From: Acidimicrobiales bacterium
GTDB lineage: Bacteria; Actinomycetota; Acidimicrobiia; Acidimicrobiales; SZUA-35
Direction of reading: 5' to 3'
NCBI GenBank assembly: GCA_013003535.1
Contig: JABDIY010000168.1
Location: forward strand, 1 to 41,954
Length of the DNA: 41,954 nucleotides
Positions 1 through 41,954 of this stretch are shown piece by piece. The stretch's first letter is position 1. Every line of letters starts with the position of its first letter. A model generated the notes under the pieces. That model saw nothing but the letters and a program-made list of their open reading frames with translations, was not told where the DNA came from and did no database searches. A program made the translations under genes and the position numbers.

Positions 1-3000
1 GCCAATGGTGTTCAGGATGTTGGAGAGCCCGGTATTGATGGTGTCGCTGTTTCGATCACTGGGCCGTCGGGGACATTGTCCACCACGACTTCCGGCGGCG
101 GGGCGTACAGTTTCGCGAGTTTGGTGCCGGGTGATTACACCCTGACGTTCACTGGCCCTGCTGGTTCAGCACCCACCGGAACCGATGTTGGTGGCGATGA
201 TGCGGTCGATTCCGACATCGATGGATCCGGTGTCGTCACGGTGACACTCGTTTCCGGTGATTCGGACACCAGTGTTGATGCTGGGTTTGTTACTCCGGCC
301 ACGATCGGGAACTTCGTATGGGACGACCTCGACGGCGACGGCATCCAGGGCTCCGGTGAGCCCGGGATTCCCGGAATAACCGTCGAACTCGTCGACGGTG
401 GTGGCGGCGTGGTGCAGACCACAACCACCGGCGGCACCGGTTCCTACCAGTTCACCAACGTTGCGCCGGGCACTTACACCGTCAGATTCAGCCCCGGCGG
501 TTCGTACCGGTTCACGGGGCAGACTCTGGGCGGAGACGGCAACTTGGACTCCGATCCGGACCAAACTACCGGAGTGTCCGACCCCTTCACCGTTACCTCG
601 GGAGAAGTTGCCGACTTCGTCGATGCGGGTCTTCTGGCCGACGCGTCAATCGGCAACCTCGTCTTCCTCGATCGCAATGACGACGGAATCCAGGACGCCG
701 GAGAACCCGGAGCGCCCGACATCACCGTCGAGTTGCTCGATGGCACCGGCACGGTCCTGGCAACGGTCCAGACGGCCAGTGACGGCACCTACTCATTCGA
801 CGGCCTCAACCCCGGTTCGTATCGGGTACGGGTGCCTGGCGCTGGACGGGTCTTCTCGCCGCAGGACGTTGGCGCCGACGACACCATCGACTCCGACGTA
901 GACGCCAGCGGCGTAACCGATCCGATCGTTGTCATTTCCGGCCAAGCGGATGCCACGGTTGACGTTGGCTTGCCCGTGGGCAGTATCGGAGACTTGGCGT
1001 GGCTGGACAACGTGGGTGACGGCGTGCTGGACGCCAGCGAATCCGGACTCGACGGAGTGACCGTTGAACTGCTCCAGGGTGGATCGGTCATCGCCACCAC
1101 CACAACTGCCGGCGGCGGTTTCTACCTCTTCGATCTCCTCCTTCCCGGCGATTACCAGGTGCGGGTGGCCGCCCCGGCTGGATACGTCTTCACTGGGCAA
1201 AGCCGGGGTGCGGATCCAACGATCGACTCCGACGTTGACAGCACTGGTCTCACCGGGGTCATCTCCGTGTCAACGGCCGATGATCTCACCGTGGCCGATG
1301 CTGGCCTGTTCCAGACCACGTCGGTCAGCAACTTCGTATGGGACGACCTCAATGGCAACGGTATCCAGGATGCCGGCGAGCCCGGAATCGATGGCGTAGT
1401 CATCGAACTGCGCGACTCCGATGGCGTGCTCGTTGACACCCAGACGACCGCAGGTGGTGGACTGTACGCGTTCACGGACCTCAACCCTGGAACCTTCACG
1501 CTTACGTTCAGCGCCCCGGCTGGGGCCGCCCCCACCGGGCGCGACGTCGGTGGCGACGATGCGGTGGACTCCGACATCACCGGCGCTGGCGTGGTTAGCG
1601 TCACGCTCAACTCGGGTGAAGTACCGGACACGATTGATGCTGGCTACGTCACCACCGCCACGCTCGGCAACTTCGTGTGGGATGACCTGGATGGCGATGG
1701 CGTGCAGGACGCCGGCGAACCCGGCGTTGGCGGGGTTGTCGTCGAATTGTTGAACGCCGCCGGCACACCGGTCACCAGCGTCGTGACCGCTGCTGATGGC
1801 AGCTACACGCTCGCGGGCGTCTTCCCCGGCACCTACACGATGCGCTTCACGGCCCCGGCCGGAACGAGCTTCACCACTGCGGACGTGGGAAGCGATGATG
1901 CGGTCGATTCCGATCCCGTACCGGTGCCAGCGACCGATCTCGGAGTCACGTCTTCCTTCACAGTGCAATCCGGCGACTCGATTACTTCAATCGATGCCGG
2001 CCTGTTGTTCGGTGCCACCATCGGCGACTTCGTCTTCAACGATCTCGACACGGACGGCATCCAGGATGCCGGTGAGCCCGGGGTCGATGGCATCGGTGTT
2101 CAGCTTCTTTCGGGAGCGACCGTCGTGGCCAGCACAACGACCTCTGGGGGTGGAGCGTATACGTTCACCAATGTCGTGCCGGGCACATACACCGTGCAGG
2201 TGTTGCTGCCTGTGGACGCAACGCCTACGACGGTCGACGTCGGGGCCAATGATGCCGTCGATTCGGATATCGATGGATCTGGCGCTGTGACGGTGACAGT
2301 CTCCTCAGGAGAATCTGTGGTCACGATCGATGCCGGCCTGATCTTCCCCGGCTCCATCGGCGACTTCGTCTTCGAGGACACCGATGGTGACGGCATCCAA
2401 GATGGCGGCGAGACTGGTGTCGGCGGCATCACGGTGAATCTGCTGGACGGTTCCGGCACCCAGATCTCAACCACGACGACGGCCGGAGACGGTTCGTACT
2501 CCTTCACCGACCTCGCACCCGGCGATTATCAGATCGAGTTCGTTCCCAGCGGCGTGTACGGCCTGGCTCCGCAGGACTCTGGCAGCGACGACGCCTTGGA
2601 CTCCGACGCTGATCCCAGCACTGGGCGGACCGCAGTCTTCACCCTGCTGTCGGACGAGGCGATCGACCACGTAGACGCCGGTGTTATTGCCGGTGGCTCA
2701 ATAGGCGATCGCATTTTCTTCGACGACGACGGCGACGGAATCGACAACGGCGAGCCTGGTGTTCCCGGCGCCACTATTGAGCTACTCAACGGCAGCGGTA
2801 CCGTCGTCGGAACCACGACCTCCGATGCCAACGGCAACTACACATTCGGCGGTCTGACCCCGAACCTCTACTCGATCAGGGTCACGAACCCGGGCGTGGT
2901 CTTCACCACCGCCAACGTGGGCGCTGACGACGATGTTGACAGCGATGCCGACGCTACCGGCACCACCAATGACGTGTTCCTCACCTCTGGTCTAGTGATA

Positions 3001-4350
3001 TCTAATCTCGACGTCGGCGTGCTGCCGTCGAGCATCAGCGATCTTGTTTTCACCGATACCAACGGCAATGGGCTTCAGGATGCCGGTGAGCCCGGCCTGG
3101 CTGGGGTCACCGTGGAACTGCTCGATGGCGCGGGAACACTACTTGCCACAACGACCACTTCGGCCAGCGGTTCCTACTCGTTCGATTTACTCTTGCCTGG
3201 TACGTATGAGGTGAGCGTTTCGATTCCCGCCGGCTTCGCTGCAACCGCGCAGAACGTTGGCACCGACACCGCGATCGACTCCAATATCGATGCTGCGGGC
3301 GACTCGGGCACCTTCACCCTGGCTGGCAACACCACCGATGACAGCATCGACGCCGGCCTCTACCAGTACGCCACGCTTGGCGACACCGTCTTCGTTGACC
3401 TCAACGATGATGGCGCTCAGACCCCCGGCGAACCCGGCGTCGACGGCCTGACGGTGAACCTGCTCCAGGGCGGGTCGACCGTGGATACAACTACCACGGC
3501 AGGTGGCGGGCTCTACAGCTTCACCGGTTTGATTCCAGGTGACTATGCCATCGAAGTGCTGGCTCCCGGCTTCACCTTCGTCGCCATGGACGCAGGGAGC
3601 GACGATGCCCTGGATTCTGATGTGGACGCCAGCGGCGTGAGCGCCGTGATCGCTCTGATCTCGGGTGAAACCAACACAACGATCGATGCCGGTGTGGCCC
3701 CTTCCACCATCGGTGACCTGGTATTCGACGATCTCAACGGGGACGGGATCCAAAACGGCCTGGACGCCGGCATCGATGGAGTTGTAGTGAACCTGCTGGA
3801 CGATGGCGGCAGTGTGATCGCCACTACTACCACCGCAGGTGGCGGGCTCTACAGCTTCACCGTTGCTCCCGGGACCTACGAGATCGAATTTGAAGCTCTG
3901 TCCGGGACGACGTTCACCGCTACCGATGTCGGGAGCGACGATGCTCTGGACAGCGACGCCGATCAGACCACCGGCCGTACCGGTCCGATTGTGGTGTCCG
4001 GTTCGGCCTCTATCGACACCGTGGATAGTGGCCTTGTCAGCCCCGCCACAATCGGTGACCTGGTTTGGCAGGACCTCAATGGTGACGGCGTGCGAGATGC
4101 CGGTGAACCCGGTCTCGATGACATCACCATCAACCTCCTCGATAGCGGCGGGGCAGTTATCGACTCCCAGGTCACCGCCGGGGGCGGTCTTTATGACTTC
4201 GCCGACGTAGCGCCCGGCACGTACACCGTGGACGTGGTCTCCGTACCCGGAGGATACGTCCTCACGACCACCGAGCCGCTCAGCGGCTTGACTGTCAGCT
4301 CCGGTCAGGACTACAACGCTGCCGACTTTGGCTATCAGCCCACCGGTTCG
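1..4350 (+). repeat. First SdrD_B-like repeat block (about 13 units)
   Basis: Coding repeats of about 110 residues. Each opens with a variant of [23 protein letters not shown] and ends with a D-A-G-L-like strand. I count 12 complete units plus the truncated one at the window edge. Each has a conserved D-x-G-x-D-D-A-x-D-S-D segment, typical of SdrD_B-type calcium-stabilised spacer domains. No cysteine was seen in this block. Unit 11 has an altered signature (N-G-L-D-A-G) and unit 8 a shortened loop, so units have diverged and the DNA copies are not identical. Confidence 0.85.
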
Positions 4351-7300
4351 ATCTCCATTGTGAAGGACCCTGCCACCCAGGACGTGGTAGTCGACGGTAC
4401 GGCGAACTTCACGATCACGTTGACCAATACGGGAAGCTCAACTCTCGGGAACGTCAGTGTCAGCGACCTGTTGGTACCAGCCTGTAACCAAACGTTCGCC
4501 GCCATGGCTCCCGGTGCGGTAGAGACGATTTCTTGTTCACTTACACCGGTCACCGCCGACTTCACCAACACCGCCACCGTGGCGACCACCGGTCCCGGCG
4601 GAATCAGCGTGACGGATACTGACACCGCCGACGTTGTGGTCCTGGTGCCCGGGATCGACATCCAGAAGACTCCGGATACGCAGACCGTTGTGGTCAACGG
4701 CTCCGCTGACTTCTCGATCACCGTTACGAACACTGGCGACACCGCGCTCACGAGTGTCACCGTGTCCGATCCGTCGGTTCCGGGCTGCGACCTGGTGATC
4801 GGTGATCTCGCCATCGGAGCGGATTCGACCCACACATGTTCGCTGAGCGGTGTGACGTCGGACTTCACGAACACGGCCTCTGTTTCGGCGCTTGATCCGA
4901 TCGGCAACTTCACGGGCGATACCGACACGGCATTTGTCGATGTCATCACTCCGCGGGTGACGATCTCCAAGACCCCCGACACCCAGAGCGTGGCCCCGAA
5001 CGGAACGGCGAACTTCACCATCACGGTCACCAACACCGGAGATGCTGACCTTACCAATGTGACGGTAAGCGATCCGCTCAGCCCGGACTGCGACTCCGTT
5101 GTCGGATCGCTGGCCGTTGGTGCCAGTGCGTCATACGCCTGCTCGCTCACCAATGTTTCCAGCGGTTTCACCAACACAGCTACCGTCACCGCTCAAGACC
5201 CCACTGGCGGTTCAGTGTCCGATAGCGACACCGCCGAGGTCCTGCTACTCGCTCCCTCGGTTGGCATCGCGAAGGACACAACAACACCAACGATCGTCAG
5301 TGGCGATGTCGCCAACTTCAGTATCACAGTCACCAACAACGGTGATGCCCCGCTTTCGGCGATCTCGGTCTCAGATCCGACCGCTCCAAACTGTGACATC
5401 ACGATCGCCAACCTGGCCGTCGGCGAATCCCAGACATATACCTGTGACTCCGAGGTGGCCACTGCGGACTTCACCAACACCGCCAACGTTACGGCCTTCG
5501 ATCCGGTGGGCAATGTGCTCACCGCGAGCGACAGCGTCGATGTCGCCGTAATCAATCCCGATATTCAAATCGTCAAAGACCCCGCCACCCAGGGAGTTGC
5601 ACCCGGTGGTACCGCCAACTTCACGATCACGGTCACCAATACCGGAGACTCGGTCTTGAGCAACGTGGTCGTAAGCGACCCGCAGGTCCCGGCCTGTGAC
5701 TTCACGGTGGCCAGCCTCGCCGCCGGTGCCGACGCCCAGAACACCTGCTCGCTCACCGGAGTGACCGCCAGCTTCACCAACAATGCCAACGTCTCCGCCA
5801 CCGATGAGAGCGGTGCCACGGTGTTCGATAGCGACACGGCCTTTGTGCAGACCCTCTCGCCGAGGATTTCGATAACGAAGAACCCTGCAACGCAGCAGAT
5901 CCAAAGCGGCGGCACCGCCACCTTCTCGATCACCGTGGCGAACACTGGCGACGCCGATCTTACTAACGTCTCTGTCAGCGACGCTTTGGCACCGAACTGT
6001 GACACGACCATCGGCCAGCTGCTCGTCGGCCAATCCCAGACCTACACCTGTGACATTGCCGGTATAGCGGTGGACTTCACCAACACCGCAAGCGTTAGTA
6101 GCGAGGATCCCGCCGGCAACGTGGTGAGCGATAGCGACACCGCCGACGTAGACGTGATCAACCCGTCCATCTCGATAGCCAAAACCCCCGACACTCAAGA
6201 CGTGCTTCCCGACGGTACGGCAACGTTCACCATCACGGTCACCAACACAGGCGACGTGCCGCTCACCGGCGTGACGGTCAGCGATCCCATGTCGGCCAAC
6301 TGCAACAACAACATCGGTGATATGGCGATAGCCGAAGTGGTTACCTACACCTGCACCCGGACCAACGTGACCGGAGACTTCACGAACACCGCCAACGTCA
6401 CGGGAACCGACCCGATCTCGGGGACCGTCAGCTCCAGTGACACCGCCGACGTCACCCTGATTGTCCCCGGCATCACGATCGAGAAGACCACCAGTACGCC
6501 TCAGGTGGTTGTCGGAGGCGACGCCACGTTTACTATCACGGTTACCAACAGCGGCACGGCCCCACTAGATCCAGTGGTCGTCTCCGACTCGCAAGCGCCG
6601 GATTGTGCTCGAAACCTCGGCGCTATGGTCGCCGGAGCCGTGGTGAGTTATGACTGCACCCTGGTCGGAGTACTCGGCGACTTCACCAACTCGGCTACCG
6701 CCACCGGTACCGACGCCTCAGGAAGCGACGTGACGAGCACCGACACCGCAGCTGTTGATGCGATCTCCCCGGAGATCCTGGTGTCGAAGACTCCTGACAG
6801 CCAGTCCGTGATCGTCAATGGTCAGGCGACGTTCACGATCACGGTCACCAATGTTGGTGACGTGCCCCTGACCGACGTGACCGTTTCCGACCCACTCGCA
6901 CCGAACTGTGACAGCGTCATCGGTGACCTGCCCGCGAGTACATCCACCAGCTATGACTGCACGCTGTCGCCGATTACGGGCGACTTCACCAACACCGCGA
7001 ATGTCAGCGGCACCCATCCGGTGTCCGGCCCGGTCCAGTCCAGCGACACCGCCGACGTCACAGTGCTGACCCCGGCGGTCAACATTACCAAGACGACGTC
7101 TACCCCGACCGTTCGTTATGGCGCCGATGCGACCTTCGACATCGTGGTCACCAACTCCGGTCAAACCGACCTGGCCAACGTGGTGGTCAGCGACCCGCAG
7201 GCACCAGACTGTGATCGCACGTTTGCGGCCATCGCCCTAAGTGCCAGCGAGTCCTACTCCTGCACAATGACAAACGTGACCGCTCCCGTGACCAACACGG

Positions 7301-10300
7301 CCACCGTGAACGCCGAAGACGCCGTCGGAAATACGGTGTCCAGCAGCGATGATGCCAGCGTTGACGTGATCGACCCCACCATCGAAATCCAAAAGACTCC
7401 GGATCTGCAGCAGCTACTCGCTGGGGAAACCGCAACATTCGACATCACGATCACCAATCAGGGCGACGTGGCATTGACCGCGATCAGTGTGACCGATCCG
7501 GCCGCTCCCGGTTGTGATCAGGCGGTTCCGGATCTTGCCCCAGGAGCCAACTTCACCTACACCTGCACCCTCGACAATGTGACCTCCGATTTCACGAACA
7601 CCGCCGTGGTCGATGCCACCGATCCGCTGGGGCTTTCCCTGAGCGACTCCGACGACGCAGTAGTGGACGTGGTCAATCCAGGCATCGACATTCAGAAAAC
7701 GCCTGACGGCCAGATGATCCTTGACGGTGGCGTCGCTACATTCACGCTGACCGTCACGAACAACGGCGATCAGGACATCGCGGATGCCAGTATTTCGGAT
7801 CCGGCTGCTCCCCTGTGTGACGTGGCATCAACCGGCCCGATCGCCGTAGGCGGTACGTTCTCGATCACCTGTGACTCGCCGGCCCTGACCGATGACATTG
7901 TGAACGTTGCAACGGTTGACGGGAGCGATGTTCTGGGCAACCCAGTTTCGGCATCCGACGACGCTGCGGTCGACGTGATCCATCCGGGTATAAGCGTGGA
8001 CAAAACCCCCGATGCGCAGGCCGTGGTGGTCAATGGCACCGCCAACTTCGTGATCACGGTTGCCAACACGGGTGACGTTGACCTCACCACTGTCACCGTC
8101 TCAGATCCGCAAGCCCCAGACTGTGACGCGGTAATCCCGCTGCTCGCGGCCGGAACATCATCCACGATCAACTGCTCTCTCTCGCCAGTGCCGGCAGACT
8201 TCACCAACACCGTCGACGTCACCGGAACCGACCCGTTGGACAATGAGTTGACTGCCAGCGATACCGCCGATGTAACCGTACTGGTACCCGGACTCAGCGT
8301 CTCCAAGGGTCCGGACTACCAGGTCATCCCAGTAAACGGTGACGCCACTTTCACTATCACGGTCACGAACTCCGGACAAACCCCGTTGGCCAACGTCGTG
8401 TTGGACGACCCGCTTTCTCCGGTGTGTAACAGCACAATCGCCGCTCTTGCGGTTGGCCAGACCTCCAGCTACGACTGCACGGTCACCACGGTTGCCTCGG
8501 ACTTCATCAATGAGATCACGGCCACCGGAACCGACCCGGTGGGGGGAACGGTCACCAGTACCGACGACGCCATAGTTGATGTGATCGCGCCGGCGATCAG
8601 CATCGAGAAGACTCCCGACACCCAGACCATCCTGGCGGGCAGCGACGCGACCTTCACCATCACCGTGACAAATATCGGAGATGTGGCCCTCACCGGCGTC
8701 ACCGTTACCGACCCGGCCACACCGGCCTGTGATCTACTGATTGGCGACCTCGCACCTGCAGCAGATTCTATGTACACCTGCGTCCAGAACGGTGTTACTG
8801 CATCGTTCACGAACCAAGCTGACGCCACCGCCTCGGATCCCGCCGGCGGCACGGTCACCGACTCTGACACAGGCGACGTCGTGGCCATCCAGATCGGATC
8901 GGTCACCGGGCTGGTCTTCCTTGACGCTGATGCCGACGCCCTTTTCAACAACAGCGACACACAGCTCGGCACCGTTCAGGTGAATCTGATCGATGGTGCG
9001 GGCAACATATTCGCAATTACGACTACCGAACCCGACGGGTCGTATACCTTCCTTGATGTGCCCGTCGGGGACTACACCGTTGACGTTGTCGAGAACGATC
9101 CCAACATTCCGGCCGGCAGCATTCTTACCACCGCCAACGATCCCCAGCCCGTGACCGTAGTGGCGAATAGCCAGACCACCGGAACCGATGTTGGATTCGC
9201 ACCACCCTCGATTCTCACCGGCCGGGCGTTCAACGACGCCGACAGCAACGGCGTAGATGGTGGCGAGCCCGGAGTTGGTGCAGTAACGGTGAACGTGTGG
9301 CGTGACACCACCGGTGACGGCACGCCGGACACCGTTGTGGGTTCCACACTTACGGCTTCCAACGGCACCTGGACGGTTGACGCACTTCTCGCCGGTACCT
9401 ACGCCGTCGAGTACGTGACCCCGGCGGGTCAGGTTGTCACCTTGCAAGACGTTGGGAGCGACGACACCGTCGATTCCGATATCGATCCGATCACGGGCTT
9501 CACTTCGGAGATCGCCCTCGCTACGGGCACGACCATCGGTGACCTGGACGCGGGCTACTACCCGCCGGCTACCATCGGCGATCTAGTGTTCTCCGATGCC
9601 GATGGCAACGGGATCTTTGACAGCGGTGAAGTTGGTCAGGGTGGCGTCAATGTGGTGGCCACCTGGGCCGGCCCGGACGGCACGCTCGGTAACGGCGACG
9701 ACCAGACCTTCAGCACAACATCTGCTTCCGACGGCTCTTATCAGATCGCCGGACTGCCGGGTGGGGTTTACTCGGTCATCGTGATCGAACCGCTGGGCTC
9801 GACGGTTACCACGGGCAACGATCCGATTCAGATCACGCTGCCCACCGGTGCGGTGAACAACGATATTGACTACGGACTCGACGGAAACGGCGTGGTTGGC
9901 GGGTCCGTATACGTGGACACGGACAATGACGGCATCAAGGATGTTGGTGAGGCCGGGTTGGAGAACGTGGCCATCACCCTGACGGGGAATGACGCCAATG
10001 GTGTTGGCGTGTCATTGAGCACCGTCACGGACATCAACGGTGACTACATCTTCGCCAACCTCAATGGTGGCACGTACACCATCACCGAGGCCCAGCCCAG
10101 CGCGTTCTTGGATGGCATCGACACTGTCGGTACCGCTGGCGGCGACAACTCGGTCAATGATGTAATCAGCAACGTAGTGTTGCCGCTGAACTTCAGCGCC
10201 TTCGGCTACAACTTCGGCGAAATCGCACCCTCGAGCCTCAGCGGCACGGTGCGCCTCACCTCCGGCGAGCCGATCCAGGGTGTCACCATCACCCTCACTG

Positions 10301-12042
10301 GTACCGATGATCTAGGCGCCACCGTGAACGCGTCGGTCGTGACCGGACCCGACGGTCTGTTCACCTTCGCTACACTTCGGCCCGGGAATTACACCGTGAC
10401 CGAAACCCAACCCGTCATCTACGGCGAGGGTGGGGAGACGGCAGGAACTGCAGGCGGCGACACAGCCACCAACGTCATCTCCAATATCCTGTTGATCTCG
10501 GGCACCACTGGCACCGACTATGTGTTCGCTGAAACCAGTGCGCTTCTCAGCGGTACGGTCTACTCCGACGTAGACAACTCGGGCACGCTGGACGCCGGTG
10601 AGAACGGCATTCCCGGCGTAACCCTCACCTTGACCGGGACCGATCTCAACACCAACCCGGTCTCGATGAACACTTTGACCGCGGCCGACGGGACCTATTC
10701 CTTCGGTGGTCTCCTGCCCGGGACCTACACGATCACCGAGCTCCAGCCTGTGGCGTACGCCGATGGTGCCGAGACGGTAGGGTCGCTGGGCGGCGACGCC
10801 TCGGTCAACGATCGGATCAGCGCGATCAACGTGCTTGCCGGTGAAACCGGAACCGGATACAACTTCGGCGAAACCGGCACCGTCGTCACGGGCAGTGTCT
10901 TCCTGGACCTCAACGCGGACGGAACCAACAACGCTGGCGACACCCCCTTGGCCGGAGTCATCGTCGAACTGCTCGATGCCGCCGGCAACCAGGTGGCTGT
11001 GACGTCCACTACTTCCACCGGTGACTACAGCTTCAGCGGTCTCTTCCCGGGCAACTACATCGTTCACGAAATTCAACCCGCCGAGTGGGGCAGCACAACT
11101 CCGAACGAGATCCTCTTCACCCTTACCACGGCGGGCGCCAGCGGATTGGACTTCGGCGAGAAGGCCGGCTCGATCAGTGGTGTGGCCTTCGCCGATGATG
11201 AGTTCGATGGAATCAGCTCGGGCGACGTAGCTGTTCTTGGCGTGACGGTCAACTTGGTGGACAGCTCCGGTGCCACTGTTGCCACAGCCACTACCGATGG
11301 GGATGGTGCGTATGCGTTTACCAGTCTCCCTGCAGATACCTACGCCGTAGTTATCACGCCCCCGGCAGGGTCGACGTTCTCGCCGGCCGACGTGGGTAGC
11401 GACGACACGATCGATTCCGACTTCGATCCCAGCAGCGGCAGTACTCTGGTTTCGCTCACCGGTGGACAAGACGTAGAGAATGTCGATGCCGGTCTCACGC
11501 CGATCAACCACGATGCTGGTGTGGTTGTGACCGTTCCGGAGACCACCTACCGGGTGAACGAAGACGTGCCGTTCACCGTGGTTGCCACGAACAACTCCAA
11601 CGTTGCGGTTGACGGCGGGTTGAAGTTGGTGATGACCGTGCCCTCAGATGTCGTGGTGATCTCGGCCGTGGCCGACGGATGGACCATCACCCAGACTGGC
11701 ACCGTCCTCACCGCAACCTTCGCTGAGCCTCTGGCACTCAATCAGGCAGCTCCGCTGATCGTGATCACCATGCAACGGCCAACAGCCGGAGCCCTGTCGC
11801 TCGACGCAACCGTTTCTTTCCTCGATCCGACGATCGACGATGACAATGCCAACAACGATGCTTCGGCCGCAGCCGTGACCGTGACACCGCCCAACCGTTT
11901 GCCCGTGCCTACGCCGTCGCTACCGGTGACCGGCGTGACGACGGCACTGCTGTTGATCGTAGGCGGGTTCTTCCTCTTCTCCGGCAAGAGCCTCACCTTC
12001 TTCGCCGGCCGAACTCGCAAAGAGGACGACGAAGAGTCCTGA
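1..12042 (+). CDS. Giant LPXTG-anchored repeat surface protein (5' partial)
   Basis: The reading frame is open from the first base, so the gene begins upstream. The TTG at 76 lies inside a repeat and is not the true start. The window holds about 4013 codons. Order: SdrD_B-like beta-sandwich repeats with D-x-D-x-D-G calcium-loop-like motifs and a G-x-x-D-A-G-E-P-G signature; 15 DUF11-like repeats; a second block of SdrD_B/Cna_B-like repeats; one further DUF11/CARDB-like domain (about 11506-11880); then LPVTG, a hydrophobic segment and a charged tail. The protein is therefore probably exported and held in the envelope, by a sortase or by its membrane segment. No sortase gene is in the window. 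Cysteines were seen only in the DUF11 block. It is convergent, 4 nt apart, with a thioredoxin/DsbB pair. Role (adhesion, surface layer, stalk) is not determinable. Architecture is certain; function is open. Confidence 0.93.
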   Translation, partial: ANGVQDVGEPGIDGVAVSITGPSGTLSTTTSGGGAYSFASLVPGDYTLTFTGPAGSAPTGTDVGGDDAVDSDIDGSGVVTVTLVSGDSDTSVDAGFVTPATIGNFVWDDLDGDGIQGSGEPGIPGITVELVDGGGGVVQTTTTGGTGSYQFTNVAPGTYTVRFSPGGSYRFTGQTLGGDGNLDSDPDQTTGVSDPFTVTSGEVADFVDAGLLADASIGNLVFLDRNDDGIQDAGEPGAPDITVELLDGTGTVLATVQTASDGTYSFDGLNPGSYRVRVPGAGRVFSPQDVGADDTIDSDVDASGVTDPIVVISGQADATVDVGLPVGSIGDLAWLDNVGDGVLDASESGLDGVTVELLQGGSVIATTTTAGGGFYLFDLLLPGDYQVRVAAPAGYVFTGQSRGADPTIDSDVDSTGLTGVISVSTADDLTVADAGLFQTTSVSNFVWDDLNGNGIQDAGEPGIDGVVIELRDSDGVLVDTQTTAGGGLYAFTDLNPGTFTLTFSAPAGAAPTGRDVGGDDAVDSDITGAGVVSVTLNSGEVPDTIDAGYVTTATLGNFVWDDLDGDGVQDAGEPGVGGVVVELLNAAGTPVTSVVTAADGSYTLAGVFPGTYTMRFTAPAGTSFTTADVGSDDAVDSDPVPVPATDLGVTSSFTVQSGDSITSIDAGLLFGATIGDFVFNDLDTDGIQDAGEPGVDGIGVQLLSGATVVASTTTSGGGAYTFTNVVPGTYTVQVLLPVDATPTTVDVGANDAVDSDIDGSGAVTVTVSSGESVVTIDAGLIFPGSIGDFVFEDTDGDGIQDGGETGVGGITVNLLDGSGTQISTTTTAGDGSYSFTDLAPGDYQIEFVPSGVYGLAPQDSGSDDALDSDADPSTGRTAVFTLLSDEAIDHVDAGVIAGGSIGDRIFFDDDGDGIDNGEPGVPGATIELLNGSGTVVGTTTSDANGNYTFGGLTPNLYSIRVTNPGVVFTTANVGADDDVDSDADATGTTNDVFLTSGLVISNLDVGVLPSSISDLVFTDTNGNGLQDAGEPGLAGVTVELLDGAGTLLATTTTSASGSYSFDLLLPGTYEVSVSIPAGFAATAQNVGTDTAIDSNIDAAGDSGTFTLAGNTTDDSIDAGLYQYATLGDTVFVDLNDDGAQTPGEPGVDGLTVNLLQGGSTVDTTTTAGGGLYSFTGLIPGDYAIEVLAPGFTFVAMDAGSDDALDSDVDASGVSAVIALISGETNTTIDAGVAPSTIGDLVFDDLNGDGIQNGLDAGIDGVVVNLLDDGGSVIATTTTAGGGLYSFTVAPGTYEIEFEALSGTTFTATDVGSDDALDSDADQTTGRTGPIVVSGSASIDTVDSGLVSPATIGDLVWQDLNGDGVRDAGEPGLDDITINLLDSGGAVIDSQVTAGGGLYDFADVAPGTYTVDVVSVPGGYVLTTTEPLSGLTVSSGQDYNAADFGYQPTGSISIVKDPATQDVVVDGTANFTITLTNTGSSTLGNVSVSDLLVPACNQTFAAMAPGAVETISCSLTPVTADFTNTATVATTGPGGISVTDTDTADVVVLVPGIDIQKTPDTQTVVVNGSADFSITVTNTGDTALTSVTVSDPSVPGCDLVIGDLAIGADSTHTCSLSGVTSDFTNTASVSALDPIGNFTGDTDTAFVDVITPRVTISKTPDTQSVAPNGTANFTITVTNTGDADLTNVTVSDPLSPDCDSVVGSLAVGASASYACSLTNVSSGFTNTATVTAQDPTGGSVSDSDTAEVLLLAPSVGIAKDTTTPTIVSGDVANFSITVTNNGDAPLSAISVSDPTAPNCDITIANLAVGESQTYTCDSEVATADFTNTANVTAFDPVGNVLTASDSVDVAVINPDIQIVKDPATQGVAPGGTANFTITVTNTGDSVLSNVVVSDPQVPACDFTVASLAAGADAQNTCSLTGVTASFTNNANVSATDESGATVFDSDTAFVQTLSPRISITKNPATQQIQSGGTATFSITVANTGDADLTNVSVSDALAPNCDTTIGQLLVGQSQTYTCDIAGIAVDFTNTASVSSEDPAGNVVSDSDTADVDVINPSISIAKTPDTQDVLPDGTATFTITVTNTGDVPLTGVTVSDPMSANCNNNIGDMAIAEVVTYTCTRTNVTGDFTNTANVTGTDPISGTVSSSDTADVTLIVPGITIEKTTSTPQVVVGGDATFTITVTNSGTAPLDPVVVSDSQAPDCARNLGAMVAGAVVSYDCTLVGVLGDFTNSATATGTDASGSDVTSTDTAAVDAISPEILVSKTPDSQSVIVNGQATFTITVTNVGDVPLTDVTVSDPLAPNCDSVIGDLPASTSTSYDCTLSPITGDFTNTANVSGTHPVSGPVQSSDTADVTVLTPAVNITKTTSTPTVRYGADATFDIVVTNSGQTDLANVVVSDPQAPDCDRTFAAIALSASESYSCTMTNVTAPVTNTATVNAEDAVGNTVSSSDDASVDVIDPTIEIQKTPDLQQLLAGETATFDITITNQGDVALTAISVTDPAAPGCDQAVPDLAPGANFTYTCTLDNVTSDFTNTAVVDATDPLGLSLSDSDDAVVDVVNPGIDIQKTPDGQMILDGGVATFTLTVTNNGDQDIADASISDPAAPLCDVASTGPIAVGGTFSITCDSPALTDDIVNVATVDGSDVLGNPVSASDDAAVDVIHPGISVDKTPDAQAVVVNGTANFVITVANTGDVDLTTVTVSDPQAPDCDAVIPLLAAGTSSTINCSLSPVPADFTNTVDVTGTDPLDNELTASDTADVTVLVPGLSVSKGPDYQVIPVNGDATFTITVTNSGQTPLANVVLDDPLSPVCNSTIAALAVGQTSSYDCTVTTVASDFINEITATGTDPVGGTVTSTDDAIVDVIAPAISIEKTPDTQTILAGSDATFTITVTNIGDVALTGVTVTDPATPACDLLIGDLAPAADSMYTCVQNGVTASFTNQADATASDPAGGTVTDSDTGDVVAIQIGSVTGLVFLDADADALFNNSDTQLGTVQVNLIDGAGNIFAITTTEPDGSYTFLDVPVGDYTVDVVENDPNIPAGSILTTANDPQPVTVVANSQTTGTDVGFAPPSILTGRAFNDADSNGVDGGEPGVGAVTVNVWRDTTGDGTPDTVVGSTLTASNGTWTVDALLAGTYAVEYVTPAGQVVTLQDVGSDDTVDSDIDPITGFTSEIALATGTTIGDLDAGYYPPATIGDLVFSDADGNGIFDSGEVGQGGVNVVATWAGPDGTLGNGDDQTFSTTSASDGSYQIAGLPGGVYSVIVIEPLGSTVTTGNDPIQITLPTGAVNNDIDYGLDGNGVVGGSVYVDTDNDGIKDVGEAGLENVAITLTGNDANGVGVSLSTVTDINGDYIFANLNGGTYTITEAQPSAFLDGIDTVGTAGGDNSVNDVISNVVLPLNFSAFGYNFGEIAPSSLSGTVRLTSGEPIQGVTITLTGTDDLGATVNASVVTGPDGLFTFATLRPGNYTVTETQPVIYGEGGETAGTAGGDTATNVISNILLISGTTGTDYVFAETSALLSGTVYSDVDNSGTLDAGENGIPGVTLTLTGTDLNTNPVSMNTLTAADGTYSFGGLLPGTYTITELQPVAYADGAETVGSLGGDASVNDRISAINVLAGETGTGYNFGETGTVVTGSVFLDLNADGTNNAGDTPLAGVIVELLDAAGNQVAVTSTTSTGDYSFSGLFPGNYIVHEIQPAEWGSTTPNEILFTLTTAGASGLDFGEKAGSISGVAFADDEFDGISSGDVAVLGVTVNLVDSSGATVATATTDGDGAYAFTSLPADTYAVVITPPAGSTFSPADVGSDDTIDSDFDPSSGSTLVSLTGGQDVENVDAGLTPINHDAGVVVTVPETTYRVNEDVPFTVVATNNSNVAVDGGLKLVMTVPSDVVVISAVADGWTITQTGTVLTATFAEPLALNQAAPLIVITMQRPTAGALSLDATVSFLDPTIDDDNANNDASAAAVTVTPPNRLPVPTPSLPVTGVTTALLLIVGGFFLFSGKSLTFFAGRTRKEDDEES
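4351..8895 (+). repeat. DUF11-like repeat block, 15 units of about 303 bp, each with a Cys pair
   Basis: Fifteen consecutive units of about 101 residues. Each opens with a variant of I-x-I-x-K-T-P-D-T-Q and continues with A-T-F-T-I-T-V-T-N-T-G-D and V-S-D-P. Every unit has exactly two cysteines, in the form C-D-(x15)-C. The spacing is C-x16-C in 14 units and C-x17-C in unit 12. The second cysteine is usually followed by a D-F-T-N-T strand. DUF11 is a known bacterial surface-protein repeat family. A disulfide within each unit is inferred from the invariant spacing. Confidence 0.88.
8896..11505 (+). repeat. Second SdrD_B/Cna_B-like repeat block (about 8 units)
   Basis: After the DUF11 block the protein returns to SdrD_B-like units, but more heterogeneous ones. 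Three middle units (about 9890-10880) carry a longer T-L-T-G-x-D insertion and end in G-Y-N-F-G-E or a close variant, resembling Cna_B-type prealbumin-like domains. The unit near 10240 lacks the acidic D-x-D-x-D loop. The last unit, near 11170-11500, returns to the D-V-G-S-D-D-T-I-D-S-D form of the first block. No cysteine was seen here. Confidence 0.78.
11920..12039 (+). other. C-terminal LPVTG sorting signal, membrane segment and charged tail
   Basis: L-P-V-T-G is encoded at 11920-11934. It is preceded by a Pro/Thr linker and followed by about 17 hydrophobic residues, then a tail mixing R/K with D/E that ends the protein. This is the classical order of a sortase sorting signal. The tail is longer and more acidic at its very end (E-D-D-E-E-S) than in a textbook signal. 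Confidence 0.85.
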
Positions 12043-12046
12043 CGCG

Positions 12047-12829
12047 TTATTCGGCGCTAGTGGAATTGTCGCCTTCACTCTCGACGGAGTCGGTAGTAGC
12101 ACCGGCGGCGAGGTTGTTCCACAGCTGGAGTGTGATGCTCTCGTCGAGCTGGCCGGCGCTTCGGGTCAGCACGCGATTGTCGCCGTCGAGGTACACGACA
12201 TACGGGAAGCTTTGCCCGCCCATGCTGTTGAATGCGATACTGGCGGCGCTGTCACGCATGGTGGGTACCGTCCAGTTCTCCCGGTTCAGCCAGGTCTCGG
12301 GCGGATAGTTCGCCCCGGGCTGTTCAACGTTGACACCGGTGGACACGGCGTAGAGGTCGATTTCGTCGGGCTTTTGACCAGTGTCGATGAGGTTCTGAAT
12401 CACCGGCACTTCCTGCTGACAGAACTGGCAGAAGTGGGCCAGGAAATAGACTGCTTTGGGTCGACCGTCGGGTCCGATCTGGATCTCTTCCTCATCGAAG
12501 GTGGTTCCGATGAGGGTGGGGGCTACTTGGCCGATCACTCCATCGTTGGAAATGTCGGTCACGGACACGCCAGCGTCGCTGGGGTAATCCGGAATCGGTG
12601 ATCCCTCGACGGTCACATCGGAAACTTGGGGTCCGCTGGCCAGATCGGTGTCCCGATTGGTGGCGAGGAAGGCCACGGCACCGAGCCCCACAACCACCAG
12701 AGCGATGATGGCGATGGTGAAACCGCGCCCGGAGCTGTCGTTGGCGGTTATCGCAGGGGCCGAGACCTTCCCAGGGGTGGTGGGCGCCTTGAAGGTCTGC
12801 TTGTTTTTGGGGGTTGTGGGCGAGGACAT
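12047..12829 (-). CDS. Membrane-anchored thioredoxin-fold protein (DsbA/TlpA-like)
   Basis: 260 aa. A cytoplasmic N-terminus rich in Pro, Thr and Lys is followed by one membrane segment (about residues 37-56) and an extracytoplasmic domain. The redox motif C-Q-F-C is at residues 134-137, after a beta strand, and a Phe-Pro pair near residue 208 fits the cis-proline loop of the fold. The gene starts immediately after the stop of the DsbB-family gene (TAG then ATG, no gap), so the two are translationally coupled. The likely role is thiol oxidation of exported proteins, with electrons passed to the neighbouring DsbB-like protein. A reductive TlpA/ResA-like role cannot be excluded, but pairing with a DsbB favours oxidation. 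It converges with the giant Cys-paired surface protein. Confidence 0.85.
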   Translation of the reverse strand: MSSPTTPKNKQTFKAPTTPGKVSAPAITANDSSGRGFTIAIIALVVVGLGAVAFLATNRDTDLASGPQVSDVTVEGSPIPDYPSDAGVSVTDISNDGVIGQVAPTLIGTTFDEEEIQIGPDGRPKAVYFLAHFCQFCQQEVPVIQNLIDTGQKPDEIDLYAVSTGVNVEQPGANYPPETWLNRENWTVPTMRDSAASIAFNSMGGQSFPYVVYLDGDNRVLTRSAGQLDESITLQLWNNLAAGATTDSVESEGDNSTSAE

Positions 12830-13348
12830 CTACGCCACCTTTCGTGTATTGAGAAGAATCAGGGTGATGACCCCGGCGAAACCGATGCCCGCCATGGTGG
12901 GGATAGTGATGAAGCCGAACTCGTTGATCCAGCGAACCGAGCACGGGTTGTTCACGTCGCAGAACGTGCCGCTCTCACCGATGTACTGGTCATAGCGATG
13001 GTAGGCCGAAACGACGATGCCGAACGACGCGAGCCCGAGGGCAATCCACTTCAGAGCGGCCACCTTTGTGAACACCGCGATGATGAGGATGATTGCCGCT
13101 GGATACATGAAGAAGCGCTGAACCCAACACAGCCGGCACGCCGTGTAGTTGGCAATTTCTGACATGTACAACGAGCCGAGCATGCAGGTTGTGGCAATCG
13201 CTGCCGCCAGTTCCAGCGACACCGGCTTGAGCGTCCGGGCAACTCCGAGGGAACCCGAGGTCGCCAGGTCAGCGATGATGCCAACGATCCCAGCAACCAC
13301 CAAAAGGCTCAACAATGCGAAGAAGAACGAAACGAACTGGGGAGTCAT
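12830..13348 (-). CDS. dsbB: DsbB-family disulfide bond formation protein
   Basis: 172 aa with about four membrane segments. The DsbB signature C-R-L-C-W-V-Q-R is at residues 71-78. A second cysteine pair (C130 and C136) lies in the next extracytoplasmic loop, as in DsbB, where it exchanges with the soluble partner. DsbB reoxidises the thiol oxidase and passes electrons to quinone. The stop codon abuts the ATG of the downstream thioredoxin-fold gene, so both form one operon. Start chosen at the first ATG, which fits the first membrane segment. In this family the alternative is VKOR, but the C-x2-C-x2-Q-R motif marks DsbB. Confidence 0.88.
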   Translation of the reverse strand: MTPQFVSFFFALLSLLVVAGIVGIIADLATSGSLGVARTLKPVSLELAAAIATTCMLGSLYMSEIANYTACRLCWVQRFFMYPAAIILIIAVFTKVAALKWIALGLASFGIVVSAYHRYDQYIGESGTFCDVNNPCSVRWINEFGFITIPTMAGIGFAGVITLILLNTRKVA

Positions 13349-13472
13349 GCGGCGACCATTGTGCTACACCGCTTGGTGGTTGAGGTGGCGCGGCGAGAAG
13401 GTTTCCACCGCCTGCAAGGAGGAGGGAACGCTACTCGAGACAGATCGATCATGGCATCCGGTTGGATCATGA

Positions 13473-13525
13473 TAGGCCTTTCGGCCTAGGCAGTAGAAGG
13501 TTGAGCTGCGGCCCCGAACGGGCCG
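13473..13525. other. Two GC-rich hairpins in the divergent dsbB / carboxylase intergenic region
   Basis: The 216-bp gap between the divergent genes contains a perfect palindrome TAGGCC-TTTC-GGCCTA at 13473-13488 and a second stem CGGCCC/GGGCCG at 13509-13525 around CGAAC. Neither is followed by a T-run, and both lie upstream of the two divergent genes, so they are more likely operator or transcript-end structures than simple terminators. Confidence 0.4.
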
Positions 13526-13552
13526 AAAAGGGTTGTACGAGGGGTCATCCAC

Positions 13553-13558
13553 TACCCT
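13553..13558 (+). promoter_or_regulatory. -10 element TACCCT of the carboxylase gene, leaderless type
   Basis: TACCCT ends 6 nt before the GTG start at 13565, which places the predicted transcription start at or next to the start codon. No Shine-Dalgarno sequence precedes the GTG. Confidence 0.55.
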
Positions 13559-13564
13559 ATCGAC

Positions 13565-15109
13565 GTGCCTGAATCACCAATCCAAGCCAAGCTGCTTGAT
13601 CTCCAGGACCGACGAGCCGAGGCGCTCAAAGGCGGCCCTGAACGGGCTGTGGCTCGCCAGCGCGAAAAGGGCAAGATGCTGGCCCGGGAGCGCATCGAGT
13701 ACCTGTTGGATCCCGGTTCCTTCCATGAGCTTGATCTGCTGGCGCGCAGCCAGACCGGCGCCGAGCGTCCATACACCGATGGCGTCATCACCGGCTGGGG
13801 CATGATCGATGGAAGAAAGGTCTTCGTCTCGAGCCAGGATTTCACCATCATGGGCGGTTCGCTAGGGCAGACCTTCGCTGCAAAGATGCACAAGTTGATG
13901 GATCTAGCCATTTCGGTCGGTGCACCGATGATCGGTTTGAACGATGGTGCCGGCGCCCGCATCCCCGAGGGTGTTGTCAGCCTGGACGGCTACGGCGGGT
14001 TGTTTTATCGGAACGTTCAGGCGTCCGGCGTGGTGCCGCAGATCAGCGTGATCTTGGGACCTTGTGCTGGCGGAGCGGTTTACAGCCCGGCCATGACCGA
14101 TTTCATTTTCATGGTTCGGGAAACGAGCCACATGTTCATCACCGGCCCCGACGTCGTAAAAACCGTGACCGGCGAAGAGGTAACCTTGGAGGAGCTCGGT
14201 GGCGCCGGCAGCCATTCCACCAAGTCCGGAGTAGCTACCTTCACCGCCGCCGATGAAAAGTCCGTCCTCGACGATGTCCGATACTTACTCGGCTTCTTGC
14301 CCAGCAATAACTCCGATCCGGCCCCGTACCAGGACATGGGCGACGACCCGGGCCGCACCTGCGACGAGCTCGACTCCCTGTTACCCGACTCCTCCAACCG
14401 GCCCTATGACATGAAGAAAGTGGTCACTTCGGTTCTGGACGACGGCGACTTCTGTGAATACCACGCATCGTGGGCGCCCAGTATCGTGTGCGGATTCGGG
14501 CGTCTCGACGGGCATCCGGTTGGTGTTGTAGCCAATCAGCCAATGGTCCTTGCCGGTGTCCTCGACATCGAGTCATCGTCGAAGGCGGCCCGGTTTGTCC
14601 GCACCTGCGATGCGTTCAACATCCCGTTGGTCACCTTCGTCGATGTACCCGGCTTTCTCCCCGGCGTTGATCAGGAGTACGGCGGGATTATCCGTCACGG
14701 GGCCAAGTTGCTCTACGCCTATTGCGAGGCCACCGTTCCCCGAATCCAAGTGATCACCCGCAAGGCCTACGGAGGGGCGTATGTGGTGATGGACTCAAAA
14801 GGCATTGGCTCGGATCTTTCCTATGCCTGGCCCACAGCCGAGCTAGCCGTCATGGGACCAGAAGGCGCCACCGACATCGTCTACCGACGCGAAATCCAGT
14901 CGGCGGCAGACCCTGCCACCCGTCGAACCGAGCTGATCGACCAATACAAGACCGAATTCGCCAACCCCTGGATCGCCGCCGAGCGGGGCTACGTGGACGA
15001 CGTGATCGAACCCCACGAGACTCGGCGCAAACTCATCGCCGGATTCGACATGCTCCGCTCCAAAGCCGAAGAACTCCCGGCCCGGAAGCACGGAAACGTG
15101 CCACTGTGA
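13565..15109 (+). CDS. pccB: Acyl-CoA (propionyl-CoA) carboxylase, carboxyltransferase beta chain
   Basis: 514 aa, the usual length of the biotin-dependent carboxyltransferase beta subunit. It transfers carboxyl from carboxybiotin to propionyl-CoA or acetyl-CoA. The N-terminal half has G-R-K-V-F-V-S-S-Q-D-F-T, then G-A-R-I-P-E-G-V-V-S-L and G-P-C-A-G-G-A-V-Y-S-P. The C-terminal half has F-V-D-V-P-G-F-L-P-G and R-K-A-Y-G-G-A-Y-V-V-M, both typical crotonase-fold oxyanion-hole segments of AccD/PccB. The GTG start sits 6 nt after a -10 element. An epsilon-like subunit gene follows 111 nt downstream. No biotinylated alpha subunit is in the window. Substrate choice between acetyl- and propionyl-CoA cannot be decided from the sequence alone. 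The nearby ethylmalonyl-CoA mutase favours propionyl-CoA. Confidence 0.93.
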   Translation: MPESPIQAKLLDLQDRRAEALKGGPERAVARQREKGKMLARERIEYLLDPGSFHELDLLARSQTGAERPYTDGVITGWGMIDGRKVFVSSQDFTIMGGSLGQTFAAKMHKLMDLAISVGAPMIGLNDGAGARIPEGVVSLDGYGGLFYRNVQASGVVPQISVILGPCAGGAVYSPAMTDFIFMVRETSHMFITGPDVVKTVTGEEVTLEELGGAGSHSTKSGVATFTAADEKSVLDDVRYLLGFLPSNNSDPAPYQDMGDDPGRTCDELDSLLPDSSNRPYDMKKVVTSVLDDGDFCEYHASWAPSIVCGFGRLDGHPVGVVANQPMVLAGVLDIESSSKAARFVRTCDAFNIPLVTFVDVPGFLPGVDQEYGGIIRHGAKLLYAYCEATVPRIQVITRKAYGGAYVVMDSKGIGSDLSYAWPTAELAVMGPEGATDIVYRREIQSAADPATRRTELIDQYKTEFANPWIAAERGYVDDVIEPHETRRKLIAGFDMLRSKAEELPARKHGNVPL

Positions 15110-15113
15110 TATT

Positions 15114-15154
15114 GGCTCCGCTCGTTCCTCGCTCTGCGGCTCGCTCCGCTCAAT
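15114..15154. repeat. Short GC-rich internally repetitive element
   Basis: Directly after the carboxylase stop lies a tract built from GCTCCGCTC and CTCGCTC words, with GCTCCGCTC present twice. Such CTCGCTCCGCTC-like tracts occur as dispersed intergenic elements in some high-GC genomes, from general memory. Only one occurrence is visible here, so dispersal is unproven. Confidence 0.35.
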
Positions 15155-15220
15155 GCCGGATCATCTATGCTGCTCCGACTCTCTGCAGCCTCACGGGTCG
15201 TTTCACCCTCGTCCCCGCCA

Positions 15221-15397
15221 ATGTTTGACATCAACGTTTCGCCAATACCCACTGACGAGGAGGCTGCCGCCATCGCGGCAGTGATGGTGGTGTTGGGCCA
15301 GAGTTCTGCCGCCTCACCTTCAGAATCGCCAGCTCCATCGGCCTGGCGTTTCAGCAAGCGCTGGTGGCTGAAGAAGCCGCGATACTCCAGGCGGTAA
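15221..15397 (+). CDS. accE: Acyl-CoA carboxylase epsilon-like subunit
   Basis: 58 aa from the ATG at 15221. The protein shows the layout of the small actinobacterial carboxylase epsilon subunit: a short strand, then P-I-P-T-D-E-E-A-A-A-I-A-A-V, an Ala/Ser/Pro linker, and a basic tail with Trp and Arg (S-A-W-R-F-S-K-R-W-W). These subunits stabilise the alpha-beta holoenzyme in Streptomyces and mycobacteria. The position just downstream of the beta chain on the same strand fits. The frame extends upstream to an ATG at 15167, but the conserved part begins right after the 15221 start. No Shine-Dalgarno is visible. The double Trp and very basic end are unusual. Confidence 0.72.
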   Translation: MFDINVSPIPTDEEAAAIAAVMVVLGQSSAASPSESPAPSAWRFSKRWWLKKPRYSRR

Positions 15398-15497
15398 CGG
15401 CTGGCTGGTCTTCGCTGTGCCGCTCCAGAATCTGACTCGGAAGCTCATTCGGCTTTTCGGTGCGTTCACAGCTCTGTAATTGGGGTAGAACGGAAGC

Positions 15498-16253
15498 ATG
15501 ACCCTGGCTGCAATCGTTTTCGGCTCCCTTGGCACCATCACAGAGACCTCTGAGCTACATCGGGCGGCATTCAACCAGGCGTTCGAGCACCACGGTCTCG
15601 AGTGGCGGTGGTCGAAGGAGACCTATGCCAGCCTGCTCAAAGTGATCGGCGGCCGGCAGCGGATCCTGGAGTTCGCTCAACAGCAGGGACAGAACGATGT
15701 CTCGCCGGATCGGGCTACGGAAATTCACGAGTGGAAGACGGATCGGTATGCGGGCCTGGTTGCGGAATCAGACAATCTCCTACGGTCGGGCGTGGTGCGC
15801 CTCGTCGCCGAAGCAAAGGAAGCGGGCTTACTGGTGGGCTTCGCGACCGGCACTTCGCTGAAAAACATCACGTCGAACCTGGACGCCGTTCCCGAAGACA
15901 TCTCTCTGGATGACTTCGATGGTTACACCGTGCGCGGCGATCTCGATGAGGTAAAACCCGCCCCTGATGCTCACCTTCTCTGCATGACCCGTTTGGGCGT
16001 CCGCCCCAGCGAAACGATCGCTATCGAAGACACCGCCGACGGGGTTGCATCGGCTTCGGTTGCCGGCGCGCTTGTGGTGGCGACACCGGGGGATTATGCC
16101 GTCGGCCAAGATTTTTCCAGTGCCGCAGTGGTGCTCAGCGGTCTTGGTGATCCCGACCGGCCGGCGCTGGTGGTCGGCAGAGGGCCGGCATTGCCCGCGG
16201 GAATGGTGACGATCGACTGGTTGCGAGATTTGCTGGCCGCCCGCCGACACTGA
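15498..16253 (+). CDS. CbbY-like HAD protein lacking the catalytic aspartates
   Basis: 251 aa. Along its whole length it reads as a CbbY/beta-phosphoglucomutase-like HAD: E-L-H-R-A-A-F-N near the start, the cap-domain G-G-R-Q-R-I, motif II in F-A-T-G-T-S, the Lys of motif III in V-K-P-A-P-D, and motif IV as I-E-D-T-A-D-G-V. The first motif, normally D-x-D-G-T, is F-G-S-L-G-T (residues 8-13), so both the nucleophilic Asp and the acid/base Asp are missing. Without them the usual phosphatase reaction is not expected. It may be a binding or regulatory pseudoenzyme, or use different chemistry. A TAGAAC element lies 6 nt before the ATG. Confidence 0.85.
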   Translation: MTLAAIVFGSLGTITETSELHRAAFNQAFEHHGLEWRWSKETYASLLKVIGGRQRILEFAQQQGQNDVSPDRATEIHEWKTDRYAGLVAESDNLLRSGVVRLVAEAKEAGLLVGFATGTSLKNITSNLDAVPEDISLDDFDGYTVRGDLDEVKPAPDAHLLCMTRLGVRPSETIAIEDTADGVASASVAGALVVATPGDYAVGQDFSSAAVVLSGLGDPDRPALVVGRGPALPAGMVTIDWLRDLLAARRH

Positions 16254-16283
16254 ACATGGGGGCCTTCGATTCGTTCTGCCTGC

Positions 16284-17069
16284 TCAGTCGTGAGCGGGGA
16301 CGGCTACTTCGATGCGGTCCTGGCGCCACTCGCGAGCAGATTCCAGTGCGGTTTCGGCGGCGTCCATGATCTCGTTCACACCGAACGCGTGAGCGGGATA
16401 ACACGCCACTCCCGCCCACAGGGTGAACCCGCTGCGGCTGGTGAGGATCTGCCGACGAATGCGTTCCACGGTCCAGATCGCGCCGTTTTCGGGCGTGTCT
16501 TCCAGCAGGAGCGCAAAGTAACCGTTGCGGAGACGGCAGGCGGTGTCGGCCTCGCGCAGGGTGATACGAACCGCTTCGGCCACCAGCTCCGGTTCGGCTT
16601 CGAATGGTTCGGTGTCCGGCAGACCTTCAACAACCTCGAGGAGGACGACGGCCACCGGCCGGAGGTGGCGCCGGGCGGCAGCGATTCGGCTCTCGATGGC
16701 AACGTTGAAAAAGTTCTCGCTGAACAGACCGGTGGAGGTGTCGGTGAGGGCGTCGGGGTTGGTGGCACCACTCCCGCTGACCTCGCCAAAGGCCACGGAG
16801 TCCAGCTCGGAGCGAAGCTTCTCCTCGGTCTCCTGGCTTTCGGACCGAACGGAGCGAAGCTCATCTTCTACCAGGCGTTGGATTGCTGCTTGCTCATCGA
16901 GTTGTTGGGCCAGCCGAACGCCGGCGACGCCGGCCGCCAAGCCGAGAAGGCCGGCGACTCCGGCAAAGATCTGCTGCTCGAAGGCAACGGCAATAAGACC
17001 CGTGATCAACGAGAGAATGCCGGTCACAAGACCAGGAAGTGCAGACCTACCACTCATCGATAGAACCAT
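16284..17069 (-). CDS. Membrane protein with degenerate GGDEF domain
   Basis: 261 aa. Two hydrophobic stretches (about residues 12-52) form an N-terminal membrane anchor, followed by a coiled coil rich in Glu, Gln and Arg (about 53-92). The C-terminal domain follows the GGDEF pattern: S-T-G-L-F-S-E-N-F-F replaces the usual L-T-G-L-x-N-R-x-x-F, then A-V-V-L-L-E-V, and R-L-R-N-G-Y-F-A-L-L-L where R-x-G-G-D-E-F should be. The signature loop reads R-N-G-Y-F, so diguanylate cyclase activity is unlikely; a ligand-binding or protein-interaction role is more plausible. ATG at 17069 is taken; another in-frame ATG at 17057 is possible. It is convergent with the HAD gene, 30 nt away, and downstream on the same strand of ecm. 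Confidence 0.75.
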   Translation of the reverse strand: MVLSMSGRSALPGLVTGILSLITGLIAVAFEQQIFAGVAGLLGLAAGVAGVRLAQQLDEQAAIQRLVEDELRSVRSESQETEEKLRSELDSVAFGEVSGSGATNPDALTDTSTGLFSENFFNVAIESRIAAARRHLRPVAVVLLEVVEGLPDTEPFEAEPELVAEAVRITLREADTACRLRNGYFALLLEDTPENGAIWTVERIRRQILTSRSGFTLWAGVACYPAHAFGVNEIMDAAETALESAREWRQDRIEVAVPAHD

Positions 17070-17104
17070 CGGCGTTTGTACACAGAACTGTAGGTTAGTA
17101 GGCC

Positions 17105-19078
17105 TTAGGTCCGGTGGGCTTGAATGAGGTCGTAGAGCTCAGTGATGATCGCACCGATGTCATAGTCCTTGGGCGTGAAGATGGCTGATACGCCGGCGTC
17201 GAGGAGTGGTTGATGGTCGTCGGGAGGAAGAATCCCGCCCACCACAACCGGCACGTCCACCCCGGCCGCCCGAATGGCCTTCACCGTGGCCGGAATGAGC
17301 TCACGGTGACTCCCGGAGAGAATGCTCAGTCCGACGGCGTCAACGTCTTCATCTCGGGCGGCGGTGGCGATTTGCTCCGGTGTGAGCCTGATGCCCTGAT
17401 AAATGACTTCCATGCCAGAATCTCGGGCGGCGATGGCGATCTGTTCGGCACCGTTGGAGTGGCCATCGAGACCGGGCTTGCCGACCAGGAGCCGCGGCGG
17501 GCCCAGCGGGTCGGCGGCGATCCGCGTGGCCAATTTCCTCAATGAGCCGCTGGTGGGTGTACCGGCGGTCCCGGCTACGCCGGTCGGGGCTCGGTACTCT
17601 CCAAAGACCTGGCGGAGGCACTCAGCCCACTCACCGGTGGTCCCTCCGGCTCGGGCCAATTCGAGGCTGGCCTCCATGATGTTTTCCTCGCTGGCCGCAG
17701 CCGCTTGGAGTTGTTGGAGCGCCTTCTCCACCGCGATTGTGTCACGTGCCTCCTTCCACGCTGCCACGTTGGCCTCCATCTCGGCGCCGACCGCCGGATC
17801 TACCACCAGGATGCTTTCGCCTTCGCTGAGGGGTGACGGCGTGGTTTCTGTGAAGCTGTTCAGCCCTACCACGGTTTGGTCGCCGGATTCGATGCGCCGG
17901 ATTCGTGCCGCATGGCTGACCACCAGTCGGCGTTTCAATTCGCCGATCGCTGCAAACGCCCCACCCATGGCCTGGACGTCATCAAATTCGGCCAGCGCAG
18001 CTTCGGCCAATTCGGCGGTTTTTCGTTCCACCACCACCGAGCCTGTGAAGATGTCGTCGTATTCCAGCAGATCGGTCTCGTGCGCCAGCACTTGCTGCAT
18101 GCGGAGCGACCACTGCTGATCCCAGGGGCGGGGAAGTCCCAGCGCTTCGTTCCAGGCGGGGAGTTGGAGCGACCGGGCACGGGCGTCGGCCGAGAGCGTG
18201 ACGCCCAACATTTCCAATACGATGCGCGGCACATTGTTCTCGGGTTGAGCTTCGGTGAGGCCAAGACTGTTCACTTGAACGCCGTATCGGAACCGTTTCG
18301 CCTTGGCGTCGGTGATTCCATAGCGGTCGGTGAGGAGCCGATCCCACAGCTGGGTGAACGCCCGCATTTTGCAGACTTCTTCAATGAATCGGAGGCCGCT
18401 GTTCACGAAGAAGCTGACGCTGGCAACGATCTGGATGAATCGGTCGTCGTCCACCTGGTCGGACTCCTTCACCGCATCGAGGATGTCGATAGCGGTGGCC
18501 AGTGAGTAGGCCAGCTCTTGGACCGGCGTTGCCCCAGCCTCTTGCAGGTGATAGCTGCACACATTCATAGGGTTCCAACGAGGAACCTGTTTGGAGCAGA
18601 ATGCGAACATGTCCACGGTCAGGCGGCGACTTTCGGCCGGGCCGAAGATGAAGGTGCCGCGGCTCAGGTATTCCTTGACGATGTCGTTCTGGGTGGTGCC
18701 GCGGAGACTGGTCCAGTTGACCCCCTGTCGTTCGGCCGTCACCAGGTAGAGGGCCAGCAACCACGGTGCGGGCGCATTGATCGTCATCGACGTGTTCGTC
18801 TCGCCCAAAGGAATGCCGTCGAAGAGTGCTGCCATGTTGCCGGCGTGGGCGATCGGCACCCCAACCTTGCCGACCTCGCCCTTGGACAGGATGTGGTCCG
18901 GGTCATACCCGGTCTGGGTGGGCAGGTCGAACGCGACCGAAAGCCCCGTTTGACCTTTGGCCAGGTTCGTTCGATAAAGCTGGTTTGATGCTGCGGCGGT
19001 GGAGTGGCCTGAGTAGGTGCGCATCATCCAGGGTCGAGTAGGCCTCGGAGATGGTTGGTCACCAGGAGTGATTGTCAT
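17105..19078 (-). CDS. ecm: Ethylmalonyl-CoA mutase (B12-dependent)
   Basis: 657 aa, one chain with both the TIM-barrel mutase domain and a C-terminal cobalamin-binding domain. The substrate-domain signature M-R-T-Y-S-G-H-S-T-A-A-A-S-N and the L-P-T-Q-T-G-Y-D segment match Ecm/MeaA rather than methylmalonyl-CoA mutase, which normally has R-Q-Y-A-G-F-S-T and L-A-T-H-R-G-Y-D. The B12 motif D-G-H-S-N-G is at residues 538-543 with His540 as cobalt ligand, followed by L-S-I-L-S-G-S-H and V-V-G-G-I. It interconverts ethylmalonyl-CoA and methylsuccinyl-CoA in the ethylmalonyl-CoA pathway. Its start overlaps the stop of aat by 4 nt. A related acyl-CoA mutase of other specificity is the alternative. 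Confidence 0.87.
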   Translation of the reverse strand: MTITPGDQPSPRPTRPWMMRTYSGHSTAAASNQLYRTNLAKGQTGLSVAFDLPTQTGYDPDHILSKGEVGKVGVPIAHAGNMAALFDGIPLGETNTSMTINAPAPWLLALYLVTAERQGVNWTSLRGTTQNDIVKEYLSRGTFIFGPAESRRLTVDMFAFCSKQVPRWNPMNVCSYHLQEAGATPVQELAYSLATAIDILDAVKESDQVDDDRFIQIVASVSFFVNSGLRFIEEVCKMRAFTQLWDRLLTDRYGITDAKAKRFRYGVQVNSLGLTEAQPENNVPRIVLEMLGVTLSADARARSLQLPAWNEALGLPRPWDQQWSLRMQQVLAHETDLLEYDDIFTGSVVVERKTAELAEAALAEFDDVQAMGGAFAAIGELKRRLVVSHAARIRRIESGDQTVVGLNSFTETTPSPLSEGESILVVDPAVGAEMEANVAAWKEARDTIAVEKALQQLQAAAASEENIMEASLELARAGGTTGEWAECLRQVFGEYRAPTGVAGTAGTPTSGSLRKLATRIAADPLGPPRLLVGKPGLDGHSNGAEQIAIAARDSGMEVIYQGIRLTPEQIATAARDEDVDAVGLSILSGSHRELIPATVKAIRAAGVDVPVVVGGILPPDDHQPLLDAGVSAIFTPKDYDIGAIITELYDLIQAHRT

Positions 19079-19728
19079 GAGAGGGCGTCTTTCGATGCGA
19101 GCGACTGCAGCGCGGCCGGGTCGGCGAAGGGGGGCGGTGGGGAAAGCGCGAGAGCGTCTTCCAGCAGTTTGGCGTAGTCGGTACGGGCAACGTCAAATGC
19201 CCCAAGGGACACAAGGTGTTCAGTGGTCCACTGGGTGTCGATGATGCTGCCAGGGACCATCTCCATGATTCTGGCCAGTGCCATGAGTGCAACCTTGGAC
19301 GCGTCACGTCGGCGGTGGAACATGGACTCTCCGGCAAAGAGCCCGCCGACCGAGATGCCGTAGAGCCCACCTGCCAGGCCGTCGGTGTCCCAGGCTTCGA
19401 CGCTGTGGGCATAGCCCTGGTGATGGAGTTCGGTGAAGGCATCCAGAATGGGGCGGTTGATCCAACCCATCGGCCGAGCAGGGTCGGCGCACGCCGAAAT
19501 GACCTCATCGAAGGAAGTGTTGAGACGAATCTCGTATCGCTTCGCCGCCTGTTGCAATGATCGTGGCACTCGCAGGTGGCCCGGCAGGAAGATGCCTCGA
19601 GGGTTGGGGGAGAACCAGGCGATGCGTCGCCGAACCGGCATCGGGAAGTATCCAGCGCGGTACGCCCGAAGGAGGGCGGGCACGGTGAGGTCCGACGGGA
19701 CGCTGATCATCTCCACCGAGGGCGGCAA
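19075..19728 (-). CDS. aat: Leucyl/phenylalanyl-tRNA--protein transferase, start uncertain
   Basis: 217 aa from the TTG at 19728. Aat attaches Leu or Phe to N-terminal Arg/Lys of proteins for ClpS/ClpAP degradation. Visible family marks: A-Y-R-A-G-Y-F-P-M, W-F-S-P-N-P-R-G-I, G-W-I-N near the middle, H-S-V-E-A-W, G-G-L-Y-G-I-S-V-G, G-E-S-M-F, the S-K-V-A-L helix and I-I-D-T-Q. The frame stays open upstream to the hbd stop, and the extra codons encode E-W-N-F-P-P, matching the conserved family N-terminus, yet contain no ATG, GTG or TTG. A GGAG lies 8 nt before an ATC at 19779-19777. The gene overlaps ecm by 4 nt (ATGA) and follows hbd closely. Confidence 0.9.
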   Translation of the reverse strand: MPPSVEMISVPSDLTVPALLRAYRAGYFPMPVRRRIAWFSPNPRGIFLPGHLRVPRSLQQAAKRYEIRLNTSFDEVISACADPARPMGWINRPILDAFTELHHQGYAHSVEAWDTDGLAGGLYGISVGGLFAGESMFHRRRDASKVALMALARIMEMVPGSIIDTQWTTEHLVSLGAFDVARTDYAKLLEDALALSPPPPFADPAALQSLASKDALS

Positions 19729-19782
19729 TTCACTGATCGGCGGGAAGTTCCATTCGGTCGGGTGGGGATGGTTGCGGATCTG

Positions 19783-20643
19783 TCAATCTCCGTAGTTGAA
19801 GAAACCCTGACCGCTCTTGCGGCCCAGGTGACCATTCTCCACCATCTTGGTCAAAAGGGGAACCGGTTCGTAGTTCGGTTCGGCGAACGCCTTGGCCAAT
19901 GTCCCGAGAATAGACACAGCGGTGTCCAGGCCGATGAGGTCGAGCAGGGCCAGTGGACCCATTGGCATGTTGCAGCCACCCTGCATCGCCAGGTCGATAT
20001 CAGCCGCAGTAGCCGTTCCCGCCTCGGCCATACGTACCGCGTTATTGAGATACGGAAACAGCAGTGCATTGACCACGAAACCTGCTACATCCTTCACGCG
20101 AACCGGGGTCTTCCCGCAATCGCTGACAAAGGCAGCGGCCCGAGCCACGGTGTTCTCGGTGGTCACATCGGGCACCACGATTTCTACGAGTTCCATCAGC
20201 GTGGCCGGGTTGAAGAAGTGGATCCCGCATACCTGTCCTGGACGGGAGGTGGCGATTGCGAGCTCGGTGACCGGAAGGGTGGACGTATTGGTAGCGAGGA
20301 TCGTGTCGGCAGCACAGACCCGATCCAATTCGGCAAAAACTTCTCGCTTGATGTCCATGTTTTCAGCAACAGACTCGATCACGATCCCGGCACCGGCGAG
20401 CTCGTGGTAGCTGGTGGTACGGCGCACCCTGGTCAACAGGGCTGCGGCCTCCTCGGGAGTTCGTTTTTCTTTCTTCACCTGGCGCGCCATGGACCATTCG
20501 ATGATTGCGAAAGCGGCATCGGCGCTGGCCTGGCTACGCCCTTTCAGGATCACCGAGAATCCGGCCGCGGCTGCTACCTCAGCGAGCCCCGCCCCCATGA
20601 TTCCGGTTCCGACAACGCCGATCTCGTGTTCGTTGGATCCCAT
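19783..20643 (-). CDS. hbd: 3-hydroxyacyl-CoA (3-hydroxybutyryl-CoA) dehydrogenase
   Basis: 286 aa from the ATG at 20643, a normal length for stand-alone Hbd. The N-terminal Rossmann motif is G-V-V-G-T-G-I-M-G-A-G-L. Then come the E-S-V-A-E-N segment, N-T-S-T-L-P-V-T near the active site, the catalytic H-F-F-N-P-A-T-L-M-E-L-V-E, and C-terminal D-V-A-G-F-V-V-N, G-P-L-A-L-L-D-L-I-G and G-R-K-S-G-Q-G-F-F-N-Y. It oxidises 3-hydroxybutyryl-CoA with NAD(P), or runs in reverse in acetyl-CoA assimilation. The frame is open further upstream, but that stretch is low-quality and lacks the fold. It heads the hbd-aat-ecm run and is preceded by a -10 element. Confidence 0.93.
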   Translation of the reverse strand: MGSNEHEIGVVGTGIMGAGLAEVAAAAGFSVILKGRSQASADAAFAIIEWSMARQVKKEKRTPEEAAALLTRVRRTTSYHELAGAGIVIESVAENMDIKREVFAELDRVCAADTILATNTSTLPVTELAIATSRPGQVCGIHFFNPATLMELVEIVVPDVTTENTVARAAAFVSDCGKTPVRVKDVAGFVVNALLFPYLNNAVRMAEAGTATAADIDLAMQGGCNMPMGPLALLDLIGLDTAVSILGTLAKAFAEPNYEPVPLLTKMVENGHLGRKSGQGFFNYGD

Positions 20644-20651
20644 GTTACTCA

Positions 20652-20657
20652 AAGGTA
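20652..20657 (-). promoter_or_regulatory. -10 element TACCTT of the hbd-aat-ecm run
   Basis: Minus-strand TACCTT ends 8 nt before the ATG at 20643, consistent with a leaderless or near-leaderless transcript. No Shine-Dalgarno is seen. Confidence 0.45.
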
Positions 20658-20838
20658 GCTTTTCAGACCATGAATGGGAAGCTGGCTCTGAAACAGGGGT
20701 TGAATCACCCAGGCAGGCTGGTCGAATGCAAAGGGAGTGTAAAGACGAGTGAGATCTAGCCCGGACCCGTAGACAGCGTCGTCCCCTCCTTGTAGAACCT
20801 CTTGAAGCCTGTATGAGCAACTTGAAAGAGGCACACGC

Positions 20839-21087
20839 ATGAACGTCAATCCAACCACTCACCCGTCGACCGTCCGGACCATTATTCTTTCAACCGCCGC
20901 CCTTGCCCTCGCGCTCTCCGCGTCCGCGGGCCTGAGTATTTCGGCCCTTTGGGTAGCCCCGCTGATTGCGGTTGCCGCATCTTTCACCAAGCTGGTGATC
21001 GATCAGTCCCTGCCCGATCATCAGGTGGTAGCCAGCGTGGCCACTCCGATGTCCACGGGAGCCACTCAGACCGACATTTTCATCTAG
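20839..21087 (+). CDS. Small hydrophobic membrane protein, unknown function
   Basis: 82 aa. The ATG is preceded by AAAGAGG at 7 nt spacing, a good ribosome-binding site, which is uncommon among the monocistronic genes here and supports the start. One long or two short hydrophobic segments span about residues 13-50, followed by a polar Ser/Thr/Gln-containing tail ending D-I-F-I. I do not recognise a family. It starts divergently from hbd (195 nt between) and is followed after 83 nt by the response regulator. An S-S-A-style signal peptide is possible, with A-S-A near residue 29, in which case the product would be secreted. Confidence 0.55.
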   Translation: MNVNPTTHPSTVRTIILSTAALALALSASAGLSISALWVAPLIAVAASFTKLVIDQSLPDHQVVASVATPMSTGATQTDIFI

Positions 21088-21157
21088 CAGCGATCGAAAG
21101 AATGATGAGCGCAGTTCCATTGGATTCGTCCCGCCGCTGCGCGATCTCTGCCTGAGC

Positions 21158-21163
21158 TAGATT
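21158..21163 (+). promoter_or_regulatory. -10 element TAGATT of the response regulator gene, leaderless type
   Basis: TAGATT ends 7 nt before the GTG start at 21171. No Shine-Dalgarno sequence is present in the short interval. Confidence 0.5.
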
Positions 21164-21170
21164 TTCGGAT

Positions 21171-21887
21171 GTGGCAAGTGTTCTGGTAATCGAAGATGAG
21201 CTGGTATTCGCGACGGCCATAGTTCGATTCCTTGAGACCGAGGGTTATGAGGTGTCGCTCGCCTTGAATGCGGAAGAAGGGCTGCAGCAATTCGCCGAAC
21301 AGCCGCCTGATGCAATTCTCCTTGATCTCCGCCTACCCGACTCCGACGGGTTCAACGTTTGCCGTGAGATCCGCATCCAATCCGACGTTCCGATCATCAT
21401 CCTGTCCGCTCGCGATGATGAGATGGACAAGGTCATCGGTCTCGAACTCGGCGCTGATGACTATGCAACCAAAGACATGTCGCACCGGGAACTGCTGGCT
21501 CGAATTAGAGCGGTCACCCGTCGTTCAGGGCCCAATGAGGTCACTGGGCATCTCGCTGAGGTGGGGAAGCACACCGTCAATCGAGCCGCCCGCTCTGTCA
21601 CCGACGACGAGGGAGCAACGGTGGATCTCACCCAAATCGAGTTTGATCTACTGCTGTATTTTCTGGACCAGCCCGGCGTTGCATTGCGAAGAGAGCAGAT
21701 TTTCAACGATGTATGGCACCAAGAGGGCCTCGGGTCGAGCCGAACAATTGACGCCCACGTTGTTTCTTTGCGCAGCAAGATACCTGACCTCAATGTCTCC
21801 GCGATTCGGGGAGTCGGCTATCGCTTCGAGGGTACAGATCTCACTCGTTCGGCAGGGCGGCAGTCCACCCGTCCAAGCACTCGATGA
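21171..21887 (+). CDS. OmpR/PhoB-type response regulator
   Basis: 238 aa. Receiver domain residues 3-118: acidic pair E8-D9, phosphoacceptor D52 in L-L-D-L-R-L-P-D, Ser in L-S-A-R, Lys in A-T-K-D-M-S. The last reads K-D where most receivers have K-P, a mild oddity. The C-terminal winged helix (about 130-228) has V-D-L-T-Q-I-E-F-D-L-L and the recognition-helix segment R-T-I-D-A-H-V-V-S-L-R-S-K-I, ending G-V-G-Y-R-F. It should be a phosphorylation-controlled DNA-binding regulator. Its 3' end overlaps the HPt gene on the other strand by 47 bp, and a kinase lies just beyond, so it may be the output of the local phosphorelay. Confidence 0.92.
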   Translation: MASVLVIEDELVFATAIVRFLETEGYEVSLALNAEEGLQQFAEQPPDAILLDLRLPDSDGFNVCREIRIQSDVPIIILSARDDEMDKVIGLELGADDYATKDMSHRELLARIRAVTRRSGPNEVTGHLAEVGKHTVNRAARSVTDDEGATVDLTQIEFDLLLYFLDQPGVALRREQIFNDVWHQEGLGSSRTIDAHVVSLRSKIPDLNVSAIRGVGYRFEGTDLTRSAGRQSTRPSTR

Positions 21888-22197
21888 GAGAGGGGAGTGC
21901 CGCTCTCACAGAAGCAATGAAGGGAGCGGGCGAGAGTTGGTCCTTCACAGCCTGCTCGCCGTCCAGTGCCAGACGAGCAACCTCTTCCATCCCAACTGTG
22001 CGAGCAGCACCCGCCAGGCTGTGGAGCGCTGCGCTTTGCTCGGGCTGGGTCAGAGCGTCCACACCGAGAATGAAAGCTTCGGCTTCATCACGAAAAAGCT
22101 TTGCCACTTCAATCATGAATGCGCGACTCTGCCCTGTACCCCGATAGAGCTCTTCGAGCACGTGGTGATTCAACGATCGAGACGGCTTGTCTTTCAT
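21841..22197 (-). CDS. Histidine phosphotransfer (HPt) protein
   Basis: 118 aa, a stand-alone four-helix HPt domain. The phosphoacceptor His59 lies in A-L-H-S-L-A-G-A-A-R-T-V-G, matching the H-x-L-x-G-x3-x-x-G pattern of HPt proteins. HPt proteins shuttle phosphoryl groups between a receiver and a response regulator. The gene is divergent from the histidine kinase and tail-to-tail overlapping with the OmpR-type regulator, so it probably connects the stand-alone receiver at 24440-24835 with that regulator. ATG start; a TACGGT element lies 9 nt upstream on the minus strand. Confidence 0.82.
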   Translation of the reverse strand: MKDKPSRSLNHHVLEELYRGTGQSRAFMIEVAKLFRDEAEAFILGVDALTQPEQSAALHSLAGAARTVGMEEVARLALDGEQAVKDQLSPAPFIASVRAALPSLIECLDGWTAALPNE

Positions 22198-22202
22198 GAC
22201 TG

Positions 22203-22223
22203 TCAGACCGTAGACCAGTCTGA
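22203..22223. promoter_or_regulatory. Inverted repeat TCAGAC-N9-GTCTGA over the HPt promoter
   Basis: Six-base arms TCAGAC (22203-22208) and GTCTGA (22218-22223) are separated by 9 nt and cover the candidate HPt -10 element (ACCGTA on the plus strand, 22207-22212). The position in the divergent HPt/kinase intergenic region suggests an operator. A second small perfect stem TCGTC-TCC-GACGA follows at 22234-22246. Confidence 0.35.
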
Positions 22224-22375
22224 GTTGCGGCCGTCGTCTCCGACGATCAGGGATGAAGTGGCATCAGGCTGCTCCAGAGAATTGAAGGCTGCCGCATGAC
22301 CAATCCCGAGCTACTCGAGTTGCAGGGTTCCCGACTTGGCGACGAATACCCGTCCTCTTATGGGAGCATCCTTCT

Positions 22376-24457
22376 GTGATGAGACAGGGATTCAGGCTTC
22401 GGATGCGGGTTTTGGTGGCCGCCATTCTCGGGCTTTTTTCGCTCACCCTGGCGGGCATTCTGTACTCACAACGATCGGTAACTGACGAAGCGATCGGCGC
22501 CGGGATGCAGTCCATTCTCGTCAACGCTGCCGACGGGATGGTTCCCCGAACCCAGCGATTCATCGAGGATGCGCTCAAGGAAGTAGTGCTCACTGAATCA
22601 CTTCTGTCCTCCAACATCGTCGAAGACAACGAAGAGCTAGCGGGCTACTTCGGCAGCCGGCTCGCCAATGATCCTTATCTGTCCGGAATGTTCTACGGCA
22701 CCGCAAATGGTGAGTTTCTCTTCGTCAACAGGTCGGATCGGGTGAGCTCGGATGGTTACCGCACCAAAACGATTTCGGTACAGGACGGGATCCGAGCAGT
22801 GGACCTGGACTACAGCAACGCCGACTTTGAGGTAGTCGAGAGCGAGACCGACCCGAATGACGTCTACGATCCCCGCACTCGACCGTGGTATGACGCCGCA
22901 CTGGCAACGGAGGGACCGACATTCACCGACCCCTACGTTTTCTTCACGAGTCAAAGCCCCGGAGTGACAGCGTCTGTAGCGGTACTCGAGGGGGAACAAG
23001 TCATAGGCGTCGTCGGCGTCGACATCGACTTGGCCCAGCTGTCTGCATTTCTCTCGGACCTGAAACTCGGTGACAACGGCGCGGCATTCATCATCAGCGG
23101 TGGTGGCAACGTGATCGCGCTGGAGGATCCCGACCGGATAACAGCAAACGGGGGCGATGGTTTCCGTCTGGCCACGGTGGAGGAGATCGGCGACCCACTT
23201 CTGGTTACCACGTCCAAGCGACTGGTGCCCGAGGGTCAACTGAACGAAGCAGAGTTCTTCGCCGTCGAGGATGGAGACTCAACCCACCACATCTTTGTGG
23301 CTCCCATAGACCAAACCGACTGGTTCTTGGGGATCTCATTGGATGATCAGGACTTCCTCGGAGAACTCCGTAGTGTGCAACGAAACAACACGATCGTCAC
23401 CGTTGCGCTCAGCCTCGTCGGCGTCATCGGCGCTTGGCTCCTTATTCAGAACGTTGCCGGCCCGCTTTCGCACCTGCGGGAACGGGCTGCCGAGGTGGAG
23501 AACGGCGTGTTCTCCGCACCGAAACCGGTCAGCTATCGGGTGAGAGAGTTTCAGCGGACGGCGGATGCATTTGACCACATGGTCCAGAGTCTCAACCAGA
23601 AGGACTCTGAGAACAAAGACCTTCTCAACGCCCTGGAGCGACGAGTGGCGGAGCGAACCGCTGACCTGAAGAAGCAAAATTTGATTCGGAAGAATGCCGA
23701 ACGGCGAGCCGAAGAGGCAAGCGCGGCCAAGTCCGAATTCCTGGCGCACATGAGCCATGAGATTCGCACTCCGCTCAACGGGATCATGGGTTTGGCCGAA
23801 CTCACCAAGATCCAGGCTCATGGCCCGGTGGGTGATAGTCGCTACGTCGAGTATGCAAATGACATTCATGGGGCCGCCACGCATTTGCTCGGATTGGTCG
23901 GCGAGACGCTCGATCTCGCGCAGGTGGAGGCGAAGAAACTGACGCTTGACGAGGAGTGGTCCGATCTGGAACTACTGGTTGCCCAGGCTGTTCGACTGCT
24001 GGGCACCTCTTCACGCGATCGCGATGTTGCGGTCGTTCACGAGGTGGGCGATCCGATCGTGGCGCTCGTGGATCGGAGACGGTTCAGTCAGATTCTGCTC
24101 AACCTGATCTCCAACGCAGTGAAGTTCTCACCGGCCGGTGAGACCGTGACCGTTTCGACCATGGTTGCCGACGGGTCCCCCTCGGTGTCCGTGGTGGACC
24201 GTGGCGCGGGCATGTCAACGGCCGACCTTCGTGTGGCGATGGCACCGTTCGGACGTGTTGGCGACTCTTTTGACCCAACGAAACCCGGAACTGGCCTTGG
24301 CCTTCCGATCGCACAGGCGCTCGCCGAAGCTCATGACGGGGATATCGAACTGATCAGCAGCATCGGGGTAGGTACGACGGTTGTCGTACGGCTCCCTCCG
24401 GATCGACTCGCCACCGAAGCGGATTCGAAAAAGGCGGCCTCAGCGAAGGGGCTGTAG
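22376..24457 (+). CDS. Sensor histidine kinase, Cache-HAMP-HisKA-HATPase
   Basis: 693 aa from the GTG at 22376; the next codon is ATG, an equally good start, with GGGAG 9 nt before the GTG. Membrane segment about 10-30; extracytoplasmic dCache-like domain about 35-330, with [11 protein letters not shown] and G-V-V-G-V-D-I-D-L marks; second membrane segment about 340-362; HAMP about 363-415; a Glu/Arg-rich helix; HisKA with His461 in [11 protein letters not shown]; HATPase with [16 protein letters not shown] and G-T-G-L-G-L. dCache domains bind small extracellular ligands. It has no receiver or HPt of its own; separate genes beside it supply both. Its last 18 nt overlap the receiver gene on the opposite strand. 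Confidence 0.93.
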
Positions 24458-24835
24458 GGATTCGAGGACGTTGCTCACGTCGCTGATCGTCACGGGCTTG
24501 CCGAGATAGGCGTCGAAGCCACGCTTCCGATAGTGGATTGTCCCATCGGAACGCGCATGAGCGGTTACCGCGATGAGGAAAGGAAGGTCGGTGCCGGTCT
24601 CCCGAACCTTGATCACCAAATCCGTTCCGCTGAGGCCAGGCAACTGGATGTCGATCATCGCTACGTCAAAGCTGTCGGCATTGATGGCCTCCAACGCCTT
24701 CGCACCGTCGTCGATAACCGTGGCTGAGTGCCCGAGGAATTCGAGGAACCCGACCATGACTTTCTGGTTGATCGGGTTGTCCTCCACCACGAGGACGCGA
24801 AGACTCTGCGATGGTTCTCCGTTTTCACTCGGCAT
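24440..24835 (-). CDS. Stand-alone receiver-domain protein
   Basis: 131 aa, a receiver domain with no output domain. Acidic pair in V-V-E-D-N, phosphoacceptor D62 in M-I-D-I-Q-L-P-G-L-S-G, T90, and K112 followed by Pro. The V-E-D-N-x-x-N-Q-K form is typical of receivers joined to hybrid kinases, so this looks like a detached hybrid-kinase receiver. It probably accepts phosphate from the adjacent kinase and hands it to the HPt protein. The gene follows the cyclophilin gene by 27 nt on the same strand, so it may be co-transcribed with it, and it overlaps the 3' end of the kinase gene. Confidence 0.88.
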   Translation of the reverse strand: MPSENGEPSQSLRVLVVEDNPINQKVMVGFLEFLGHSATVIDDGAKALEAINADSFDVAMIDIQLPGLSGTDLVIKVRETGTDLPFLIAVTAHARSDGTIHYRKRGFDAYLGKPVTISDVSNVLESLQPLR

Positions 24836-24862
24836 TGGTGAGACTCATCGGTTCGAGAGAGG

Positions 24863-25708
24863 CTATTGCTCGGTGATTACGGTCGATGTGATGGTGACCG
24901 CTTCGGTGGGCGTCCCGGCGCCGGCGGTTCCGACGGCCTCGATCTCCTGAATGACCTCCAGGCCCTCAATCACGATTCCGAATTTGGAGTAGAGCGGTGG
25001 CAGCGCCACCCCCTGGTCACCGGTGACCACGAAAAACTGGGACCCGCTGGTGTTCGCTCCGCTATTGGCCATTGCCAGCGAGCCGATCTCGTAACTGTTG
25101 CCAGTGTCGGGATCAGCCGTGGGAAGCTCGTCGTCGATGCTGTAGCCGGGGTCTCCGGTCCCCGGTGGGTTGCCGACGGCGTCACCACCTTGAACCACGA
25201 AGCCGGGAATGATCCGGTGAAAAGCCACCCCGTCGTAGAAGTGGTATCGGGAAAGCACCACGAAATTGTTGACTGTTTCCGGCGCCGCCGCCGCATCCAA
25301 TTCGATAGTGAAGTTTCCCTTCGTGGTTGACACCTCTGCAACATAAGTTTTGGTGGGGTCGATACACATCGGGGGCGCCTCGGCGAAGCCGGTGACCCGT
25401 TCAGAACTTCCGTCGGGCTCAGGGCACGGTGTTTCGCCCGTGATCTCCCCTCCAAGGGGCGGAGCCGATATTTCCGGACCAGGCACGGTTGTGGTGACGG
25501 CGTCTGGGTCGAGCGCGGGATCGATGGCGTTTTCGGAGGTGTTATCGCCGGCGAACCGGAAGATGACCAGTGCACCGATCACGAAGATGCCGATGATGGC
25601 GAACAACGACATTCGACTGCGGCGGTCGGCCGAGCGCTGTTCAGATTCCAGCTGTTTCAGCCGTGCGGCACGGTTGGCTTTTTGACGTTCTCTCTTGTCA
25701 GTACCCAC
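24863..25708 (-). CDS. Membrane-anchored cyclophilin-type peptidyl-prolyl isomerase
   Basis: 281 aa. A basic cytoplasmic N-terminus (about 1-31) precedes one membrane segment (about 34-52), a Pro/Thr-rich linker (about 60-110) and a cyclophilin domain (about 120-280). The domain has Y-D-G-V-A-F-H-R-I-I-P-G-F-V-V-Q-G-G-D, containing the catalytic Arg of the family, and G-S-Q-F-F-V-V. It isomerises prolyl bonds during folding of exported proteins. Two Cys in the linker region (P-C-P and M-C-I) may form a disulfide. GTG start at 25708 lies 7 nt after a TAGCCT element, favouring a leaderless transcript. The receiver gene follows 27 nt downstream. Confidence 0.9.
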   Translation of the reverse strand: MGTDKRERQKANRAARLKQLESEQRSADRRSRMSLFAIIGIFVIGALVIFRFAGDNTSENAIDPALDPDAVTTTVPGPEISAPPLGGEITGETPCPEPDGSSERVTGFAEAPPMCIDPTKTYVAEVSTTKGNFTIELDAAAAPETVNNFVVLSRYHFYDGVAFHRIIPGFVVQGGDAVGNPPGTGDPGYSIDDELPTADPDTGNSYEIGSLAMANSGANTSGSQFFVVTGDQGVALPPLYSKFGIVIEGLEVIQEIEAVGTAGAGTPTEAVTITSTVITEQ

Positions 25709-25715
25709 TGCGCAA

Positions 25716-25721
25716 AGGCTA
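25716..25721 (-). promoter_or_regulatory. -10 element TAGCCT of the cyclophilin gene, leaderless type
   Basis: Minus-strand TAGCCT ends 7 nt before the GTG start at 25708. Tandem 12-bp repeats lie just upstream. Confidence 0.55.
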
Positions 25722-25752
25722 GTGGCAGCACCCCCGGTTGAGCGGCAGCACC
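25721..25752. repeat. Two 12-bp direct repeats, 20 bp apart, at the cyclophilin promoter
   Basis: AGTGGCAGCACC at 25721-25732 and AGCGGCAGCACC at 25741-25752 differ at one base, and their starts are exactly 20 bp apart, close to two helical turns. They touch the -10 element and span the region where a -35 element would sit. The arrangement resembles a tandem operator. Confidence 0.45.
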
Positions 25753-25783
25753 GTGGGCGATCACACCCCCGAAATTCTGGCCG

Positions 25784-26920
<1,137 letters not shown>

Positions 26921-26939
26921 CTATCTGCTGGTGAGGCAA

Positions 26940-26945
26940 TAGCCT
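26940..26945 (+). promoter_or_regulatory. -10 element TAGCCT of lysC, leaderless type
   Basis: TAGCCT ends 3 nt before the first GTG (26949) and 6 nt before the second in-frame GTG (26952). The spacing rule seen elsewhere in the window favours 26952 as the true start. Confidence 0.5.
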
Positions 26946-26948
26946 TGG

Positions 26949-28202
26949 GTGGTGCGCGTTGTACAGAAGTTCGGAGGAACCTCGGTCGGGGATCCGGATC
27001 GGATCAGGACCGTGGCTGACCACGTAGCCCGGTGTCAGCGACGCGGGATGCAGGTGATTTTGGTGGTGTCCGCCATGGGGAAAGAAACTGACGATCTGCT
27101 CCGGATGGCCAGTGCGGTAAGCAAGATTCGCCCGGGCCGCGAGATGGACATGCTGATCACTGCCGGCGAACGCAAGGCGTGCGCCCTGTTGTGCATGGCC
27201 TTGGCCGACCTTGGCGTCGACGCACAGTCCTTCACCGGCAGCCAGGCTGGATTCATGACCGATTCCAACCACGAGAACGCCAAGATTCTGGACATCGTCC
27301 CCACTCGCGTGGAGGAAGCGCTGGCTGCGGGCGTCGTTCCCGTCGTTGCGGGAAGCCAGGGCGTTTCCGGGGACCGTGACGTCACGTTTCTCGGCCGAGG
27401 CGGTTCCGACACAACCGCAGTGGCGTTGGCCCAGGTCCTGAATGCCGAGATGTGTGAGCTGTATACCGACGTCTCCGGCGTGTTCTCGGCGGACCCTCGA
27501 GTGGTTCCCGCTGCACAAAGGATGGCCACAATCACATTTGACGAACTTCTGGAGATGACTGCCACCGGCTGTCCAAAACCGGCGATGCGCTCTGTTGAGG
27601 TAGCACATAACTACGGTGTGCCGCTCCACGTTCGGTCCGCATTCACATGGGAGCCGGGCACGTTGGTCGTTCGCGACTACACCGAAGCCCCCACCAAGAA
27701 ACTCAGTGCCGAGGAGGCCTCGATGGAACGCCCAATTATTCGTGCGGTCACCCATGACCTTTCCGAATCCAAGGTGACGGTGATTGACGTGCCCGACCGG
27801 CCCGGCGTGAGCGCTCAGTTGTTCCGCGCACTTGCCCGAGCCGAGGTGAACGTAGACATGATCGTTCAGAACGTCTCGGAGGAGGGGATGACGGACATTT
27901 CGTTCACCGTTCCCAGCGAACAGGTTGAGTTGACAAGACAGGTTCTCGAAGGCGGGGTGTTGAGTGAAATCGGCGCCGAGCGGGTGTCCACCGACGGTTC
28001 GATCGGTCGAGTGTCAGTGGTCGGCGCCGGCATGAAATCCAACCCCGGTGTGGCTGCCACGATGTTCGAGACGTTGGCCGCAAACGAGATCAACATCGAA
28101 ATGATCTCGACCAGCGCAATTCGAATCAGCTGTGTCGTCGATGCGTCCAGAGCCGAAGAGGCAGTGCAGTACCTCCACACCGCTTTTGGTCTGGACGGCT
28201 AG
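26949..28202 (+). CDS. lysC: Aspartokinase with two ACT domains
   Basis: 417 aa. It phosphorylates aspartate, the committed step of the aspartate-family amino acids and diaminopimelate. The kinase domain begins V-Q-K-F-G-G-T-S-V and has G-R-G-G-S-D-T-T-A and Y-T-D-V-S-G-V-F-S-A-D-P. The regulatory half (about 265-417) holds two ACT domains, seen as D-V-P-D-R-P-G-V-S and S-N-P-G-V-A-A-T-M-F, that bind lysine or threonine for feedback control in relatives. Two consecutive GTG codons can start the protein; the second fits the -10 spacing. A strong internal ribosome-binding site suggests a separate beta product. It is divergent from asd. Confidence 0.96.
   Translation: MVRVVQKFGGTSVGDPDRIRTVADHVARCQRRGMQVILVVSAMGKETDDLLRMASAVSKIRPGREMDMLITAGERKACALLCMALADLGVDAQSFTGSQAGFMTDSNHENAKILDIVPTRVEEALAAGVVPVVAGSQGVSGDRDVTFLGRGGSDTTAVALAQVLNAEMCELYTDVSGVFSADPRVVPAAQRMATITFDELLEMTATGCPKPAMRSVEVAHNYGVPLHVRSAFTWEPGTLVVRDYTEAPTKKLSAEEASMERPIIRAVTHDLSESKVTVIDVPDRPGVSAQLFRALARAEVNVDMIVQNVSEEGMTDISFTVPSEQVELTRQVLEGGVLSEIGAERVSTDGSIGRVSVVGAGMKSNPGVAATMFETLAANEINIEMISTSAIRISCVVDASRAEEAVQYLHTAFGLDG
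27723..28202 (+). CDS. lysC: Aspartokinase beta subunit from an internal in-frame start (predicted)
   Basis: Inside lysC, a full AGGAGG (27712-27717) stands 5 nt before an in-frame ATG at 27723. The product would be 159 aa and comprise essentially the two ACT domains. In Corynebacterium glutamicum and Bacillus subtilis the lysC gene is known to make alpha and beta subunits by such in-frame internal initiation, and the site here falls at the same place between the kinase and ACT regions. The ribosome site is far stronger than anything before the alpha start. Confidence 0.7.
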   Translation: MERPIIRAVTHDLSESKVTVIDVPDRPGVSAQLFRALARAEVNVDMIVQNVSEEGMTDISFTVPSEQVELTRQVLEGGVLSEIGAERVSTDGSIGRVSVVGAGMKSNPGVAATMFETLAANEINIEMISTSAIRISCVVDASRAEEAVQYLHTAFGLDG

Positions 28203-28300
28203 CCATCGCCTCCTCGGCCCGGCCAGCCATTGGCGTCTCGCACACCGAACTGATCGCCGCGCTCGAACCGCGTCTGGGCAATCTGTACGGCAATGGCTGC

Positions 28301-28735
28301 GTGGTCGCAGCGACAGATTCTCCGGTTGTGGGCCCAGTTCGATCGCTCGCAGGCGCAGACTCGGTTGTTCTGGTGCCATCGATCCCGGCAGCGACCGTGT
28401 GGGCATCGTCGCAGACGCAACCCGTTTCTGTGGTCTGCTACCTCTCCATGTGGCTTCCACAGGTTTCGCTGGACGACCTGCGATCGCTACGGGGCGCAGT
28501 CCCCGAAGATTCACGATTATTTTTCGTTGAACCCACTGCCAGTGTTGGGCTGGCGCATCGGATTCAGCGCTGGGGAAGAGTGATTCTCACAAAACGTCTC
28601 GGCCTGGCATTTCACCGTGATATTCCGGTATTGCTCAGGGCAAGCGGGTGGGAGCCCACCAGCGTGCTGCGCTTTTCGGTGGGTTATCCGGCCAGCGTTC
28701 TCACGTTCGTTGCTGGAGAGGCGAGGGCGTACTAA
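28301..28735 (+). CDS. Methyltransferase-like protein, start uncertain
   Basis: 144 aa from the GTG at 28301. The C-terminal half resembles the end of a class I SAM-dependent methyltransferase: a F-F-V-E-P-like strand, then W-G-R-V-I-L-T-K-R, D-I-P-V-L-L-R-A-S-G-W and a closing S-V-G-Y-P-A-S-V-L-T-F-V-A-G-E-A-R. The frame stays open with protein-like sequence (G-V-S-H-T-E-L-I-A-A-L-E-P-R-L) back to the lysC stop, but holds no ATG, GTG or TTG there. The glycine-rich SAM motif is absent. It may be a truncated methyltransferase, a diverged one, or one initiated at a rare codon. A product is likely; an active enzyme is doubtful. Confidence 0.5.
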   Translation: MVAATDSPVVGPVRSLAGADSVVLVPSIPAATVWASSQTQPVSVVCYLSMWLPQVSLDDLRSLRGAVPEDSRLFFVEPTASVGLAHRIQRWGRVILTKRLGLAFHRDIPVLLRASGWEPTSVLRFSVGYPASVLTFVAGEARAY

Positions 28736-28791
28736 CCACCCTCGGTGGTGGGCCTGGCTGGGCTGGGCACTAATGCTCTCTCAACTGGGCC

Positions 28792-28797
28792 TATATT
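28792..28797 (+). promoter_or_regulatory. -10 element TATATT upstream of the first DUF4214 metalloprotease
   Basis: TATATT is a strong AT-rich -10-like hexamer in a GC-rich gap, ending 9 nt before the ATG at 28807. Confidence 0.45.
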
Positions 28798-28806
28798 GCT
28801 GCTTGG

Positions 28807-30378
28807 ATGCCAACAGGGGAATTGCCGCAACCTTCCCCGTCGCTGATGGTCGCCGATCCTTTCTCAACTTCAAAGTCTCAACCGTCCGGCAAACGGTCGC
28901 TGCGGACGCTTGCCCTAGCGTGCTCTTTTCTTGCCGTGCTCCTTGTGGGGGCGGTACTGCCCGCTCCGGTGGCGGCAGTCGACGATGGAGCAGCCCGACA
29001 CGCCGGGCTCCTCGTGCCGGTCTACGAAGAGGACGTTCCGCCCGAGGTGCAGGTGGTGGTGGACGATGTCATGCACGAGCTCAGCACGCTCATCGCCTTC
29101 AATCCTGCCGGTCCGGCGCAGATCCAAGTCGCATGGAGCAACATTGCGTCGCTGGGTCTGGGTGGGCCGGTGTTGATACAGGCGGACGGAATCAACTACC
29201 CCGCAGCCCTGGCCGACACGTTGTTCGGGGGCCAGCACGCCCGAGGAGGTGTGGATGGTTTCGTCACCATGGGATCGGGCCATCAGTGGTACTTCGGGCT
29301 CGATGGCAAGACCCCGAGCAATCAATTCGATTTTCGTTCGGCCTTCGCCCACGAGCTGATCCACGCGCTGGGCTTCACTCTGGAAACTTCGCCGTTCAAC
29401 GGCGGCGTTGTGCTGTCGGGCCGCACGACACAGTTTGATCGCAATCTTTTTTCGGGCGGCCGTCGGCTGATAGATATGACGACCAGTGCCCAAGCGGCGG
29501 CCTTCGAAGCCGACGACGTCTGGTTCGATGTTGGGGGAGGGCGCCTGTACCCCGTGGAATCGGCCGGAGGAAGCGGCCAGTCTCACTTCGGGTTTGCTCA
29601 TTCGCTGGTGGACAACGAACCCGGTGCCATGATGTATGGGGGTTTGTTGAACGGTTTGAGCCGGCAGATCGATGGACCCACGCTTGGAGCGTTAGCCCAG
29701 ATTGGCTATCCCCTCACGGCCGCCCCCGCTTCGCTGGTGACGGCAAGTCTCCAAGGACAGTCATTGCGCTGGTCGGTCGAGCTCGGTGGTCCGGTTGCCC
29801 CCCCATCAGTTGTGAGAATTGAGCAGCAGCGGCGCGGCGTGACGGTGTGGTCAGCCGATGTGAGTGGCGCGCTGGCCCAGTACACACTGCCAGCGGCCAC
29901 CGCGTTCGACGCCGTTCGGCTCACAGCAATTTCGAGCGACGGCGTCTCCAGCCCTGCGATAGTGGTGCCCGTCTCAGGCGCCAATACGATCGCAGATGCC
30001 ACTTCGCTCGATGACATTCTCAGGGCCGACGATTACCGGCGAGAGCACGCAGGTGTCCTGCGCTTGTATTGGGCCTTCTTCAACCGTGAACCTGATCTGG
30101 GTGGCGCGCGATACTGGCTCTCGGTGTTTGACCAAGGCGCTTCGCTCGACGCCATAGCCAATGCCTTCGCAGGCTCGTCAGAGTTTCGTGCTCGCTACGG
30201 TGCGTTGAACAACGCTGCCTACGTTGAAGTCATCTATCTGAACGTTCTGAATCGCCGCCGCGACGGCGGTGGGTTCCAGTACTGGCTGGGATTCCTCGAG
30301 AACGGCGGGTTGAGCCGTGGGGGCGTGGTGCGGTGGATCGCCGCCGCACCGGAATTCGTTGCTGCTCATCCGTATTGA
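28807..30378 (+). CDS. Secreted zinc-metalloprotease-like protein with C-terminal DUF4214
   Basis: 523 aa. A basic N-terminus and hydrophobic segment (about 31-57, ending A-P-V-A-A) form an export signal. The zincin motif H-E-L-I-H is at residues 182-186 in A-H-E-L-I-H-A-L-G-F, without the third His of classic metzincins in the usual place. A later S-H-F segment, shared with the paralogue at 32907, could supply a metal ligand. The C-terminus (about 415-520) is a DUF4214 domain, with L-Y-W-A-F-F-N-R-E-P-D-L-G-G and Y-W-L-S-V-F, a module found on secreted proteins. Substrate unknown. An in-frame ATG at 28846 is a possible alternative start. Confidence 0.78.
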   Translation: MPTGELPQPSPSLMVADPFSTSKSQPSGKRSLRTLALACSFLAVLLVGAVLPAPVAAVDDGAARHAGLLVPVYEEDVPPEVQVVVDDVMHELSTLIAFNPAGPAQIQVAWSNIASLGLGGPVLIQADGINYPAALADTLFGGQHARGGVDGFVTMGSGHQWYFGLDGKTPSNQFDFRSAFAHELIHALGFTLETSPFNGGVVLSGRTTQFDRNLFSGGRRLIDMTTSAQAAAFEADDVWFDVGGGRLYPVESAGGSGQSHFGFAHSLVDNEPGAMMYGGLLNGLSRQIDGPTLGALAQIGYPLTAAPASLVTASLQGQSLRWSVELGGPVAPPSVVRIEQQRRGVTVWSADVSGALAQYTLPAATAFDAVRLTAISSDGVSSPAIVVPVSGANTIADATSLDDILRADDYRREHAGVLRLYWAFFNREPDLGGARYWLSVFDQGASLDAIANAFAGSSEFRARYGALNNAAYVEVIYLNVLNRRRDGGGFQYWLGFLENGGLSRGGVVRWIAAAPEFVAAHPY

Positions 30379-30416
30379 TCCAGACCCTGACTGGTCATCG
30401 GATGACAAGTGGTCGG

Positions 30417-30422
30417 TACCGT
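30417..30422 (+). promoter_or_regulatory. -10 element TACCGT of the DUF2236 gene, leaderless type
   Basis: TACCGT ends 6 nt before the ATG at 30429. The interval TAAAGG directly abuts the start, too close for a Shine-Dalgarno. Confidence 0.5.
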
Positions 30423-30428
30423 TAAAGG

Positions 30429-31322
30429 ATGACGGTTGTTGGAGAGGCGCTCGGTGCCTTACAACGTATGGGCGGCGAGGTCCTGCGGCAGCGCATTTCG
30501 GGCGACGCTGAACTGCCTTCGTCGGACTTGGTCAGCAGGGCTGACCTCGGGCTCTTCGGCCCCAAGAGCACGGTCTGGCGAGTCCACGGTGATGCTGCCA
30601 TGTTGATCGGCGGTATTCGAAGCCTCCTTTTCCAGTCGCTGCATCCACTGGCCATGGCCGGAGTTGACCAGCACTCCAACTATCGCGAAGACCCTTGGGG
30701 GCGACTGAACCGCACCGGCCGATTCGTGGGAGCAACCACCTTCGGGTCCACTGCGGCCGCTCAGCATCAGATCGACATGGTGAAACGGGTGCATCGCCGC
30801 GTGCGTGGGGTTGATTCCAAGGGTCGCCCCTACTCCGCGGGAGATCCGCACCTTCTCAATTGGGTCCATGTGATCGAGACGGACAGCTTCCTCGAAGCGT
30901 TCAATCGGTACGGTCAGGGCAAGCTGACCGACGCCGAGAAGGACTCTTACGTAGAAGAGATGGCGGAGGTGGCTCTTCGGTTAGGCGCCGAAGGTGTACC
31001 CCGTTCAGTCAAGGAACTCACGGATTGTATAGAAGCGTTTCGGCCCGAGATGGAAGTCACCGCAGCCGCTCATCAGACGGTGCGGTTCTTGTTCGCCCCG
31101 CCGGATTTGCCGCTGCTCGGCCGGATTCCGTACGGGGTGCTTTTTGGCGCGGCCGCCGCCTCGCTGCCGGGGTATGCGCAGCGCATGCTCCGCCTGCCGG
31201 TCCTTCCTCTTGTGGAGCCGTTGGCGGTACGCCCTGCTGCGCTGCTACTCACCCGGGGGCTGGGCTGGTTCATGGCGGGATCGGAGCGATCCGGAATTCT
31301 GGAGGATCGACTTCACACCTAG
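30429..31322 (+). CDS. DUF2236 / MpaB-type oxygenase-like protein
   Basis: 297 aa, all-helical in appearance. The family core is visible as W-R-V-H-G-D-A-A-M-L-I-G-G, then L-F-Q-S-L-H-P-L-A-M-A-G-V, H-S-N-Y and P-W-G-R-L-N-R-T, with R-R-V-R-G-V and W-V-H-V-I-E-T further on. Members include the latex clearing protein and MpaB, which bind haem b through histidines and act as oxygenases. The His residues in S-L-H-P, D-Q-H-S and N-W-V-H are candidate ligands. There is no clear signal peptide, so it is probably cytoplasmic. The substrate is unknown. It converges with pgi over a 46-bp gap holding a hairpin. Confidence 0.88.
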   Translation: MTVVGEALGALQRMGGEVLRQRISGDAELPSSDLVSRADLGLFGPKSTVWRVHGDAAMLIGGIRSLLFQSLHPLAMAGVDQHSNYREDPWGRLNRTGRFVGATTFGSTAAAQHQIDMVKRVHRRVRGVDSKGRPYSAGDPHLLNWVHVIETDSFLEAFNRYGQGKLTDAEKDSYVEEMAEVALRLGAEGVPRSVKELTDCIEAFRPEMEVTAAAHQTVRFLFAPPDLPLLGRIPYGVLFGAAAASLPGYAQRMLRLPVLPLVEPLAVRPAALLLTRGLGWFMAGSERSGILEDRLHT

Positions 31323-31339
31323 GTAACCCGCGGCGTGCT

Positions 31340-31353
31340 GCTGGCAAGCCAGC
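31340..31353. terminator. Hairpin between convergent genes, possible terminator
   Basis: GCTGGC-AA-GCCAGC is a perfect inverted repeat in the short gap between the convergent DUF2236 and pgi genes. There is no T-run on either side, so it would be a non-canonical bidirectional terminator at best. Nearby CCTGGC at 31359 offers an alternative pairing. Confidence 0.35.
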
Positions 31354-31368
31354 GCTCTCCTGGCACGG

Positions 31369-32883
31369 TTAGGCGTCCAAAAATTCCGTTAACGCCACCC
31401 GGCCCACTCTGGCCCCGACGGCCTGCAAGGCAGCGTAGTCGCCGGCTGCCTGGGCCGCCTTGAGCTGGCCAAAGGTGAAGGGTTGGTCCGGAATGGCCAC
31501 ATCGGTCCGGTCCTCACCCACGATCTGTAGGGCAACAAATCGGTACGGTTTCCCCTTGTGGAGTTGCCCGGTGGAGTGGAGGTAGCGCGGGCCGATCCCC
31601 ATGGTGGTAGCGACGCCAAACCGTTGGCCTAGCTCGTGGAGCTTTCGAGTGACCTTGTCAACCGTGCCCGACGCAGGGTCCACGTACGCGCACAGGTTGA
31701 TGTAGTCGCCGGGCGCGAGGAGCGACAGCATCTGCGGAACCGGTACGAGCGGAATGTGTGGAATGCCAGACTTGAGGACATGATCGGTGGCCGCTTTGGC
31801 GGCAGCGACGTTGGGCTGGTCGAAAGGGTTGACGCCAAGAACCGCTCCCGCCACTGCGGTGGCAAACTCCCAGAGGAGAACTTGGGCACCGATATCGGTG
31901 CTCTCGGTCAACGGGATGGACACCATCGGCGCCGCCGCAGGAATCTGCTCGAGGCCAGGCGGTGAGCCGATGACCACGAAAAACCGGTCGTCACCGTAGG
32001 CCGCAGCGTTCACCGGCTCGTCCACGATCGGGATGATCCCTTCACCGTGTTTTCCGGTGGACTCGGCCAGGAGTTGCTCCAGCCATACACCGAGGTGCTG
32101 GGCCGATGGATCGACCAAGATCGTGCACTTGTCCCGGCCCAATTGTGCCGCCACCGCAATCGATGCCCCCAGGAGAACAGCCGGATTGGAGCTCTCTGGC
32201 CCATGCAATGCCGGGACGAGTTCACGAGCGGAGCCGAGCAGCTTGGCAATCGGTGCGCCTACCAGCGCACCGGGCATCAAGCCGAAATAGGAGAGCGCCG
32301 AAAAGCGGCCGCCGATGTCAGAACGATTCTGGAAGACTCGGCGGTAGCCGTGTTGATCGGCCAGCGTAATCAAGGCCGATCCTGGGTCGGTGATCACGGT
32401 GAACTGCGGACCCCGCTGGAGCCGACTCCAAAAGGTGGCCAGTTGGCTCGTGGTCTCCACCGTTGACCCGGACTTCGAGGCCCCTATGAACAGGGTGTCG
32501 GTGATTTGGCGGTCGGACAGGACCCGATCGATCGCCGCGGGATCCGTGGTATCCACCACCGTCAGAGCGAGGCCTTCGCACGTGGCAAACGTTTTGGCGA
32601 GTACCTCGGGGAACAACGTCGAGCCGCCCATACCGCAGATAACCGCTTTGCTCATTCCGTCGGCTTGAACCCCTGCGGCAAACATCTCCATCTCCGAGAC
32701 GGCCCCGTTCATCTCATCCAAGAGGTGGAGCCAGCCCAATCGATCGCTGATCTCGGCAGGGTCGGAGGACCACAGTGTGTGATCTCCATCCCAGATCCGG
32801 CTTACCGCGTCGCTCTCCGTGAGGGTCTGGACAGCGGTTGTTACCGCTTCATGTATTGGGCCCAGAGACAATGTCAGTTCCAT
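31369..32883 (-). CDS. pgi: Glucose-6-phosphate isomerase, actinobacterial Tal-Pgi-like type
   Basis: 504 aa from the ATG at 32883. The two SIS-type sugar-isomerase domains show A-V-I-C-G-M-G-G-S-T-L-F, then G-A-S-K-S-G-S-T-V-E-T, and near the end G-I-G-P-R-Y-L-H-S-T-G-Q-L-H-K-G. This resembles the Pgi part of bifunctional transaldolase/glucose-6-phosphate isomerase, here stand-alone, rather than the E. coli-type Pgi. It interconverts glucose-6-phosphate and fructose-6-phosphate. The open frame upstream of 32883 runs into the divergent neighbour and has no family similarity. It shares an overlapping divergent promoter with the metalloprotease gene. Confidence 0.92.
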   Translation of the reverse strand: MELTLSLGPIHEAVTTAVQTLTESDAVSRIWDGDHTLWSSDPAEISDRLGWLHLLDEMNGAVSEMEMFAAGVQADGMSKAVICGMGGSTLFPEVLAKTFATCEGLALTVVDTTDPAAIDRVLSDRQITDTLFIGASKSGSTVETTSQLATFWSRLQRGPQFTVITDPGSALITLADQHGYRRVFQNRSDIGGRFSALSYFGLMPGALVGAPIAKLLGSARELVPALHGPESSNPAVLLGASIAVAAQLGRDKCTILVDPSAQHLGVWLEQLLAESTGKHGEGIIPIVDEPVNAAAYGDDRFFVVIGSPPGLEQIPAAAPMVSIPLTESTDIGAQVLLWEFATAVAGAVLGVNPFDQPNVAAAKAATDHVLKSGIPHIPLVPVPQMLSLLAPGDYINLCAYVDPASGTVDKVTRKLHELGQRFGVATTMGIGPRYLHSTGQLHKGKPYRFVALQIVGEDRTDVAIPDQPFTFGQLKAAQAAGDYAALQAVGARVGRVALTEFLDA

Positions 32884-32890
32884 GTCAGCG

Positions 32891-32900
32891 AGCCTACGCT
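32891..32900. promoter_or_regulatory. Overlapping divergent -10 elements of pgi and the metalloprotease gene
   Basis: In AGCCTACGCT, the minus-strand TAGGCT (32896-32891) and the plus-strand TACGCT (32895-32900) share two bases. Each is followed by the proper leaderless spacing: 7 nt to the pgi ATG (32883) and 6 nt to the GTG at 32907. The two predicted starts are 24 bp apart with no other space for separate promoters. Confidence 0.6.
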
Positions 32901-32906
32901 CTAGGG

Positions 32907-35228
32907 GTGCTTGGCCGTCCCATTCGGATCGCTGTTGGGGTGGTGGCTGTGCTTCTATTCTTCGCGGGGGCGCCAGCGCTCGCTCAGCAATCACAAGTTG
33001 ATTCCGCCAAGCAACAACGCCGAAGTGTGGAGACGGTGGTGGAGGTGCGCGATGGCCACAGCGCTGATCCTGCTGGTCCTCACGGCGCAGCCATTGAGGG
33101 TCCAACTCTGCTGGAGCGCGTAGAACGAACTCGGCAGCTACGCGGCAAACACCTCCAGAAGCCATTCTTGGGGCGGCGAGTTGCCGGTTCGATCACCACC
33201 ACCTATGAGGCACCTACCCCGGTGGCGGTTCGTTCGGTCATCGATGCGGCGGTACAGCAGTGGGACAGTGTGCTCAACCTCTCGCCAGGCGCCCCGGTGG
33301 AAATCTCGATCTTGTGGACCGATCTGGGTTCCCGCCTTCTCGGCCAGGCCGGCACCGAAGGGGAGTACCGTGACGCCGCCCAATTCCCCACCGATCGCTG
33401 GTATCCGGCGGCCCTGGCCAACCAACTTGCCAATTTCGATGTCAACGGAGCGGGCACCCCCGAGATCCTCGTCGAGTTGAACAGTGGGCTCGGCGGTGAC
33501 TGGTACATCGGTAAAGATGGTCGCCCCGGCGATGGCCAGATCGATTTGTACTCCGTGGTCCTCCACGAGATCGCTCATGGTATGGGCTTCATGGGGTCTG
33601 CCAGCGCTACCCGGGCGGGCGCAGCTTCGGTCGACTATGCCCCACCGTCGATCTACGACGACTTCATCCAGACCGACGCCGGGAAACGCCTCACCAAAAT
33701 GACCGAGGCCGACGCCGTTCGCGCCTTGACGTCCGGGGCGCTGGCGATCGACGTTGGCTTCGGTCGCACGATGCCGGTGTCCGCGCCTACTCGTTTCGTC
33801 AATGGCTCCTCGTACAGCCACTTCGACGAGTCGCTCGACCCGTCCGCCCCTGGGGCACTCATGACCCCCTCGCTTCGCAATGGCGAGATCCAGCGGTCCC
33901 TCGATGCCGCGGTCATCGGCGTGCTGGACCAGGTGGGCTGGCGCTTGGCCACGCCGCTATTACAGCCCAGTGTCGGCGCGGTGTCGGTGTCATCGGAGAC
34001 CGTCGAGGTGACATGGGAAGAGGAGTGGTCAACCCCGGCCACCTTCCCCGATGCCTATTCCATCACCGCAACCCCCACAACCGCCTCGGGGCCGTTGCCC
34101 TCGGTGGAATCGGTCCGAGTTTTGCCCCCCGTGGCGTTCGAAGCGGTTTTGCCCCGGCTCCAAAACGGTACGGCGTACACCCTGAGCGTGGCGCCGAGCC
34201 GAGCCGGCTGGCCTCCGGGAGTTTCGGTTGATACCACCGTGGTGTTGCCCGCCAATCCCAATCGCGTCACGGGCCTCAAGACCGTTTCGGGTTCGCCAGT
34301 TGAGCTGGTCTGGGATGCGCCGCCGGCATCGGGCAAACCAATATCTGAGTTCGAAGTTCAGTACCGAACGGGGAGCGAGCGAACGTGGTCTGCCGCCCGT
34401 ACCACGGTTGGCCAATCGGCCCGATTCGAATTACCAAACGGTCGGTACTTCTTCAGGGTCCGTGCCATCAACTCCACCGGCCCCGGCCCCTGGAAGGAAA
34501 CGCCAATCCAAGGCGTGTCCAGCAACACTGTTCGCTATCTGCCGGTCGATGGTCAAATCGCCCGGCTGTATGCGGCGTACTTGGGTCGAGCCCCAGATCA
34601 AAGTGGACTCGACTACTGGCGCACGGTGCGGGCCGAAGGCGCCGGAATGGTTACGGTTTCCACGGCCTTCAGTGTGTCGGCGGAGTTCGAGCAGGTCTAC
34701 GGCGACCTCACCGACATCGAGTTCGTGAACCGGGTGTATCGCAATGTGCTCGGGCGGGAGCCTGACGCTTCGGGTTATGCCTACTGGCTCAACCTTCTCG
34801 ACGGCGGGGCTGGGCGCGGGCGAATCATGCTCGAGTTTTCCGAAAGCCCCGAGTTCGTGACCCGCACCGGTACCGCCCCGCCGCAGTCGGCCCCATCGGC
34901 GACGGTCGAGCGAATCTACATTGCCGCGCTGCGCCGCTTGCCCACCACCTCCGAACTCCAGGCCGGGCACGTCACGCTGAGCCGGTCGGGCGGCTCCCAG
35001 TTGGCGCAGCGCTTGGTGGAGTCCACAGAGTTCAGGCAGCTTCATGGTCCTTTGAACAATGCCCAGTTCCTCGATGTGGTGAACGAGAACGTGAGTGAGG
35101 GGCGCGGTGACCAATCCGCTGTGGGCATCCTGTTGGCTCAGCTCCAGTCCGGAACCAGTAGGGGCTCGGTGCTGGCCCGGCTGGCCGCAACCCCAGCCTT
35201 CGCTCTCGCAACAGGTTCGGCCACGTAA
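32907..35228 (+). CDS. Secreted metalloprotease-like protein with FN3 and DUF4214 domains
   Basis: 773 aa from the GTG at 32907, chosen because it lies 6 nt after a -10 element and directly begins a signal peptide (hydrophobic about 8-24, ending A-P-A-L-A). The frame is open further upstream over the pgi start. The zinc motif H-E-I-A-H-G-M-G-F is at residues 220-228, followed by Y-S-H-F-D-E and G-A-L-M-T-P. Next are a fibronectin type III-like domain (about 445-540, with W-D-A-P-P and Y-F-F-R-V-R-A-I-N), then one clear and one more diverged DUF4214 region (about 555-680 and 690-770). It is a larger paralogue of the protein at 28807. The substrate is unknown. Confidence 0.8.
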   Translation: MLGRPIRIAVGVVAVLLFFAGAPALAQQSQVDSAKQQRRSVETVVEVRDGHSADPAGPHGAAIEGPTLLERVERTRQLRGKHLQKPFLGRRVAGSITTTYEAPTPVAVRSVIDAAVQQWDSVLNLSPGAPVEISILWTDLGSRLLGQAGTEGEYRDAAQFPTDRWYPAALANQLANFDVNGAGTPEILVELNSGLGGDWYIGKDGRPGDGQIDLYSVVLHEIAHGMGFMGSASATRAGAASVDYAPPSIYDDFIQTDAGKRLTKMTEADAVRALTSGALAIDVGFGRTMPVSAPTRFVNGSSYSHFDESLDPSAPGALMTPSLRNGEIQRSLDAAVIGVLDQVGWRLATPLLQPSVGAVSVSSETVEVTWEEEWSTPATFPDAYSITATPTTASGPLPSVESVRVLPPVAFEAVLPRLQNGTAYTLSVAPSRAGWPPGVSVDTTVVLPANPNRVTGLKTVSGSPVELVWDAPPASGKPISEFEVQYRTGSERTWSAARTTVGQSARFELPNGRYFFRVRAINSTGPGPWKETPIQGVSSNTVRYLPVDGQIARLYAAYLGRAPDQSGLDYWRTVRAEGAGMVTVSTAFSVSAEFEQVYGDLTDIEFVNRVYRNVLGREPDASGYAYWLNLLDGGAGRGRIMLEFSESPEFVTRTGTAPPQSAPSATVERIYIAALRRLPTTSELQAGHVTLSRSGGSQLAQRLVESTEFRQLHGPLNNAQFLDVVNENVSEGRGDQSAVGILLAQLQSGTSRGSVLARLAATPAFALATGSAT

Positions 35229-35327
35229 CCCGCAGACGAGGGGCCGAGAGCGCACCGAGGTCACGTCGATTTGTTGACAGTGTGGCAACCTGCCCGATCG
35301 GGGTCGTTCCGCGGCGCCTGCTTCCTC

Positions 35328-35333
35328 TACACT
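35328..35333 (+). promoter_or_regulatory. -10 element TACACT of the cytochrome bc operon, leaderless type
   Basis: TACACT ends 7 nt before the GTG start at 35341. The downstream genes of the operon, in contrast, mostly have ribosome-binding sites or overlaps. Confidence 0.55.
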
Positions 35334-35340
35334 CTCGGGC

Positions 35341-36210
35341 GTGACTGAGATCCCAGAGCATCTGCTCAAGCGCTCCAAGGCGCGAAAAGGTACCCCGGCC
35401 GGCGATGATGCCTCCGCCGCAGCCAGCGCCAGCACCGCAGTTACCCCGACCGAGAGTTCCGGCCCCGCCCAGCCGCCAGCCATACGGGAGGCGGCCGCGG
35501 CGATTCCACGGGACCCCGCACCTGTTGCTCCGAAACCTGTACCGCCGTATGTGCAGGCCGCTCGGACTCGCAAGAAGATGCCCATGTGGGCCATGGCAAT
35601 CATTCCTTTCTTCACGTTGTTGTGGGCATACAGCTTTGCAGGCACCATGCAGCAGCCCGATGTGGAGGACCCGCTCTTCACGGAGTCGGCGGCTCTCTAC
35701 AGCAGCGAGGGTTGCGCCGGTTGTCACGGCGCCGGCGGTGGTGGTGGTGTGGGCTATGCGTTCTCCGACGGCGAGATCTACACCACGTTCCCCGCTCCTA
35801 TCGATCAGATGGTGCATATCGCTCGAGGGTCGGCGGCCATCGCCGGTTCACAATATGGAGATCCGGATCGCGCTGGCGGCGCCCGAGTAGCCGGCAACCG
35901 TGGCGTGATGCCCAACTATCCCAGCCTTACTCAGAACCAGCTGGAGTTGATCGTGTTCCACGAACGAGCCACGCTGGGCGGCGAACCTACCGATAGTCCC
36001 GCCTACCAGGAGTGGATGGATCACATGCGTGAGGTCGAGGAGGGCAACGCTCCCGATCACGAAATCGACCTCGAGCTTTTCCTTAGCTGCGCCAACCCCG
36101 AGTTCACTCCCGAAGCAACCGGTGATGCCGGTGACGGCAATTTGGAGGAGAGAAATGATCTCTGCCCTGGTCCCCACGTCGAGGCCGACGAAGAAGTTGC
36201 GGCCGGATAA
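35341..36210 (+). CDS. Membrane-anchored monoheme cytochrome c of the bc operon
   Basis: 289 aa. An N-terminal motif T-E-I-P-E-H-L-L-K-R-S-K (residues 2-13) is followed by an Ala/Pro-rich segment (about 17-75), one membrane segment (about 81-100) and a cytochrome c domain. Heme attachment is C-A-G-C-H at 125-129, followed by a glycine run. Met190 in G-V-M-P-N-Y-P is the likely axial ligand. The tail after about residue 240 is acidic, with two further Cys. It probably takes electrons from the Rieske protein of the complex or passes them onward. The same N-terminal motif appears in the cytochrome b C-terminal subunit of this operon. GTG start, 7 nt after TACACT. Confidence 0.88.
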   Translation: MTEIPEHLLKRSKARKGTPAGDDASAAASASTAVTPTESSGPAQPPAIREAAAAIPRDPAPVAPKPVPPYVQAARTRKKMPMWAMAIIPFFTLLWAYSFAGTMQQPDVEDPLFTESAALYSSEGCAGCHGAGGGGGVGYAFSDGEIYTTFPAPIDQMVHIARGSAAIAGSQYGDPDRAGGARVAGNRGVMPNYPSLTQNQLELIVFHERATLGGEPTDSPAYQEWMDHMREVEEGNAPDHEIDLELFLSCANPEFTPEATGDAGDGNLEERNDLCPGPHVEADEEVAAG

Positions 36211-36312
36211 GCCCCTGATTTTCTTCCGTGTTCCCCCCGTCCGATCGCTTGTGCAAAGATTCACAAAGTCTTAGGCTGTTAGTAGAAGCCGGAATATGAG
36301 GTCGTTTCCACC

Positions 36313-36756
36313 ATGGTTGCTCTAATTCTCTCGATCATCGTCACCGCAGCGTTGGCAGCGCTCGTGTACGTGTACGGGTCGCGCCGTCCCACCGGTACTC
36401 CGCTCACCTGGGGCGAGGCGATGGTGGGCTCGGTGTATGCGTTTTTCCTCACGTTCCTCGTCTTTGGCGTTGTGCCCCATCAGTGGCTCACCTTGGCCGA
36501 GAACGAGCTCAGCTTCCGGGCGGATCGCCTCTTCACGTTCTGGGGTCTCGTGGTACCCCAAAGCGAAGGCGGCTGGTTCCCGTTCAACATCACGCTGCGA
36601 GCGGTGTCCGATAGCATCGCCGCCATCATTTACATCGTTGCCCTCGGGATCATGGTCAAGATGTTCATCGACTGGCAGAGCCGGAGCAAAGAGAAAAAGG
36701 ATGCCGGTGTGATCCCCACCTCCACCTACGGTCGGCCGCTGGTGAAGCGAGGCTGA
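36313..36756 (+). CDS. Small integral membrane protein of the bc operon, unknown
   Basis: 147 aa with three hydrophobic segments (about 3-21, 37-56 and 98-117) and a basic C-terminus, R-S-K-E-K-K then Y-G-R-P-L-V-K-R-G. I do not recognise the family. It ends 1 nt before the ferredoxin gene start, so it is clearly part of the operon, and it is probably an accessory or anchoring subunit, perhaps for the ferredoxin-like protein. A 102-nt gap separates it from the cytochrome c gene; the gap holds no clear promoter. A weak GAGG is 11 nt before the ATG. Confidence 0.75.
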   Translation: MVALILSIIVTAALAALVYVYGSRRPTGTPLTWGEAMVGSVYAFFLTFLVFGVVPHQWLTLAENELSFRADRLFTFWGLVVPQSEGGWFPFNITLRAVSDSIAAIIYIVALGIMVKMFIDWQSRSKEKKDAGVIPTSTYGRPLVKRG

Positions 36757-36757
36757 C

Positions 36758-37174
36758 GTGGGCTACCAGGACGCCAACCCGCCACTCCCAGAATTTCGGG
36801 ATGACTATGTCCTCGTTGAGGTCGACGCCGACTATCTGGCGCGGGCCGTAAAGCCCAAACAGTTCATCCACATTGACCAAAGCGAATGCATCGCGTGCGA
36901 GGGCTGCGTAGACATCTGCCCCTGGAAGTGCATTCACATGCAACCCAACGAGGCGGTAGCGCAAGCGTTCGGCACCGTGGCTCCTGGCGACGATCCAAAC
37001 GACGCGTTCATCTTCACCATCGACGACGATGTGTGCACTCGCTGCGCACTCTGCGTCGACCGCTGCCCAACGGGTGTCATCATCCTCGGCAAGATCAGCG
37101 AACCATCTGTATTCGGTGATCACAATCAGCGCACCAACGGCCACGGTTATGGCTATGGCATGCGTCTCGCCTAG
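36758..37174 (+). CDS. Two-cluster 4Fe-4S ferredoxin-like protein of the bc operon
   Basis: 138 aa. Two 4Fe-4S motifs are clear: C-I-A-C-E-G-C-V-D-I-C-P (C44, C47, C50, C54) and C-T-R-C-A-L-C-V-D-R-C-P (C93, C96, C99, C103). An extra C58 sits four residues after the first motif. About 38 residues separate the motifs, longer than in small ferredoxins. No signal peptide or membrane segment is visible, so it lies on the cytoplasmic side, opposite the Rieske and cytochrome c domains. GTG start with GAGG 5 nt before it, inside the preceding gene's end. A ferredoxin within a cytochrome bc operon is unusual; it may link cytoplasmic electron carriers to quinone. Confidence 0.88.
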   Translation: MGYQDANPPLPEFRDDYVLVEVDADYLARAVKPKQFIHIDQSECIACEGCVDICPWKCIHMQPNEAVAQAFGTVAPGDDPNDAFIFTIDDDVCTRCALCVDRCPTGVIILGKISEPSVFGDHNQRTNGHGYGYGMRLA

Positions 37175-37214
37175 TTTTCCGCTCAAACGATTTCCCGACT
37201 GAAAGTCCAACCAA

Positions 37215-38006
37215 ATGGCTAAATCAATTCAGGACAAGCCAACCCTCGCTGAGAGGGCCGGTGACATTGCCGCACAGACCTCCAGCGCTGTGCAGGGCAG
37301 CCAAGCTTGGAACTCCATCTTCCGTCCTGGCTCGGTGTTCAGGAAGGGATACACCGATAGCCCGCGAAACCGCAGCTACGTCATCATGAACAGCGTGCTC
37401 TATCACCTTCACCCGGTGAAGGTGAAACGCCATGCGGTCAAGGTCAGCTACACGCTCTGCCTCGGCGGTCTGAGTTTCTTTCTCTTCATCCTTCTCACCA
37501 TCACGGGCATTTTCCTGATGTTCTTCTACCGGCCAACGGCGGCTGCGGCATGGGAAGACATCGCCACGCTGCAAACCGGTGTCACCTTCGGCCTTCTGGT
37601 TCGCAACATGCACCGCTGGGGGGCTCACCTGATGGTGCTTTCGGTGTTCCTTCACATGGCTCGGGTCTTCTACCACGGTGCGTACAAACCGCCGCGGGAG
37701 TTCAACTGGGTGATTGGCGTTCTGCTGCTTCAGTTCACATTGCTGCTTTCGTTCACCGGTTATCTGTTGCCGTGGGACCAGTTGGCGCTCTGGGCGGTCA
37801 CCGTAGGTACCAACATGATGGGCTACACACCGGTGTTTGGTAACGAGGTGCGCTTCGTACTTCTCGGTGGCACCGTCATAGGCAGAGAAACACTGCTGCG
37901 CTGGTACGTGCTCCACGTCCTACTCCTTCCCTTCGTCACCGTCATCTTCCTTGCCGTCCACTTCTGGCGGGTTCGCAAGGACGGCGGGATCTCCGGACCG
38001 CTCTAA
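37215..38006 (+). CDS. Cytochrome b, N-terminal (b6-like) subunit
   Basis: 263 aa, four transmembrane helices. Heme-ligand histidines can be assigned as H133 and H147 in one helix and H234 and H249 in another. The 15-residue step in the second pair is the b6-type spacing, against 14 in mitochondrial-type cytochrome b. The segment G-Y-L-L-P-W-D-Q matches the quinone-site region of cytochrome b. The N-terminal 75 residues are a hydrophilic extension longer than in b6. With the next gene it forms a split cytochrome b, as in cytochrome b6f and Firmicutes bc complexes. Quinol oxidation occurs at the interface with the following subunit and the Rieske protein. Confidence 0.92.
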   Translation: MAKSIQDKPTLAERAGDIAAQTSSAVQGSQAWNSIFRPGSVFRKGYTDSPRNRSYVIMNSVLYHLHPVKVKRHAVKVSYTLCLGGLSFFLFILLTITGIFLMFFYRPTAAAAWEDIATLQTGVTFGLLVRNMHRWGAHLMVLSVFLHMARVFYHGAYKPPREFNWVIGVLLLQFTLLLSFTGYLLPWDQLALWAVTVGTNMMGYTPVFGNEVRFVLLGGTVIGRETLLRWYVLHVLLLPFVTVIFLAVHFWRVRKDGGISGPL

Positions 38007-38024
38007 GCAAAGGCTGTAACACCA

Positions 38025-38786
38025 ATGACCGAGATCCCAGAACATCTCCGCAAGCGGGCCTCTGAAGCCAAGAAGAAGGCTGAGAGCGCAGACGCCGCAG
38101 CTTCGGCTGACGCTGCGCCGGCAGCTTCTTCCGCGGCGGAATCCAAGATCCCCGCCCACCTGTTGGAACGGTCCAAGAGCGCCAAGTCTTCCGGCGGTAC
38201 CGCCACAGCTGTCGCCCCGGCGGCAGGCGCAGGAACCGCGGTCGCCGCCGCTGCGTCCTCGGGCGATCTCCCGGTCATGTCTGGCCCCCAGGGGCACACC
38301 CAACGTCTCCTCACCGTGGTCAAGAGCGGTTCGATCCAAGACATCAAGATGAAACCGCAGGACAAGGTTCACACCTGGCCCCATCTGATCGTGGTCGAGT
38401 TCGGAGCGGCGCTCTTCTGCACGGCGTTCCTCACCATTTTCAGCATCTTCGTCAATGCGCCGCTGCTGGAACTGGCCAACGCCAACCAAACCCCCAACCC
38501 ATCCAAGGCCCCGTGGTACTTCATGGGTCTGCAGGAGCTGCTCACGCTCTTCCACCCCATGGTCGCGGGCGTCACGATTCCCGGGATCGGTCTGATCGTT
38601 CTGATCCTCGCCCCTTACATCGACAAGAATCCGTCCAACCGACCGGAGGACCGCAAGTTCGCCGTGTCTCTCTTCACGATATTCATGATGTTCTGGGCGG
38701 TACTAGTACTTATCGGCTCGTTCTTTCGGGGACCTGGTTTCAACTTCATTTTCCCATGGGCCGAAGGCCTCTTCTTCGAACTGTAA
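38025..38786 (+). CDS. Cytochrome b, C-terminal (subunit IV-like), with unusual N-terminal extension
   Basis: 253 aa. The C-terminal part (about 120-253) has three transmembrane helices and matches subunit IV of b6f: F-S-I-F-V-N-A-P-L, then P-S-K-A-P-W-Y-F-M-G-L-Q-E-L-L. The canonical quinol-site P-E-W-Y reads A-P-W-Y, so the usual Glu is missing. The first about 95 residues are an Ala-rich low-complexity extension with two copies of an IPEHL-type motif: residues 3-16 (T-E-I-P-E-H-L-R-K-R) and 41-54 (K-I-P-A-H-L-L-E-R-S-K). A copy also opens the cytochrome c gene of this operon. AAAGG lies upstream of the ATG. Confidence 0.9.
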   Translation: MTEIPEHLRKRASEAKKKAESADAAASADAAPAASSAAESKIPAHLLERSKSAKSSGGTATAVAPAAGAGTAVAAAASSGDLPVMSGPQGHTQRLLTVVKSGSIQDIKMKPQDKVHTWPHLIVVEFGAALFCTAFLTIFSIFVNAPLLELANANQTPNPSKAPWYFMGLQELLTLFHPMVAGVTIPGIGLIVLILAPYIDKNPSNRPEDRKFAVSLFTIFMMFWAVLVLIGSFFRGPGFNFIFPWAEGLFFEL

Positions 38787-38798
38787 AAGGACCCTGCT

Positions 38799-39665
38799 AT
38801 GACCCCCATCATCATCGGTGCCATCGTCATCGCAGTTCTCGCGGTCGCCGCTCTCGGGCTGGCGCTGCGTAACCGTGATGTCAACAACGCCATCGGCCAG
38901 CTTTCGGGCGAGACGGTCAAACGTGATACAAAAGTGCCCGTTCCCGCGCCCGACGCCGTGGAGAAGGCTGCCACCGGGCGCGAAATCGAGGCCGTGGCAT
39001 CTTCCCGCGGTAGGGCTGCGTTGGTCGCAGCCGAGGCCGCTCCTCCGGTGGCCTATGTCCCACCGGATCCCGAAACGATCGGCGTCGCCCGGCGGCAGTT
39101 CCTCAACAGGAGCATCTTTGCCATGTTCGGACTGGGCATCACCGCTTTCGGCGCTGCCTCGATCGGATTTCTCTGGCCGCAGGGTGTCAGCGGATTCGGG
39201 TCAAAAGTGAACGTTGGCAAGATTCCCGACATTGAGGCAGCCATCGCCGCCGGCGGCGGGTTTTTCTATGTTCCGGAAGGCCGGATGTGGGTGACGGAGT
39301 ATCCGTCTTCCGCCCTCGAAAAGGCCAGCGCTCAATACGGTTTCTTCGATCAGGTTGAGCAAGGTCTGAGAGCCGGCGTCACCGCCTTGTACCAAACCTG
39401 TCCCCATCTGGGATGCCGGGTGCCACAGTGTCTCACCTCGCAATGGTTTGAATGCCCTTGCCACGGCTCACAGTACAATCGAGTGGGCGAGAAAAAGGGC
39501 GGGCCGGCGCCGCGTGGTATGGATCGGTTCCCAATGGAACTGAACGCAGCCAGCGAGCTCATTGTGGATACCGGTAGTGTCATCCAGGGTCCTGCAATCG
39601 GAACCAACACCACCGGTCAAGAGGCCGAGGGTCCCAACTGCATTAGTGGTGCCGAGGAGCATTAA
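38799..39665 (+). CDS. Rieske iron-sulfur protein
   Basis: 288 aa. The 2Fe-2S ligand boxes are C-P-H-L-G-C (201-206) and C-P-C-H-G-S (219-224); Cys206 and Cys221 form the usual disulfide. An extra C211 is present. Two hydrophobic segments are seen: about 3-22 at the N-terminus and about 105-127. The latter is preceded by R-R-Q-F-L (98-102), a twin-arginine-like motif typical of Rieske proteins. An extra N-terminal helix before the Rieske anchor recalls the multi-helix QcrA of actinobacteria. AAGGA stands 7 nt before the ATG. The stop overlaps the next start by 1 nt (TAATG). Confidence 0.95.
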   Translation: MTPIIIGAIVIAVLAVAALGLALRNRDVNNAIGQLSGETVKRDTKVPVPAPDAVEKAATGREIEAVASSRGRAALVAAEAAPPVAYVPPDPETIGVARRQFLNRSIFAMFGLGITAFGAASIGFLWPQGVSGFGSKVNVGKIPDIEAAIAAGGGFFYVPEGRMWVTEYPSSALEKASAQYGFFDQVEQGLRAGVTALYQTCPHLGCRVPQCLTSQWFECPCHGSQYNRVGEKKGGPAPRGMDRFPMELNAASELIVDTGSVIQGPAIGTNTTGQEAEGPNCISGAEEH

Positions 39666-41251
39666 TGTCATTCCTTTTTGGAGCAACCGTTCTGTTCGCT
39701 GCCAACTTCCGGGCTATCGGCCTGGTGGTCTTTGCAGTCATACTCATCGGCTTCATCGCACTGTTCGTGCGAAACGTCTTTGAGGCCAAGGCAGAACTTG
39801 GATCAGAGGTCGAGCTGGCCGCCAACCGGCTGGAGTATCTCTCTGATGAGGAGCTCGAAACCACCAAGCTGGACCGGTCGCTGACCTTCGCCTTGGTGAT
39901 TCTCACCATCTGTGCAGTTGTCCTGCCGTTCTATTGGCTCGGCGAACCCGGTCGCCAAGAGGGCGCTATCGAGACGCTGGACGCTACATTTGTGCGCCGC
40001 GGTGAGGCGCTCTATACCGGGGGCGCGCAGTGCGTGAACTGCCACGGTGGTGGTGGTGTTGGGGGTGTCGCCGCGTACGTGTACCAGGATGCCGATGGCC
40101 AATTCCTCGGAAACGCCGCCTGGAATGCTCCTGCGCTCAACAACGTCCTCCACCGATACAGCGACGAAGAGGTCAGCTACGTTCTGAACTTCGGTCGGCC
40201 GGGTTCGCCTATGGCGGCCTGGGGCACACCCGGTGGTGGGCCGCTCACGTCCCAACAGGTCGAGTATCTGATCTACTATCTCCGAACCCTTCAGGTACAA
40301 AACCTCGACCCAATTGAAATCGCCGCCGCTGGCACCGACGATCCTCTGGATGCCGAGTCCGTTCTCGCACTGGAAGCGGCCGACGAATTGATCGAAGATA
40401 TTCGGGCCGAGGTAGACCGATCGCTCGAAGACGGTGAATTCGGTTCCATCGGCGAAGCCGTATTCAACCTCGGACTCTACAGCGGCTACCGGGCTGGCTC
40501 GCTCAGCTGCGCCCGCTGCCATACCTCCGGTTGGTCGCTCGGCCCCAGCATGGTGCCGAACCTCCTCGACGACGGCATCGCCGCCTGCGGGGGCGGTGAT
40601 CCAAGCGGTATCGGGTTCAGCCTTTGCGGCGGAATCAAAGAACGGTTCCCCGATGACACGTGGAAGCATCCCTCTGGTCGCTGGCTCGACGAATCACTCA
40701 GCGAAGGCGTCGAGTTCGTCTATGCGATGGACTCCACCGAGATACCACTCGATGAGAAGGGCAACGCCATCACCGACCGAACCGATGCCGACGGCAACCC
40801 GGTGCCTTACACAATCGTTGAGAACGGTGATCTGGCTGACTGTCTCTATTACAGCGAATTGTGGGAGCCCGGCGAGATCGCTGCCAACGCATACCCCTTC
40901 GACGGTCGGGTTCCGCTGGTTCTGGCCGAGGAAGATCAGGTGGAGGGCGTAACCGGGGTATTCGTTGATCCCCCCCGCATCGAGCCGGCGGCACTTCAAG
41001 CCGAATTCGACGGTGAAACGATCACACTGGAAGACCGCCGGGTCGGCGCGGGCTGCACCTTGATCGAGATGCCGCCGCGTACCAGCAACGCCCATTACAA
41101 CTTCATCTTCAACGGCGCCAACCAGGGCGAAGGGTATGGCCGGGGCGGTCAGAGCGGGGCGGGCATGATGCCCGGTTTCGGGGGCCTCCTTCCGCCGGAC
41201 CTCCTCCAGGCCGTGATTGACTATGAGCGTGAAGAGATTGAACAGCGATGA
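39665..41251 (+). CDS. Diheme cytochrome c subunit of the bc complex
   Basis: 528 aa. Two N-terminal membrane segments (about 10-34 and 73-92) precede two cytochrome c domains. The first heme site is C-V-N-C-H (123-127), followed by a glycine run as in the operon's first cytochrome c; Met183 in S-P-M-A-A-W is a likely ligand. The second is C-A-R-C-H (282-286). A long insert with several further Cys follows, and G-M-M-P-G-F-G-G-L near residue 505 would supply its ligand. It is larger than the usual QcrC. Electrons pass from the Rieske protein to the hemes and onward. Overlaps both neighbours (TAATG upstream, ATGA downstream). Confidence 0.9.
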   Translation: MSFLFGATVLFAANFRAIGLVVFAVILIGFIALFVRNVFEAKAELGSEVELAANRLEYLSDEELETTKLDRSLTFALVILTICAVVLPFYWLGEPGRQEGAIETLDATFVRRGEALYTGGAQCVNCHGGGGVGGVAAYVYQDADGQFLGNAAWNAPALNNVLHRYSDEEVSYVLNFGRPGSPMAAWGTPGGGPLTSQQVEYLIYYLRTLQVQNLDPIEIAAAGTDDPLDAESVLALEAADELIEDIRAEVDRSLEDGEFGSIGEAVFNLGLYSGYRAGSLSCARCHTSGWSLGPSMVPNLLDDGIAACGGGDPSGIGFSLCGGIKERFPDDTWKHPSGRWLDESLSEGVEFVYAMDSTEIPLDEKGNAITDRTDADGNPVPYTIVENGDLADCLYYSELWEPGEIAANAYPFDGRVPLVLAEEDQVEGVTGVFVDPPRIEPAALQAEFDGETITLEDRRVGAGCTLIEMPPRTSNAHYNFIFNGANQGEGYGRGGQSGAGMMPGFGGLLPPDLLQAVIDYEREEIEQR

Positions 41252-41954
41252 CTAACAGCCTTGCCTTCATCGGAGGCCTCGAGTTCGATATCTTCTTCCG
41301 GGGTCTGCTTTCGGTTCTTGTTGGGGTGGTCGTGCTCATCGGCGGCACGTACCTCATCGTCGCTACCAACACCGGTTCCCGAACGGGCGGTTTGATCGCG
41401 CTGTCCGGTCTGTTCGGCTGGATGATGTTGATGGGGGTCGTCTGGACCATCTATGGCATCGGCTGGGTCGGTGAGGCCCAGAGCTGGGAATTGAAAGAAG
41501 TGACCACCGATGACCTGGAGTTGGCCGAGAGCCCTGAAGTCTCCGAGCTCGGTATCGCCTTGGGCCGGGACAATGACTTTTTCGAGGCGATCGATGGCGC
41601 AGATTTCGACACTCGGCAGAACAACGCCAAGGAGTTCGCAGACAGCAACGAGGATCTCCTCAATGGTTGGGAGTTCTTGGTTGCCTCCAATTCCCGTCGG
41701 GGCGATGCCCAGTCCGCCGCCGAGGAATTCTTGTTGGAAGAGGGCTATTTCGAGAGTACGGCAGATTACATCCCGCTCGAGTACGGTGGTTTCGCGTTTG
41801 GTGGGAAACCCCAAGGCCAGGAAGGAGATTCGCTGGCTACCCGGTTCACCAAGAAAGCCGAGAGCATTCTGAAGTTCTGGCACACCGAGGAACTGGTCGC
41901 TATCCAAGTCCAGAGCACCCTTCCCCAACCCACCCTCCCCGGCCAGGCCCCGCC
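41248..41954 (+). CDS. Membrane protein of the bc operon, 3' partial
   Basis: At least 235 codons; the frame runs off the window end. The ATG overlaps the preceding stop (ATGA), so it belongs to the operon. Two membrane segments (about residues 14-37 and 46-69) are followed by a soluble acidic region with W-E-L-K-E-V and repeated Glu/Asp, and further on G-Y-F-E-S-T-A-D-Y-I-P-L-E-Y-G-G. I do not recognise the family. Two helices then a soluble domain are reminiscent of an accessory bc or oxidase subunit, but no heme or metal motif is visible in the part present. Confidence 0.82.
   Translation, partial: MTNSLAFIGGLEFDIFFRGLLSVLVGVVVLIGGTYLIVATNTGSRTGGLIALSGLFGWMMLMGVVWTIYGIGWVGEAQSWELKEVTTDDLELAESPEVSELGIALGRDNDFFEAIDGADFDTRQNNAKEFADSNEDLLNGWEFLVASNSRRGDAQSAAEEFLLEEGYFESTADYIPLEYGGFAFGGKPQGQEGDSLATRFTKKAESILKFWHTEELVAIQVQSTLPQPTLPGQAP

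Follow-up and report, generated by a model that had tools for sequence, protein, structure and literature searches.

Paired cysteines and a candidate isopeptide triad in each of 15 CLIPPER-type units of a giant surface protein from an Acidimicrobiales bacterium

The window analysed here, a stretch of 41,954 nucleotides from an Acidimicrobiales bacterium, begins with the 3' part of a gene for a giant surface protein, in which 15 tandem units each carry one pair of cysteines together with the lysine, aspartate and asparagine of a candidate isopeptide bond. We consider it likely, with a probability of roughly 0.73, that this array belongs to a sortase-anchored fibre stalk with one isopeptide and one disulfide bond per unit, that a general pair of DsbB and TlpA-type proteins oxidises the cysteines, and that the location of such a pair beside the giant gene is accidental. 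The observations made here are the residue counts, the triad, the co-occurrence of the two cysteines, the fold prediction and the absence of a conserved linkage. The features involved are the following (window positions, strand, description, basis).

1..12042, plus strand: 3' part of the giant surface protein gene, 4013 residues, running off the contig start (translation)
1..4302, plus strand: 13 SdrD_B-type repeats without Cys and without Lys (PF17210 matches; residue positions)
4348..8895, plus strand: 15 DUF7507/DUF11 (CLIPPER_2/CLIPPER) units by profile match and alignment; each is 101-102 residues long and has C46-C63 as well as K6/D40/N74
4483..4536, plus strand: Cys pair of unit 1, C-x16-C, given as an example (program count)
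7816..7872, plus strand: Cys pair of unit 12, the sole C-x17-C (program count)
8905..11871, plus strand: C-terminal part with 8 matches to SdrD_B and a final DUF11 domain, zero Cys (PF17210 matches; residue positions)
12047..12829, minus strand: membrane-anchored TlpA/ResA-type thioredoxin-fold protein, CQFC (translation, fold search)
12830..13348, minus strand: DsbB/BdbC-type disulfide oxidase with the Cys pairs CRLC and CDVNNPC (PF02600 profile match, translation)

Frame 1 of the window is uninterrupted over the 4013 residues of the giant protein (program count), and as base 1 of the window is also base 1 of contig C91, the gene is cut on its 5' side. The frame contains 30 cysteines, which form 15 pairs, all within residues 1450-2965; the probability that 30 randomly placed cysteines would all land in the array, which makes up 37.8% of the frame, is ~2e-13. 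The units are 101 residues long (102 in unit 12), and the 14 ungapped ones share a mean pairwise identity of 49%. In 14 of the 15 units the two cysteines lie at a distance of 17 (C-x16-C), and in unit 12 at a distance of 18 (C-x17-C); successive pairs are separated by 84 residues, and their period is 303 nt, except for one of 306 past the extra residue of unit 12. The program count agrees with the original prediction, which had read two cysteines per DUF11 unit with exactly these spacings. Its further statement that the protein has no cysteine elsewhere is right for the 4013-residue frame but is not confirmed for the whole protein, since the gene is cut and its probable 5' part has cysteines. 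This part is an ORF on contig C194, which is probably the 5' end of the giant gene and has eight in-frame cysteines, six of them downstream of a signal-peptide-like segment recognised by eye; the window itself does not include the N-terminus of the giant protein. As the two contigs have zero exact overlap at their junction and zero common 15-, 21- or 31-mers in the 600 bases adjoining the break, the link between them rests on synteny; C194 ends in a weak SdrD_B match of 22.2 bits, which is under the cut-off.

Many of the 13 SdrD_B-type repeats that precede the array contain DxNxDG-type loops, which we take to be similar to calcium-binding loops. The C-terminus of the giant protein, read by eye as LPVTG-VTTALLLIVGGFFLFSG-K...RTRK, consists of LPVTG, a hydrophobic segment and a basic tail, and a profile search found two sortase matches (PF04203) in the source genome (G000). 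We read the array as the part that would form the stalk of a fibrillar protein anchored to the cell surface by a sortase.

In the profile search, PF24346 (DUF7507) matched 15 stretches of the giant protein with 331.8 bits, and PF01345 (DUF11) matched 16 stretches with 282.3 bits; by these matches, the array is DUF7507/DUF11, i.e. CLIPPER_2/CLIPPER. According to the relevant passages of a 2025 study (PMC12617251), DUF11 (CLIPPER) and DUF7507 (CLIPPER_2) are domains with an intramolecular Lys-Asn isopeptide bond and a Lys/Asp/Asn triad, and disulfides occur beside the isopeptides in 29.7% and 34.9% of CLIPPER and CLIPPER_2 domains, respectively, i.e. in about one third. Lys6, Asp40 and Asn74 are present in 15/15 units of the array, and the distance from the lysine to the aspartate is 34, compared with 33 by the residue numbers given in the same source for a solved DUF11 domain; these three columns appear to be the structural equivalents of the published triad. 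In other genomes, 343 units have letters in all three columns, and 285 of these retain the triad. Lys6 accounts for all 15 lysines of the array, so that each unit has one isopeptide-site lysine, one cysteine pair and zero other Lys or Cys, and in the nearest arrays of other genomes lysine and cysteine may likewise be confined almost entirely to the cross-link sites. The original prediction had overlooked the Lys/Asp/Asn triad of CLIPPER isopeptide domains in every unit. The passages of another source on cysteines in DUF proteins (PMC12828279) concern other families with names of the form DUF1..., and DUF11 is absent from them.

A model of tandem units has a pLDDT of 97.8 and eight strands in the first unit, and places C46 directly ahead of the strand 48-53 and C63 within the strand 58-68, i.e. 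on opposite sides of one beta-hairpin. The best fold matches among solved structures are Ig-like or beta-sandwich tandems (Z about 10, rmsd 5 to 20), and the CLIPPER crystal entry 9IFR is not among the best 50 matches listed in either fold search. When solved relatives were sought by sequence, a single unit gave zero matches, a 15-row profile gave three (best E 0.14), and a 69-row tandem profile gave 11, the best being 9ncf_S ('Immunoglobulin-like domain protein') at a weak E of 0.0019; none of these queries produced a solved structure that clearly matches the unit. Each unit would be an Ig-like CLIPPER/CLIPPER_2 domain shut by two independent covalent locks: a Lys6-Asn74 isopeptide, which the domain may form by itself with Asp40 as the catalyst, and a Cys46-Cys63 disulfide, which would staple one beta-hairpin. 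Insertion sites between the cysteines were considered as evidence for such a staple and dropped, as the alignment scatters them over model positions 47-59 and does not confine them to the turn.

Among 596 scored units of other genomes, 399 have both cysteines, 163 have neither and 34 have one (20 xC, 14 Cx), so that 562 of them have both or neither; this co-occurrence supports one disulfide per unit. A tree built from 567 distinct units implies 25 changes, of which 10 hit both cysteines at once and 13 touch one only; under another cost scheme the numbers are 9 and 16 of 26. The inter-cysteine length is 16 in 267 of the 399 pairs, with a range of 12 to 32 residues. Seen across these units, the data show the C-x16-C pair as a trait of these domains that is there or missing as a pair. 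The counts taken alone would be compatible with disulfides between molecules or between domains that cross-link fibres; however, the cysteines co-occur within the unit even at loci with a lone or near-lone unit, and the model sets both on one hairpin, and we therefore hold such cross-linking to be very improbable. The intradomain disulfide that the original prediction had assigned to each unit is accordingly supported, though not proved, by the co-occurrence and the one-hairpin model.

The two genes that follow the giant gene encode a putative oxidation system. The DsbB matches PF02600 with an E of 3e-8 and 34.5 bits (cut-off 22.1). The model of its thioredoxin-fold partner is matched by 4nmu, of the TlpA/ResA type (Z 17.9, rmsd 2.4, 138 aligned), zero DsbA structures are among its best 50 matches listed, and its active site is CQFC, where the consensus from an alignment of 29 sequences has CPHC. 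A gap of 4 nt separates the stop of the giant gene at 12042 from the thioredoxin-fold gene, which ends at 12047 on the minus strand; the coordinates and the PF02600 match bear out the previously noted convergence of the giant gene with a CQFC thioredoxin-fold gene followed by a DsbB gene. As the genes converge, the giant gene and the dsbB-trx pair do not form one operon. The original prediction had gone further and proposed that a locally encoded oxidation system makes the disulfides. In favour of such a system being dedicated to the giant protein, with an adjacency kept for co-inheritance, are the 4-nt spacing of the converging genes, the fact that 15 disulfides would make the giant protein a large client, and the profile search of the source genome, in which the neighbouring DsbB on C91 is the sole oxidase match and VKOR gave none. 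However, the check for linkage in relatives that had been suggested along with the proposal was run, and CLIPPER-type units were found in 0 of 28 dsbB neighbourhoods of relatives and DsbB in 0 of 70 unit-bearing loci, counts in which many stretches end at contig edges; a lack of linkage was one of the two outcomes that the original prediction had named as refuting it. Moreover, the dsbB-trx pair is kept in relatives without the giant gene, in two congeners it runs into a dehydrogenase operon, and contig C18 of the source genome encodes another DUF11 protein with a regular cysteine pair per repeat, although the sole DsbB match is on C91. Nor are units and DsbB associated within the family (DsbB in 26 of 30 genomes with units and in 7 of 9 without, p 0.61). 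The dedicated system is thus unsupported, and we regard it as the least probable of the alternatives; the position of dsbB-trx beside the giant gene looks like an accidental neighbourhood. The giant gene may have a positional tie to the methylmalonyl-CoA mutase cluster: in genome G020, an array gene lies ~6 kb from ggdef-mcm-hbd and is oriented as it is in the window, which makes two cases of this arrangement.

Over 99 genomes, units and DsbB are associated at p 0.005, where a unit means any profile match, whatever its cysteine content, and outside the family or with VKOR counted the values are p 0.56 and p 0.51, respectively; we rejected this association as evidence and read it as shared ancestry, for it vanishes both within and outside the family. 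Furthermore, 7 of the 28 genomes with paired-Cys units have neither a DsbB nor a VKOR match, so that oxidation driven by DsbB is not general. Such carrier genomes would fit cysteines that remain reduced, or that bind a metal or another ligand, but a site of two cysteines with a spacing that varies from 12 to 32 residues does not resemble a metal site, the more so as the array has just 3 His, and thiols exposed on the outside of a cell that has respiratory genes would be prone to oxidation; we judge this explanation very improbable. A rather doubtful proposal is that Lys and Cys are reserved for covalent cross-links in the array of the window and in the nearest arrays of other genomes, and that some genomes without DsbB or VKOR oxidise such cysteine pairs by an unrecognised oxidant. 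For the source organism, our preferred reading is that the cell's general pair of DsbB and TlpA-type thioredoxin-fold proteins would make the disulfides after export.

The protein in the window is a good new example of an already known type of reinforced stalk. As far as the relevant passages of the cited sources go, it resembles the CLIPPER/CLIPPER_2 proteins (PMC12617251) in its Pfam matches, the Lys/Asp/Asn triad and the tandem make-up of a stalk within a long surface protein; in the CLIPPER crystal structure the disulfide lies in the last strand, as a CTTC motif, whereas that of the array would be of the C-x16-C type over an earlier hairpin in 15/15 units. The giant adhesin of Mobiluncus mulieris (PMC10619420), with 7651 residues, 51 Ig-like domains and ester, isopeptide and disulfide bonds, is also a giant LPxTG-type protein of tandem Ig-like domains, and isopeptide and disulfide bonds have been shown in one of its domains, which that source compares with such isopeptide and ester domains as Spy0128 and Cpe0147; it differs in its ester bonds and thioester head domain, and SdrD_B repeats flank the array of the window. 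The FimP/FimA pilins of Actinomyces (PMC3485203) are likewise sortase-anchored actinobacterial surface proteins with isopeptide and disulfide bonds, but they are small polymerised pilins in contrast to the giant single chain found here. A comparable case is Actinomyces oris, in which the exported thiol-disulfide oxidoreductase MdbA acts cell-wide in the oxidative folding of the subunits of surface fibres, its pili (PMC5478893), whereas the window has DsbB with a TlpA/ResA-type partner, whose client relation is putative. These results remove as unsupported the tempting reading of the gene neighbourhood in which dsbB serves the giant protein, bring to notice the genomes that have paired-Cys domains yet lack a recognised disulfide oxidase, and would add giant proteins from the source genome's family to the doubly cross-linked stalks, which combine isopeptide and disulfide bonds.

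The window opens inside the gene for a giant surface protein, whose frame 1 translates as 4013 open residues (positions 1-12042, with the stop at 12042); since base 1 of the window is also base 1 of its contig (C91), the gene runs off the contig. A program counted 30 Cys in this frame, all at residues 1495-2927, where they form 15 pairs, spaced C-x16-C in 14 of them and C-x17-C in unit 12 only, with 84 residues separating one pair from the next. The original prediction had given these counts and spacings correctly for the part of the gene inside the window. The probability that 30 randomly placed Cys would all land in the array, which takes up 37.8% of the frame, is ~2e-13. The two features concerned are as follows.

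4348-8895, + strand: array of 15 units, 101 residues per unit (102 in unit 12), mean identity 49% among the 14 ungapped units
12047-12829, - strand: thioredoxin-fold gene, ending at 12047, 4 nt from the giant gene stop

The two ends of this giant gene probably lie on two contigs of the same genome (G000). On contig C194, a 954-residue ORF with a signal-like segment (by eye) and two DUF11 domains is cut by the contig end within a weak SdrD_B match (22.2 bits, under the cut-off). Beyond it lie genes for the E1-alpha, E1-beta and E2 subunits of a keto-acid dehydrogenase (E1 named by Pfam on the copy in the congener G002, E1-beta and E2 by eye, the E2 gene being incomplete in the stretch read), which are 69%, 78% and 59% identical, respectively, to the G002 genes, paralogues on contig C165 reaching 31 to 44%. 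In both G001 and G002, the same dehydrogenase genes directly follow the thioredoxin-fold gene, and the gene orientation on C194 and C91 is consistent with a giant gene placed between the two; an overlap joining the contig ends was looked for and not found. The C194 part contributes 8 in-frame Cys, 6 of which follow the signal-like segment, so that, if the link holds, the earlier claim that the protein has no Cys outside the array would not be true of the complete protein.

Pfam assigns 15 stretches of the giant protein to DUF7507, 16 to DUF11 and, in the flanks, 21 to SdrD_B. According to a 2025 paper (PMC12617251), the only mention of DUF7507 by name in the literature searched, DUF11 and DUF7507 have been renamed CLIPPER and CLIPPER_2, one solved DUF11 domain contains a Lys-Asn isopeptide bond with a putative catalytic Asp, and disulfides accompany isopeptides in 29.7% and 34.9% of the two domain types, respectively. 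The presumably corresponding Lys6, Asp40 and Asn74 (unit numbering) are present in 15/15 units of the window. Of 674 unit matches of other genomes, many of which begin after column 6, 343 have a letter in each of the three columns, and 285 of these retain the triad (215/243 where both Cys are present, 44/59 where neither is and 26/41 where one is). The triad is thus independent of the Cys pair. At the C-terminus of the protein, LPVTG is followed by a hydrophobic segment and then by a basic tail, and G000 has two sortase matches; the array proteins of four other genomes (G034, G020, G028, G007) carry LAxTG-type C-terminal signals (by eye).

An intradomain disulfide in each unit, as originally proposed, stands as likely, given the co-occurrence of the two Cys and their predicted positions. 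The sample comprised 70 loci (59 from a named genome collection and 11 from relatives); dropping 4 from duplicate contigs left the 674 matches, of which 78 covered only part of a unit, leaving 596 for scoring. With a tolerance of 3 columns, 399 of these have both Cys, 163 neither, 20 only the second and 14 only the first; of the 399 pairs, 267 are spaced by 16 residues (range over all pairs 12 to 32). On a midpoint-rooted tree of 567 distinct units (the window's 15 included), where the direction of changes is uncertain, 25 changes are inferred: 10 affect both Cys at once, 13 a single Cys, and 2 are swaps; under a per-site cost, the figures are 9 of 26, 16 and 1. A predicted two-unit model (69-row alignment, pLDDT 97.8, pTM 0.83) puts C46 where a short turn ends, directly ahead of strand 48-53, and C63 within strand 58-68; if these strands are taken as one hairpin, the model fits a C46-C63 disulfide stapling it. 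Insertion places were dropped as evidence for such a staple, the alignment spreading the length changes between the two Cys over positions 47-59, beyond the turn.

The array's only lysines are the 15 K6; five more occur in the 2497 residues that make up the rest of the frame. In 12 further array frames (L085-L088, L105-L107, L109-L111, L115, L117), all 180 unit lysines stand at position 6; adding L116 gives 197/198, and adding the window 212/213. These 13 loci, the nearest to the window, were chosen after the table of frames with at least 6 units had been seen. Elsewhere the share is 6/6 in L119, 8/9 in L090, 7/9 in L089, 12/18 in L133, 7/15 in L100 and 1/63 in L153, and 339/759 over all 674 matches. 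Part of the effect is compositional, because the frames showing it are Lys-poor overall.

As for the oxidant, the 172-residue neighbour is a DsbB (PF02600, 34.5 bits; best NCBIfam match PRK03113.1, below that family's cut-off) with two Cys pairs. It is the sole DsbB match in G000 (95.8% complete), in which no VKOR was matched. Its 260-residue partner (12047-12829) has a single N-terminal helix, as long as a membrane helix, an active site CQFC (CPHC in the consensus of 29 aligned sequences) and a modelled TlpA/ResA-type thioredoxin fold (best 4nmu, Z 17.9, rmsd 2.4, 138 aligned); it may be the DsbA equivalent here. The gene dsbB occurs in 53/99 genomes, two of four congeners (G003, G004) giving no match. 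The thioredoxin-fold gene adjoins it in 27 of 28 neighbourhoods of relatives, the remaining one (G009) meeting a contig end there, and pccB does so in two, those of the congeners G001 and G002. No array units were found in these 28 neighbourhoods (flanks up to ~10 kb a side, often cut by contig ends), and a profile from acidimicrobial DsbBs found no DsbB in the 70 unit-bearing loci (66 distinct). These stretches therefore show no linkage to dsbB, and the idea of a dedicated local oxidation system is not supported.

At the genome level, best-match loci were typed in 30 genomes, 28 of which carry one or more paired-Cys units. Among these 28, 19 have DsbB, 2 VKOR only, and 7 (G007, G010, G023, G042, G060, G064, G079; listed completeness 81 to 96%) neither; contigs absent from the assemblies, or an unrecognised oxidase, could account for the seven. 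Across the 99 genomes, DsbB is associated with unit matches (p 0.005), but the tests restricted to the family (p 0.61) or to genomes outside it (p 0.56), and the one in which VKOR was counted (p 0.51), gave no association. That Lys and Cys are reserved for covalent locks in the nearest arrays, with some genomes using an unrecognised oxidant in place of DsbB or VKOR, seems to us rather unlikely.

G000 encodes a further DUF11 protein, whose Cys distances alternate between 27-28 and 92-95 and which is not beside the only DsbB match.

L165 (contig C18) 3966-6905, - strand: 980-residue DUF11 protein, a Cys pair per repeat, an Asp-rich run and then an Arg-rich end

DUF11-type arrays nearly or fully without the Cys pair occur in Lachnospiraceae (L153, L157, L158), Salinibacterium (L156, L161, with one paired unit each) and PHSC20C1 (L159), their frames of 3837 to 4883 residues having 0 to 10 Cys. 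In L086 (G020:C270, another genus), an array gene lies ~6 kb from ggdef-mcm-hbd, oriented as in the window, possibly the old position of the giant gene. Elsewhere in the window, two secreted-looking proteins with DUF4214 repeats (28807-30378 and 32838-35228, + strand; the second also with an fn3 domain) contain the HExxHxxGF motifs HELIHALGF and HEIAHGMGF, which we take to be zinc-protease-like, and 35341-41251 (+ strand) holds genes that, by eye, resemble those of a ferredoxin and of a cytochrome bc complex, the latter with CxxCH cytochromes, parts of cytochrome b and a Rieske protein.

Giant adhesins with an isopeptide and a disulfide in one domain (PMC10619420), and actinobacterial pilins with both (PMC3485203), are in print. 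Judging from sequence and the predicted model, the array forms a probable stalk of CLIPPER-type domains, and an isopeptide bond together with a disulfide would probably close each of them. The best explanation of the whole, to which we give a probability of about 0.73, is that these doubly locked units would receive their disulfide from a general DsbB and TlpA-type pair, whose neighbourhood to the giant gene would be accidental.
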